From: Tretioscincus oriximinensis
Lineage: Eukaryota > Chordata > Lepidosauria > Squamata > Gymnophthalmidae
Direction: 5' to 3'
NCBI GenBank assembly: GCA_022410635.1
Contig: JAJVDF010000191.1
Span: 1,529,226-1,593,225 of the forward strand
DNA length: 64,000 nucleotides
Positions 1 through 64,000 of this stretch are shown piece after piece. The notes under the pieces are model-generated. The model was not told the DNA's origin, searched no databases, and saw only the letters and a list, made by a program, of their open reading frames with translations. The number at the start of each line of letters is the position of its first letter. The stretch's first letter is position 1. The position numbers and the translations under genes are program-made.

Positions 1-190
1 CAGCTAGAACCAAGCATGGGTTGTTCTACCACCAGCTAGGACTAAGCATCGATGTTCTACCATGAACTTGTATCAAGTATTGGTTGTTGTACCACCAACT
101 AGGACCAAGCATGGGTTGTTCTACCACCACCTATTACCAGCTAAAACCAGGCACAGATTGTTCTACCGCTGCTAGCACCAAGCTATCACA
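1..190. repeat. Minisatellite, about 32-40 bp unit, cut by window edge
   Basis: Imperfect tandem copies of a unit like CTAGGACCAAGCATGGG followed by TTGTTCTACCACC. About five copies, the last ones degenerate. The array starts at or before the first base. Confidence 0.75.
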
Positions 191-949
191 TGGAACTGAG
201 GTCAACGTGAGGCTGTTCTTACTTTTCTTTTCCCATATCTTTTTTGAGATTGTGGATGCCAGTGTTGCTTGGGGCAATAATGCGCCAAGTCAACTGCAGA
301 ACAAAACAGGCGATGGAATAAAATGCAGGGTGGAATGAAATTTACCACACAGGCGGCTTTCAGGAGAAAAGAGAAAGACAAAGGTTTATTCATGTCCCCA
401 GACAAAAAGAAACAAAGGATTTGTTCTGCAGCAAACCAGGCTAAAAGTTAGCTGGCAAAAGAAGCGCAAAACACTTATGCAATCCTACACAAGGCATGCT
501 TTGGAAGTCACAGCAAAAAAAGAGAGAGTGCTTTCCTCTGAGGAGACCAGGCAGGGATGGATTTCAAAACCCTTTGTCTTTTATGGAGGGCAGTCCAAGG
601 CAACCGAATAGTAGGTTATTGCAGTCAGTCAATGACTGAACTACACAAGGGAATAACTAGCGGTGGACTGGATCTAGCAATATTGGTTTCTAAGAGACAA
701 AAGGGGCCAACCATTGGCTGGCAGCACAGCGGGAGAGATAGCATGTACATGGTAACTGCCAAACCCCCAAACCTCATATGTCATGTACCAATTGTCCACC
801 CAGCACATACCAGACTTTGTGTACAGATGAGGAACTAGTGCTGCCATGTGCAAAGTGTCACAGATCAACCGTAGCTTGGTCCCCAAGCTGGCAACTGCAT
901 CTAGGGCCCCACTTCATCTTATGTTTCCAACTGCCCAGGTGCAAATTGG
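191..949. other. Intron 1 stretch, nothing recognised
   Basis: Single-copy-looking DNA. Short frames here have no recognisable domain or splice context. ADAP1 exon 1 is not seen in it. Confidence 0.5.
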
Positions 950-1016
950 TGGCCCACTGTGTGAAACAGAAGGCTGGATTAGATGGGCTGTAGCCCAATT
1001 CAGCACGGCTCCTCTG

Positions 1017-1154
1017 ATCTTCTTCTTCCTCCTTCTTCCTCCTTCTTCCTCCTTCTTCCTCCTCCTCCTTCTTCCTCCTCCTTCTTCCTCCTCCTCCTTC
1101 CTCCTCCTTCTTCTTCTCCTTCTTCTTCTTCTTCTTCTTCTTCTTCTTCTTCAA
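1017..1154. repeat. Pyrimidine microsatellite (CTT/CCTCCTT)
   Basis: Uninterrupted CTT and CTC-rich tandem repeats. They directly follow a CR1-like tail at about 950-1012 (the motif around gctggattagatgggctg). Long reading frames here on both strands are low-complexity artefacts. Confidence 0.85.
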
Positions 1155-1707
1155 GCAAGCTGGCACCCATGCCAGTCCACTCCTGGGAATAACTGTGATC
1201 TTGGTTGCATCCATTGGAGGATCCTGGACTAGATGGGCTGTGGTCCAGTTCAGCAGGGTTCCTCTTATATTCTCACATAGCGTCAGTAATCCACTTGCGT
1301 GTGAAGGCATGAAATGCATGATATGCATGATTCTCACCATACGCACTTATGTGGTCACGACTTCCAGTAGTTCTCCACTTGTCTCTAACCAAGGTGACGG
1401 CAGGCATTATATTTCCCTACATCTGGGGAAAGTGCAGTATAAGCTACTTTTTATATAGTGCAATATAACGCTTTATTTCACACTTCCCTTGCGTAGCATG
1501 AGTGATGTTGAACCATGTGGTGATCATTCGATACGAGTATAAGGAAAATGTGGTGGGTTCTCCTTTAATTTGCTTTGAACAGAAACCCATCCGGTCACCT
1601 GTTATCGACTCCCTGCAACTGATGTTTTAGCAATCCTGCCTGTTGGCTTCCATGAATTTCTCTAATTTAGAAAATCTAGCCAGGAGACTAGCAAGAACTA
1701 GGATAGT

Positions 1708-1830
1708 CAGCATGAGCTGTCATAGACAAATCTATTTCTTCAGATGGATCTAAAGTGCTGTAAGACTCCTCCTTGCTAGATCTTCTGGATCCAGACTAAC
1801 GTGGCTATTTTTTTGAAACCTTGTCTAATC
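1708..1830 (-). repeat. Degenerate hammerhead-motif repeat copy
   Basis: On the - strand it shows CTGAAGA, an A, then an ATAGA/TCTAT hairpin, a damaged GAA, and GCTCATGC. The neighbouring part to 1825 resembles the common tail (tctaaagtgctgtaag ... gactaacgtggctattt), as at 38310-38375. It belongs to the family described at 33776. Confidence 0.55.
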
Positions 1831-1834
1831 AGTC

Positions 1835-2110
1835 AAGCTATCTAGGCTGCTAGCTACTACCACCTCTTGTGTAAACACCATAGACCAATGACTGTTTGGA
1901 TTAAAAAAATACTTTCCCTGTATGTGTTAAATCTTCTGCCCATCAGCTTCATAGATGCTCCCTAGTCCTACTTTTGTGCCACACAGAAAACCCTTTTCCA
2001 GAAATAATTCTTCTTGTCCTCCACATGCCTAATTTTATACTCCTCAATCTTAAATACCTCTTAAGCACCATCTTGCAAGGCTGAAGGGTCCTAGACATTG
2101 CGACCTGATT
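1835..2110 (-). mobile_element. CR1 LINE fragment
   Basis: Antisense relic of the CR1 ORF2 C-terminal region, recognised by the same motif order as the long copy at 24955-25700 (ctagctactaccacctctt, aaaatactttccc, caaggctgaagg). Many small changes; non-coding. Confidence 0.6.
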
Positions 2111-3144
2111 TCATGATCCGCCATTTTTGTTTCATCCATTTTGTATACTCCTTTCTCCGAACTGCAATTACTGCTGCAGTTACCAGGAGCCTGGATTTCC
2201 CTTGACTATACTTCGTATTTGTTATTGCTGAGCTTCACAGTTATTTATTATTGCCTTCTGTGCAATTTCTTTCTTTTTTATGACACTTTTTCTTTCTTCC
2301 TCTGAGATTATTCCAATCCAAGTTGAGCTCTTGATTATTCTCAAAATGGTTTTGAGGACAGTAGGCTAAAGGGCCTTTTCAGAGTATCAGTGCAGATATT
2401 TGGGAAAAAAGGAAATTCAAGAATGAAAACGCACGGCCAATAAACTCATATTGCTTCACAAGCTCAGGGGACATTTAAAAAGGGATTCACTCAGTCATAA
2501 AGTGTTATCGATTTCGTGGGCTTTCCAAATGTGATCTTCTTTCCTGTTATTGCAGGTTGCTTGAACTGCTTTCCTTCTTCCACATTCCCTGTTTGGTGTC
2601 TTCAGCTTTTTGGAAATTTATAAAATACATTATGGATAGAAAAGTGGGTACTATTGATCCCCTGTGTACTTGTCTGCTCTCCCTACAGCCCTTTGAATTT
2701 GGACAGACGTCCTTAAAAATACCCTTTTCCCCATGGGCAGTAACTCATTTACCTTTTGTTAAATAACAGGGAAAATCCTGCAGTGGAAGTGATTAGTTAG
2801 AGAACTGGTAGAGTTCACCTTTTATCTCAATTTCATTTATTTATATTTCCACCCCAACCACGATTTGCAGATGCCAGGTGGCTTATAAGATTATAACACA
2901 CAATTAACATTGATAAGCTATATGAGAACACAGGAATTCAAAAATCAAAACACATGTCTCATAATCTCAAAGAAAGTGGCCAGAGAAAATACTAGGTGAG
3001 CAAAATCGCTTTTAGCTTAATTCCTCAAACAAGGTAGGAAATGGGGTGGTGTCTGCCACTTCTGCACCGGGCTTTATTGTGGGATGTATCTTGAAATAGG
3101 GAACAGCCATCTGAATATTCGTGTAAGCTATGACAGGGCTCATA
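2111..3144. other. Intron 1 stretch, nothing recognised
   Basis: AT-rich, no gene or clear repeat. A piece near 2830-2900 (atttatttatatttccacccca) resembles common LINE tail text, also at 4860-4885. Confidence 0.4.
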
Positions 3145-3152
3145 GCCTACAC

Positions 3153-3481
3153 CAGGAGTCCTCAAACTACGGCCTGGGGGCCACATGTGGCCCGCCGAGG
3201 ACATTTATCTGGCCCACAACAGTACCGGCTGCTTTCCTCTCTCCTTTCTTTCCTGAGCTCCTTCTCTCTTTCCCTTCTTTCCTCCCCTCCTCCTCCTCTT
3301 CCTCCTTCCTTCCTGGCTCCAGCCTCTTCAGCTGCATCTAGGAGAGGAACTGGGATTCAGGTAAGATATGTGCCGTGTTCATAGGAATTTGTTCATAGGC
3401 TTTTTAAAACTATAGTCCGGCCCTCCAACAGTCTGAGGGACAGTGAACTGCCCCCCTGTTTAAAAGGTTTGAGGACCCCTG
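3153..3481. mobile_element. Non-autonomous hAT-type DNA transposon with 8-bp TSD
   Basis: Terminal inverted repeats CAGGAGTCCTCAAACT and AGGTTTGAGGACCCCTG bound 329 bases. Both flanks carry the identical 8-bp duplication GCCTACAC (3145-3152 and 3482-3489), diagnostic of hAT transposition. It contains a CT-rich patch and no transposase frame. Confidence 0.88.
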
Positions 3482-3487
3482 GCCTAC

Positions 3488-3726
3488 ACTAAGGGTATAC
3501 CAAGGGTATAAATGGATACTAGGATGGATGTCTGGATGTTGCCTCCAGGATGGAGCAACAGACAGGACTCCTGAATACCATTTGCAGGGAGTCATGAACA
3601 GGAGCATATTTTGCTTTCTTCTGTTCGGACTGCCCAGGTGCATCTGGTGGGTCTCTGTGTGACACAGAATGCTGAACTTGATGGGCTGTGGCCTGATCCA
3701 GTATGGCTCTTCTTATGTTCTTATGC
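3488..3726 (+). mobile_element. CR1 LINE 3' end
   Basis: Sense-oriented 3' UTR of the CR1 subfamily common in this window: ggatgtctggatgttgcc, ctgcccaggtgcatctgg, ending gatccagtatggctcttc then TTCTTATG repeats. 5'-truncated, as is typical for CR1. Confidence 0.8.
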
Positions 3727-3782
3727 GTGCACACGACGACCTATAAACCCCTATAAAGCTATATTCCGGAATAAAGCAATTG

Positions 3783-4160
3783 GATGTCTGTGCACACCAA
3801 ACCTGTACATTCCGTGATCAATGCCCCAGTTCCGTAATATCGCTCACTGATCTCCTGGCGGTGCAGTCTGAGAATTATTATTTTATACTCACAACAGCCA
3901 ATAGAAACAACTACTGTGCTTCGTTTGTTTTAACATCTTGTGCCTAATTTGTGCACACGCAGACACACGCGAGAGTACGGGGGTCCTCCGGAACGATGTC
4001 TGAATATCCCAGCAATAGTTTATTCCGGGAAAAACAGCGTTTATTGCGGGTCGATTACTGAAAAACACTTAGCATGTGTGCTCGAGTCTTCCTCATAATG
4101 CTCTGAATGAGGCACAAAATAGCTGTGTGCGCGCAGCCTGACATGGAGATAGTGAGCTCC
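3783..4160 (+). repeat. Dispersed repeat family A, copy 1
   Basis: About 375 bases shared with 8893-8990 plus 9495-9760 (for example ccccagttccgt, cagcaatagtttattc, ctgaaaaacacttag). No open frame and no clear termini. I do not recognise the family. Confidence 0.6.
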
Positions 4161-4986
4161 TATTCCCAGCTATATCCCCAAATAAGCCTAGTGCAGACAG
4201 GACCTTGATCTAGTCATATCTAGGTCAGAATGAGAGTGGTATGATGGCACCTATGGTCCTCCAGGCATGCCAATAGTGGCCACTGTGAGAGTGATTTATT
4301 ATGCAATTCATTGTCACCACCAGAAACAGATCTGTAGAAATTTCTGGGGAGACAATTGTTCCTTTTATACCAATGAATACCTGGATCGTTAATTGTTCAG
4401 AATTTTCCCACTCAAATGTTCATGTTTTAAATCCCAGCTGCCATTTTCACACCTTCAACGAGTAAACAACTTATCAGTTTAATCTGTAACAATAAAAATG
4501 CGGTGTACATTTATGCGGTGGACCTATCCCGATTGGTCCAAATTGGTACCGAAGTGGGCCAATCGATTGGTCCAAACAGGGAGCGCAACGGACCAATTGG
4601 AATGGCGTATTACTAATGCCTGCCGTGGCGACAGGGATGTAGGGTGGGTGCCACCAATGTTTTGCACCCAGCTACCTTTGGCACAAGCGTGGAAAGGAGC
4701 CAGGTGCCTCCTCCAGAAATCACAATGTGCCTCGTATGGGGTGCCTTCTGGGCCCACCTCCTTGGGACAGAAGAGCCAAAGGGAACTGGCCTCTGTCTCC
4801 TATCTCCCCCGCTAGTGGCCTGTGGCATCGCACCCTGGCAACAGGGCTTACTCCCCTAGTTTACCTATATTTCCACCCCAACCGACTGATTTGTAGATCT
4901 AACATTGGTTTATGAGATTAAAATATAGCAAAATTAAACATTAAAAATGGCAAACCATCTAAAAGCAGAAGGGACTCAAAAGTCAA

Positions 4987-5325
4987 AATACATAAGAACA
5001 TAAGAAGAACCACACTGGATCTGGCCAGAGCCCATCTAGTCCATCCTTCTGTCTCACACAGAGGCCCCCCAGAGGCCCCTGGGCAGTCCAAACAGAGGAA
5101 AGCAAAATATGCACCTGTTCACGACTCCCTGAGGATGGTATTTCAGGAGTCCTGGCTCTTGCTCCATCCCGGAGGCAACATCCAGACATCCATCCTAGTA
5201 CCCATTTATACCCTTGGTGTCCATGAACCTGTCTAGTTCTGTCTTGAAGCTATCCAAGCTATTAGCTACCACCACCTCTTCAGGAAGTAAATTCCACAGG
5301 CCTATAACCCTCTGGTTGAAAAAAA
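4987..5325 (-). mobile_element. CR1 LINE 3' end
   Basis: Antisense CR1 tail starting at its terminal CATAAGAACATAAGAAG and continuing into the end of the ORF2 region (attagctaccaccacctctt, ccacaggcctataaccct). 5'-truncated. Confidence 0.8.
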
Positions 5326-6340
5326 TACATATATCAGAATCTCAGAGGAGCTGTCTAGAGAAAATTGCTAATTGGGCAAAAATCTCTTAGCTGTCATTTC
5401 TATATCTCCACTATCCTTCCATTAATCCCTTATTATCCAGACTAACATCAGATGTTCTTTTCTGGCATATAAACTCTTCCCTCCACCCACCCCAGAAAAA
5501 GCCCACCACTAAATGCCAAGTGTGTCCAATTAGTTGCTTTACAAATCGGCAACTCTGATTCATTGGTGTCTCTGTAGCATTTCCAAGAGAGAAGACCTTT
5601 TTATAGCATTTTCTGAATTCTAGGAATGGATATGGAGGTTCTGTTAGTACAATTGGCTGCCCAACTGGGGTCCTGAACTTGAAAATGCTGAGGGCTATGG
5701 AGTTGTAATGATATTGCTACCATGATCTTAAGGTGATCTTGAATCTGCTGAGCTTCAAGTATAAGAAGCAGCGAGAACTAGTTGTTTACCCCAAATCTTC
5801 CTGTCTTTTTGTAAGCATGTTTTATGTATTTATTTTTTATGTATTTATCTTCGCCACCTTGTTAGGAGATCTGTATATCTTTACATCCAAGGCTATGATC
5901 CGTGAACTGTGTATTGTAAGGTTTAAAGTTTGTTCAGAGCGATATTCCTGTAGGACAGAGGCATAAGCAGACCGACCAGGAAAATAATAATGATGATGAT
6001 GATGAAAAAGGATCTTTCTACATGGCAAGAGACTATCTAATCTTTGTGTCCTGCTTCTCTCATCAGACACAGGAAGTAATTTCAGCCTTATGTGTGCCTG
6101 CCGTCTGCTTCTGTTATTGCTGCCCTTACAAATACTTGGGCCTTCTTTCCCTTTGTTTTTCTCATATATGTGGCTAGCATCCTCCAGGTGTTTGCAAGAG
6201 GAATAATGGAGGAAGCAGCCAGCAGACAAATGCAAGCAGTCACTAGCGATATTTCAGAATACAGCAGAAACCTTGTTATAAAGAACCCTGATATAATAAA
6301 ATATATGGTACAACAAACAAATTTGAAAGTCCTGGCAGAA
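5326..6340. other. Intron 1 stretch, nothing recognised
   Basis: No supported gene. Frames at 5733-5966 and 6092-6343 show no family resemblance and no splice logic. Confidence 0.4.
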
Positions 6341-7024
6341 TAGGCTGACCAGATGCCCCCTTTTTGTGGGGGAAAACCCGGTTTGGGGGTGTCTAGCCAC
6401 CTTCCTGGGGGGGGGGGGGATTTCCCAGGTTTTTGCTGAGGAAAAAAATTTTTTTTTGAAATATTTTTTATTATTTTTTGTTGTTAAATCACTGCACCAC
6501 CACTAGGGGGTTCTAGCAACCGGGGCCAGCTCCTGAAGGCACCTTTCATTCAGTAAAAAATAAAAATTCTCATGCACTTCAAACAATTCTCACACACTTA
6601 AAAAAATGATTTTTTTTAAAAAGATACACTGCACCACCACTAGGGGTCTCTAGCAACCGGGGCCAGCTCCTGAAGGCACCTTTCACTCAGTAAAAAATAA
6701 AAATTCTCATGCACTTCAAACAATTCTCACACACTTAAAAAAATGATTTTTTTTTAAAAAAAGATACACTGCACCACCACTAGGGGTCTCTAACAACTGG
6801 AGCCAGCTGTTGAAGGCACCCTCCCCTCTGTAAAAAAATTAAAAAAAATCTGATGTACTCCAAAAATTCTCACACAGGTAAAAAATTCTCGCATGTTCAC
6901 AGATTTCTTGGGCGGGAATTTCAGAAGGGAATGCATGTTGGTGGGTAATTTGCATATTTATGAATATGCAAATTAGCACGAATATTAATTACCCCAGTTT
7001 GGGTCTCGGAAAATCTGGTCAGCC
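6341..7024. mobile_element. Foldback MITE (CTGACCAGAT family), long form
   Basis: Bounded by GGCTGACCAGAT and ATCTGGTCAGCC, with CAGAATA on both sides as a possible target duplication. The inside holds three tandem copies of an approximately 130-bp unit (key words cactgcaccaccactaggg and gccagctcctgaaggcacc). No transposase. Other copies at 12209, 28305, 43957, 44311 and 55915. Confidence 0.75.
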
Positions 7025-7382
7025 CAGAATAAGGCTCAGTGGGGACTGAGGCAATGGTATTTAAAAGTTTTTGCAAATGGTTTCTGGCATTAAAAGTGAT
7101 TTTTTTAAAAAAAATTAAGTTTTTTTAAAGTTCTAAACATACAAAACAAAAATGCTTGGAACATAACATATATAAGATAATATCCAAACCATAGCATAAA
7201 TTGAAATAGTTTCAGTATAAGAAGTTTTATTATAACATACACAGTTTTCTGGTCACTTGGAGTTCATTATAAAGAGGTTTCTCCTGCAATGCCTTATTTT
7301 GTGGGTCTATATTGGGTGTGCTACAATTCCCAAAACATAACCTGTTCCTATGCCAAATTGCCATTAGTACAATATTTTGCTT

Positions 7383-7502
7383 CCCTCTGTTCAGACTGTC
7401 CAGGACAGGTGCATCCGGTGGGCTCCTGTGTGAGACAGAATGCTGGTCTAGATGGGCTCTGGCCTGATCCAGTATGGCTCTTCTTATGTTCTTATGTTCC
7501 TA
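7383..7502 (+). mobile_element. CR1 LINE tail beside ADAP1 exon 2
   Basis: Sense CR1 3' end (gtgagacagaatgctgg, gatccagtatggctcttc, TTCTTATG repeats). It ends about 25 bases before the exon 2 acceptor. Confidence 0.8.
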
Positions 7503-7526
7503 TTTATTTTTCCTCGTGTCTCGTAG

Positions 7527-7657
7527 ATCCAGACTGGGCATCTCACACCTTGGGTATCTTTATCTGTCTGAATTGTTCCAGCTTCCATCGCAACATCCCA
7601 CATGTCAGCAAAGTGAAGTCTGTCCGTCTGGATGAATGGGAAAGCCTGCAGGTTGAG
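7527..7657 (+). CDS. ADAP1: ADAP1 exon 2 (ArfGAP core)
   Basis: Encodes residues 28-71, starting in phase 1 (the G of Asp28 comes from exon 1). It holds the second zinc-binding pair FICLNC (Cys41, Cys44) and HRNIP with the catalytic Arg49, then [10 protein letters not shown]. Acceptor tcgtag, donor gtacgt. A CR1 LINE tail ends only about 25 bases upstream of the acceptor. Confidence 0.97.
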
Positions 7658-10600
7658 GTACGTGATTTTTGGGAAGAGGGAAAGAATGCTGGGGCTGTTA
7701 AAAAGCAAAATTGTATTTTTGTGTGTTTGTGTATGTGTGCATGGATCTTAAACAGTCTGATATAATACTCAGATGTCTCTTTTTAGGGTTCGGTTTTTTG
7801 ACGGATTGGTAAAAATGTGAGCTGGGTCTTATGGTTAGAGTGTTTGTACTCTGGTTCAACTCCACAACTGGAATCCAGCTGGGTGGCCTTGGGCTACTCA
7901 AAATTATCTTGAGCTCTCTCAACCTCACCTACTTCATAAGGTGTCTGTTATTGAGACAAGAACAGAAGGTTGTATAAACTGCTTCGAGTCCCCTTGGGTT
8001 AAGAAAAGCAGTGTGTAAAAATCAATTCTTTTCTTTCTCTTTCTCTGCCTCACTTTTCCTCTTCTTCCTTCTTATTCTCCTCATCCTCCTGCTTCTTTGG
8101 CTCCTCCTCATTTTCTTTCTGCTCTCCCCCTCTTTCTTCTTCTCCTGCTTCTCTTCTTCCTCCTCTCTTCCACCTCCTATTACTATTATTCCAGCTTTCT
8201 TCTCTTTCTTCTCCTTCTCTTCATTCACCTTCCTTTCCTCTTTTTCTTCCTCCTATTACTACTATTCCATCCTTCTCTTTCTTCTTATTCTCCTCTCCCT
8301 TCTCCTCCTTTTCCTATTTCTACTATTCTATCCTTCTTCTCTTTCTTCTTATTCTGCTTCTCCTCCTGGAAACTATCAATAATCTAAGTTGACCTTATCT
8401 ACAGTAGTAGACTGGGCCTCTCTCCACAGAATTAATGAAACAATGGTAGATTGGAGTTCAAGACTGTGATTTTGGGAGGACTATTTTAATATACTCCTGG
8501 GACACTACACCAAAAATGTGCTATATAAACCTGATAGAAAAAAAGCTTTAATATCAGGTTTTCCTTTGTTCTAGATGGCTTACCTTTTCCCTGTGGCCTT
8601 AAAGAACTGATGCTCTTTCAAAATCACCTGGAGGTAGAAAATTTACAGAATAGCCAAAAGGGAAACGGGTGGGAATCCCCTACATCCCGATACCTTTGTA
8701 AGACAGGATGGACAAATTAAAGTTTGTCCAGAATTGTCTTCTACCTTTTGGTAGTAGTGAAGAAAGAGCCTTGTGGGACTGAGGCTAGGTGCACAACACG
8801 ACTTAAAACCCACTACAATGCTGTAATTACAATACTATAATATAAGGCATATATAGCATATATAATCATATGCTATATATGCTATATATAATGATGGTGT
8901 GTCCGTGCTCACCAAACGTGAATATTCCGTGCCCAATGCCCCAGTTCCGTGAAATTGCTCATTGATCTCATCACAGTGCAGGCCAATAATTTTAAAAGAT
9001 TTTTTATGCCCACCTACTTCACAAGGTGTCTGTTGTGAAGAGAAGAACAGAAGGTTATGGAAGTCCTTTGGGTTGAGAAAAGTGGAGTATAAAATCCGAT
9101 CCTCCTCCTCCTCCTTCTTCTTCCTCTTCCTTTTCATAAGAACCTAAGAAGAGCCATCCTGGATCAGTCCAGAGCCCACCAAGTCCAGCCTTCTGTCCCA
9201 CACAAAGGCCCACCAGGTACACCTGGGCAGCCTGAACAGAGGAAAGCAAAATATGCACCTGTTCAGGACTCCCTGCAAATGGTATCTCAGGAGTCCTGCC
9301 TCTTCCTCTTTCTTTTTCATTTAGTTCCATAATGACAATGAAGAGGTGGTGGTAGTTAGCAGCCTGGATAGCTTTAAAACAGGATTAGACAAGCTCATGT
9401 AAACCGAGGCTACAACAACAACAACAACAACAACAACAACATTATGATGTTGTTGTTGTTGTTGTTGTTATTATTATTATTATTATTATTATTAATTTAC
9501 TTGCAACAGCCAATTCGAAACAACAGCTGTGTTCTCAATTGTTTTATCATCTCGTGCCTAGTTTGTGCAGGTGCATACGCTCGCAAGAGTATGGGGATTC
9601 TCCAGAACGATGCCTGAATATCTGAGCAATAGTTTATTCTGGGGAAAAAGGCATTTATTGCAGGTCAGCTACTGAAAAACACTTAGCGCTTATGTCCGAG
9701 ACTTCTAATTGCGCTACCAACGGGGTAGAAAAACATCGTATCCACACGGCCTGAGACAACACCCCACAGCTTTCCTCTTGCACTCTGGATTCAGCTTCCT
9801 TGTCTCCAATGTGTTGCCTCTGAATTTCATTGGTAGGTTAGATTTCCATGACTCTCTGACCTTTAGTTTTTCGTAGGAGGCAATGACAATTCTTGCACAA
9901 TACGGTGATTTATAAGAACCAAATTATGGTGTTGTGTAAGGAATGACTTTATTTAGAGACCTGGTTTGGGGTTGATGAAGTGTCCCTGAGATGCCCTGGA
10001 GCCTTGAAGTCAAATCGAGGTTATAAATGGAAATACATGGATTAATAATTGAAGGGAAGCATTATTTATTTGCTGACTCAGTTCATCCCACCAAATGTTC
10101 TTAGAGCAGTAAACGACAGAATGAACTCCCCAAAATAATAAAATCATTCATTTAAGGTCAGCTTTCTGGTGACACAAACAATATATCCATGAGTTTCCTT
10201 GGCAAAAATGCAGAAATGGTTTGTCTCGGCTTTCTTTCGGAGGTAGGGCAGGAGCCGGGATCCGAGCTCTCTGCTTTCTAGACCGTCTACCACTAAGTCA
10301 TTGCCAATATATAATTATTAATTTAAATACCAGTAAACAGCAGCAATTTATCTGGATTATCTTTGATGGCTTTGTCGGGGTATTGATAGACTGGTCCCCC
10401 CACCAACTTCCTGTAAGCAGCAAAAATATTTCCTGTGGGTGGGACTGGCCACCGATTGGCTTAAGTGGCTTCCTCCCTACTAGCCTGCGGTGCAGGCTGT
10501 GAGCTGTAGTCCATGGGGCCTGGGTGGAAGATATTGCCTGCTATTTGGACTATAGTTCCCAGCAGGCCCCACTGCCAGCACAATAGCAGCTCCACTTCAC

Positions 10601-13600
10601 TCTCTTCATATTTTGGGCTGCTGCTACTGCTACCTTTGTGAATCTGCTGGGCATCCAAGCTTTTATAATAAGCGCTTGTCATCGTCAAAAAACGGCATAG
10701 AAAAGCAGGCGGAAATACAACTGAGAACAATAAAACAGGAAGTGGAGAAATGAGAAGTTTTCACTTTGTTACTGTTTATGTCTGGCACCCCATCCATATA
10801 TCTAACCAGTAAAACAATCCTTGCTAGGGTCACACACCTATGGTCAGACCAATGGGGTTTAATATAAGCAGGGGCTACTTGGACGTTTGAAACATCATAG
10901 AATCATAGAGTTGGAAGGGACCTCCAGGGTCATGGGGTCCAACCTCCTGCTCGATGCAGGATTCATTAAACCATCCCAGACAGATGACTGTCCAGCCTCT
11001 GTTTGAAGACTTCCAGAGAAGGCGAACTCACCACCCCCTGTGGCAAACTGTTCCACTGGTTTATCACCCTGACTTCAAGAAAGTTTTTTCTGATATCTAA
11101 TCTAAATCTCCTCCCTTGCAGTTTCATTCCATTGTTTCTAGTCCTTCCATGTGCTAATGAGAACAATGCTGATCTCTCTGCTCTGTGACAGCCCTTCAGA
11201 TATTTGTAGACAGCTATCAGGTCTCCTCTCAGTCTTCTCTTTTGCAGACTAAACATCCCCAGATCCTTTAACCGTTCCTCATAGGACCATCACTTGAGGG
11301 CTATACCACCTGCCCAGTACTGGGAATTTTTCTGGCTGGAAAACCTGGTCTGGAGCCCCAAAATGTAGATGATTTTTGGTTTTTACTCCTGAACAAACTG
11401 CATGCAAAATTTTTGATGTCACTTCCAGGGGCGGGACTAGAAGTGACGTCATGCCGGAGCGCCTTTGTCTGTCCTCTTTTGCCCATCAGTTTCAAAGAAT
11501 GCCCCCTGGTCCTAGTGTTGTGTGATAGAAAAAAAACATTTTTCTGTTCACCTTATCCACCCCATGCATGATTTTATACACTTCAGTCAGATAACCCCTC
11601 AAATGCCGTCTTTCAAGGCTGAAGAGGCCCAGACGCTGCAGCCGGATTTCAGTAAGATGTGCCTTGCCGTGGTTATCCTTACAAACTTGTTAACCAATGC
11701 ATTCTGACTATTTTTGGAGCCGTCTTTCTACAACTGTTTCCCTCCCGAAATAGCAGAAGTTCTTGAATTGCGCAAACAGTGTTTGGATAGAACTGCCAAG
11801 ATCTGGAGGCCTCAGATACTTACGCATACAAGAGACAATATTTTTCTTCACTGAGTCTTTCTAACAAGGAGGTTCTCTAAACTACTCCTGGCCTAAGGGA
11901 AGAGCTGAGTTGAAGTGTAATTATGCAGGGCAGATGGAAAGGATGAAAATGACATTTCTGTATTTAAGTGGGCTGAAACATTCCAGCTGTATTCTTACTG
12001 GAGCAGTCCAGCTTTCCCCAAACAAGGCCATCTGCATTTAATTGTTTATTTACATTTATATTTCGCCCTATACTCAAAAGGGCAAAATACCTATAAACCC
12101 ATAAAACAGATTAAAATAGAACAATTAAAAATAAAGCAGTGCCCTTCAAAGAGGGGAATTTCTGGCTCAGCCAAAGGCAAGGGCAAACAGATGCATCTTC
12201 ACTAGAGGTAGACTGACCATATGACCCCATTTGTCGGGGGGGGGAACCCTGTTTGGGGGTGTCTGTCCTGTCTCTCTGGGAGTCCCCCGATTTGCTGAGG
12301 ATTTTTTATTATTATTTTAATTCACTGCACCACCACTAGGGGGCTCTGGCAACAGGGGGTAGTTCCTGAAGGCACCTTCCCCTCAGTAAAAATCAGGGAA
12401 AAAATGCAAATTTCTCACACACTTTGAAAAATCTCCATGCACTTGTAAACATTTGTGTGTGCTTTGCAGATTTCTCAGGCAGGGATTTCGGTGGGATACG
12501 CAAGTTATGGGGTGATTTGCAAATTCATGAATATGCAAATTAGCATGAATATTAATTACCCCAGTTTGGGCCTCAGGAAATCCGGTGCCCAATACAGCTC
12601 GGTGGTGCAGAGAAGTGTATTTAAATCATGCCTAGTATATAGGGTTTTTCTTTTATTTTGTTAAAGCTGAACTTTGAGCTCTGATCTTCTCCCATTTTCT
12701 CCCCTCTCCTCTGCAGTTTATGGCCTCCAGTGGAAATCACGCAGCGAAAGTAAAATACGAATCGGAAATCCCACCGTTTTATTACAAGCCAACTTTTTCT
12801 GACTGCCCGTAAGTATCGCCCCTTCTTTCCCCAATCTAATTTCCCACTAGTGGGGTTGGACTTGCAAATCCAGCTGCACCACTTATGAGCACCACTTTGG
12901 CCCTTTATATGGCTGAATGTTCAATTCTTTTGCAGCACTCGCCTTATTAAAATGGCCCCCAGGTTCCCTGGGGGAAGCCTGTGACGCAAAGGATTGTATT
13001 CCATCACTTCTAGGTGTTGGGAAGCTGCAAGATACGTCTGTGGCGACCCCTACCTGAGGGCCCCACCATTAGATGACCCTCACAGTCGGGGGTGCCACAA
13101 TATCCCCCCTGTTGCCCAAGCCAGCACCCACGACTGCTTGGAGCAACAGTAATTTCCTCAGGCCTACACAAGGCCTCTGCGTTTACCTCAGGATGAGGGC
13201 TTTATTCACAGCCCCCACCAGTAGCCTGCTTATATTTTGTTGTTACAGAAATAAAAGAAGAAAGAGATGTTTGAAATGAAACAAATAACAAGTTTATTAT
13301 TTACAAATAAGGAATAGAAAGAAGATTAGAATAATAAAGCTTCGGCTTTTATGAAGTAAGCCTGACTCAAGCACAAATCCAAAGCAAGAGCAACATTAGT
13401 TTCCAGATACTTCAAGAGACAGGCCCTGTGTCACTTTATTTCTTCCAGCCCCAGGTCAAGCCTCAGCTTTGACTCCTTCAGGCCACCATACACTCCCACC
13501 CCCNCCCNCTGAGGCAGATCAGAAGCGGACCCCTCTGTCCACTTGCTACACCACAAGTCCCTGACAGAAAGGCCTCTAGCCCTGGTCAGCTTCCCTTTTA

Positions 13601-16600
13601 ACTGCTCACCAGCTGGCTACTCGAGGCCCCATTGGCTGGCTCCTCCAGCCACGCCCCCTCCCAAACAGGGAACCAGGAAGCCACGCCCCAGCCCAGGCCT
13701 GCTCTTCCCCCCTCCCTCTGGGATATCTGCTAAGTTTATAAAAGAAATATGAACCTTAAAATGGAGGACGCCACAACGTCAACAGAAGAACATAGCCTGG
13801 GTGGCTTTTTTAACAGTTTTTTGTGGCGTCTTTAGATTTTTGGCTATATGTTCGCCATATCCCAGTAGCAGGTCTCCAGAGATATCCTCTCTCTTAGTAT
13901 CAAGAACGTTAGAAATGTTCCACTGGACCAGGCCAATGGCCTGTTCCCTCAGTGGCTTATTAGCTGTACAGGGAGAAAGACAGAGGGCCTGTCCCCACTG
14001 AGCCCTGTACAGGGCTCTATCTCGGAATAGGAGCCTGCCATAGCCCACGCTGGCATGTGGATGGTCAAGCTCTGTCCCAAGATAGACCCCATAATAAGGC
14101 TCCGTGGGGACAGGGCCAGAATATCTTTAAATGCTAATTGCAGGGAGTTGGAAGCAGGTTAAGATTTTGCTTCCTTCTAGAGAGAAATAGTCGTACATCA
14201 GTTAAGAGCCCTGGTGTTTCAGCAATACTGAGTTCGAAGCTCTGTGTCAGCGTGGAGGGGGATGCACGCCCTCTATTGGCCTTAGCTACAGCCAACTCAG
14301 CTGTTCAAAAGCAATTATTTGTAATTAGATAAATGAATAGCACCATCATGTGATGGGGAAGATAGAATGTACCTATCTTTGGTGTAGTGGTTGAATGTTG
14401 GACTTGTACCTGGTAGTCTCCCGGTTTGGTTCACCATTCCTCCACGAAAATCAGCTGGGTGACCATGGGCCAGTGACAGTTCTTTGAACTCTCTCAGCCC
14501 CACCTACTCCACAGGGTGTCTGTTGTGGAGAAAGCAACAAAAGCTATGTGCGCCGCCCTGTGGTTGGCCACCCTCAGACCTTCAGGTATAGGGCGGGATA
14601 CAAGTACAAATAAATAATAATAAACCTTCAGGGGAAAAATAGGTTTCCCTTTGGGTGAGAAAAGCCAGGTATAAAAATCCATTCTTCTTCCCCTTCCTCC
14701 TCTTCCTGTTCTCTTTCTCCTTCCCCTTCTTCTCCTCCTCCTAAAGTATGTGCTCAAACCTGCATTCACATTTGGTAATAGAGTGTATGTGTGATAGGAA
14801 GCTGGACTAGATAGACTGTGTGTTGATCCAATAGAGATGTTTCTATGTTCTTATACAAAAGTTCATGGGGGACAGCTGTATCAATGTCTTCTGAAATTAA
14901 TACCACTTTCAGGTTCTAGAAGCAGGAGACAGTTTTTCCTTTCTTCTACTTGGGAAGAACTGGTGGCTCACTGTGTAAAATGGATGTTCAACTAAATGAG
15001 CTGTGACCTGATCCACTAGGGTTTTTCTTAAGAATATATATTCTTATGTTCTTATCTTCTTCTGTTTGTGGTCTCCTGACTTCATCTAGTCAGATCCATA
15101 ACCCATTTAGTCAAATAGTCTGTTCTTAAAATGACCAGCCAGCTGCACAAGTAAGATCTTAGAAGAAAATACTTGTCTTCAGGCAATTTCTTCCTCTTCT
15201 TCTTCTTTGTAGAGAACAGGATTTACCTTCTTCTGCTTGAGACGGCCCAGCTGTCTTTGAATATCTGAAGGGCTTTTCACAGAGCAGAGAGATCAGCATT
15301 GTTCTCACTGGCACATGGAAGGAGTAGAAACAATGGGATGAAACTGCAAGGAAGAAGATATAGATTAGATATCAGAAGATAACTTCCTGACAGTCAGGGT
15401 GATCAACCAGAGGAACAGGTCGCCACAGGGGCTGGTGTGTTCTCTGCTGGAAGTCTTCAAACAGAGGCTGAGCAGCCACCTGTATGGGATGGTTTAATGA
15501 ATCTTTAATGAGTAGGGGGTTGGACCCAATGGCCCCGGAGGTCATTTCCAATTCTGTGATTCTACAATTATGTGATTCTATGGTTCAATAACTCAGTGGG
15601 CCACTGTGTGGGACAGAATGCTGGACAAGATGGGCTCTGGTCCAACTCAGCAGACGTTTTCCTATGTTCTTATGTATTTTTAATCCAGCTTCAATCCTGA
15701 ATAACTGGGCTAAACCCTGAAACAGCTTTAGTTCAGTTATTTGGGAATGAAGATGTCGGAATAGCAGTGAGGCCCTGTCCCCACTAAGCCTTCTTCTGGG
15801 TTATATGTCGGTACAGAGCTTGGTCATCCACATGCCAGTGTAGGCTGTGGCAGGCCCCATTCGGGGCCTGCCATAGCCTACACTAGCATGTAGATGGCAC
15901 ATTCCTATTCTGAGATGTAGCCTAGAAGAAGGCTCATGGGGACAGGGTATAAGCACTTTAAAAAGAGAGAGTGAGGAAGCCCCCCAGTCGCCTATTCTGA
16001 GATGGGATCTGTTTTATTTCAGTCCACGTTGCTAAGTGACAGAAAACAAAGCCAGGCCTTCCACCTATAGGTTCTGACCTATTTTGGACTCCTTTTGGAA
16101 GAATTCTTTCAATGAAGAGTTCCTCGTGGCTGGCAATGTGGCCCACTCCTCTTTCTGATCCATGCCCTTCTGTATTCTTTCACAGATTGCTGCGAGAACA
16201 GTGGATTAGAGCTAAATACGAAAGGAAAGAATTCATTTATATTGAGAAGCAAGAGCCGTACTCTGCAGGTAACGGGGGTGGATGGTGGATGGGAGGGTTC
16301 TGGTGCTGTAGTCTGTAAACATTTGAATCGCTTCCTCCTGTGTTCAGAACTGATTCTAATGGGACAGGATGGTTCCTCCTTCTGAATGGGTTGTGGTCAA
16401 ATTCTGAGCTCATTGTCTCTCCCATTTCCTCTTCCTTTTTATTTACATGCAAAAGTTGGTGGGCAGTTTCTGTGGCCCTCCAACAAGGGGGGCGTCCACA
16501 CGACTGTTTCCTAGGCGTAATATTCCACCATCTTCTCTCTTCAGCCATAAGTGTTAATGGAGGCTTTGCTAGCCTTGGTCATATATCCACAAGAGAGCTG

Positions 16601-19600
16601 CAGTGCGAGAGAAATCTTCTATTGCAGATCTTTTCCATTGACATAGAAAAATCCCTGCGTCCTCCACTGTAAGGCTGCCTGCAGCCCTGTCATCTGCCCC
16701 GCGCTCATAAGGAGAAGAGTAGCACAAGAGGGCGGCAGCCAATAGGACTGCAGGATCACAACGTGCCGGGCATGCGCAGCTCAGTCTTCTGCATTCTAAT
16801 TTGCAACCTCACACCAACTCCGTGTGGCTTCAGATAAAATCATGTCCCCTCTTTTCCTCAGTGAAACCTGCAAGCGCCTGTTCACTGTGGATTTCATTCA
16901 CATTCCCCCTCAGTGTGGACATAGCCATGGGCTGCCTCCAGACAAGCCGATTAAGAAGAAGAAGAAGAACTGGGTTCTTATACCCCGCTTTTCTCACCTT
17001 TCAAAGGGACTCAAAGCGGCTTACAAGGATACGAAGACTGACATTCTATCTTCCCCACCAGGCTGTGGTGGTTCCCATGTATCTATTAGCAGTCAGTTGC
17101 CATTTCTTGCAATTCATGCTTTCGAATAGCTGGGTTGGCTAGAGCTACAGGCTAGTGGAAGGTGCTCAGCCCTCCCCACATTCCACACAGGGCTTCAAAA
17201 CCCCATCGCCCAGGCGAGAGACGAATTCCTAAGCGACTGAGCTATCCGTGCCTTAAATCAGGAGTTTCTTTTAAATCTGAAATAACCCAACTGCCCATCT
17301 GCCTTCAACTTTCTGCATATATCCATGGGGAATTGTATTCCATTGTAATGAGAGAATATGCCTGCACAGTCTCCCAATTGATTGCTCTCTCATTCATTCA
17401 TTCATTCATTCATATTTATACCCACCCTATACCCCAAAGTCTCAGGGTGGCCAACAATAAAAACAACAGCACAAAATTGACATATTAAAAACAGTATCTG
17501 TGGTTGTATTTCTTCAACCAAAGACCAGGTGAAAGAGGGGTATCTTCGAGGAACTTGTGAAAAAATATGATGGTGACTGATGCACCATGAGGGGGAGACT
17601 GTCCTGTTGACTGGGGTCAACCACCGAGAAGGCCTTGCCCGGGCCTTCCCTTGCTGTTGAGAGGGATGGTACAATCAGGAGGGCCTCCCCTGCAGAACCT
17701 AAGGCACAGGCTGGTTGTTGTGGGAGAAGGACGGTGTATGCCTGAGTTCCAGTACACATGTCTTCCCTTGAATCTCANCCAAGTGTGCACGCTTTGCCTG
17801 AAAGCCCAGTTGAATTCTCGTCTTTTCCTGCCTCTTTGTGCAACCACATATCATACCAACGGGAGAAAAGGGAGCCCACTCTGATAGCAGGTTGTAAGTA
17901 TTATGAAGAAAACCCAGAGCAAGGGGGCTTTTTAGTGAGCAGGTGAGGCAGAACCTGATGTCTTTATCAATGAGGTAGCAAAAATTCTGATCCTGTTTTA
18001 TGGATCCCACTGGTTCTTACAGTTTCCATATTTGGCCTCCTGCCTCCAAGCAGCTTTCTTTTCTCTCTCACCTGTGCTCTTAAAATGTTTGGCAGGTGAC
18101 TGAACACAAATGCAGCATATTGAAGGCTGGCTGGATTTCTCTGGGAGCTTTAAGTTGGGCTCCTAAATTGGTGGTGGCCTGATTTATGTTTCTCTTTACT
18201 TGAGCACTGATAGCTCAGTCGCTAAGGAATCCGTCTCTCAGCTGGGAGATGGGGTTTTGAAGCCCTGTGTGGGACATGGGGAGGGGTGAGCACCTTCCAC
18301 TAGCCTGTAGCTCTAGCCAACCCAGCTATTCGAAAGCAGGAACTGCAAGAAATTGCAAGTGACTGCAAGTAGATACATGGGAACCACCAGAGCCTGGTGG
18401 GGAAGATAGAATGTCAGCCTTCGGGCAAAAATACACTTGTAAGCCACTTTGAGTCCCTTTGAAAGGTGAGAAAAGCGGGGTATAAGAACCAAGTTCTTCT
18501 TCTTCTTCTTTTTGTATGGAGTCTTTGGACACAAAGTGCTAGCCCAATCATTATTGAAATCATTCCTCTTGAAATGCACAGTAATGGGGACATAAGGAGA
18601 TGAAATGAATGGAATCTATTTCGAGAAGCCTTCTTGATTTACAAGAAAAGCTTTCCAAGATATGTGAAGGCCCAAGAAAAAGCCTGTCTTGGAAAGTAAT
18701 TTGTATTTTAAAGTTTGAGAGGGAGAAAGAGGAAGAGAGAATAAAGGAGAAGGATGTGAAAAAAGAGAGACAGTCAGAAAGGAATAAGAGAGAGAAAGAA
18801 GAGAGAGAGAGAAGGAAAGAGAGACAGTAAAATAAGGAGTGAGAAAGAGACGGAAAGAGAAGGAAGGAGATAGGGACAGAAAGAAGGAAAGTGAAAGAAG
18901 GAGAGGAAGAAAGGAAGAGAGAAAAAGAAAGATGGAAGAGAGAAAGAAGGTTAGGCAAGAGAGAGTAAGAAAGAAGAGAAAGAAAAGAGAAGAGAGAGAG
19001 AGAGAAAAAGAAATAAATAAAGAAAGAACTTGTCTTTCTGTAGTCATGGAGCAAAACCTAGCTTCCATGCTTTCTGGAAGAATTTTCTTTCTACTTAACC
19101 TTACCTCACACAATATCAAGATTAGAGAGGCGGGGGGGTGTCTATGTTTCCACAAGGCCTGTGGGGAAGGGAACAGATTGCCAAGCGTCTCTGCATTTGG
19201 ACAGACAGAAGTCCCAGAGCAGAACTGGGCCTGAGCTACTGAAACCCCAAAGTGTAGGAACGCTTGGAGAATATTCCTAGTAGAAGGATGTGATCAAACA
19301 CCGTGACTGGCACAAGGGACCAGAGGGGCCACATGAATCCTGGGGAGCTGTCAAGAAAAATAATAATATTTTCCTCCGTGGCAATCCTGTGAGGAAAATG
19401 GAGCAAGAATCGCAACACTATAAAAGACCAAGATTCAATCTGGAGACGCTGCCTTGCCAGTAAATACTTGTTTTCCAGCAGAGATGTGGGGATGAGAAAG
19501 AAAAATGGAAATTGTATTGACCTTCTGAATTTTCAAAGCAAAGTGAGCTTCAAGCTAAGGTGACCGGAGACAGGAACGTTGTTTTAGGCTGCATCCCCAT

Positions 19601-22600
19601 AAAGTATTTACCACTATGGTAGTTATTTATTTTATTTATTTACACTTGCATCGGGTTGAATTCGCCCCACAAGTTCAGCAATCCACTCGGTAAAAAGCCC
19701 CATGGCCTGTTTTTTCTCGTAGCTCCTTATATTGGACTTCATTTCGGGCTACTGAATAAATCCACTAAAATGCTTTCGCAGAGCATTCAGGAATAGGAAT
19801 GGGAACATGTTAGATATCATGAGATTTCACAGATAATGTTAAAATTTTGTTGGCTCTTAGACCCACGTGGCACCGGGAGCCTGCACTCGCACAGAATCTT
19901 GGGCATTGTAGTTAAACATATAAAGAGAATACAAAGCAATGTAATGTGAATTACCACAAGTCATAGGCAACAGCAAGGAAAGTGGAACTCGCTTTAAAAT
20001 AAATTCTGGATTGAAACAGTTCATAGGGAGGCAGCCACAATCCACCTTCAGTTCTGAAGAACTACACTAAAACATGGTGTAAAACAAGATTGAGATTCCG
20101 CATCTTTAAGAGTTCTAGAAAAGAAGCAATTTTAGCAGGTGTGGCTTATAATGCTGGCAGCATCTGCTGAAATTTCCACTTTGACACATCCAGGGCAGTA
20201 ATAGGAGAGGAAGATGCAGAACCTGTACCTTTTTTTCGGGTCACTCCAGAATTGAGAGCAGGTGGACATTTTAGTGTCTTCTCCTTGAGGTGCCCAGAAA
20301 GCAGTGGTGGGCTACTGTGTTTGACAGAATGCTAGACCACATGGGCTCCTCATGTGTCCTTACTCCAGAGTGCCAATATGGTGTAGTGGTTAGAGCAGAC
20401 CTGGGCAAGGGGCGGCCCGAGGGCCACATGCGGCCCTCCTACTGTCTCTGACCGGCCCGCCCCTCTTAGCTCAGTTATATACAGTATTGGGTAGAACTGA
20501 GTTAACTATATTAATCCGGCCCTCCAAAACCACCCCAATTTCTCATGCGGCCCCTTGGGAAAAATTAATTGCCCACCCCTGGGTTAGAGTGTCAGACTCT
20601 TGTCTGGAAATCTCTGGGTTCAATTCTGCACTCCACCACAAAAGCCAGCTGGGTGACTTCAGAGCTCTCTCAACCCCACCTACTTCACAGGGTGTTCGTT
20701 GTGAAGAGAGTGAAGGTTATGCAAGCCTCTTTGATTCCAAAAGGGGAGTATGAAAACTGATTCTTCTTCCTTCTTCTTTTAATGTTAATGGCGACATTCT
20801 CTTTCTCATCATTCAAAAACTTTGCAGTGTGGTTTTTGTGTTGCGTAACGAGAGCAGAATCAGGCACGAGAAAGGTAAATGGCAGCAAGGAAAGGCGAGG
20901 GAAGTGTCTTCCCAAGCGCTCGTGGCCAGGAGTTTGCAGTGGCTGCTCACAGTATTAGGTAATCCTGCCAATTCCAGTTGGGGGCTTTCAGCGTGTGGCC
21001 AGTTCCTATCGTGCCACAGCACAAACAGCAGTGTAACGAGATGCGGAAGTTGTGGGAAACGGAGTGACGAAACTCCCTCCCGAGTTTAAAGGGAAGAAAC
21101 CTGCTAAGTTGCTTCTCAACTGCTCAGGCTTCTTTCTCCTCTTGCAAAGGAGAATGTGAGAACATCAAAAAGAACTTGAAATACAGAATTTACACGCATA
21201 CACACACACACAAACCCAGCTGTTCATTCTAGGTACCAGGGAGGTCTTTGAATACAACTGTCAGCTGCTGTTGGAGTGAGATGACGGCATAAGCTAAGCC
21301 AATGGGGAAACACAACCTTTTCTCCTGTTGCAATCTGTTCTCTTCCTGGAAAGTAGCTTCTACAATTCAGAGAAAGGCTTCCTTTCCTGGCATTGGGGCT
21401 TTTCCTCCTTAGGCAATCAGCAGCAGCAACAGCAGCCTCGGTTTGGATTAAAATGACAGAAGAGGAATCCGTAAGAGAAAATATCATGTGAATGATCATT
21501 TAAGTGCAAAGGTGGATAGAGTTAACAGACTACATGTAAAAGTTTATTTATTATTATTGTTTCCATGATTTATAATTCTGTCTCATATGAGATTCCCCCA
21601 TTTCTTCTTTTTTAAAAAAAATATTTTTCTTAATTTTATCGTATATTATGTACATGCACCATTCCAAGCAACGCTACCAAGCTGCCCTGCCCTCCCTGCC
21701 CAAGAGCAAACAATATTCTTAAACAGTGAATCATTAGTCAAATATTTCATTAGCCTGTTGCATTACGGTAATGCAATGGGCATCTAGCCGCTCCCCTCCT
21801 TATTCCCACCCATGCCTCCACCCACTCCTTTCCTTCCATCCTTGCTCCATCCCATTCTTTTTTCACTTGCCCTTCCTTCCTTCCTTTCTTTCTTTCCATT
21901 TTTCTTTCCTTGCTTGCTTGCTTCCTTTTTTCTTTCTTTCCTTTCCTTTTTTCTTCTTTCCTTCCCTTCTTTCACCCATCCATTCCTTCTTTATTCTTTA
22001 CTTCCTTCCTTCCTTCCTTCCTTTCCTTTCCTTCTTCCTTTCCTTCTCTCCTTCCTTCCCTTCCTTCATTTCCTTCCTTCCTTTCCTTCTTCCTTTCCTT
22101 CCTTTCCTTGCATCATTAGTCTCTGGAGGCTACCAATATTCCAAGCCCTGCCACTGGTTGTTATACAGCCTAAAGAAAATTCCCAACAAAACACAGAGGT
22201 TGTTATACCTAAGAATGTTGGACTCTGTGGCACATGCTTTATTATAATTACAGATGATCCCTTAATATTCACACCTGATTCTTCTTTTTGCATGCTTTTT
22301 TGACATTGATATTAATTTCCTTCATTCTAACTTTGACATTTGTGTTGGTTACACTTGATCCCCATAAACCGATGTGTTGTATGCCTGGCTTTAATCTTCC
22401 ATTCATCTTCCGCCTTCCAGTGTAGAGAGGCTGCTTATGCACATCCTTGGCTAGGTCCACTTGAGTGAATCTGGTTGAACTGCATTAGAAGAGACCACAT
22501 GCGCTCCCATGTAGGTGTGTGGCTATTTCAGATGATGAAAGGTTCCAGAAAAAGATTAAAAGTATAAATTATTAAAACACATTTAGGCTGAGAAGATTCT

Positions 22601-25600
22601 TTAATTCCCATAAGCCTCAGCATTTTAAAAAAGTTTCAGTGCTACTTCTGATACGCTTGTCTTGCTTTCCAATTTTGTAATCTGGTAACCCAACTCCCCA
22701 CATGTCCACATCCTTCAGCTGCAGTAGGTGATGGGACCACTATGGCTGCAGCCACACAGGGCGTGATGACTCTGTTTCAGGTGTTAACAAAGATTTTGCA
22801 ATGCACCTGGAAAAAAGGTCCTTTGACCCAGAATATTCTTTAGCCATGCCTGCATCTGGGGAGGTGAGAAGTCTTCTTGTGTGTCCAAATCCTAAACGGG
22901 ATTACCAGAATTCCTTGAGATAACATCAGCCCAGCACAATGCAGAATCGCTGGCTGAGCATGCTCTGTATTTACTTCCTGGTTAGTAATCTTGTCGGTTC
23001 CACACAGATTTAAAGATACAGCGTGATTTTAAAATACTCTTTTAACTTTTATATTTAAAATCTTTCAAAGTTTTAACATTTTTCTTCCATATAGAATTTG
23101 TAAGAAGTGCCTTTCTGATGATATGGTCATACGACTAATCATAAATAAACTAAACTAAATTAAAGATACAGCATTATGCTTACATTCCGCAGTTGTTTCT
23201 CTCATTACAAATTTTAAGACGTCCTGTCTCTGCAGTCAAAGAGGCCTTGATTGGAAGATCTTGGGCTGCAAGCAGTTCTAGGTGAAAGGAAACATTAATT
23301 TAGATTTTTGAGTCTTAACTGCATAGGTCCTTAAATATTAATACTGATTTATACTGGGCTAAAACATTGTCGTTGACCCAAGGTTACCAAGGATAAGAGA
23401 ACCCTAAACTCTACCTTGATGCCCTAGGCACTATGCCACATTGTTTTTAAGCCCATGCTAACCCATATGGAAGAAGGGGAATTAATATTTACTTTGCTGA
23501 AATCAACCAACAATATCTGAAATCTTTCCTTGCGGTGGCAGAGTTTGTACAGCTCTGTGTATTTTGCACCCAGAACTTGGTTTCAAGAAGAAGTCCAAAT
23601 GTCCTTGGAAACTTGGCTGGTAATTAATAGAACTGTCTGGTTCTGCAGGCTTCCTTATATCCTCCACCCTCATCTTTTGGAGGCTAATTGGCTCGGTCTG
23701 AATCAATCACTTCCTGCTTGAGTGGGTTAATTGGGTGCTGCAGAAGTGATCCGTTTAATCTGAAAATTTCGTCTCCGTGTTACATTCGGCTCCTGTCTTG
23801 ATTGGGCTGCGCAAGGAGTCTTCTGAAAACAAAGTAGAGCAAATGTACAGCAACAGTAACTCCATCTCGATGACAAGTCCGCCTGCTTTTGGTGGCTTCT
23901 GCCTGGAGATCGACATTTTGGGACATTTTGGCATGTGGGTAGCCAAGCTCTGTCCCAAAACGTTACCCAGAAGTTATTAATTAGTTCCTTATTTCTTTGT
24001 AACCTGGGCAGTCAAGAAGAAAGTGTGTAGTATTTTCTATCGCCTGTTCTTTCCCGATACAGATCCTTTCCTTAAGTGGAATATTTGCAAATCTGCCCAG
24101 GTTATGAATAATATGCAGTTGGTCGAATCTGTTTTTTGTAAGAACTTGTCTTATCTAAATAGCCTTCCATTTTTACACTTAGTTTATATGAAGGCAGATA
24201 TGCATTGGCTATGTTCAAGTCCTCCTGTGCGGCTATGTCTAGCGCTCTTTGCTTGGGAAGTGAAGGAGCTTTTCTTCCAAGGTTGCACAAAGTTATTAAA
24301 GATGTGGGAGATGAGCAGATCCAACTTGGCTGATCATGCTAACTTGCGCTTTAATAGTTGATTTCAGAGAAATAGCTGTGTTAGTCTTAGTGGAAAGCCC
24401 AGCAAGGGAGCTTGTATTATCTGGAGACTCACAGAAGAAAGGTCAGTGGCATGAGGTTTCATAGACGTCTTCAGATGCCAGGGGACCTAGTCCATCCCCA
24501 TATCACATTTACATGACTTTTGTCACCTCCTACACAGTTTCCTATACATGTTCCTGACCTCGGTCCCCTGGCACCTGAAGAAGTAGACGGGCCTATGAAA
24601 GGTCTTGATGCCTACTTTTCGCCTGTTTCTCTCCAAGTGCTACAAGGCACCATATGCTGGACTTGCTGCTCTTTAATAGATTTTGTTCATCTAGAAGTAG
24701 ATGCGGAAGTCTGTTATTGGACATTTGGGTCACTTTGTGCCAGCAATTGAACTATCTAGAAATCACCTGGCAGTTAATTGGAGGTTCCCAAGTATGTTCA
24801 TAAATGTCTCGCTTAAATTACTCAAACTTTTGCAGACTAGCTGAGCCCCAGATTTCTGTATAAAAATATTGGAAAACATATAAGATAAAAATAAAAATAT
24901 ATTGAAAATATAATCCCTCCCTCCCCCACACCCAACCATTCAAAGAAACTACATAAGAACATAAGAAGAACCATACTGGATTAGGCCACATCCCATCAAG
25001 TCCAGCCTTCTGTCTCACACAGAGGCCCGCCAGATGCACCTGGGCAGCCTGAACAGAGAAAAGCAAAATATGCTCCTGTTCGTGACTCCCTGCAAATAGT
25101 ATTTCAGGAGTCCTGCCTGTTGCTCCATCCCGGAGGCAACATCTAGACATCCATCCTAGTATTCTTTTTACACCCTTGGTGTCCATAAACCTGTCTAGTC
25201 CTGTCTTGAAACTATCCAAGCTGTTAGCTACCACTACCTCTTCAGGACGTAAATTCCACAGGCCGATGACCCTCTGGGTGAAAAAATACTTCCCTTTTTC
25301 TGTTCTCACTTTTCTACCCAACAGTTTTAAGGAGTGCCCTCTGGTTCTTGTGTTGTGTGAGAGAGAAAACATTTTTCCTCTATTCACCCTGTCTATCCCA
25401 TGCATGATTTTGTACATTTCAATCAGATCCCTTCTCAAACGTCGCCTTTCAAGGCTGAAGAGGCCCAGACGTTGCAGCCTGACTTCGTAAGGGAGGTGCT
25501 CCAGACCCTTGATCATTTTTGTTGCCCTTTTCTGCACCTTCTCTAGCTCCACAATATCTCTCTTGAGATATGGTGACCGGAATTGAACACAGTATTCCAA

Positions 25601-28600
25601 ATGTGGACCCACCACAAATTTATAAAGAGGCAAAACAACATTTGCTAACTTGTTTTTGATTCCTTTCCTAATTATCCCCAATATGGAATTTGCCTTTTTT
25701 GCTGCTGCTGCTGCTAGGAAATCAAAGATCCAAGAGCCATCATCTGTTGCCATCTGGTTAAGCTATGACCTGTCTTTCAACTTTCTTGACTTTTGAGTAG
25801 CCATATCACAGCTGCTGGCATGTTCCTTTTCATATACAAATGCTTCCAGGCATCCCTACAAAACGCAACATTCATTCCATTTTGCAATATACATGGTAGA
25901 TCACGAGACAGATACTAAACATCTCCTTTGAGGAAGCTGGCAGAAGGCAGACAGGTACACTGGCAATTGCTAGCAGATATGGATGATTAAAATGTCAGAT
26001 GGGCTCATGAGCAGACAGTCATGCTTCTGGATCTTGACGGCTCTTTTTTGAATAACAAAATGTGGTGCAATCTTGAGTCTGGAAGAATTACGAGACTTGA
26101 CCCACATGTAGCCAGACAACTGTTGGCAATGTAAGGAAGTTCTTGTTATCTGATGTTGGTGAGAGATAATCTAGATCAGGGTGATGAAAGTATGAATGTT
26201 CACATCTTAGTAACTGAAACAACAACAATAAAATATAAACACTGGGTTGTTCCACTTCTCACGTCATTCCACTCAGGGTACTGTACTTTCTGTCTGTTAG
26301 CCAGTTTTCAACCGAGGACTCTGGTCTCTGGAGGCTGCCAAAGTTCCAAGCCCTGTCATTGGTCTCTGGAGTCTGCCAAAGTTCCAAGCCCTGTCATTGG
26401 TCATTATACTTCAGAATGTTGAACTGTCCCACATGCCTTTTGTTATATGGACAGATATGCATTATTTATTTATTTCTGAATCATTTTACAAATATTAATC
26501 CCCAAACCACTCTCTGGACAAACCAAGCGTAATACTAGGCTCACAGTACAGGCACGGATAGGTCAGTTGCTTAGGAATTCGTCTCTCGCCTGGGAGATGG
26601 GGTTTCGAAGCCCTGTGTTGGAAGTGGGGAGGGCTNAGCNCCTTCCACTAGCCTGTAGCNCTAGCNAACCCAGCTANTCGAAAGCANGAACTGCAAGAAA
26701 TTGCAACTGACTGCAAGTAGATACATGGGNACCACCANAGCCTGGTGGGGAAGATAGAATGTCAGCCTTCGGGCAAAATATATCCTTGTAAGCCGCTCTG
26801 AGTCCCTTTGAAAGGTGAGAAAAGCGGGGTATAAAAACCAAGTTCTTCTTCTTCTTCTTAATCTGAAGCCAATACTATTACTCTGAAGTACTGTTAATTT
26901 GCTTCTACTCATCAACTAACATTAAATATAATCACAATAACGTTTATTTATAATGCCCCTTTCACCAAATGCTGGCCCACTTAACTTCTATTGCTTTCTC
27001 CAGAACAGACCCTCTGTGAAGTAGGTTTGACTGTGACTGACCCAAGGTCACCCAGCAGGCTTCAAATTGGGAGACTACCGAAGAAGACTCTGACCATTCT
27101 ACCAAACTGGCTTCCCTAGATAGTCAAAAGTATTGTTCTTATAGACAGGTTTATGGACACCAAGGGTATAAATGGATACTAGGATGGATGTCTGGATGTT
27201 GCCTCCGGGATGGAGCAACAGGCAGGACTCCTGAGATACCATTTGCGGGGAGTCATGAACAGGTGCATATTTTGCTTTCCTCTGTTCGGACTGCCCAGGT
27301 GCATCTGTGTGAGACAGAAGGCTGGACTGCCAAGTGCCTCACTGGCTACGAATGTCTTGGTACTGCCTCTGGGAACCTTGAACAGGTAAAGGTTTTGTCT
27401 TCTTCTGCTAGAGATACCAAAGTGGGCCACAAGTTGGGACAGGAGGCTGGACTAGATGGGCCAAGACCCCTTTTAGTAGGGCTCCCCTTAAGCTCTTTTT
27501 TTTTAGAAAATGTATTTATTATTATTTTTTCCAACAAAACACATTAAATACACATTGTTAGATACTGCTCAAAACAATTAAGGGAACCCTTTGACATAAC
27601 AGTATATATTAAAGTGTTCCCCTAATTGTTTTAAGCAATATACATACATCATTATCAACTTAGCTATATCTTTTTACTTTTTACAGTTCACTTCCTTATA
27701 ACATTATCACTCATTAAGGAACAATCCTGAGATATTCATCCTATTTACCCACTCCCACCTTCCCTCGCTCCCCGCCCACCCCGTCACCCCCGGGCCCCAT
27801 ACAGACAGTCCTTGTTTTGTTCAATTTTCATTAACAATGATCTTATCTTTCTGGACAATTCTTCTTTTCCTTCGATATCTCTATCCTTGGCTAGTAGCTT
27901 ACCCCATGCACATCTCAGCGAATTTCTNGTATTTACCCCCAGCATCGTTTTCCATTTTTCATTCACCAGGCCGAACTCTGTTTGATCTACAATGTAATCA
28001 TGCCAACCTGTTATACCCTACTGAGTGTGATCTTTCCATTTGGATACAATATGTGATAAGGCTGCTGAGAGCAACAATAATCTTCCTCCGGAACGTTATT
28101 GCTAAATATCTGAAATAAACATTCAGCATTTGCCTCTTAGGTTCTTGTATTGTGTTGTTATGAAGAGGCCTAAGGAGATGCGAAGCTGTTTAGCATGAAA
28201 GGCTTTGATCTTGACCAGGCCCCCAAATTTCGACCCCAAACATGAATATTGGAATTATTTTGCCCTTGAAGACTTCCAGGGCAGGTCTAACTGTACCTGG
28301 ATATTAGACTGACCAGATTATTTGAAGCCCAAACTACGATAACTAATATACATGCTAATTTGCATATTCATGAATATTCAAATTACCCATTAACAAAATC
28401 CCCGTCCGAAGTACCCAAGAATCTTTTAAAGTGCATGAGAATTTTTGATATGTGCAAGAAATCTCCATTTTTTTTATTTTTTTTACTGAAGGTAGGGTAC
28501 CTTCAGAAGCTGGCCCCAGTTGCTAGAGCCCCCTAGTGGTAGTGCAGTGATTTTTAAAAAATCAATAAAAAAAAAATTAAGTGCATGAGAATTTTTTGAA

Positions 28601-31600
28601 GTGTGTGAGAATTTTTATTTATTTTACTGCCAGAGTCCCTTAGTGCTTATTTATTTATTCAGAAAAAATGGGGAAATGGCATGCCCCATGGGAGGGTGGG
28701 GTAGACACCCCAAAACTCCCTCCCACCAAAAAAGGGGTCATCTGGTCAACCTACTGGATATGTATGAATGCAAAAGGTTATAGAGGGAGCCTGCAGCAGC
28801 TCTTTGTATGCTATGAATATTATGGTTAGCCCAAGCGCCGGATGATGAAAATGTAATACCTAAATATTTATAATTCTTTCCTTGTTCCAAATATACTCCA
28901 TTCAGGAACCAACTGTATGTACCGTTTCCTAATTAGGCTCTTGCATTCTAAAAGCATTGGTTGTGTCCTGTGATTTCTGAGGTAAAATAGGTCAGTGCTT
29001 TCAAAAAGGACACCTGACCAGGGAGATTTCATGTCCCTTTTCTCTCTGCAGATATGCAAATTTCACCCTCGCTTTCCTCTTCAAAGGTGTCAGTTATCTT
29101 CAGAAAGACAACCAAAAAAACACCTCACTCTGTTCCCCCTTCTCCTTAGGGTACCGGGAAGGATTCCTTTGCAAGAGAGGCCGTGACAACGGGCAGTTTT
29201 TGAGCAGGAAATTTGTGCTTTCAGAACGAGAAGGCGCCCTGAAGTATTACAACAAAAATGACGTAAGAGTTTGTGGGTCAGTTTGGGGTCAAATGTCCCT
29301 TTTTCCTTTTCTGTTGACACACGGGCTATGACTCATGGACAGCTGTGGTTCGTGTTCCCTCTGATTCTGGGGACTGCATGGAGCTTCAAGAAGGAGAAAA
29401 AAATATTTTCCCTTATCACACAGTGATGGGAACTGCACGAGAATCTGATGTGGACTATCAGATAATGTACCCTCGCACGAGATGTGCATGAGAAAATCCC
29501 AGAGTCACTTCTGGTATTTGCTTCTGGGGAAATGGCGCCTAGAGTGATGTCACTTCCTGTCGCACCCAGGAAGTGACAACATTACTTCGGCTCCCTGCCC
29601 GATATTTGGCTTCCAGGAGTTCTCATCACTGCTAGAACAAGGGGGCCTTCTTTGAAGCTGATGGGCAGAAGAGTAAGGTGGACAAGGGGTCATTATCTAG
29701 GGGTCATTGTCCAAGGGCTCCAGAAGAAATGGTGATAGCAACAGCTCACCCAACTGGCTTCATGGAAGAGTGTGGAATCTAACCAGGAGACTANGAAATA
29801 AGAGTCCAACACTCTACTACACCAAACTGGTTCCTTACATACATTATATGGCCAAAAGTATTTGCTCATACCTGCCTTCACTTTGGCAATATACTGTAAG
29901 CTTTAAGATAGGATAAGACAAATTCATGNAAGCCAAATGTATCAGTNCCTACTAGGAAGCCCGCTGTTGGCATAGAGACTCAAGAACTTACAGACACCTT
30001 ATTTGGGAGTGCAATAAGGTTCAAATTTTTGGAACAAAATAGAGAAATGAATTAATAGAATGATACAAACGAATATTAGAGTATCAATCAACATGGTGAT
30101 CTTCCATGGGGATATACATGGAATTCTATTAATCCAGACAAAAGATATAATTAAAAAATTAATATTGTGCGCACAAATAGTGGTGTTAAAAGGGTGGAAA
30201 GATCAAAATACATGAGAACTGAGAACGTACCGATACTAGAGTGTTCAACAGGGAGGATATTGATATTATCAGAACCTGTGAAGAGAAATGGGAGAGAACA
30301 AAGAGATACTTGGAAATGATAATGAGGGAACGTGTTAAGTTATTGAAGTTAAACATCAATATTCCAACTGTGAAGGTATATATCTAAATATTTACAAACC
30401 TTAATAATGAAAGACAAAAGTTTAACAAACTGCTGGAGGGTGGGAGTAAGGCACTGAGGAGGGAATGGAGAGAATTAAAAAGGAAATTTCCATGAATATT
30501 GGGTTTTTTTTCTTCTTTACTGTATTGTGTTAGCACGAATTGTCTTGCTAACACAATACAGTATAGAATAAAATTTATTCTAAAAAATGCCAATAGGATG
30601 AATGTCTTGATACTGACTCTGAAGAGGGACAATAGAGAGGATTCCTGAAATAATGGTTTCAAGGAGTCCAGAACATGAAGATTTTGCCTTCTTCTGCTTG
30701 ACATGCCCAGGTGCAATAGGTGGGCCACTGGGTGATACAGAAGCCTGGACTAGACGGACTGTGGCCCAGTTCTGCAGGGCTTCTCTCTTGGATTCATAAG
30801 GTTACCAGAAAAAACCTGGGAGATCTTTAATGGCTGCAGGACTTTTCACTAGGTGGCACCCAGGTGCAGCACCTGCGAAGTAAATCACTTTTTCACATCC
30901 ATGAAAGCTGTAAATTTCTATCCCGGATTTTATCTGGTAAAACCTAGTACGTCTCCATCCCCAAAGTCTGACTTTGGTCCAGAGAAAATGATGTTAGTAA
31001 GAGAGAAAGGGAGAGAAAGAGGCAGAGGGGAAGTGGTAAAGAGTTTAAGCTTCCCTCAGCTAAAAAATAAATATGCTTTTTTGTTTGACAGCCTACGCTT
31101 CTCAACATGATTCTACAACTTCCCTCTTGTGTCTTATCTATTTATTATCTATCTTTTTATCTGTTTGTCTGACTGTCTGTCTATTACTCTGCCTGCCTGC
31201 CTGCATATCTATCCCTCTATCCCTCTATCTCTCTATCCCTCTCTCTCTATCCCTCTATTCCTCTCTCTATATATCCCTCTCTCTCTCTCTNTCTATCTAT
31301 CCCTCTATCTNTCTCTCTATCCCTCTCTCTCTCTATCCCTCTATCTATCCTTTTATCCCTCTATCCCTCTCTATCTGTCTCTCTATCTCTCTTTCTATCT
31401 TTATCTGTTTATCTATCTATTTATTTATCTGTCTTTCCGTCTTCCTATTTATCTGTCTCTCTATTTATCTATGTACCAATATTTATTTACTTATTGCTTA
31501 TTTATTGTTTTCCTTCCCTTTTTTCTCACCAGGCTAAAGAACCCAAAGCAGTGATGAAGATTGAGCACTTAAATGCAACCTTCCAGCCTACAAAGATCGG

Positions 31601-34600
31601 GAACCCCCATGGCTTGCAAATCACATACTTGAAGGACAACAGCACACGGAACATCTTTGTTTACCATGAAGATGGCAAGGTGGGAGCTCCAAAGTAAGAA
31701 AGAAGGCTGTTCTCCAAAGCCATTGGAGTAGACACCTGAGCATAGTATCTAGACAGGTCCCCCATCCACCTTCCTGTAAAGCAGGAAACATGTTTCTGTG
31801 GGTGGGACTGGGTGTTGATTGGCTAAAGTGGCTTCCTTCCTCCCAGGGCTAGTATTGGTGCAGGCTGGGAGCTGTAGTGTGCAGGGCATGGCCCTGCGCA
31901 GGCTTGGCAGAAGGGGCTACCTGCTGCTTGAACCACTTCCCTGTGGGACCTGCCATGAGCACAACAGCTCTGTTTCATTTTTTCTTTTACATTTGTGTTG
32001 CTGCTGCTGATACTGCCAGCTTGGTGAAGCTCCTGGGTATCCAAGCTGTTATAATAAGCACTTATCGTTGTGAAAAAACTATGTAGAAAAGCAGGCAGAA
32101 ATACAACTAAGAGCTTTAAGACAGGAAACAGAAATTCTGTCAGGAAGTAGAGAAACAGGAAGCTGGCAGTTAAGGAAGCCTGGAACCCCTTCTGGTAGGG
32201 ATTGCTCATTCTTTCTTCTTCTGTCTCATCCCTATTTCAAGGTTGTGGAGGGCAAAGGAGCTTTGTACTACCTTTTTTACATACACAGTGGACTATCTCA
32301 AGCATTCTCAATGCTACTCAAATAGTGAAATGCAGCAATACAATATGGACATTTGCCTCTATGTGATGCATTCTGGGGCAGTTTATAAAGGGCCGAGATA
32401 CAAATTACAGGACCTTGGAGAGCTCCCCAGCAGGAGAGTTGTTGCTCTGAGAAGCTCCTATCTGTTCATATAATAAAAGATGGGTGGAGAGTTCAACATT
32501 CCAAAGTAAAATGACCAATACTTTGGCAGGCTCCAGAGACCAATGACAGGGATCGGAATTTTGGCAGCCTCCATAGACCAATGACAGGGCTCGGAATTTT
32601 GGCAGCCTCCATAGACCAACGATAGGGCTCGGAACTTTGGCAGCCTCCATAGACCAATGACAGGGCTCGGAATTTTGGCAGCCTCCATAGACCAATGACA
32701 GGGCTCGGAACTTTGGCAGCCACCAGAGACCAGAATCCTGGGTTGGAAACTAGCTAGAAGACAGAAAATAGAAGGAAGAAATAAATGAACAGTTCTTTGG
32801 GTGGAAAGATGTGAGAAGTAGAATATCCCATGGGAAGGAAGGACGAAAAGGAAGAAACAGCTTCCCTAACAGCTTTTGTTTTCTTTCTCAATGCAGGAAA
32901 TGGTGGACTGGTTCAATGCCATTCGGGCCGCCCGCTTCCATTACTTAAAAGTGGCATTTCCTGGAGCAAGCGATACTGATGTAAGTGTCGAGGGCCAGAA
33001 CCCTCTATAAATCCTTCCCTTAGCTCAAAAACAGGAAATGCAAAGGCTGCATTCTAGCATTTGGGGGTTCCATCTGCTTTGAACAGTGANGCCTAACCTT
33101 TTGAGCTCAGCCCCACCTACTTGACAAGGTGTCTGTTGTGAAAAGAGAAGAACAGAAAGTTCTGGAAGCCTCTTTGATTTCCTTCCAGGTTGAGGAAAGT
33201 GAGAAATAAAAACCAACTTCTTCTCCTCCTCCTCTTTCCTTTGCAGTTTCATCCCATCATCTTTTAGTCTTTCCTTGTGCAAGTGAAAATAGGACTGATC
33301 CCTGCAAAGTATAAGTCAGGGCTAACGTTCCTTCTTTTTTGTTTTCTATTCCCACAACTCCAGTTGGTTCCAAAGCTGACTCGGAACTACCTTAAGGAAG
33401 GTTACATGGAAAAAACTGGGCCTAAGGTGGGATTCGCTGCTGTTTTCTGTTTATACCAAAAGCAAGTATATTTTGTTTCTGTGCTTTTTAGAAACACCAG
33501 CAGATACATTTTTTTAAAAAGTGCTTATAAATATTGCAACCTGATGTCACGGTCTTCACCTGAATGGTAATTTATATTGCTGGGTTTCCCATGTGTTCTG
33601 TTACCTGCTGCCCATAGATGTGGCCAACTGAAAATGGCTCAAGAATTTGGGCCTGGATAACTCTGCATTACGTCTTGGAATCATTCTGGAGCTTTTTAAC
33701 TTTGTGAAAGTGTGAATTCTGGATTGAGCCCACTAATATATGGGAATTTTAAGCTTATATATATAATGTATCAATAGGCCACTGAAGAAGACCATTCGGT
33801 CGAAACGCGTCTGGCCTCCAGCTTATGAAGACAGAAAGATCTATACTCCATCAATATCTACACTTGCATTATTTGAGGACTTCAGCGTTATTATACTTCA
33901 CCCTTTTGGACTTTTACTCCATTTCTTTGGACTGAAGCAATATATTGGGCTGCTCCACTTTATATTTTGGAAATTGTGGGTTATTGAATATTGTTTTAAA
34001 TACATTTATATTATTTTACTATTTGTATAATTTTTGTTTTGTGTTTGCACGTGGGTTGGACACCCGAGGGTTTTTGCTCCATTTCGTTTGGTGAATCTGC
34101 TCCCTTGTGGTTTTAGGGATTGTTTGGTTTCATGTTTAACTCTGGATACCACCAGATCACTAAATAGGGAAGCAGGAAAGGAGTATGAAAAAGTANGACA
34201 AAAGCAAGATTTAAAGAGGCTGAGGCTAATGGGAGCTGTGGTCCCCCTCAAAGAAGTCTCCCAAAGAACGTTCTGTTTCTTGAAAANGATGGTCAAGGGT
34301 ATCAAAATATGGACACGTCCTGCTAAATAATAGTTGTAACTCCAGGCTTGGAAAATACCCATCTTAGGGTAGGTCTGAAAAAAGGGGATATTACAGCCAA
34401 AGACAAGATTGTCCAGTCCAAGCCTTTCTGTACTGTCATCATTGTAGTCCACAGAAATAATTTGAACCACCTTTAAATAGAACCTCTGCACATCCCCTCT
34501 CTAAAGTGGGAGTTGCAGATTATAACTTCAAAATGGCTGCTCTATTTTTATACTGGCTAGACAGCTGGAATCCTGTAATAGCTGGCCAAAGCCCCGGCTG

Positions 34601-35729
34601 TTCAGAACTGACTTTCCAGCAACTCCAGACAGAAAGGAGTCATGAAAACCATCTTCTTAAATTGGTTGGGACTAGGTTAATGGGCTGGTCAGGCCCAGCT
34701 GCAAACTATTAGGCTAAGCGCCCTGGTAGAATTGGCCTGTGCTGGTTCTAAAGATTACAATGTCTCCATATTGCTGGGTTTCCCATGTGTATTGTTATCT
34801 GCTGCCCATAGGTGTGGTCGCTTGATGTTTCTAGTACTGGGTCCCTCTGGAGATGCATTTTGTCTAAATATGGCTGTCTGTTAGACCAGACCCATTCCTC
34901 CCACATGCCTCTATCACTTGAAATGCTAGTAGAGCTGAAAATACAAGTCCACAGGGACTTGGGCCACCTAGATTAAGATACTGTACAAACCATCCCATGT
35001 AATGCAGACACAGGGAGAGTATAGGATCTCTCTGTTTTGGCCTAACATGTGGAAGGGGAGGGTCTAAAAAGGAGTAGGCTTCACACTGATAAGTTCTGCA
35101 GGTAAATTAAAAGAGTTAAGAGCGTAGATGTTAAGAGTCAGTCTTTCACGCGAGAGGTCCGTTTTCGAAGCCGTGTGTCAGCTGTGGAGAGGGGTTAGCC
35201 CCCTCTACTGGCCTCAGCTCCAGCCAACTCAGATTTGCGATCCACATTTCAAGTAGATTCATGGGTAGCACCACTGGTGAGGAAGACAAAACACATGTAA
35301 GCCTTTGGGTGAAAAATGAACTTTGTAAGCTGCTCTGGACACCTAGAGTGGGGTATAGATGCCACGCTTCTTGGTTAAGGATTTCTGTAGGTTCAGACCC
35401 ACCAAAGGAACCCTCTGAATCAGGAATTTGACAAAAGAACACCTGGATACTGCACCCTGCATACCAAAGGGAATTTGAACCTGGGGAGAGCAGCACAAAC
35501 ACTGGAGGTTTGCAGACCAGCAACTAGTTTACTAGTTGATACACAGCTTAAAATAGAGAAGACATCCCTTGATCTGCCAAGGATCCACAGATGTGCAGCA
35601 CCAGACACCAGGGACAGCAGCAGTCACTGTCCATTTCTCGTGCTACGGCCCTCTCATGTGGCCAGCAAAGCAACATGTAATCCATTTAGAAGAAGAAGAG
35701 GAAGAAGAGGAAGAAGAGGAACAGGAAGA

Positions 35730-35774
<45 letters not shown>

Positions 35775-36205
35775 GGAAGAAGAAGAGGAAGAAGAGGAAG
35801 AAGAAGAGGAGGAAGAGGAAGAAGAAGAGGAGGAAGAGGAAGAAGAAGAGGAAGAAGAAGAGGAAGAGGAAGAAGAAGAGGAAGAAGAAGAGGAAGAAGA
35901 AGAGGAAGAAGAGAAAGAAGAAAAGTGACTGAGCTATCCGTGCTTGCTACATAACTAGTGGAATAAGCACATTGCCTGAATTTAATAACAATGTATGGGG
36001 AGGGTCTAGCTTACTCTTCCTCCCCCCTTCATGTTCCTCGCTCTTTCTTCCTCACTTTCAGTCACTTTTTCTCTTCTTCTTCTTCTTCTTCCTCTTCCTT
36101 TTTCATTTAATTTCGCAATGACAATGAAGAGGTGGTGGTGGCTAGCAGCCTGAATATCTTTAAAACAGGATTAGACAAGCTCGTGTAAACCAAGGGTGTA
36201 ACATC

Positions 36206-36297
<92 letters not shown>

Positions 36298-36300
36298 TAT

Positions 36301-36347
<47 letters not shown>

Positions 36348-39300
36348 CAGCATGAATGATGTAATTAGCAATGAGTCTGGGAAAGTAGAACTGTACTTAT
36401 TACGCCTGTGGGAAATATAGTCAGATGATCCCTTGTGGAGCAATCCGCATACATCTGGGTGCACCCTAGTTGTCTGAGTTTGAATGCCAAAAATGAACAA
36501 AAGTTGCAAACTTATGAAATACTTTACAGCCTTTGACCCCCTTCTTAACCATAGGGTAGTTCTGTCCTTTTTTGCATCCTTCAAAACTGATATGACTGTC
36601 CTAATTAAAACATACACAGAGTTTAATTATTTTCTTACTGCCTTGGGATTTGTAGTTTTTAATCAAGCTGTCTTCTACCGTAGCTGTCTTGTGAGTGGCA
36701 AATTAAACAAGTCTGAAATGTTGATGGAAATTTTAGTTCAAACTGTTCCCTGGAAGCAAAACAGCGAGAAAGTATTCCACCAATTTTTTATAGACCTTGT
36801 GGTATGATAGCTCTCAAATCGAGGTTTCTCAGTTTAGAAGAAATTTGACTNTGTTGCCCACCCCTAACTTCACAATGGGACAAACCAAATTGTCAATTGG
36901 TCCTTTGATTCCACCCCCCCCCCCCCTATAAAGACCTACACTTAAATCTTCTATAGGCGGAACCATGTTTACATGTGCCCATTAGAGACATGTGAAACTG
37001 ATTTATATTTAAAATGGTTTGAACCGAACAGGGGTGTTCAAGATATTCCACTTCGACCAAACACCGGAACTTTGAAAAGAGTTTCAGTTTGAATGAACAA
37101 AGTTGTTCCAACAAACCTCAAGCAGATGTTATCTAAGAAAGTAGACGTATCTATGGAAGCTGGTGTTACCTACCATTTTCTTTCAGGAGAAAGATAGGCA
37201 GCATGAGCTTTCGTAGACACTTCTTCAGATGCTTTTGTAGACACTTCTTCAGATGCTTGCAAACACTCTTCTTCAGATGCTTTGGTAGACACTTNTTCAG
37301 ATGCTTTCGTAGACTCTTCTTCAGATGCTTTCGTAGACTCTTCTTCAGATGCTTTCGTAGACTCTTCTTCAGATGCTTTCGTAGACTCTTCTTCAGATGC
37401 TTTGGTAGACACTTCTGTGGCGACCCCTACCTGAGGGCCCTACTATTCGATGACTCTCACAGTCAGGGGTGCCACAATATCCACCCTGTTGCCCAAGCCA
37501 GCACCCACGACTGCTTGGAGCAACAGTACTATCCTCCGGCCTACACAAGGCCTCAGTGTTTACCTCAGGATGAGGGCTTTATTCACAGCCCCCACCAGTA
37601 GCGTGCTTAATTTTGTGGTTACAGAAGTAAAGAAAGAGAGAGATGTTTGAACTGCAACAAATAACAAGTTTATTATTTACAAACAAGGAATAGAAGAAAG
37701 ATTAGAATAATAAAGCTTNGGCTTTTATCAAGTAAGCCTGACTCAAGCACACACACACCAAGCAAGTGCNACATTAGTTTCCCAGATCCTTCAAGAGACA
37801 GGCCCTGTGTCACTTTATTTGTTCCAGCCCCAAGTCAAGCCTCAGCTTTGACTCCTTCAGGCCACCATACACTTCCACCCCCTCCCTCTGAGGCAGATCA
37901 GAAGCGGACCCCTCTGTCCACTTGCTACACAAGTCTCCCTGACAGAAAGGCCTCTAGCCCTGGTCAGCTTCCCTTTTAACCGCTCACCAGCTGGCTACTC
38001 GAGGCCCCATTGGCTGGCTCCACCAGCCACGCCCCCTCCCAAACAGGGAACCAGGAAGCCACACCCCTGCCCAGGCCTGCTCTTCCCCCTCCCTCTGGGA
38101 TATCTGCTAAGTTTATAAAAGAAACACAAACCTCAAAATGGAGGACGCCACAACTTCTTCAGATACTTTCGTAGACTCTTCTTCAGATGCTTTCGTAGAC
38201 TCTTCTTCAGATGCTTTGGTAGACACTTCTTCAGATGCTTTCAGCAGCATCTGAAGAAGTAGGCGTGTCTATGAAAGGTCATGCCGCGTACCTTTCTCCT
38301 TTTAGTCTCCAAGTGCTACGTGCCCCCTTGCTGAACTTTCTAACTAGGACTGACATGGCTATTTCTCTGAAATCAACTACCTTACTCTTGTTAGGCCCTC
38401 TCCACATGAGGTGTTATAAAGTGCAATGGTGTTAAAATCTGGAATAGCTCAATTGCAGGTCCACACATACGTACCCACATGTTTCATGACAACACCCTTA
38501 GTTTAGTTGAGACAAGTGTTATTCCCGTTCCATTGATCCATCAGGTCTCCTGCTCTTCTTGTGATTGGCTTATTTTCCCTCCTATCTTACATCTCCTCAT
38601 GATATCCTACCTTCTCCCCTACCAAGTGGTATATGGATGTTTAGGAATAGGAATATAGGGAGTTTCGCAAGAGTTTCGTATTGATGTGTGAAAGAATCAA
38701 TTGTCAGGATAATCCGGGACCATGGACATTTTTCCTGAATGGATTACTGAAATGCTGTTAGCACGCGGGGCAGTGGTATCATGTTGTTACTATCACCGTA
38801 GTAGGAAAACCTCGTGTTCCTGCAGTCTTAGAATCTAAGACCCTAGGAGACCCCCTAGCTAGGTTTCCTGGACCCAGACTATTTCTCTGAAATCTGAACA
38901 GTTAATGTACATCTCAAGTGCTCCGTCACGCTTGCTGTCATTCATTTAGTTCAGGTATCCAAGCCACCCATATCAAATCCCACGGCTGAGTATCTAAAGT
39001 AGACAGCAGCAAATTCCAGGCGCATGAAACAGGAGATGATAACTTTTCGATAGAAGTCATTTTTATTTGGCCATGTGGGAACTTAGCAACAGAGCTTCTT
39101 AAAATGATTTTTTTNNAAAAAATGCATTTTTCAAATCACCAGGTAACGTGCGTTTTGAGCTGGCACCTAAGACCATTGGGAAATTTAACTGCAGTTACAA
39201 AATGGTGGTGCCACCACCAAGAAGACCTTTTTTCAGAACCAAATGTCTTACTCCTTGTGATGGTGAAAAGAAGAGAAAGCAAGAAAAATCTCTCTGACTC

Positions 39301-41901
39301 AATAATAATTATGCCTTAGAAAAACTGTCGTGTCAGTTGTCCCAACACTTGGTGTTTCTTTCGTTCTCTAGCAGACCGAAGGGTTCAAGAAACGCTGGTT
39401 TACCATGGATGACCGAAGGTTAATGTACTTCAAAGATCCTCTGGTGAGATGTTTATTTCTACGTATGATCTTAGATCAGTGCAGAGGCAGGAAGAGCTGG
39501 ATGCGAAGATAATGCCGTTTAGTAACTGAATTTGCGGGTTGCGTCCTACGTACTGATACTTCTCTAATAAGAGCTGAAGTTTTGTGAGAAAATATGACAG
39601 AAAATATGAGCAATCTGATATAACAGGAAGCACAGAAGCGTGTTTCGTGTCCTTCCCATATAGCAAATGTTCAGTGAATTATCCTGGGAATATGCTGAGA
39701 TTACCATGGGTATGTATGGNAGTCCCAAAAACCAGTTCCAGGAAAACTAGAGGCACCTTCCTTGTTTCAGGAATGAGGGGGGTGGAGGGTAGGAACAGGA
39801 GTAGCCCATGGAGTTTACATGGTCGTGACTTGAGACAAATTGCCCGACTTTTTTTTTTCTATGCTGAAAAAAAAAATCATTTTGATTTTCAACTAGCAGA
39901 ATTAGCCGGTTGCGTTACGGTATTGCAACAGTCCCTAGCCCCTTCACCCTCCTTGCTCCAGTCCATACCTCCAACCCCTCCCTCCCTTTTCCCCTCCACT
40001 CCCTCTTTCACTTGCCCCTTCTTTCTTTCTCCCTTCTATCTTTCCTTTTTCCTCCACCCTCCTTTTCTTCCTTTCCACTCTGGAGGCTACCAAAGTTCCG
40101 AGCCCTGTCATTGGTCTCTTGGGCACTGTCAAAGTTCCGAGCCCTGTCATTGGCCTCTGGAGGCTGCCAAAGTTCCGAGCCATGTGGTTGGCCTCTCGAG
40201 GCTGCCAAATTTCCGAGCCCTGTTATCGGCCTCTGGGGCACTGTCAAAGTTCCGAGCCCTGTCATTGACCTCTGGGCCACTGTCAAAGTTCAGAGCCCTG
40301 TCATTGGCCTCTGGAGGCTGCCAAAGTTACGATCCGTGTGGTTGGCCTCGAGGCTGCCAAAGTTCCGAGCCCTGTCATTGGNCTCTGGGGCACTGTCAAA
40401 GTTCCGAGCCCTGTCATTGGCCTCTGGGGCACTGTCAAAGTTCCGAGCCCTGTCATTGGCATCTGGAGGCTGCCAAAGTTACGAGCCCTGTTGTTGGGCT
40501 CTGGAGGCTGCCAAAGTTCTGAGCCCTGTTGTTGGCTACTATACCTCAGAATGTTGGATCCTTTTTTTATATGTACAGATTGAAAAGATTCTTAAGAGAA
40601 AATAAAGGAGGAGGCAATTGTTGATCTGTTTTGCGATGTCTTTTTTCTGTCCTGTCTCCAGGATGCCTTTGCCAGGGGAGAAGTTTTCATCGGAAGCAAG
40701 GAGCACAACTACCGAGTCTTAGAAGGGCTTCCACCGTCCACCCAGGGAAACCACTGGCAGCACGGGATCACCATCGTGACGCCCGACAGAAAATTCCTCT
40801 TTGCCTGCGAAACGGAAAGTGACCAGAGGGAATGGATTTCCACTTTCCAGAAAGTGATAACTAGGCCCATGTTGCCCCAGGAGTATGCAGGTAAGGGGCA
40901 GCCCTAGGTGTGCAGGTTGTTGTCTTGTGTGATTCAGGGGAAATTCAAGAGCCAGTTTAATGTAATGGTTAAAAGAGTTTAAATAAATATTTATGTTACT
41001 CTTTATTAAAACCCCATCAACCAAATAAAATAGAAACTATAAATAGGAAGGAAGAAAATAAATGAGGAGGGGGGGAAGGGATAAATGAACAAATGAATGA
41101 GTTTTTTTAAGAGGAAGTGTTTTTTTTACATATACGGCTCAAAACAATGAAGGGAACACTTCAACATAACAGTGTATTAATTGTTTTGAGCAGTATATTT
41201 TGGTCCCATTCAGTTCAAAATTACTTAAACATAAAATCTGTTTATGCCAAGCATTAAACAGAAGGAATTTCTTTATATTTACAAGTTTTAACAGAATCAG
41301 AAAGTAAAATTCTAGAACGCAATTCTGCAAGGGGATGTTGGACATCAGGATTTTTCGGATGTTGGGAAATGTACAAGTAATGGAAGAATTTGAATTCTGT
41401 TGTTGGTCTCACGCTTTCGTATTGGTTAAGTTTCCATTTATAAAAACTACTGTATGGTTTTCCAGGATGTCGACTGTCGTTTATAAAGATCTAAATGTTA
41501 ACTAAGAAAGAAGAAGATAATGGATGTTGTTTAAGTACTAATATTTGAATTTTTTTTCTTTTCTCCTTTCCTTCCTTTTTTGTTCTCTTTTACTCTCCCT
41601 GCCCTCCATCCTCTCTCCCTTCCCCCCTCTCAATTCTCTTCCTTCTCATCCCCCTTTTTTTCTTTGCTTATTTCTCATCATCATCTCCCTCTCCCTCTCC
41701 TTCTCCTTCTTCTTCCTTTTGCTTCCTTCCTGTCTTTCCTTCCGTCCTTCTTTTTCTTCCTTTCTTCCTCTACCTTTCTTCCTTTTCTTCATTCTTCCTT
41801 TAATTATCCTTCTTTTCTTCCCTCCTTCTCTTTCTTTTTTCCTTCCTTCCTTCTTTCCTTCCTACCCGCAAGTGGAAGCTCATTTCAAACACAAACCATA
41901 A
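7527..41901 (+). CDS. ADAP1: ADAP1, coding exons 2-11 (spliced; exon 1 outside window)
   Basis: ADAP1 (centaurin-alpha-1) stimulates GTP hydrolysis on ARF6 and is recruited to the plasma membrane by PIP3 through its PH domains; it is enriched in neurons. Ten exons join in one frame with GT donors and AG acceptors: 7527-7657, 12717-12808, 16186-16268, 29150-29262, 31533-31679, 32897-32980, 33364-33426, 39372-39443, 40662-40890, 41873-41901. They give residues 28-374 if exon 1 supplies 27 residues plus one base, matching the 374-residue human length. Order: second half of the ArfGAP zinc finger (28 to about 125), PH1 (about 130-230), PH2 (about 250-360), tail ending VEAHFKHKP. The zinc-finger Cys41, Cys44 and arginine finger Arg49 are present. 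The exact VEAHFKHKP ending and PH2 sequence favour ADAP1 over ADAP2. No frameshift or premature stop is seen. The promoter and start codon are not in the window. Confidence 0.97.
7827..8025 (+). mobile_element. Sauria-type SINE, 5'-damaged
   Basis: tRNA-like start ggttagagtgtttgtactctggttcaa leads into the conserved middle (cacctacttcataaggtgtctg) and the tail (gagtccccttgggttaagaaaag), followed by a CT-rich tract. Confidence 0.7.
8030..8372. repeat. Pyrimidine-rich low-complexity tract
   Basis: About 340 bases of CTT/CTC/TATTAC mixtures following the SINE tail at 7827-8025; probably an expanded SINE tail. The frames in it are not genes. Confidence 0.8.
9136..9305 (-). mobile_element. CR1 LINE tail
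   Basis: Antisense CR1 3' end (cataagaacctaagaag ... ggcccaccaggtacacctgg ... ggagtcctgcc). Confidence 0.75.
9412..9494. repeat. (CAA)n/(TTG)n inverted microsatellite and (ATT)n
   Basis: Ten ACA-type units, the spacer ttatga, then seven TGT-type units and an ATT run. The two halves are reverse complements, giving a hairpin with a stem of at least 21 bp. Confidence 0.85.
10383..10800 (+). repeat. Dispersed repeat family B, copy 1
   Basis: About 415 bases with landmarks acttcctgtaagcag, tttcctgtgggtgggact, gctgctactgctac, catccaagcttttataataag, caggcggaaatacaac, aaacaggaagtgg. The same order recurs at 31750, 43364 and 44628. No open frame, no tRNA head and no obvious inverted ends. Family not recognised. 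Confidence 0.65.
10891..11290 (-). mobile_element. CR1 LINE, ORF2 C-terminus and 3' end
   Basis: Starts at the CR1-type 3' end (atcatagagttggaaggg). The - strand frame 11256-10966 reads [18 protein letters not shown], then [12 protein letters not shown], the conserved C-terminal end of CR1 ORF2. 5'-truncated; not functional. Confidence 0.85.
11480..11665 (-). mobile_element. CR1 LINE fragment
   Basis: Antisense piece of the CR1 ORF2 end (ctggtcctagtgttgtgtg, cccatgcatgattttata, ggctgaagaggcccagacg), matching part of 25300-25500. Confidence 0.75.
12209..12590. mobile_element. Foldback MITE (CTGACCAGAT family), decayed long form
   Basis: Left end gactgaccatatgacccc; interior cactgcaccaccactaggg (a single unit, against three at 6341); right arm attaattaccccagtttggg. 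The terminal repeat at the right is mutated (aatccggtgccc). Confidence 0.65.
12717..12808 (+). CDS. ADAP1: ADAP1 exon 3
   Basis: Encodes residues 72-101 and two bases of codon 102, beginning [10 protein letters not shown] and ending PTFSDC. It forms the middle of the ArfGAP fold. Acceptor ctgcag after a good pyrimidine tract; donor gtaagt. Phase 0 in, phase 2 out. Confidence 0.97.
13039..13775. mobile_element. Solo LTR-like element, copy 1 (737 bp, 5-bp TSD)
   Basis: Begins TGTGGCG and ends CGCCACA, flanked by the exact 5-bp duplication ACGTC (13034-13038 and 13776-13780). TG...CA ends, this duplication size and AATAAA-type signals inside fit a solo long terminal repeat. There is no internal gene. 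A copy of identical length is at 37416-38152. Superfamily (Gypsy or endogenous retrovirus) cannot be decided. Confidence 0.8.
13985..14122. repeat. Foldback MITE family C, internally deleted
   Basis: Inverted ends ggcctgtccccactgagcc and ggctccgtggggacagggcc around 138 bases. Longer relatives at 15770 and 49632. Confidence 0.6.
14190..14735 (+). mobile_element. tRNA-derived SINE interrupted by a Sauria-type SINE
   Basis: The outer SINE (14190-14372 and about 14628-14735) shows gttcgaagctctgtgtca, cagccaactcagctgtt, gaagatagaatg, and then its tail gagaaaagccaggtataaaaa. The inner one (about 14376-14628) has ggtgtagtggttgaatgttgg, the conserved cccacctactccacagggtg and tail gggcgggatacaagtac. 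The inner element therefore landed in the outer. Confidence 0.7.
14760..15062 (+). mobile_element. Two CR1-like LINE tails
   Basis: Short diverged 3' ends in series, each with 'ggctggactagatagactg'-type text and ending ttctatgttcttat (14860) or ttcttatgttcttat (about 15055). Confidence 0.6.
15230..15675 (+). mobile_element. CR1 LINE 3' part plus a second tail
   Basis: Sense copy of the region seen antisense at 10891-11290 (gaaggagtagaaacaatggg, gtgatcaaccagaggaac, gggttggacccaatgg). A tail of a different CR1 subfamily then ends at about 15675 with ctatgttcttatg. Frame destroyed. Confidence 0.75.
15770..15950. repeat. Foldback MITE family C
   Basis: About 180 bases that fold almost completely on themselves. 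The ends are ggccctgtccccac and gtggggacaggg-like; the centre is a perfect palindrome ggcaggcccc-attc-ggggcctgcc. Nearly identical to 49632-49812. Confidence 0.75.
16186..16268 (+). CDS. ADAP1: ADAP1 exon 4
   Basis: Completes Pro102 and encodes residues 103-129 plus one base of Gly130: [16 protein letters not shown] then [19 protein letters not shown] is the conserved end of the ArfGAP domain. Acceptor ttcacag, donor gtaacg. The next intron is 12.9 kb. Confidence 0.97.
16953..17251 (-). mobile_element. tRNA-Lys-like SINE (type 2)
   Basis: On the - strand it starts gcacggatagctcagtcgc (resembling the tRNA-Lys 5' half with box A), then gggtttgaagccc-like box B, the unique body (actgcaagtagatacatgg in other copies), and ends gtataagaacccagttc with a TTC tail. 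The 75 bases beyond the tail match those at 59252-59326. Confidence 0.8.
18203..18512 (+). mobile_element. tRNA-Lys-like SINE (type 2)
   Basis: Full-length copy: gcactgatagctcagtcgc head, box B near ggggttttgaagccc, body ctgcaagtagatacatgg, tail gagaaaagcggggtataag and (TTC)n. Confidence 0.82.
18713..19030. repeat. Purine-rich GA/GAAA tract
   Basis: About 315 bases of GAGA, GAAA and GGAA mixtures with few pyrimidines. Long frames on both strands here are low-complexity artefacts. Confidence 0.8.
20370..20785 (+). mobile_element. Sauria-type SINE carrying a hAT insertion
   Basis: The head ccaatatggtgtagtggttagag is cut at 20395 by the transposon at 20396-20581 and resumes ggttagagtgtcagactc, then cacctacttcacagggtg and tail. 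Removing the insertion and one duplication restores a normal SINE. Confidence 0.85.
20396..20581. mobile_element. Short hAT-type element, 186 bp, exact 8-bp TSD
   Basis: Ends CAGACCTGGGCAA and TTGCCCACCCCTG are inverted. Flanks carry the identical GGTTAGAG (20388-20395, 20582-20589). The interior has ggccacatgcggccctcc. Non-coding MITE. Confidence 0.9.
21749..22255 (+). mobile_element. Minisatellite-bearing element, 1 internal unit
   Basis: 5' end attagcctg, then the hairpin TTGCATTAC/GGTAATGCAA (21758-21776); CT-rich middle (21810-22110); one copy of the 38-bp unit (tctggaggctaccaatatt ... aagccctg); 3' end gaatgttggactctgtggc. Relatives at 26280, 32455, 39899 and 63330. Confidence 0.65.
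22256..24359. other. Intron 4 stretch, mostly unannotated
   Basis: Apart from the exon-like piece at 22781-22863, I see no gene. The part around 23990-24150 (gggcagtcaagaagaaagtg) looks like old LINE sequence. Confidence 0.4.
22781..22863 (+). other. Exon-like open stretch inside ADAP1 intron 4
   Basis: 83 bases preceded by ctgtttcag and followed by gtgaga, open in one frame for 27 codons ([20 protein letters not shown] and more). It matches no ADAP1 exon I know, and its phases do not fit between exons 4 and 5 without a frameshift. Probably chance or a decayed exon. Confidence 0.2.
24360..24700. repeat. Two hammerhead-motif repeat copies, head to head
   Basis: The - strand copy has its motif at 24450-24479 (GGCAT, CTGAAGA, GAA, ACCT, C, ATGCC). 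The + strand copy is at 24570-24612 (CTGAAGA, A, GTAG/CTAT hairpin, GAA, AGGT, C). Both continue into the shared tail (ctccaagtgctacaaggc on +; gctgtgttagtc on -). Confidence 0.6.
24818..25753 (-). pseudogene. CR1 LINE ORF2 C-terminal fragment with 3' tail
   Basis: A - strand frame of 311 residues: the first about 195 residues ([68 protein letters not shown]) are the conserved region C-terminal to the CR1 reverse transcriptase. The rest is a read-through of the 3' UTR. The polymerase and endonuclease are absent, so it is a dead 5'-truncated copy. The tail at 24955-24975 is the CATAAGAACATAAGAAG repeat. Confidence 0.9.
26280..26450 (+). mobile_element. Minisatellite-bearing element, 2 internal units
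   Basis: 5' part ctgttagccagttttcaacc; about two copies of ctggaggctgccaaagttcc-type units; 3' end tcagaatgttgaactg and atatggacagat. The 5' end is of the same subtype as the copy at 32455-32790. Confidence 0.65.
26552..26859 (+). mobile_element. tRNA-Lys-like SINE (type 2)
   Basis: Full-length copy: head gcacggataggtcagttgc, box B ggggtttcgaagccc, body ctgcaagtagatacatgg, tail gtataaaaaccaagttc and TTC repeats. Several N bases inside. Confidence 0.82.
27000..27118 (-). mobile_element. Sauria-type SINE fragment
   Basis: Antisense: ctctgtgaagtaggtttgac, cccaaggtcacccagcagg, attctaccaaactggcttcc (the reverse of the tRNA-like head). Confidence 0.65.
27144..27500 (+). mobile_element. CR1 LINE 3' end plus a second CR1-like tail
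   Basis: The first part (27144-27330) is the common CR1 3' UTR with a short deletion. The second (27330-27500) is another subfamily (ccacaagttgggacagg ... ggctggactagatggg). Confidence 0.7.
27563..27640. mobile_element. Palindromic mariner-like MITE (78 bp)
   Basis: TACTGCTCAAAACAATTA pairs with taattgttttaagcaata at the other end. The whole element folds into one hairpin flanked by TA. Same family at 41133-41195 and 58954-59031. Confidence 0.8.
28305..28753. mobile_element. Foldback MITE (CTGACCAGAT family) with 8-bp TSD
   Basis: TAGACTGACCAGAT ... ATCTGGTCAACCTA, flanked by identical CTGGATAT at 28297-28304 and 28754-28761. This fixes the true ends as TAG...CTA with 8-bp duplications, as in hAT elements. 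Interior as in the copy at 6341 but inverted. Confidence 0.8.
29150..29262 (+). CDS. ADAP1: ADAP1 exon 5 (start of PH1)
   Basis: Completes Gly130 and encodes residues 131-167: [16 protein letters not shown], then [16 protein letters not shown]. The basic residues around KRGRD and SRKF lie in the first beta strands of PH1, the usual phosphoinositide-binding surface. Acceptor ccttag, donor gtaaga. Confidence 0.97.
29745..29840 (-). mobile_element. Sauria-type SINE fragment
   Basis: Antisense head and body: cacccaactggcttcatgg, caacactctactacaccaaactgg. Confidence 0.65.
29940..30430 (+). mobile_element. L1-type LINE fragment (ORF2 C-terminal region)
   Basis: Broken frames on + read pieces such as [12 protein letters not shown], the Cys/His-containing end typical of L1 ORF2, followed by A-rich text. 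No intact frame. Confidence 0.5.
30518..30563. repeat. Perfect 18-bp inverted repeat
   Basis: TACTGTATTGTGTTAGCA, a 10-base spacer, then its exact reverse complement. Probably a tiny foldback DNA element of the mariner type. Confidence 0.85.
30597..30790 (+). mobile_element. CR1-like LINE tail
   Basis: Landmarks tgcttgacatgcccagg, gcctggactagacggactg, gcccagttctgcagggc; a subfamily different from the TTCTTATG one. Confidence 0.6.
31128..31440. repeat. CTAT/CTCT/CCTCTAT microsatellite
   Basis: About 310 bases of tetranucleotide-like pyrimidine-biased repeats within 100 bases upstream of ADAP1 exon 6. Confidence 0.85.
31533..31679 (+). CDS. ADAP1: ADAP1 exon 6 (PH1)
   Basis: Encodes residues 168-216 (49 codons, phase 0 both ends), starting [18 protein letters not shown] and ending FVYHEDGK, the middle of PH1. 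Acceptor caccag, donor gtggga. A pyrimidine-rich tetranucleotide array fills about 31128-31440, ending roughly 90 bases upstream. Confidence 0.97.
31750..32200 (+). repeat. Dispersed repeat family B, copy 2
   Basis: Longest copy: ccaccttcctgtaaagcag, gtgggtgggactgggtg, tgctgctgctgatactgcc, tatccaagctgttataataag, caggcagaaatacaac, aaacaggaagctggc. Confidence 0.65.
32455..32790 (-). mobile_element. Minisatellite-bearing element, about 6 internal units
   Basis: Antisense copy. Six 38-bp units (gcctccatagaccaatgac ... ggctcggaattttgg) at 32520-32735, very similar to each other. The 3' end is at about 32455 (catataataaaagatggg). Confidence 0.75.
32897..32980 (+). CDS. ADAP1: ADAP1 exon 7 (end of PH1)
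   Basis: Encodes residues 217-244 (28 codons): [18 protein letters not shown] and AFPGASDTD. The Trp in [10 protein letters not shown] is the invariant Trp of the C-terminal PH helix. Acceptor atgcag, donor gtaagt. Confidence 0.97.
33090..33240 (+). mobile_element. Sauria-type SINE, 3' half
   Basis: ccccacctacttgacaagg, gaaaagagaagaacag, tail aggaaagtgagaaataaaa plus CTC repeats. The 5' head is missing. Confidence 0.65.
33364..33426 (+). CDS. ADAP1: ADAP1 exon 8 (linker, start of PH2)
   Basis: Encodes residues 245-265 (21 codons), [17 protein letters not shown] then TGPK. It links PH1 to the first strand of PH2 (EGYMEK). Acceptor ctccag, donor gtggga. Intron 7 before it is short (383 bases). 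Confidence 0.97.
33574..34822 (+). mobile_element. Candidate Penelope-like element region with direct repeats
   Basis: About 50 bases (atattgctgggtttcccatg ... tgctgcccata) occur at 33574-33626 and again at 34768-34822 in the same orientation. Between them lies the hammerhead-like sequence 33776-33817 and text of unknown origin. No reverse transcriptase frame is visible, so the assignment rests on the ribozyme motif only. Confidence 0.35.
33776..33817 (+). ncRNA. Hammerhead-ribozyme-like motif, minimal type I layout
   Basis: Stem I AGGCCA (33776-33781) pairs with TGGCCT (33812-33817). The conserved core CTGAAGA is at 33782-33788. One extra A (33789) precedes stem II GACC/GGTC closed by ATTC. 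GAA follows at 33802-33804, then ACGCGT (33805-33810), a self-complementary stem III, and C33811 at the cleavage position. Short palindromic stem III is known from hammerheads that act as dimers, including those of Penelope-like retroelements. The extra A is a departure from the consensus, so activity is uncertain. Confidence 0.65.
35110..35372 (+). mobile_element. tRNA-derived SINE (type 2), degenerate
   Basis: gttttcgaagccgtgtgtc (box B), cagccaactcagatttgc, agtagattcatgggtagc, gtaagctgctctggac; no TTC tail. Confidence 0.65.
35688..35926. repeat. Pure purine (GAA/GAG) array, 239 bp
   Basis: Almost uninterrupted GAAGAAGAG repeats with one C (35722). It is followed by gactgagctatccgtgc, the reversed head of the type 2 SINE, suggesting an expanded SINE tail whose body was lost. 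Frames of poly-Glu or Arg/Gly here are artefacts. Confidence 0.9.
36110..36350. repeat. CR1-like piece and (ATT)n(AGT)n(ATTT)n microsatellites
   Basis: 36110-36200 resembles the CR1 segment before its tail (taaaacaggattagacaagc), also seen at 9325-9400. Then ATT repeats (36207-36264), AGT repeats (to 36297) and ATTT repeats (to 36348). Confidence 0.8.
37196..38285 (-). repeat. 24-bp minisatellite built from a hammerhead-like motif, split by an LTR
   Basis: About 12 units. On the - strand each reads CTGAAGAAGAGTCTAC then GAAAGCAT. The array runs 37201-37415 and resumes 38153-38242, the gap being the LTR at 37416-38152. A complete motif caps each side: - strand 37201-37232 (GCAT, CTGAAGA, GAA, AGCT, C, ATGC) and + strand 38247-38284 (GCAT, CTGAAGA, GTAG/CTAT, GAA, AGGT, C, ATGC). 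Because 24 is divisible by 3, a false protein repeat STKASEEE appears. Confidence 0.85.
37416..38152. mobile_element. Solo LTR-like element, copy 2 (737 bp, 5-bp TSD)
   Basis: TGTGGCG ... CGCCACA, flanked by exact ACTTC (37411-37415, 38153-38157). By eye nearly identical to 13039-13775 and the same length, with different target duplications. So both are independent insertions. Confidence 0.85.
38250..38375 (+). repeat. Hammerhead-motif repeat, 3' tail
   Basis: After the motif the copy continues ctccttttagtctccaagtgctac, then gactgacatggctatttctc, the tail also recognisable at 1740-1825, 24360-24400 and 24640-24660. Confidence 0.6.
39372..39443 (+). CDS. ADAP1: ADAP1 exon 9 (PH2)
   Basis: Encodes residues 266-289 (24 codons): [16 protein letters not shown] and MYFKDPL. 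FKKRWF is the PH strand-2 basic motif. The acceptor is a tandem tagcag, so use of the second AG would drop Gln266 without changing frame. The form including Gln matches human ADAP1. Donor gtgaga. Confidence 0.97.
39899..40580 (+). mobile_element. Minisatellite-bearing element, 12 internal units
   Basis: 5' hairpin gttgcgttacggtattgcaac; CT-rich part 39940-40078; then 12 units of 38-39 bp (40080-40540) in two subtypes, ctggaggctgccaaagttcc and ctggggcactgtcaaagttcc, each ending gagccctgtcattgg; 3' end tcagaatgttggatcc and atatgtacagat. Lies 80 bases before ADAP1 exon 10. Confidence 0.8.
40662..40890 (+). CDS. ADAP1: ADAP1 exon 10 (PH2)
   Basis: The largest coding exon: residues 290-365 plus one base of codon 366. 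It starts [17 protein letters not shown], contains [17 protein letters not shown] and [10 protein letters not shown] (PH C-terminal helix Trp), and ends RPMLPQEYA. Acceptor ctccag, donor gtaagg. If intron 10 were retained, the frame would stop after five extra codons. Confidence 0.97.
41133..41195. mobile_element. Palindromic mariner-like MITE, shortened
   Basis: tacggctcaaaacaatgaag ... taattgttttgagcagta, 63 bases; the centre is partly lost compared with 58954-59031. Confidence 0.75.
41530..41868. repeat. Pyrimidine tract upstream of ADAP1 exon 11
   Basis: About 340 bases of TTCC/TCTC mixtures ending five bases before the last-exon acceptor. Confidence 0.85.
41873..41901 (+). CDS. ADAP1: ADAP1 exon 11, final codons and stop
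   Basis: Completes Val366 and encodes EAHFKHKP followed by TAA at 41899-41901. This 9-residue ending is identical to human ADAP1. The acceptor is cgcaag, directly after about 330 bases of almost pure pyrimidine. The 3' UTR follows; its end is not certain. Confidence 0.95.
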
Positions 41902-42600
41902 CAGTTAGAAGGTGTTAATGGTACCACAGAACCTGTTTACAACACAATGACTTTGTTCTTTGCAACTGAACTACGGAAAAATATCTCCGTGACTCACACT
42001 GGACTGCCAAGACGGGGAGGTGTGAACAGCAACACCTGTGCCAGGGACAGCGAACCAAAGCAGATACATTGAAAACATTCACATTTCCTAAGCCAGAGGA
42101 TTCACCACAATAGCNATATTACGGACTTTCAAGCAAGCAGCTACATTCGGAATGCTTCCCTCAATATAGTGTCGGGACATTCGTGGTTTCAGGACACATA
42201 CCTGTGGACGTTAAGCTATTCCCCGATTCTCAGATTAGCCGATCTTGCTGGTTGGCTGTGAATCTTGGAGGTGAGAAGCATAACCTTTGCTACAATTCAG
42301 TTCCTTGGAGGGAACGTTAAATGTCAATGAAAAAGTGTGCAATCTTTTTACTGAAGAATCCTTTTTCTGTTAAGTGTTCTTTGCTGGGACAAACTAACTA
42401 AGACAATTCCTCTGGAAACTGGATAAACTTCAGCCATGCACAACTCTTCTTAGTATGAGCTCTCGCCTTTGCATAAGGTTTCTGCTAGACTCTTAAGGCC
42501 CTTTCTTCCCTGGGATGTGTTCCTGATTCTACTCTGGAATAGAGGCCCACTGACTCTATCATTAAAGCATGTTGGGCTCCAGTTGAGAACGGCCATCATT
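41902..42600 (+). other. ADAP1: Probable ADAP1 3' UTR, end undetermined
   Basis: Sequence downstream of the ADAP1 stop that I do not recognise as a repeat. An ATTAAA at 42561-42566 is the best nearby poly(A) signal; I saw no AATAAA between the stop and about 43300. The 3' boundary is a guess. Confidence 0.35.
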
Positions 42601-42879
42601 TGCACTGGCATGCAGATTCAGGGACGTCTTCTGGAATATAAGGTTCAATGTAGAAAGGCCTAAGAACCGACAGTGGTTTTGCAATTTTAATGGGTGTGGG
42701 AAAGAAGAATACTCACCAGGAGCAGATTATAATGCCCGCAGTATCTGGTAAAGCACACACACACAAAAACTTTTCCAGGCCCATTAAAACTGCAAAACTC
42801 TTGTCGTGTTTTTCCTTTGGTAACCCCAGGACTCTCGGTGGGACGAAAAACTATCTCCCTTGCAAATGGTGTACGAATT

Positions 42880-43075
42880 CTCATGCACGAGAAAATTTGC
42901 CTCACCCATTTCACTTCTGNCCTTCGCTTCCGGAAGGGCCGCCTCGGGATCCGGAAGTGACAAATGACGTCACTTCCAGTCTCTNCTTCCGGAAAGGGCT
43001 CCCGCTGTGATGTCACTTCTGGTACCGCCTTGGAAGTGACATCGTCAAATTTTGCATGCACGCTTCACGTGCGCG
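42880..43075. repeat. CRE-like palindrome-rich segment (family D)
   Basis: Repeated tgacgtcacttcc, ggaagtgaca and tgatgtcacttc words. Similar pieces at 11410-11450, 48945-49040 and 63640-63760. Probably a dispersed repeat; TGACGTCA is also the CREB/ATF site. Confidence 0.5.
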
Positions 43076-43363
43076 ATGACCCCCCCCCCAGCACCCAAGA
43101 TTTTCAGGCTCTGGGTGCGAGATTACCAGCCCACTGGACTGTTACCCCTATGTAATGAGTNCTTTCCTCTGTTGACATCAGGATCGACTTTCAAGATAAG
43201 AGTCATACTGTGCCTCAAACTCTCTACCTATGGTCCCATCATTTCTTGGCACTGGCTAATTTGGCCGAAGCTCATGAAAGCTCATAGGAGACCATAGTTT
43301 AACAAAGATGTTGGAAGGATAGTGTGATCTTGGTGGTTCCCCCAAGAGACAAGAGGTTTGGGT

Positions 43364-43700
43364 CCAGGTATAGATCCCTCTGCCACCTTCCTGTAAGCAG
43401 AAAAATGTTTCCTGTGGGCCGGAACATGCCTGGCGAAAGAGGCTTCCTGCTGCCCAGAGCTAGCTATGTTTCACTTCTTTCACATTTGTGCTGCTATTAT
43501 TGCTAATGCTTCCAACTTTGGGAAGCTGCTGGGCTTCACAAAGCTTTTATAAGAAGCGTGTGTCATTGTGAGGAAAACGGCGTAGAAAATCAGGCAGAAA
43601 TACAACCAAGAACCATAAAACAGGAAGTGGAATTTCTGTCAGGAAGCAGAGAAACAGGAAGCTGGCAGTTTGTCACTGTTTTACGTCTGGAACCCTGTCT
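43364..43700 (+). repeat. Dispersed repeat family B, copy 3 (internal deletion)
   Basis: ccaccttcctgtaagcag, tgtttcctgtgggcc; then about 100 bases missing; caaagcttttataagaagc, caggcagaaatacaac, aaacaggaagctggc. Confidence 0.65.
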
Positions 43701-43956
43701 ATAGTCTAGCCATTCTTATAACCCTGACCAGATATTTGTGCATTTCTTGCCGTCTTTCACATTGCAACACAGGCTAGAACAAATTCATTAAGTGTTAGCC
43801 TCGTATTCAGCAACTTCCTTGTGTATAAGGGCAGCCTGTAATGATCACAGAAGTCCTTTAATGCTTTATAGACAGAAATAATACTTCTAAAGGCAGCCAC
43901 TGGGATTCACCCTGAATTTCCTTTCTGCAGATATTTTCACCATTAGGGCTGGATAG

Positions 43957-44153
43957 TAGGCTGACCAGATGACCCCTTTTGGGGAGCCCCCCCAGGTTGA
44001 AAACCCATTTTCTGAGGGGAAAAAAATTCAAAAACAAAAAAAATTCAAAAAAAATTATCTTTTTTTGAAATAAATTTCCTCAGAAAAAACTAGGGGGCAC
44101 CCCAAAACCGGGTTTTCAGCCCCCCCCCNAAAAAGGGGGTAATCTGGTCAGCC
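43957..44153. mobile_element. Foldback MITE (CTGACCAGAT family), short form
   Basis: Two arms of about 85 bases (ctgaccagatgaccccttt ... tctgaggggaaaa and reverse) form a near-perfect hairpin. Flanked by tggatag on both sides. Confidence 0.8.
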
Positions 44154-44310
44154 TGGATAGAATTGTCAGCACAAACCTTTTTTGGCACAGAGAATGTGTC
44201 TTGGCCCAGTTTCCAAACATCTATAGAGGAAAAATTCAGTTCGAAGAAATCCGATGGAAGCTGATGTCCAGGATGGGGGCGTGAGAACGCCTTCTACTCT
44301 GTTCCCTTCT

Positions 44311-44509
44311 TAAGCTGACCAGATGACCCCTTTTTGGGGTGGGTGGGTTGAAAACCCGTTTTTGGGGTGCCTCCTGGATTTTTCTGAGGAAAATAAAAAT
44401 AAAAAACAACAAAAAATATTTTTTCGAAAACATTTTCCTCAGAAAAAACTGGGAGGTACCCCAAAATCGGGTTTCTGCCCCCCCAAAAAAGGGGTCATCT
44501 GGTCAGCCC
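44311..44509. mobile_element. Foldback MITE (CTGACCAGAT family), short form
   Basis: Second hairpin copy 158 bases after the first: gctgaccagatgacccc ... ggggtcatctggtcagc. No clear target duplication. Confidence 0.8.
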
Positions 44510-44627
44510 AGGTTTCATTCATGCCAAGTCAAAGCCTCTCAAATGTAACCAGCCTCCAAAGACCCTAAGCCCCAAGGAAAGGTCAGTTGCTGGTGCTCCA
44601 AGAGCCAGCAACGTCCGACATATTTAA

Positions 44628-44960
44628 AACAACTTCCTGTTAGCAGAAAAGTCATTTCTGTGGGCAGGACCGGGCGCAGATTGCCTGAGAAAGCATTCTC
44701 CCATTCAGGGCTACATGTGGTGCAGGCTGGGAACCGTAGTCCCCATGTGGCCTGGGCGGAAGAGGCTGCCTGTTGCTTGGACCATACTTCCCAGGAGGCT
44801 CCACTGCCAGCACGACAGCTCCCATTTCATTTTCTCCACATTTATACTCCTGCTGCTGCTCTTGTTTGCTTCATGAAGCTGCTGGGCANCCAAGCTTTTA
44901 AACAAGCACATCTGGAACAAATGGCAGGTTGAAATGTATCTGATACCCATCAAGCCAGGA
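44628..44960 (+). repeat. Dispersed repeat family B, copy 4
   Basis: aacttcctgttagcag, tttctgtgggcaggacc, gctgctgctcttgtttgc, ccaagcttttaaacaagc; the right end is diverged. Confidence 0.6.
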
Positions 44961-45589
44961 ACCAAACTGCTGCCGGAAGGTGAAGAACCGGAATCTTGTG
45001 GTTTGTTGCTGTTGACAACTGGCCCCCCGTCTGCAGGAGTGGCTTGCTGTGGCCTTCATCCTGGGCCNGGGTGGGCTGCTGCTTTGGGAGCTTGATGGCT
45101 TCGCTCCAGTCCCCTTCTGAGGACCCAGGATGGTCCTTGCTATTTATGTCTGTGTTGCCCACTTAGCAGCCTCTGCTGGGTGTTTGCTGAGTTCAGTTTC
45201 TAGAGCGTGTTGCTCCTAAAGTCCACGTGTTCGGGTGGGACACGGGAGGTGTGCGGAGTCACGCGTCAACTCCTGTTCCCACCCAGGCGCAATGGGTCTG
45301 CAGGCAATACTGAAATAACACCTGCCTTATGCCGTTAGAAGCCACAATCCTGTTTTTGGCTGCAGCCATACTGTCTCTCTCTGATATTTATACTGACAGA
45401 TTTTTGTGCTCTGCTGTTTGTTGCCGTGTTCTTTGGACACTTGTCTTTCCTCTTTTCCCAACCTCTCACCTTCCCCTTCTCCATCTGCTCCCTTTCTTCC
45501 TTATCTACCCTTAACTCTCGCCACTCTCTCCATCCCTCATCCTTCCCTCTTTCTTTCTCATTTCCTCCTTTCTTCTGTCAGTCTTCAGG

Positions 45590-45663
45590 CAAAAATACCC
45601 TTGTAAGCCGCTTTGAGTCCCTTTGAAAGGTGAGAAAAGCAGGGTATAAGAACCCAGTTCTTC
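45590..45663 (+). mobile_element. tRNA-derived SINE tail cut by assembly gap
   Basis: cttgtaagccgctttgagtc, gtataagaacccagttcttc, then N. The TTC tail probably stopped the assembly. Confidence 0.8.
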
Positions 45664-46008
45664 NNNNNNNNNNNNNNNNNNNNNNNNNNNNNNNNNNNNN
45701 NNNNNNNNNNNNNNNNNNNNNNNNNNNNNNNNNNNNNNNNNNNNNNNNNNNNNNNNNNNNNNNNNNNNNNNNNNNNNNNNNNNNNNNNNNNNNNNNNNNN
45801 NNNNNNNNNNNNNNNNNNNNNNNNNNNNNNNNNNNNNNNNNNNNNNNNNNNNNNNNNNNNNNNNNNNNNNNNNNNNNNNNNNNNNNNNNNNNNNNNNNNN
45901 NNNNNNNNNNNNNNNNNNNNNNNNNNNNNNNNNNNNNNNNNNNNNNNNNNNNNNNNNNNNNNNNNNNNNNNNNNNNNNNNNNNNNNNNNNNNNNNNNNNN
46001 NNNNNNNN
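45664..46008. other. Assembly gap (345 N)
   Basis: Run of N between a SINE TTC tail and a CTTT/CTCT tract that runs on to about 46145. Content unknown; the true length may differ. Confidence 1.
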
Positions 46009-46685
46009 CTTTCTTTCTCTCTCTCTCCCTCCTTCCTTCATCTCGCAACCTTTTTTCCTCCCCATGTCTCTTTACCTTTCCCTCCTTCCACTTCCTTCTG
46101 CTCCCATCCCTCCCTCTCCTTCTCCCTCTTTTCCCTCTTTCTCCACAACTTGCCCTGGAATGGTATTAGTTCCCGGTGCTTGCAAGCTCTCCTGCGTTTC
46201 TCTCCGTGCAAAGCAATGAAATACAAAAGACTCTACCTGCTGCCCCCACGCTTGGTGCCCTCTAAAATGGCTGCCCATGTTAGTGAGAGGGAGAGGTGGG
46301 GGAGCCCAGGCTAATATTTTAAGTGTCAAAACACAAAGGCAATTCTTTCTTCAGTCCTTGTCAGATAAATTCCCTCTTGTCCATTGTATACGTTTGTTAA
46401 GAGTTGCTGTTAAGAAATATACAGTACTAAACATCATCCACACCAATAAATTATTGTTCCATTCTCACCCTGGAGTCTGATGGATTTTGTGCTTTAGAGG
46501 AACGGATGACCTGAGGCAGGAATGCAAACAATCAGGGCTCGAAAGCAGTTTGACAAACCAGAGGCAAAGGTCAGGTATCTGCCGTTCTAAGCGTAACAAT
46601 TGATGTCCCTTCCCAAAGAGAGGTCAGGGACTTCTCTGGAGAGTGGGACGAATTCTACACCAAGGGGACCTGTTGGGGTCAGCCA

Positions 46686-47447
46686 TGTGGGACATATATT
46701 AATTGGCATTAATATATATATGATATAAAATATGCTAGGATTGACCTTTGCTAGCCAAAGTGAGGCCTGTATGGAAATTTTGAAAAAATCTCTGGTCAAT
46801 CCCAGCCCCAGGANGTAAACAGGAGAAGCCAAATCTCCCTTCCTGTCCTGAGGGCATATTCTCATTCATGAAACCTTGCCAGACTGAATGGATTAATGAC
46901 ACCCATTGTGGCAAAGGGAATATCATTGTTTACCTGGCCATGCACCTGGGCTAAAACCATTAGCCTGATAGTGGCCTCGTGGAAGCCCATTAAACCATTT
47001 CTCCTATGGGTGAGTCATAGTATTCCTGTACTTAAGAATAATAGCCAGGGCAAACAAAGGCTAAAAGGGTCCATCCTGTATCTTCCCACCATACCATATT
47101 TGGCATTTCCTGACCAGGCTGCACCTCCTTGGGAGGAGAGAAACACGTAACACAGATGTCACTACCCTGACCCACATGTGCTGTATCANCCCCTTTTTTG
47201 ACATCACTGAATCAATCCATGCCTTCTGATTTATAGTCAATAAAAGACGGTGCACACCTGTGTTCTGGAGNGTCTCATAGCCCTGTGAGCCTCCTGGATC
47301 ACCTTTGAACCCAAGCTACGNTCTCCGTGTGAATCTCTTTNCACGTGTCTGCATGCATTGGATCCCGCTACCTTAGACAAGCTAAGGAGCCGAATAACGG
47401 GTAAGCGAACCCCCGTTAGGGACCAGGTGATCTGGTTATTCCTGACA
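46686..47447 (+). mobile_element. Retroviral-type LTR, copy 1 (solo, approximate ends)
   Basis: Starts tgtgggacatatattaattgg; contains AATAAA at about 47239 followed by gcctcctggatc and a ctccgtgtgaatctctt region resembling R-U5; ends near attcctgaca. Shares its order of blocks with 51191-51932. No viral genes beside it. Confidence 0.55.
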
Positions 47448-47738
47448 CATGGCTAGGAATTGCAGCCATCAGTGCCAGAGCTCTATAGCCATCTGCTCCA
47501 AAATAGATTCAGCTGAACTAACCAGGTAAGTACAAAGGTCACCCAAACCAGCCATTCAGTCCAGCTGAGGTTTTAATAAGGTTTGTTTATTGCTAATTCT
47601 GTTAGGGCAGGTCCCTGTTTTGGTTGGATGAAATCCCAGTGCAATCATTCATTTTACGCCCCCATTTCTGGACACGATTTCCAGATACACCCCGAAATGA
47701 TATCACGCAAGATGCCATTTCCGGAGCAGGAACCAGAA

Positions 47739-47998
47739 ATTGGAGCCAGTTTGGTGTAGTAGTTATAGGGTTGGACTCAGATTTGGTAGTCTCCCGGTTC
47801 AATTCCCCAATTCTCCATGAAAGCCAGCTGGTTGACCTTGGGCTAGTCACAGTTGTTTAGAACTCTCTTAGCCCCACCTACTTCACAGGGTGTCTGTTGT
47901 GGAGAAAGCAACAAAAGCTATGTGCACCACCCTATAGTTGGTCGTCCTGAGACCTTCGGGTATAGGGCGGAATATAAGTACAAAGAAATAAATAAATG
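47739..47998 (+). mobile_element. Sauria-type SINE, full length
   Basis: Head agccagtttggtgtagtag with box A, box B near ccggttcaattcc, middle cacctacttcacagggtg, tail gggcggaatataagtac and (AAAT)n. Confidence 0.85.
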
Positions 47999-48499
47999 GC
48001 ACCATAAATGATGCCATTTCTGGAACAGGAACCAGAAATTACATCACTCAAGATGTCAAGATCTCCTAATTCAAAATTGTCCTACAGCCTGCACACTGCC
48101 ACTGCTTAGAAGCATGTTCCTGCCTTGCGCCAAGGCCCCAGGGCTGCCCCACACATGTTCACCTGGCCCCTGGTGCAGCCCTGCATGCGCCTGCTCAGCT
48201 CCCAGCACAAATCTATTTATTTGCATTTCTATACCGCCTGAGATACAGCCCCTGCTGCATGGACTCATAACCTTGGAAGTGCCTTCCAGGTCTGAGTCTA
48301 CAATTCTAGTGTATAAGACGCACCATATAATTCTAGAGATACTGTATGATTCTAGCGCATAAGACACACTATAAATGGCAGTAAGTATGGTAAGTATTTG
48401 TGCAATCAAGGAATTCTTGGGCTTGGAGCAGCGCTGAGAGACGTGTATGAATTGTTTATGATTTATTGGGAAACTCACCTGTGAATTCTTGTGCAGCAA

Positions 48500-48925
48500 T
48501 AAGAACATAAGAACACAAGAAGAGCCATCCTGGATCGAGCCAGAGCCCACCTAGTCCAGCCTTCTGTCNCACANAGAGGCCCACCAGATGCACCTTGGCA
48601 GCCTGAACAGAGGAAAGCAAAATATGCTCCTGTTCATGACTCCCTGCAAATGGTATTTCAGGAGTCCTGCCCGTTGCTCCATCCCAGAGGCAGCATCCAG
48701 ACATCCATCCTAGTATCCATTTATACCCTTGGTGTCCATAAACCTGTCTAGTCCTGTCCTGAAGCTATCCAAGCTGTTAGCTACCTCCACCTCTTCAGGA
48801 AGTAAATCCCACAGGCCGATGACCCTCTGGGTGAAAAAATACTTTCCTTTGTCTGTTCTCACTTTTCTGCCCAGCAGTTTCAAGGAGGGCCCTCTGGTCC
48901 TAGTGTTGTGTGATAGAGAAAATTG
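48500..48925 (-). mobile_element. CR1 LINE 3' end and ORF2 C-terminus
   Basis: Antisense. The tail cataagaacacaagaag is followed by the 3' UTR; the - strand frame 48964-48710 reads [20 protein letters not shown] and [14 protein letters not shown], as in the 25-kb copy. Fragment only. Confidence 0.85.
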
Positions 48926-49631
48926 TGCCTCGCTCCATTTCCTGCTTGGTGATGTCACTTCCAAGCCCTGCTTATGAAAAAGGCACCCCAGGGCCCGGAA
49001 GTGACATCACGAATGACATTTCCGGTCCCGCCCTCGAAAGTGAACTTCACCAAATTTTGCGTGTGTGATAATCCCTCCAAAACCCCCAAGAGTTCCAGGC
49101 TCGGGGCAGAGGATTACTGGTGCAAATTACCCATCACTGGTTTGCAGAGATCAACCCACCCATAGCTTGTGAGTCCTTAAGCTTTCATCATAGCTGCCTC
49201 ATTTCACAAGACGGTTTCTGCCCAGGAAAGTAGCCGTGCCTTTTGTTTGCAAATGTTTTCTGTGAGGCCCATCTGACACAAGCAGGTTTGAGAAAGGCAT
49301 TTCAGAGAGGCAAAGGCATTCTGGTGGGAATTTCAGGGGTTGGCCCGTATGACTGGACACCCCAGTTACAGCAAACGGTGATATATGGAGGGAAATCTTG
49401 TGGGGACGGATGGACGGACGGACCCACCGTTATCGCAGGCCCTGAGTGCAAGGGAAGGAAATGCTATTTTTAGCTTAGAGCAAAGAAGATTTAAGCAGAG
49501 AGATTTCAACAGTTTTGAAAGCATTTCTCAAGTAAGAATTAGGATGAAAATGCCTCGGACCTAGTTAATAGGACCTCGATTTTCTGCTTGGGTTACCATA
49601 AGGTCATTTCAGCAAGTACATAAGAATATAA

Positions 49632-49812
49632 GGCCATGTCTCCACTGAGCCTTATTCTGGGTTATATCTCGGCACAGAGCTTGGTCATCCACATGCCAGT
49701 GTAGGCTGTGGCAGGCCCCATTCGGGGCCTGCCATAGCCTACACTAGCATGTAGATGGCACATTCCTATTCTGAGATATAGCCAAGAAGAAGGCTCAGTT
49801 GGGATGGGGCTC
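49632..49812. repeat. Foldback MITE family C
   Basis: Almost the same sequence as 15770-15950, including the palindrome ggcaggcccc-attc-ggggcctgcc. Confidence 0.75.
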
Positions 49813-49879
49813 AAGAGAACCCAAGGAAGTCTTGTGTTAATTCCAGCAAGTGTTGTTTACAAAGCCAGCAGCCTCTGTT

Positions 49880-50137
49880 GAAATGTATTTATTTATTTGT
49901 ACTTATATCCCGCCCTATACCCGAAGGTCTCAGGCCAGCCAATCATAGGGCGGTGCACATAGCTTTTGTTGCTTTCTCCACAACAGACACCCTGTGGAGT
50001 AGGTGGGGCTGAGAGAGTTTAAAGAGCTGTAACTGGCCCAAGGTCACCCAGCTGGCTTTCGTGGAGGAGTGGGGAATCGAACCGGGAGGCTACCAGATAA
50101 GAGTCCAACGCTCTAACCACTACACCGAACTGGCTCT
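49880..50137 (-). mobile_element. Sauria-type SINE, full length
   Basis: Antisense: tail tttatttgtacttatatccc, middle accctgtggagtaggtggg, head ctctaaccactacaccgaac and tggctct. GAAATGT occurs at both flanks as a probable target duplication. Confidence 0.85.
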
Positions 50138-51190
50138 CGAAATGTCCTCTTTGACATGCCTGTTCAAGATGCAGAGCTCCGGCCTTCCTTTTTTTCTGGT
50201 AACCCTCTTTCAGCCGAACCAGAGCAAAACACCTGTACCTACAAGCAACTTGGTGTGAAATGAGGGTCTTCTGAAGATGCCAGTTAAGTTGCCATATTGG
50301 GATGCATCCAAACAGTGTTGGACGGTTTCTGCAAATGGGGAAATTTCAGCCGATGCTGCCTGCCTTTCAAGCCACAGCTGCTTAAAGCACAGCAGGGTCT
50401 CCCTTGGGTAGGCTGCCCCCTATAAGTGGGGACCTCTATAAACACCTTCTTATGCTGTCCTAAATATCGCCGCTTATCTTGGGATAGGCCCTGGTCTTAT
50501 AAAGTTTAAGCACTATTGACAGTCATTAATTCATTTGTGGAATAAGCCTGTTGCCTGCGTTTAATGCAATGGTGTGTGTGCATGTGTAGCCTATTCTTCC
50601 TCCCCACTTCATGTCCCTCCTTCCCTCTTCCTTGCTGTTCCTTCCCTAATGTAGCTGCAGGGCTGCAATTGCAGCTTCCATGACAATTGCTGCTGTGACT
50701 TTGCAACATTGATGACATCACTTCAGGCCCTGGTATTCGTCCAAATATTGTCCAATTGCAGAGCCTCTAGGGACTATTGTGACTCTGAGAAATATATATA
50801 GAGATTTGCACTTCACTACCTACCGTTCTATACCCAAAGGCCTCAGGGTGGTGAACAATAAGACATGGTTAATACTTGGGTGGGAATGGTTGCCGGTCAA
50901 TCGTGTCTGACTCCTTGTGGATGGGAGACCAAGAAAACCCATGCCTGGGGACTAGATCAAGAAGCTTTAAATCCCAGAAAAAGCCAAAAGTGCATTCTTG
51001 TTAAATTGTTCAGTCACCAGGAGTGCAATCTGGTGGTCCCGTAGAGGGACCAGGCCAGAGGGGGGCCCTAACTTAGAGGCCACTACAATGCCAGTCCTGT
51101 GCTCTGGCGATACTTTCTGCCCAATTTAGCAGAAAGCTTTTTTCCTCTTCTGAGGTAAACTTTGATAGGGAAAACTTTGTCGGGGTTCTC

Positions 51191-51932
51191 TGTTACGAAT
51201 ATATTAATTGGCATAATATATTTTGATATAAAAATACACAAGCATTGGTCTCCTAAAGCACAGGCCTAAAATCTGCAGAAATTTTGGGAAAATTCCAGCC
51301 CAGGGTGTTGCAAGAGAGCTAATCTCCCTTCCTGCCCTGAAGCAACACCCATCTTTGCCATGTTTACCTGCACCCATTATCTCTAGGTGCTTTCATTATC
51401 TCAGGAGCTTTGGCTTGATGACATTAATCAACTGCCTGATGGCCTTAGGAAGTTCTGGCTATCACCTCTCCAGGAGGTGAACGACCGGTCACAGGTCCTG
51501 GCAGCTGCAGAGATCAATCTTGTACCACCCAAACCATGCCCATATTTGGAGTTTCCTGACACAGGCTGCACCCCTTGGGAGGAGGGAGAAATGTCACACA
51601 GGTGTCACAACCTGGGACCACCTCCGGTCCGCCCCAAACCACACCTTCNGAACACCCATTCTCTGATGTTTGTTTTCTTGTACACGCCTTCTGATCTCAT
51701 GTCAATAAAAAGGAGCGCACAGGGGTGCTCTGGAGGTTCCATACCCACGTGGGCCTCCTAGATCTTGCCTCTTGATCTAAGCTTATAGCCTCTGCGTGAG
51801 TTCTTGTAGGGAGTCAGATTCTACACGTGTCCATATCCTGAGGATCAGCTGCTTCTGATGTGCTGGCAACCTTAATAACCTGGTAGCAACCCCCCGTTAG
51901 ACCCTTTAAGTCCATGTATCAATCTTATAACA
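51191..51932 (+). mobile_element. Retroviral-type LTR, copy 2 (solo, approximate ends)
   Basis: Starts tgttacgaatatattaattgg; AATAAA at about 51702, then ggtgctctggaggttcc and gggcctcctagatc; ends near ttataaca. About the same length as 46686-47447 but clearly diverged. No convincing target duplication. Confidence 0.5.
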
Positions 51933-52336
51933 AGAGATGACTGACGGTGTATTAGAATATCTTTCCTGCAATAAGTGACAGAAGGACTGGAGACCTCCTG
52001 CATCAGTTGGGTTATATTGGTGTGGTAGGTACCATCTGCCACATTCCTGCAGGGGATGCAGAACAGCCCATCATGAGAACCAGCTTAGAGAGATGCCATC
52101 TGGGTATTGTAGGGCTGCCATATGTCCCGGAAAGGCAGGACATTCCTGGATTTGGGGACTAAAATATACTCCCGTGGGTTTAAGGCAAAGGATGTCAGGG
52201 CTGATGGGTGCAGCACGATCAAAACTTCCTGGGTCCTGGAAAGACCCTCGGAGCGTACCGTAGCTGCTCCTCTACAGGAGGCGGAGTTTCGCGCCTGCTG
52301 TCAGGCAGAGTGCGCCAACTCTCCTCCTTGCAGAGG

Positions 52337-52563
52337 AACATAACATAAGAAGAGCCATACTGGATCNGGCCACAGCCCATCAAGTCCAGCCTTCTGTGTC
52401 ACCCAGAGGCCCACCAGATGCACCTGGGCAGTCCGAACAGAGGAAAGCAAAATATGCTCCTGTTCATGACTCCCTGCAAATGGCATTTCTGGAGTCCTGC
52501 CTGTTGCTCCATCCTGGATGCAGCATCCAGACATCCATCCTAGTATCCATTTATACCCTTGGG
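52337..52563 (-). mobile_element. CR1 LINE tail
   Basis: Antisense 3' UTR: cataagaagagccatactgg ... gcccaccagatgcacctgg ... catccatcctagtatcc. Confidence 0.8.
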
Positions 52564-54274
52564 GTTTTGAGGAGATCAGAGCCTTTGTGCAGGTCTGTTC
52601 TAACTGTCTCACCACAAGTGTGTGTGTGTGTTTGCGTGTGTGCCCCCCTTGTTCCATTACCGTGCAATAGCTACTCTGACGGGTCCCTCTATAAAGTTTT
52701 CCTGGGAAAAAATGCAGAAGTGGNTTACATCCTTGTAGGGAGAAGGCTTTAGAGCAGGCTGCTCCGGTCTCCCGTTTGCTCTGCTGCTGAGCTACAGCCA
52801 CTCTCACGGGTCCCTTGGTGCAGTTTTCTTGGAAGAGATGCCGAAGTGGTTTGTCATTTCCTATTTTCAGGCAGAGGATTAAAGCTTTCTGCTTTCTAGT
52901 CAGTCTTGTCCTTCGGATCTAAATTATAACTCTCTCATTCCTGTTCAAAAGTAACGCAGCACTCAAGGGGATTTGGAGCCCATGGAGAAAGCAGCTTGTT
53001 TCTGAAAGCCCCAAAGAATGTGCACATTTAGGCTTCTGCACCACCTAGTGAGCCCAGATAAAATCGGGGGAAAAGGCTAGATTGAGAACTGGGCTGTTGG
53101 CAAGGGACTAAATACGTATTTTGGTCCTGCGTAAAATCTGCTGGAAAACTGGACAGGCCACAGTGTGTATCGTTTGTCTCACCAAACCTCTTACAGATCT
53201 TCAAACTGGGCAGAACTTTGGCTCCTGGATAAATTGGTCAGAGCCTTGTAATAAGGAACAGGCCTTTCCTGTTAAGAATAAATGCTAGCTGGATTCAAGA
53301 ATATTGCAGGAAATGAAGGGAAAAAAGAAACTTGAGATTCCACCTTTTGTGGTGACGTGTCAAACTAATTCAAACAGAAATTGGTTCCAAATTGAATAGG
53401 GCTGTGGGTAGAGTTCGAGTTCGAACCAAACTGCCTGTTCAGTTTCACACCAAAGTTTTCTTTTTGCCTTTTAACAAACCTACAAATATATCTTGTTCAA
53501 CGGAGATTCAAAGGCACTGAACTGAACCTCCTGCTGTTTGAGGATAATGTTTCAATTGAAACTGGATCGGCCCCTCCCTGTTCAGCCCAATTTGAATCAA
53601 ACACACACAAAAGACAAGGAGTAGCCATGATCTGGATCAGAATTTCTAGCACAGGGGTCCTGTAGTGTATTAGGGACTGACAAGAAAATGCTAGTAGCTT
53701 CTCCTTTCTCATCTCTTCTTTTTGGTTCCCGTCCATCACTTGTTTATACTGCAACACTCTGAAGCTTTTACACTTCCCACCACAACACAAAAGCCTTTCT
53801 TGATTTTCAAGCAGCCCCTGNTCACTCTGGACACTGTTTCTTTTTAGTTCCCAGTCAGTCTTTATGGCTGTATTCGCATTACACCTAAAAATGGATATAA
53901 CTGCGACGTAAATGTCCCCCATGCGCATAAAAACCAAATTGGAAGTGCTTTTGCATCCACCTAGACGTACAGCAGTAATTTCTGCAGCACAGTTCGTGGC
54001 CAAATTCCGTCACCGCTGTTCCTTTTTGTCATTCGCGTTAATAGCGCTCCGGCTGAAGAACTCTTCGTAGCCGCTCTGACATGCGCGCGCATGCCTGTCT
54101 TGGAGTCAAGCTGAACTGTGACGAGACAGGAGCTCCAGCCAATAGCGAACGGGGGCTGCAGACGAAACATTTCCGACCAGTTTCTCCTGATCCCCATTCT
54201 GCGCACACACCCACAGTCTCATCCTACTTTTTCGCCAGGGAGAGAGAAGGCCAGCCTGGATTCCATGGCAGTCT
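52564..54274. other. Intergenic stretch, nothing recognised
   Basis: Includes a short GT run (52616-52640). No coding exon with conserved protein sequence is visible on either strand. Confidence 0.4.
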
Positions 54275-54565
54275 TCCACCCAGTTAAGACAGCTTGGATA
54301 GTTTCAAGACAGGACTAGACAGGTTTATGGACACCAAGGGTATAAATGGATACTAGGATGGATGTCTGGATGTTTCCTCTGGGATGGAGCAACAGGCAGG
54401 ACTCCTGAGATACCATTTGCAGGGAGTCATGAACAGGAGCATATTTGGCTTTCCTCTGTTCGGACTGCCAGGTGCATCTGGTGGGCCTCTGTGTGAGACA
54501 GATTGTGGACTTGATGGGCTGTGGCCTGATCCAGGATGGCTCTTGTTATGTTCTTATGTTCAGTT
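54275..54565 (+). mobile_element. CR1 LINE 3' end
   Basis: Sense copy from gacaggactagacaggttt through ggatgtctggatgtttcc to the terminal TTCTTATG-like repeats. Confidence 0.8.
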
Positions 54566-55914
54566 CCATGTTGTCAGCGACTTCCCAAATAAATTAGCAC
54601 AGGCTCTCCTCCACGATGAAGAGCCCCCTTTCCACTCAGGGGGAACAGCCTGCCGTGTAGGGTTGCCCAGGCGTTGGGCCGGCGGGGCGAGTCGTGTGCC
54701 CCTCAACCCCCTTCCTGACCTTCGCCTGCCGCCGCCGCTTTTCNCCTTGCAGGGTCTGCCGGCAGCACTGATTAGAAAGTGGGGTCTTCACTGTTGCTCT
54801 TCCTTCTCCCTCCCTCTCTGGATAAAAAAATATTTGCAATGCACACTGAACATTGGTGCCCCGTGAGTGGAGAAGGNAATTGGGTGCCACTGAATGGGGT
54901 GGGGGGCAAGAGGCAGGTGGCCCATCAACCAGCTGCTGCCTCTCTCTCCCTTGCTAGAAAAATGGGTTTCTCCAGTTTCCTCTGCAGTTGGGCGAGAGGC
55001 ATTCAGCAGTCTACACGTGTGCCACACGCAGGCTCTTAACGTGCAGTGAATACGGGCGCGAAATTCGGCGTCCACCACGGGTTCTCTTTGCACTAACTTC
55101 AGGATCCCATCACTTGGCATTTGTATTGCTCTTCTGTAGCACAGCTTGCTAGAAATAGTCTGTCTTTGGGCACTTGGTCCGGAGAAGTAGATTTATCCTA
55201 CAAAAACTCGCACTGCCAACGTTTTTTAAAAAAAAGTCTTTTAAGACGTTACAAGATTCTCTTTTCCAGAAGCACAAAAATGTTTGTGCTCATCTCTCAT
55301 ATTCTCTCTTTGCCTGATGAACAAGAACTGAAACTGGAGGTACGAAAAGAGCAAAATACAATTCCCACAATTTCAGGCTTGACAGAAAATCAAATGACAA
55401 ATAATATATAAAACTTAAGTCAAAATGCTGCATATATTAGGAATAGAACCTACATCTATATAACACACCTGCTATCATCGCACAGGCATACAAAGCCTGG
55501 ACAAAACTAGATAGTTATATAGAAATGAGACCTTTTTTTAATCATTCTATGAGCCTGGGCTAAGATTTATCAGATGCTTGAAAAGAGTCTGTGGAAATGG
55601 TCCCAAGGCCTTCGGGTATGGGGTGGGGTATAAATATAAATTATTATTATAATCATCATCATCAATAATAATAATAATTCATAATAATAATATGTGAAAA
55701 CCTTTCATAGCATGAAAGGACTTTCGTCGGCGACCTGTGGATGACACGTGGCACTTTTCCCAGGGATCGGTTGCCATTTCATATGGACACATGGCTTCTG
55801 CCTGTGGCAGCTAAAACTATTGTGTACTAAGATAATGGCTTTGTGTTGTATATGATTTATGAATGCTTTGTCTATTTTTGATTTTTGTATAACTATTGTA
55901 TTTTTTAGAATGTA

Positions 55915-56114
55915 AGAGGCTGACCAGATGACCCGTTTTTTGGGGCGGTTGAAAACCCATTTTTGGGGTGGCTAATGGTTTTTTCTGAGGAAAAAATATT
56001 TTTAAAAAATTGAAAAAAAATTTTTNGGAAAACTTTTTCCTCAGAAAAAACTGGGAGGCACCCCAAAACTGGGTTTTCAATCCCCCCCCCCAAAAAAGCG
56101 GTCATCTGGTCAGC
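55915..56114. mobile_element. Foldback MITE (CTGACCAGAT family), short form
   Basis: ggctgaccagatgacccg ... cggtcatctggtcagc with a long near-perfect hairpin; centre A/T-rich. Confidence 0.8.
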
Positions 56115-57620
56115 ATTTTCACCTCCAAAAATGGAGCGGAAATGGAGTGAGTGTAGCTTGAAATCCACCAGCCCGGGTTGCTATAACAACAAAATCTCTG
56201 CTTTACTATTCATTGACTGCCATTGAATTTGCTGCCACCTCTGGCCAGATCTTGTCATTGCAGTAAAAATATATATTGGTATTTTCCTCACTAGTTCATT
56301 GTTGCCAGCTGGTGACAAAAAATAAAAATGGAATAGAATAAAATAAAAAAAGAATAGGATAAAAATAGAAGAGAATAAAGAAACCATTAGTTCAGAATAT
56401 TTTTTCTCACTTTCCTCTTCTAAACCCTGGGTGTGTTTTATGGTCAGGTGCATCCTATAGTGTGAAAAATACAGTATGTAATTTTGTTCATGATTTATAT
56501 TCATGTGCAATTACAGTGGCTGTCTTATATATGTGGGTTCTGTTGTTCTTGATATCGTATACAGCATTTGGACTTGGGGGTTTTATATGAAAAAAGCAAC
56601 CATTCTCTGAACCAATCAAATGAAAATGGGGTGCTATTGAATCAGCAGTCCTGCTGTTTGAGAAGAGTTCTTAGAGGAGCTGAAAATTAGATTGGTCAAG
56701 TGGCAACAGTAGCAATCCCAGTATAAAGTATTTATTTAATACTCAACAATTAACACAAAGTCATCTTTTTAATTATTTTTTTTCTTTTTACAGTAAATAA
56801 AAATGTATTACTCCCCCCCATGCATGATCACTCTATTAATCTAAGCCTTTTTTTTAATTTTAAATGTGAAAAAATAAAGTGTTTCCCTCCTCATTTCACC
56901 TTTTAATCATACCGCTAACGTGTGGTGTTGCACATAAATGGAGTCAAAATGTAGAATTATATTAAGCCGAGCACGTGGTTTTGCAATAACTTGTAATTTT
57001 GTTCTTTTTTTCCCATCTTTACATAAAATGTCAAAAATGAATCCATAAACCATCCCCATAAAAATAAATATCCCATGAGAAAGAGGTCCACAGCATCCCA
57101 GCTTTTTATAAGGATCGCCATGTTTAAAACAGCCACATGCTTTGCCTGCCAAATGTAGTGTTTTGGGGGTCGGGTTCTAGCAAAATGGCGGAACGGCCAC
57201 AGAATCAACCCATCTCCCTGGAAACTCGAGAGGCAACTTAGCTACAGTACGGATGCAGACAGGAAGAACCGGACTAAGAAACATTCTACTGGAACAAAGT
57301 GTTCAGAATTCACACGAGACGCCGGCAGAATGTTAAGTGAGTAAAGGTTATACAGTGGAGTAAAAGGTTAACGGTATCCACCAGAAGGTCTTTGAGCTAT
57401 TCACAAACTCCCGATGTATCCGAAAGCTGAATCGTTGTGGGAAATAGAAAATAAATTTGGTTATTTAACTGCCTGGGTTTTGGAATTCTGTGGTGGAATT
57501 CAAAATGCTGGTTGGCACTCTCTAACAAGCTCTACCTTTCGAGATACCCATGGGTGATCCTCAAGGGCGTAATTCCTCAGGGTCCTGAAAACAAAAAAAG
57601 ATGTGATTTCCTAAACGTGT
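56115..57620. other. Intergenic stretch before the GET4 3' end
   Basis: AT-rich. 56907-57170 on the - strand reads like a LINE 3' end fragment (AT-rich, ends near caaaatggcgg at 57181). No gene. Confidence 0.35.
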
Positions 57621-57644
57621 AAAGCAAGAAATGACGGTTTCAGC

Positions 57645-57650
57645 TTTATT
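57645..57650 (-). terminator. GET4: Candidate GET4 poly(A) signal
   Basis: AATAAA on the - strand, about 320 bases past the GET4 stop. It is the first canonical hexamer downstream in that direction, so the 3' UTR would be about 57625-57971. No transcript evidence is available. Confidence 0.5.
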
Positions 57651-57971
57651 AGTGGGACTGTGGAGCAGAGCGAACATTCCGTACTGAATCACACAGGCAA
57701 TGGGACGGACTCCATCTCAGTCTGTCACCAGGCATCGTTTTCAGAGACCACATTCAATCCATTTTCGTGGCTACCCCATTCCATCTTTCTCTCGCTCTCG
57801 CTCTCTTTTTGTTTTTCACATAAATAATATAGACCAAAACATGAACATCTCAGCAACCTTCTTTTACACAGAACAGAGGAGCCCTTTGACCTGTGGAGGA
57901 ACGACCGCAGGACTCGTTCTCAAAGAGTCTTTTTGTGTGTGTCTGAGGGATTCAAGCAGCTCTGGAAGGTC

Positions 57972-58060
57972 TCAATCCAGTTCAATGGGACTGCTGTCTT
58001 CCGGGCCATCTTCCGCTTCATCTTCCTCGCCAGCAACCATCAGGCTGTTTAAAAGATTAC
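57972..58060 (-). CDS. GET4: GET4 last coding exon
   Basis: Completes Gly, then [17 protein letters not shown] and the ending SSPIELD with TGA at 57974-57972. The acidic tail varies from mammals but the SPIELD terminus is kept. Acceptor ttgacag. The 3' UTR runs toward lower coordinates. Confidence 0.95.
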
Positions 58061-61000
58061 CTGTCAATAAAATAGAAGGCAAGAGATAAAGGCCAAGGGT
58101 TTGCATGGTTAGGATGGACCCCTTAGAAAAGATATTGTGGAACTGAAGGACGTGAAAAAAGGGCAACAAGAAAGATCATAAGAACGTAAGAAGAGCCATT
58201 CTGAATTGGGCCAGAGCCCATCTAGTCCAACATTCTGTCTTACACAGAGGCCCTCCGAAAGACTGGACCACCTTCCTTTTGAAACCAGGCTGAATATCTG
58301 TCTTTTTGGCCTTTTCAACTGGTAATCTGATTGTATAAAATAATATAGGGAGTGGATATGGTGAATAGATCATTTTTTCTCTANCACACAACACTAAGGC
58401 CAGGGGACATTCCTTGAAACTGATGGGCAGAAGAGTGAGGAAAAAGGAAAGTATTTTTTCATACAGAGGATCATTGGCCTGTGGAATTGATTTCCAGAAG
58501 AGGTGTTGGTAGCTAGCAGTCTGGATAGCTTGAAGAAGAAGAATTTCTCTCTTCTTGCTCTCTGTCCCTGGAACTCTCTTCCCACTGAGCTATTCGAAAG
58601 CAAGAATTGCAAGAAATTGCAACTGACTGCAAGTAGGTACGTGGGAACCACCTGGTGGGGAAGATAGAATGTCAGCCTTTGGGCAAAATGCCCTTGTAAG
58701 CCGCTTTGAGTCCTTTTGAAAGGTGAGAAAAGCAGGGTATAAGAACCCAGTTCTTCTTCTTCTGATCAATCCTCTCTCATTCTGGCATCTTTTAAATCCC
58801 AACTTAAAGCTCTTCTATTCCTCAGGGCCTTTGACAGCCTCCACTCACTTCTTATTTGAATAGTACATACTTACTTTTAACCTTAAACCTAGCTGTTGGG
58901 TTCTGCTGTTGTTGTTTTAATATTTTATCTTATATTGTGCATGTGTGCATATATACTGCTCAAAACAATTAATGGAACACTTTAACATAGCATGTTATGT
59001 TAAAGTGTTCCCTTAATTGTTTTGAGCAGTAGATATTAATACTGTGTTTTTGGCTCTATATTGTATGTTCTGTACAGCACTAAGTATTTAGCACTAGTTA
59101 GTGCTATTTAAATAAACAACAACAATAAGAATAATAAGAATAGGGTTTTTATATGCTGTCCTTCTCAACCAAAGTGACTCAGAGAGGCTTGCAAGCTAGT
59201 TTTTGCCCGAAGGCTAACATTCATTTTTTTAGTTTTATTATAAGAAGAGCACCTGCTCACTGTGGATTTCATTCACATTCCCCCTCAGTGTGGACATAGC
59301 CATGGGCTGCCTCCAGACAAGCCGATTAAGAAGAAGAAGAACTGGGTTCTTATACCCCGCTTTTCTCACCTTTCAAAGGGACTCAAAGAGGCTTNCAAGG
59401 GTATTTTTGCCTGAAGGCTTCCATTCTATCTTCCCAACCAGGCTCTGGTGGTTCCCATGTATCTACTTGCAGTCAGTTGCAATTTCCTGCAATTCTTGCT
59501 TTCAAATAGCTATCACCACCTCTTCTGGAAATCAATAGCTGGGTTGGCTAGAGCTACAGGCTAGTGGAAGGGGCTCAGCCCTCCCCACGTCCCACACAGG
59601 GCTTCGAAACCCCATCTCCCAGGCGAGAGACGAATTCCTAAGCGACTGAGCTATCCGTGTATAAGGAACATAAACATAATACATACCACAAAGGAAAGGA
59701 CGTAGACAAAACTTATACATAGACACAAAGAAGTGCACAAATAACAACAACAAAAAAAGAAACAAAAAACTCTCCCACCCTCCACCCCCTAGGCGAAATA
59801 ATCCTCAGTTCTGGGAACGACACAATAGACTCATACAAAAATAAGTTTCCAGATATTTGTGCATAGACAACGAGTTTTTGCCATTTGTTAGTCCAAGATC
59901 GATTTAAAGTAAGACCAATGGTTTGAAGTCTTCTTTTCCTTAGAAGATCAAATTTCATAAAATCAACCATATATTTATACCATTCAGAAATTGCCCATTT
60001 GGACTGGTCCTTTTGCCACCACTAGATGGCCCGCACATAAAGCATAACTGACAATATGTCTGTCCTCATGAGATAATAAAGTTGTGTAACCCTCATTAAA
60101 TATCCAGTTCATAGAAGAAATCTGCAATCTAATATTAATTATATTCCAAATTTCCTCAACCACTAAGTTCCTAAAAGAATCTAAGTAGGGACAATTAGCC
60201 CACGTGTGGATATAAATGCCTCTGTCCTGCCAACCATGCCAACAAAGGGAAGATGTGCCGATTATATATGACAACTGGGCCAGAGTTTTATACCACTGAG
60301 AAATCAACTTCAATTCCATCTCTTTAATTCTGTTATCTTTAACCTGTATCCATGTCTTTTTCCATTGTTGCTATAAGATTTGCTACTGTGGGTATTCCCC
60401 TAACCAATACTCTAAGTATTTCCTGATTTATATTGTTTAATTACAATAATATCAAAAATATCTCTAATCCCTTTGTTATTACCAGTAATTTTCTTTAATA
60501 TTGTACTTTCTAAATCTGATGTACTCCTTCCAAAGGCCGACATTCTATCGTTCCCTACACACTGTGATGGCACCTATTTCTGTACTTGCAAATTGTTGCT
60601 TTCGAACAGCTAGGTTGCCTGAAGCCGGGGCCAGTAAAGGGTCCTCACTCCTCTCCACATACACGAGGTCAAACTCTGATCTCTCAACTGAAAGACTGCT
60701 GCTCTCAATCTCCTTTTCGGTAAGATTAGATAAATTCCTAGAGCTCCAGGTTTACCAGTAGCTTCTTGGGATGTTTGGAAACAGTCCTCCAATGCTCCAA
60801 TTCATTCATGGCAGCTCCCATTAACTGGGCTTGCACAAGGGAGGTACTGATTTCCTTGCACCTGAGGTGACTGATANCTATGTCCCTCTCCACTGGGTTG
60901 TACCTTGCAAAGTTCTGGTGTAGCTACCAGACCACACGCAGCCATGATTATAAATAGGTTGCAAATAAAGAATATCAATGTTGGACTAATGCTTTTAATT

Positions 61001-63201
61001 TATCTCACAACCACCTACCAACTGCATCTGGGAAGCGGAAGAAGGCAAAATCTTTACTTGATCTGGATTCCCTGCAAATGGTACTTCAGGATTCCTGCCT
61101 GTTGCTCCATCTCAGAGGCAGGATCAAGAGATCCATCCTAGTAGCTGTTTATATCGCTGGCTTCCATGGACATGTCTCATCCTGTCTTAAAGCTATCTAG
61201 GCTGCTAGCTGCGATCACCTCTTCTGGAAGTAAATTCCAAAGGCTGATGACCCTGTTTGTCCTCATTCATCTTCCCATCAGTTTATGGTCCTAGAGTGAT
61301 ACTGGTAGTGAAAATATTTTTTCTCTATTGAGCTTATCCATCCCATGGATGTCTATGGGATATCTATGGGATTCAACATATCTATCCCATCTATTCACCT
61401 TGTCCATCCCATATCTAACTCCTCTTTCCATTAGNTGTTACCCCATTCCACATCACTAGTAACATCTCAGATACCCCGAAACTGGCATCCACAGACAGCT
61501 GTCCAATCAGAGAGACGTATGTAGAGCTACTTTACATTCTCCAAAAAGGAGAAAACCATTAGTCTACAGAAATGCAAAACCAGCCAGACTCACCTAGTAG
61601 CCCTCCATAGGATGACGTCTGTTTGGGTGGGACACCAAAGAAGAGCTGTCCTATTCTATCTAGGTACTGAAAAGAAACAGGACAATGAGAATATTATTGA
61701 GACATCTCAAACATGCCTTGTTTAGAATCCAAGTGATTTTTTTAAATTGTGCTCAGTTTCCATTACAATTAGACAAAACTCTGAGAATCACCACTGGAGG
61801 TGAATCTCAAGACTGTGCTCCACCAACTGCTTCTCAAACACCAGAGGAGAGCAAAAAATTCATCTGCTCCCAATGTCCTATAACTGGNCTATGGAGCAGG
61901 GATGGGGAAAGTATGGCCTGCGAGCCAGGAGAGGCCCACAAAGCCCTTTGATCCAGCCTGCGGTGACACTATGGCCCCATCCCCTGCAAGGCACCAGTGG
62001 AGGACCCTGTGCCACGACAAAGCATAGCAGCAGCAGCGAAGGAAGAAGAGGCAGTTGCTGCTGCACGCTTTACCTCTTCGTGTGTGTGTGTGTGTGTGAT
62101 TGTCTCCTACTGTGCTCCTTCACTTCCTGAGCCCACCAGCAGCAGCCTTCTCAGATCCTCCTTCCTTCCTATTGGCAATGCAGGGACGGGAAGGTGAAGA
62201 AGCTCGGCTGCCACTTCTTGGTCAGCAGGGTGGGACAACAGAGGAGTGGCAGGTGAGTAGAGGCAGAGGCACCATACCAGGATGCAGCAGCTGCTTCTTT
62301 TTGTTCACATAAGAACACAAGAAGAGCCANGTTGGATCAGGCCACAGCCCATCTAGTCCAGCATTCTGTCTCACACAGAGGCCCACATGACTTCCCATCA
62401 CAAAAGTGGCATCCCAGGACCAGAACAGAAATGAGATCAGTGGTGGATGGGGCACCAGAGGTCATGTGGCCAAAAAGGTGGAGGGCCAGAAGTTGTGTAA
62501 CCAAAAGGGGTGGGGTCAGAAACAAGACATCAGGCGATGGGTGAGGCAGAAGGGGATTGAGAAACTCATACAGTTGAATTTCTCCCTCATATGAGAGCCC
62601 TGAAATGGCTGGAAATCTCATACGGGTGATGGCTCATGGAGCGATTTTCCGGCAGGAGGGGAGAGTCCAGAACTCTAACCATTACACCAAATTGGCTCTT
62701 CTGATGGTCCTTCAGAAGCTTATGCTGTCTCCCTTTTTCTTGTTTGTCTGCAAGATGCTAAAAGACACACACAACCCTTGACAGAAATTCTGTATTCAAA
62801 CTAAGTCAGCTACTTCTTTGAATTCTACCAAGTGAAGCTAAGCAGCAGGTCAAGAAAATAAATTAACAGNGGTTTAAAAGGAACTTACTTCATTATACAT
62901 AGGATCCCTCTTCAATGAAGGCTGATATTGTTCACACAATACTGTAAATACTGTTAGCTTTCCTCTAGAAAAGAAGCAACACAGAGGCGTAAAAAGAAAA
63001 GCCAAGACAACGGGCAGAAAAGGAAAGCAGGGTGTGCTTTGGAGACCAAACAAACCCTACCCGTCAACTGCCAGCAGCAGGAACCAAATGAAGTTCAGCA
63101 GAGGTTGTACAAAGGGGGGGCCCTTTTCTATGGAAGGATGCTTCTGTGTGTATGTCGTAAAAACCACTAGCGCGCTGGTTTTGTTTTTCAAGCACAAGAA
63201 T
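57972..63201 (-). CDS. GET4: GET4, last four coding exons (upstream exons outside window)
   Basis: GET4 (TRC35) is a cytosolic alpha-helical-repeat protein that bridges UBL4A and BAG6 to the TRC40/GET3 ATPase. It helps pass newly made tail-anchored proteins to the endoplasmic reticulum or to quality control. Exons read on the - strand: 63201-63061, 62964-62889, 61666-61594, 58060-57972. They join in frame and give about 125 residues of a protein that is 327 residues in human. Landmarks in order: [67 protein letters not shown], acidic stretch, end SPIELD. All four exons have consensus AG/GT borders and no disruption. Earlier exons lie beyond 64000. It converges on ADAP1. Confidence 0.97.
58180..58252 (-). 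mobile_element. CR1 LINE tail
   Basis: Antisense cataagaacgtaagaagagcc ... cattctgtcttacacagagg, in the last intron of GET4. Confidence 0.75.
58385..58540 (+). mobile_element. CR1 LINE ORF2-end fragment
   Basis: Sense: cacaacactaaggccagggg, aaagtattttttcatacag, tagcagtctggatagcttg. Confidence 0.65.
58556..58763 (+). mobile_element. tRNA-derived SINE (type 2), 5'-truncated
   Basis: Begins gagctattcgaaagcaag, body actgcaagtaggtacgtgg, tail agggtataagaacccag and TTC repeats. Confidence 0.8.
58954..59031. mobile_element. Palindromic mariner-like MITE (78 bp), best preserved copy
   Basis: TACTGCTCAAAACAATTA ... TAATTGTTTTGAGCAGTA; the arms match except for one or two bases. Flanked by TA/GA. 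Confidence 0.85.
59252..59659 (-). mobile_element. tRNA-derived SINE (type 2) with shared 3' flank
   Basis: SINE body 59327-59659 (head gcacggatagctcag reversed at the right end, here starting cacgg). 59252-59326 beyond the tail matches 16877-16952. TATAAG occurs left of the shared block and directly right of the head, a possible target duplication enclosing the block. A CR1-like scrap (caccacctcttctgg) sits at 59514-59538. Confidence 0.7.
59661..60480 (-). mobile_element. L1-type LINE 3' portion
   Basis: - strand pieces [17 protein letters not shown], then NCPYLDSF, match the Cys/His-containing C-terminal region of L1 ORF2. A further piece at 59970-59713 continues it in another frame. Frameshifts and stops; dead. 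It sits in GET4's last intron. Confidence 0.6.
60530..60725 (-). mobile_element. tRNA-derived SINE (type 2), degenerate
   Basis: Antisense: gctttcgaacagctaggttg, gtcaaactctgatctctc; tail at about 60535 ccgacattctatcg. Confidence 0.5.
61020..61320 (-). mobile_element. CR1 LINE 3' end
   Basis: Antisense, diverged: ccctgcaaatggtacttcagg, cctgttgctccatctcag, gctgctagctgcgatcacc. Confidence 0.7.
61594..61666 (-). CDS. GET4: GET4 exon, second from the end
   Basis: Encodes [16 protein letters not shown], then TSSYGGLL and one base of the next Gly. Acceptor ttttcag, donor gtgagt. This is the conserved segment after the last helices. Confidence 0.96.
62308..62385 (-). mobile_element. CR1 LINE tail
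   Basis: Antisense cataagaacacaagaagagcc ... cattctgtctcacacagagg, inside a GET4 intron. Confidence 0.75.
62889..62964 (-). CDS. GET4: GET4 exon, third from the end
   Basis: Encodes [16 protein letters not shown], then LKRDPMYNE. Acceptor ttctag, donor gtaagt. The incoming single base completes Gly from the previous exon; it ends in phase 0. Confidence 0.96.
63061..63201 (-). CDS. GET4: GET4 exon, fourth from the end
   Basis: Starts with one base completing a Gln codon, then [37 protein letters not shown] and [10 protein letters not shown], ending two bases into the next Gly codon. Acceptor ttccag and donor gtaggg on the - strand. Closely matches the helical C-terminal half of human GET4; differences such as EKGPP for EDGPP are conservative drift. 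Confidence 0.97.
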
Positions 63202-63329
63202 CTGGAAAAAGGAAGCAGAAATTGGTTACAGGAAATACATGCACATGTGCTGCACTCAGCAAGAAACATCAGCAGAAGGGGACATCAGCAACCCAACAAG
63301 GGACATAAGGAAAAGGCAAAAAATAAAGA

Positions 63330-63606
63330 TAGCTGTACATACATTAAACATGTACTACAGAGTCCAACATTCTGTGGTATAACGACTAATGACAGGGCTC
63401 GGAACTTTGGCAGCCTCCAGTGACCAATGACACAAGGAAGGGAAGGAAGGAATGGAAGAAGAAAAAGGAACGTAAGGAAGAAAGAAGGAGAGAGATGGAA
63501 GGAAGCAAGGGAGTGAGTGAGTGGGTAGAGGAATAGATGTGATGAAGGGGGAGGAGGGGCTAGAGCCTGCGGGATTACCATAATGCAATGGGCTAATTCC
63601 GCTAGT
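63330..63606 (-). mobile_element. Minisatellite-bearing element, 1 internal unit
   Basis: Antisense copy: 3' end at about 63330 (gtacatacattaaacatg), one unit at 63390-63432, purine tract (CT-rich on the sense strand) to 63555, and the 5' hairpin region attagcccattgcattatgg reversed at 63570-63606. Confidence 0.65.
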
Positions 63607-64000
63607 TAATTATTCTGACAAATATCATTCAGTCATATGACTTCCTGCCCTGCCCCTGGAAATGACATCATTTGTGATGGAAATGGAAGTGACATCATTC
63701 CAGAGGCCCCTTTCAAAACCAGGGACAGGAAATGACATCACGAATGATATCATTTCTGGTTCAAAGGACCAAAAATATTTTTTAAAATGGTATGAGGAAC
63801 GCGGGAGGAACATTCGAAGTACCTCTTATGAGAGGGGAAATTCTGATAGAGCATACACAAGTACGATTCTCAGCATTGCGATCACGCATCTACTGTATTT
63901 TTAAACCTTCTTTAGTCTTGCAGAATGAACCTAATCCCTTTTTATTTCTGGACCAAACCACATGGGGATTTAGTCAGAGGAGCCCAAAGGAAGATCCGGA

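Follow-up and report, generated by a model that had tools for sequence, protein, structure and literature searches.

Minimal type I hammerhead ribozymes of Penelope-like retroelements were reportedly described by Cervera & de la Pena in 2014 and by Lunse, Weinberg & Breaker in 2017. According to the excerpted text of one published account, minimal type I hammerheads are mostly dispersed in non-coding DNA, with some residing in Penelope-like pseudo-LTRs; they may self-cleave as dimers, and in the Penelope-like ones the non-conserved helix III bases are usually missing (PMC7761336). In the axolotl, one base pair and a palindromic tetraloop as its cap make up helix III, and the ribozyme is described as weak in its monomeric form and much better as a dimer (PMC7229834, excerpt). 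Eukaryotic double hammerheads need a tandem arrangement as well as a palindrome within loop III, as stated in an excerpt of PMC6466107. A Penelope-like element of Anolis carries a hammerhead annotated with stems I and II, which did not cleave without the protein of the element, and ribozyme-dead mutants left in vitro insertion unchanged; a methods passage of the same paper mentions that its authors had earlier seen a Penelope-like hammerhead cleave itself at 3-25 mM Mg (PMC11167929, excerpts).

The window analysed here (the whole stretch of DNA, 64 kb in length) contains a 42-nt hammerhead layout on its + strand at 33776-33817, with the full block order legible directly in the sequence. Stem I is composed of AGGCCA (33776-33781) and, read directly, UGGCCU (33812-33817), forming six uninterrupted pairs with pairing probabilities of 0.72-1.0. 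Its 5' strand is followed by the core segment CUGAAGA (C3-A9, 33782-33788), which was read and aligned to the core of the Rfam family RF00163, and by an extra A at 33789, which separates A9 from stem II and counts as an insertion against RF00163. Stem II is a 4-bp hairpin, GACC-AUUC-GGUC (33790-33801; GACC at 33790-33793, ATTC at 33794-33797, GGTC at 33798-33801), with a pairing probability of 0.99, and leads into the second core segment GAA (G12-A14, 33802-33804), likewise read and aligned to RF00163. The palindrome ACGCGU (33805-33810) requires a second molecule or copy as partner to complete stem III. It is succeeded by C17 (33811), where the hammerhead consensus and the RF00163 alignment place the predicted cleavage site (33811/33812). 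The original prediction of a complete type I hammerhead layout at this position agrees with the sequence in its blocks, their order and their coordinates.

The motif is located in ADAP1, which runs along the + strand. Using the human ADAP1 protein as tblastn probe, we obtained ten pieces covering human residues 28-374, the last of them weak (E 0.60). Two exons of the window, one ending at 33426 and the other at 40662-40889, match solved ADAP1/centaurin-alpha-1 chains. The motif is positioned between the exon ending at 33426 (human residues 244-265), about 350 nt upstream, and the exon starting at 39372 (residues 266-289), 5.6 kb downstream; by the human exon count, this intron is ADAP1 intron 8. 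Both the tblastn pieces and the exon matches to solved chains support the earlier assignment to this intron in sense orientation. Four CpG dinucleotides occur within the 42 nt, in a window with a CpG observed/expected ratio of 0.312, and at least four CpG are present in 738 of the 63959 42-mers of the window. Elsewhere in ADAP1, minisatellite units of 38-39 bp, similar to one another by eye, occur in both orientations at 26322-26402, 32522-32732 and 40078-40536. A 314-codon open frame at 24821-25762 (-) resembles, by eye, the terminal part of a reverse transcriptase from a CR1-type LINE.

Within a single molecule, the best fold reaches -13.8 kcal/mol and includes two extra pairs inside the core, while the hammerhead-compatible form, limited to stems I and II, lies at -13.5 kcal/mol and makes up 14% of the ensemble. 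Stem III of one molecule can contain no more than a single A-U pair closing a CGCG loop, at a cost of 6.3 kcal/mol. Two molecules reach their minimum energy, -33.9 kcal/mol, in the complete double hammerhead, versus -27.6 kcal/mol for two separate molecules. This gain of approximately -6.3 kcal/mol corresponds, by our arithmetic, to a dissociation constant of the order of 10^-5 M, a value that presumably exceeds pre-mRNA concentrations by far, and tandem copies would therefore be needed. In these predicted folds, the motif shows the minimal dimer-type arrangement, with no working monomer stem III and a palindrome that permits a double hammerhead. The suggestion that the self-complementary stem III indicates a dimer is thereby supported by the two-molecule fold as well as by published accounts. 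No second copy with the ACGCGT palindrome plus GAA was found in the 64-kb window; ACGCGT occurs at one other place, 45261, without GAA before it. Since the dimer mechanism needs two copies and the window has one, cleavage or processing of ADAP1 pre-mRNA by the motif is unlikely. As one molecule has stems I and II and no usable stem III, the lone intronic copy would most likely be silent.

RF00163 (Hammerhead_1) aligns to the motif end to end, over model positions 1-45, with 16.3 bits against a gathering cut-off of 34. The alignment surfaced only in a 55-nt search with laxer filters, at E 0.068; recast to one family and the whole window, this value becomes roughly 0.02 (0.068/4227 x 64000/55). 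The sequence contains the RF00163 core CUGANGA ... GAAA ... UH with an open stem I, one A being inserted before stem II. At the gathering cut-off, RF00163 gave no match in the whole 64-kb window, and an Rfam search of 401 nt around the motif at E<=10 gave no hammerhead. The original prediction had named the lack of a covariance-model match above threshold as one half of what would count against it, and such a match is indeed absent. An intramolecular stem III as in RF00163 was likewise not found, the single A-U pair giving -7.2 kcal/mol versus -13.5 kcal/mol without the pair. As neither the cut-off nor the intramolecular stem III was reached, we do not file the motif under RF00163. On its sequence, it has the layout of a minimal type I hammerhead of the dimer-forming class, with a known working principle and putative activity. 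A complete minimal hammerhead layout can be recognized in raw sequence despite sub-cut-off Rfam scores, and hammerhead counts based on Rfam cut-offs may therefore be too low for the minimal class.

Three hammerhead-like relatives accompany the motif in the window. The second copy, found at 37200-37233 on the - strand by a looser descriptor, consists of stem I AGCAT/ATGCT, CTGAAGA, an extra A, a weak stem II of 2 bp, GAA, the palindrome AGCT, and C. The other two were located on the + strand by a core-word search using CTGANGAAG with at most one mismatch, a word that favours the extra A. One of them (38247-38284) reads GCAT, CTGAAGA, extra A, a 5-bp stem II including G-U pairs, GAA, the non-palindromic AGGT, C, and ATGC. 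The other, decayed one (24570-24612) reads GGCAC, CTGAAGA, extra A, a hairpin, GAA, AGGTC, and ATGCC, the strands of its stem I being shifted so that 1 bp stays in register. Six rows were returned by this search, three of which were kept as hammerhead-like (24575, 33782 and 38251); the rows at 6436 (+), 30619 (+) and 30696 (-) were dropped as being of low complexity or without the core-plus-stem plan, the one at 30619 having a stem I of 4 bp and lacking the extra A. Rfam at E<=10 gave no hammerhead match in either 37200-37233 or 38247-38284, and the pattern of the AGCT-type relative had no matches in viral contigs. Stem I letters differ among the copies (AGGCCA/TGGCCT, AGCAT/ATGCT, GCAT/ATGC), both sides changing while the core is constant. 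With the stem sequences differing, it is the layout and the core that support a common origin of the relatives.

The extra A had been described as the one deviation of the motif. It is indeed inserted relative to RF00163, but it is not unique, as it recurs in the 37200-37233 copy, where the descriptor allowed 0 or 1 extra base, and in the + strand relatives at 24575 and 38251, which were found with a word that itself includes that A. Given its recurrence in the 37200-37233 copy, we reject a private mutation, and from these sequences we read the extra A as a trait probably shared by the copies. Among the published core variants are insertions near C3, after A6 and within the GAAA stretch, and an insertion after A9 is not mentioned among the core variants in the excerpted text of PMC3088659. 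The recurring extra A before stem II represents a concrete core variant. The pattern CTGANGA...GAAA matches 24 times in the window versus 7.56 expected, and 10 of the 24 matches begin with CTGAAGAAG.

Several repeats surround the second copy. A 24-bp tandem array extends over 37207-37416 and 38154-38242; its minus-strand unit, ATCTGAAGAAGAGTCTACGAAAGC, contains hammerhead core words and no proper stem II. The array, at the edge of which the 37200-37233 copy is situated, resembles a small satellite grown from a hammerhead motif. It is split by one of two 737-bp LTR-like stretches (37416-38152 and 13039-13775), which begin with TGTGGCGACC and end with GACGCCACA. The former is bordered on both sides by ACTTC (by eye) and the latter by ACGTC; the pair has the look of solo LTRs from a single family.

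We postulate that the motif was once the hammerhead of a retroelement, either Penelope-like or closely related and non-autonomous, that inserted in ADAP1 intron 8, and that it is near-inactive as a lone copy; we regard this reading as quite probable. An element would have inserted into this intron, leaving a single, stranded hammerhead copy behind. In the parent element, arranged as head-to-tail copies, two hammerheads would pair via the palindromic ACGCGU and cut after C17, thereby trimming the multimeric element RNA. The lone copy would be near-inactive in the pre-mRNA, with no demonstrable role for ADAP1. The element origin, the activity in dimeric form and the silence of the monomer are inferred. 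A Pfam search at E<=1 of 8 of the 42 listed nearby open frames gave no matches, and hence no Penelope-like protein in those frames. When the flanks (33300-34800) were compared with the window, only a 50-bp direct repeat inside the flanking region itself and one 84-nt stretch were obtained, the latter matching 22606-22686 at 71% identity and not including the motif. The direct repeat (33574-33623 and 34768-34817) is 92% identical, with its copies 1194 bp apart and enclosing 1144 bp with the hammerhead, and is possibly a long target-site duplication. A literature search combining Penelope, hammerhead and squamate returned no match, and the listed matches for the literal string gaaacgcgt have unrelated titles.

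Chance assembly of hammerhead-like words, to which we give next to no credence, would be in keeping with the shortness of the motif, with its sub-cut-off Rfam score and with a single-strand fold whose energy is not clearly better than that of shuffles (a z of -1.22 over 56 nt and of 0.15 over 116 nt). The centroid of the longer, 116-nt fold, whose energy is no better than that of shuffles, adds an outer 6-pair extension. Folding energy, not being clearly stronger than in shuffles, was dropped as evidence for the motif. Searches for the layout itself weigh against chance. The pattern CTGANGA-N{4,20}-GAAACGCGT matched once in the window and never in 100 shuffles. A structural descriptor requiring an exact core with no more than 1 extra base, a stem II of at least 3 pairs, GAA, a palindrome or hairpin as stem III, H, and a stem I of at least 4 pairs returned the motif as its sole match in the window and none in 150 shuffles. 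Relaxing stem II to at least 2 pairs, with palindromes only, added the 37200-37233 (-) copy, with 0 matches in 600 shuffles. As an outside control, CTGANGAAG-N{4,26}-CGAAACGCGT was searched in public contigs, 11 viral and at least 118 prokaryote stretches; a stem I of at least 4 pairs together with a stem II of at least 4 pairs was seen in 0 of the 129 outside core-word matches, among the matches listed. The second copy moreover shares the extra A. With 0 matches in 600 shuffles and no two-stem match among those listed outside, we reject chance; such an origin of the 42-nt layout is unlikely.

A different source, a non-autonomous retrozyme (a short hammerhead repeat spreading via circular RNA) in place of a Penelope-like piece, appears improbable to us. 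The one-pair stem III with a palindromic tetraloop is shared with the amphibian retrozymes and is, going by the excerpted descriptions, closer to the form seen here than the Penelope-like one. Retrozyme units, however, are tandem and some 150-400 nt long, and the window holds no tandem second copy of the motif; axolotl retrozymes also have loop 1-loop 2 contacts in the excerpted account, whereas stem I here is uninterrupted. Tandem units each with a hammerhead, the hallmark of non-LTR retrozymes, were thus not found, the window having a single copy with the ACGCGT stem III. Less probable still is an intronic ribozyme domesticated to cut ADAP1 pre-mRNA, with an effect on its splicing or level, like the conserved hammerheads in introns of RECK and C10orf118. 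The sense strand, the intronic position, the intact core blocks and the four CpG retained in a CpG-poor window would all fit such a role; hammerheads are retained in vertebrate introns elsewhere (PMC3088659, excerpt), and the earlier self-cleavage mentioned in PMC11167929 was that of a Penelope-like hammerhead. Set against this are the want of a usable stem III in one molecule, the single GAA-plus-palindrome copy in the window and, in the excerpt of PMC11167929, the Anolis hammerhead that stayed uncleaved without protein. A variant of this scenario, in which the intact, CpG-retaining hammerhead would cut ADAP1 pre-mRNA as trans pairs or aided by a protein, as a retained gene-control device tolerating the extra A, strikes us as a shade less plausible again. 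If any such intronic copy were active, this would bear on the origin of vertebrate intronic ribozymes from retroelements.

Taking up the favoured origin from a Penelope-like or related element, the locus can be placed among the described systems. Published descriptions support the resemblance to the hammerheads of newt satellite RNA and Penelope-like elements that the original prediction put forward (PMC7229834, PMC7761336; excerpts). Compared with RF00163, the core blocks are shared over aligned positions 1-45, the extra A forming the insertion. Axolotl and newt retrozyme or satellite hammerheads resemble the motif in their one-pair stem III with a palindromic tetraloop, to which A-CGCG-U fits closely, and apparently differ by loop 1-loop 2 contacts and tandem repeats of 330-350 bp, neither of which is seen at the ADAP1 motif (PMC7229834, excerpt). 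PAc of Anolis carolinensis, likened here by its description, shares stems I and II and the vertebrate retroelement type; its hammerhead, in contrast, extends across the position where the open reading frame of the element begins, and cleaved only with the element protein (PMC11167929, excerpt). Autonomous Penelope-like elements code for a reverse transcriptase and a GIY-YIG endonuclease and carry pseudo-LTRs; beside the motif, no element coding sequence was seen in the 8 of 42 frames scanned. Unlike the usual Penelope-like form, as described in part, the motif keeps four non-conserved helix III bases. As a whole, the ADAP1 motif is like the Penelope-like minimal hammerheads of the excerpted descriptions in having stems I and II, no working monomer stem III, a palindrome suited to dimers and a single, non-coding occurrence.
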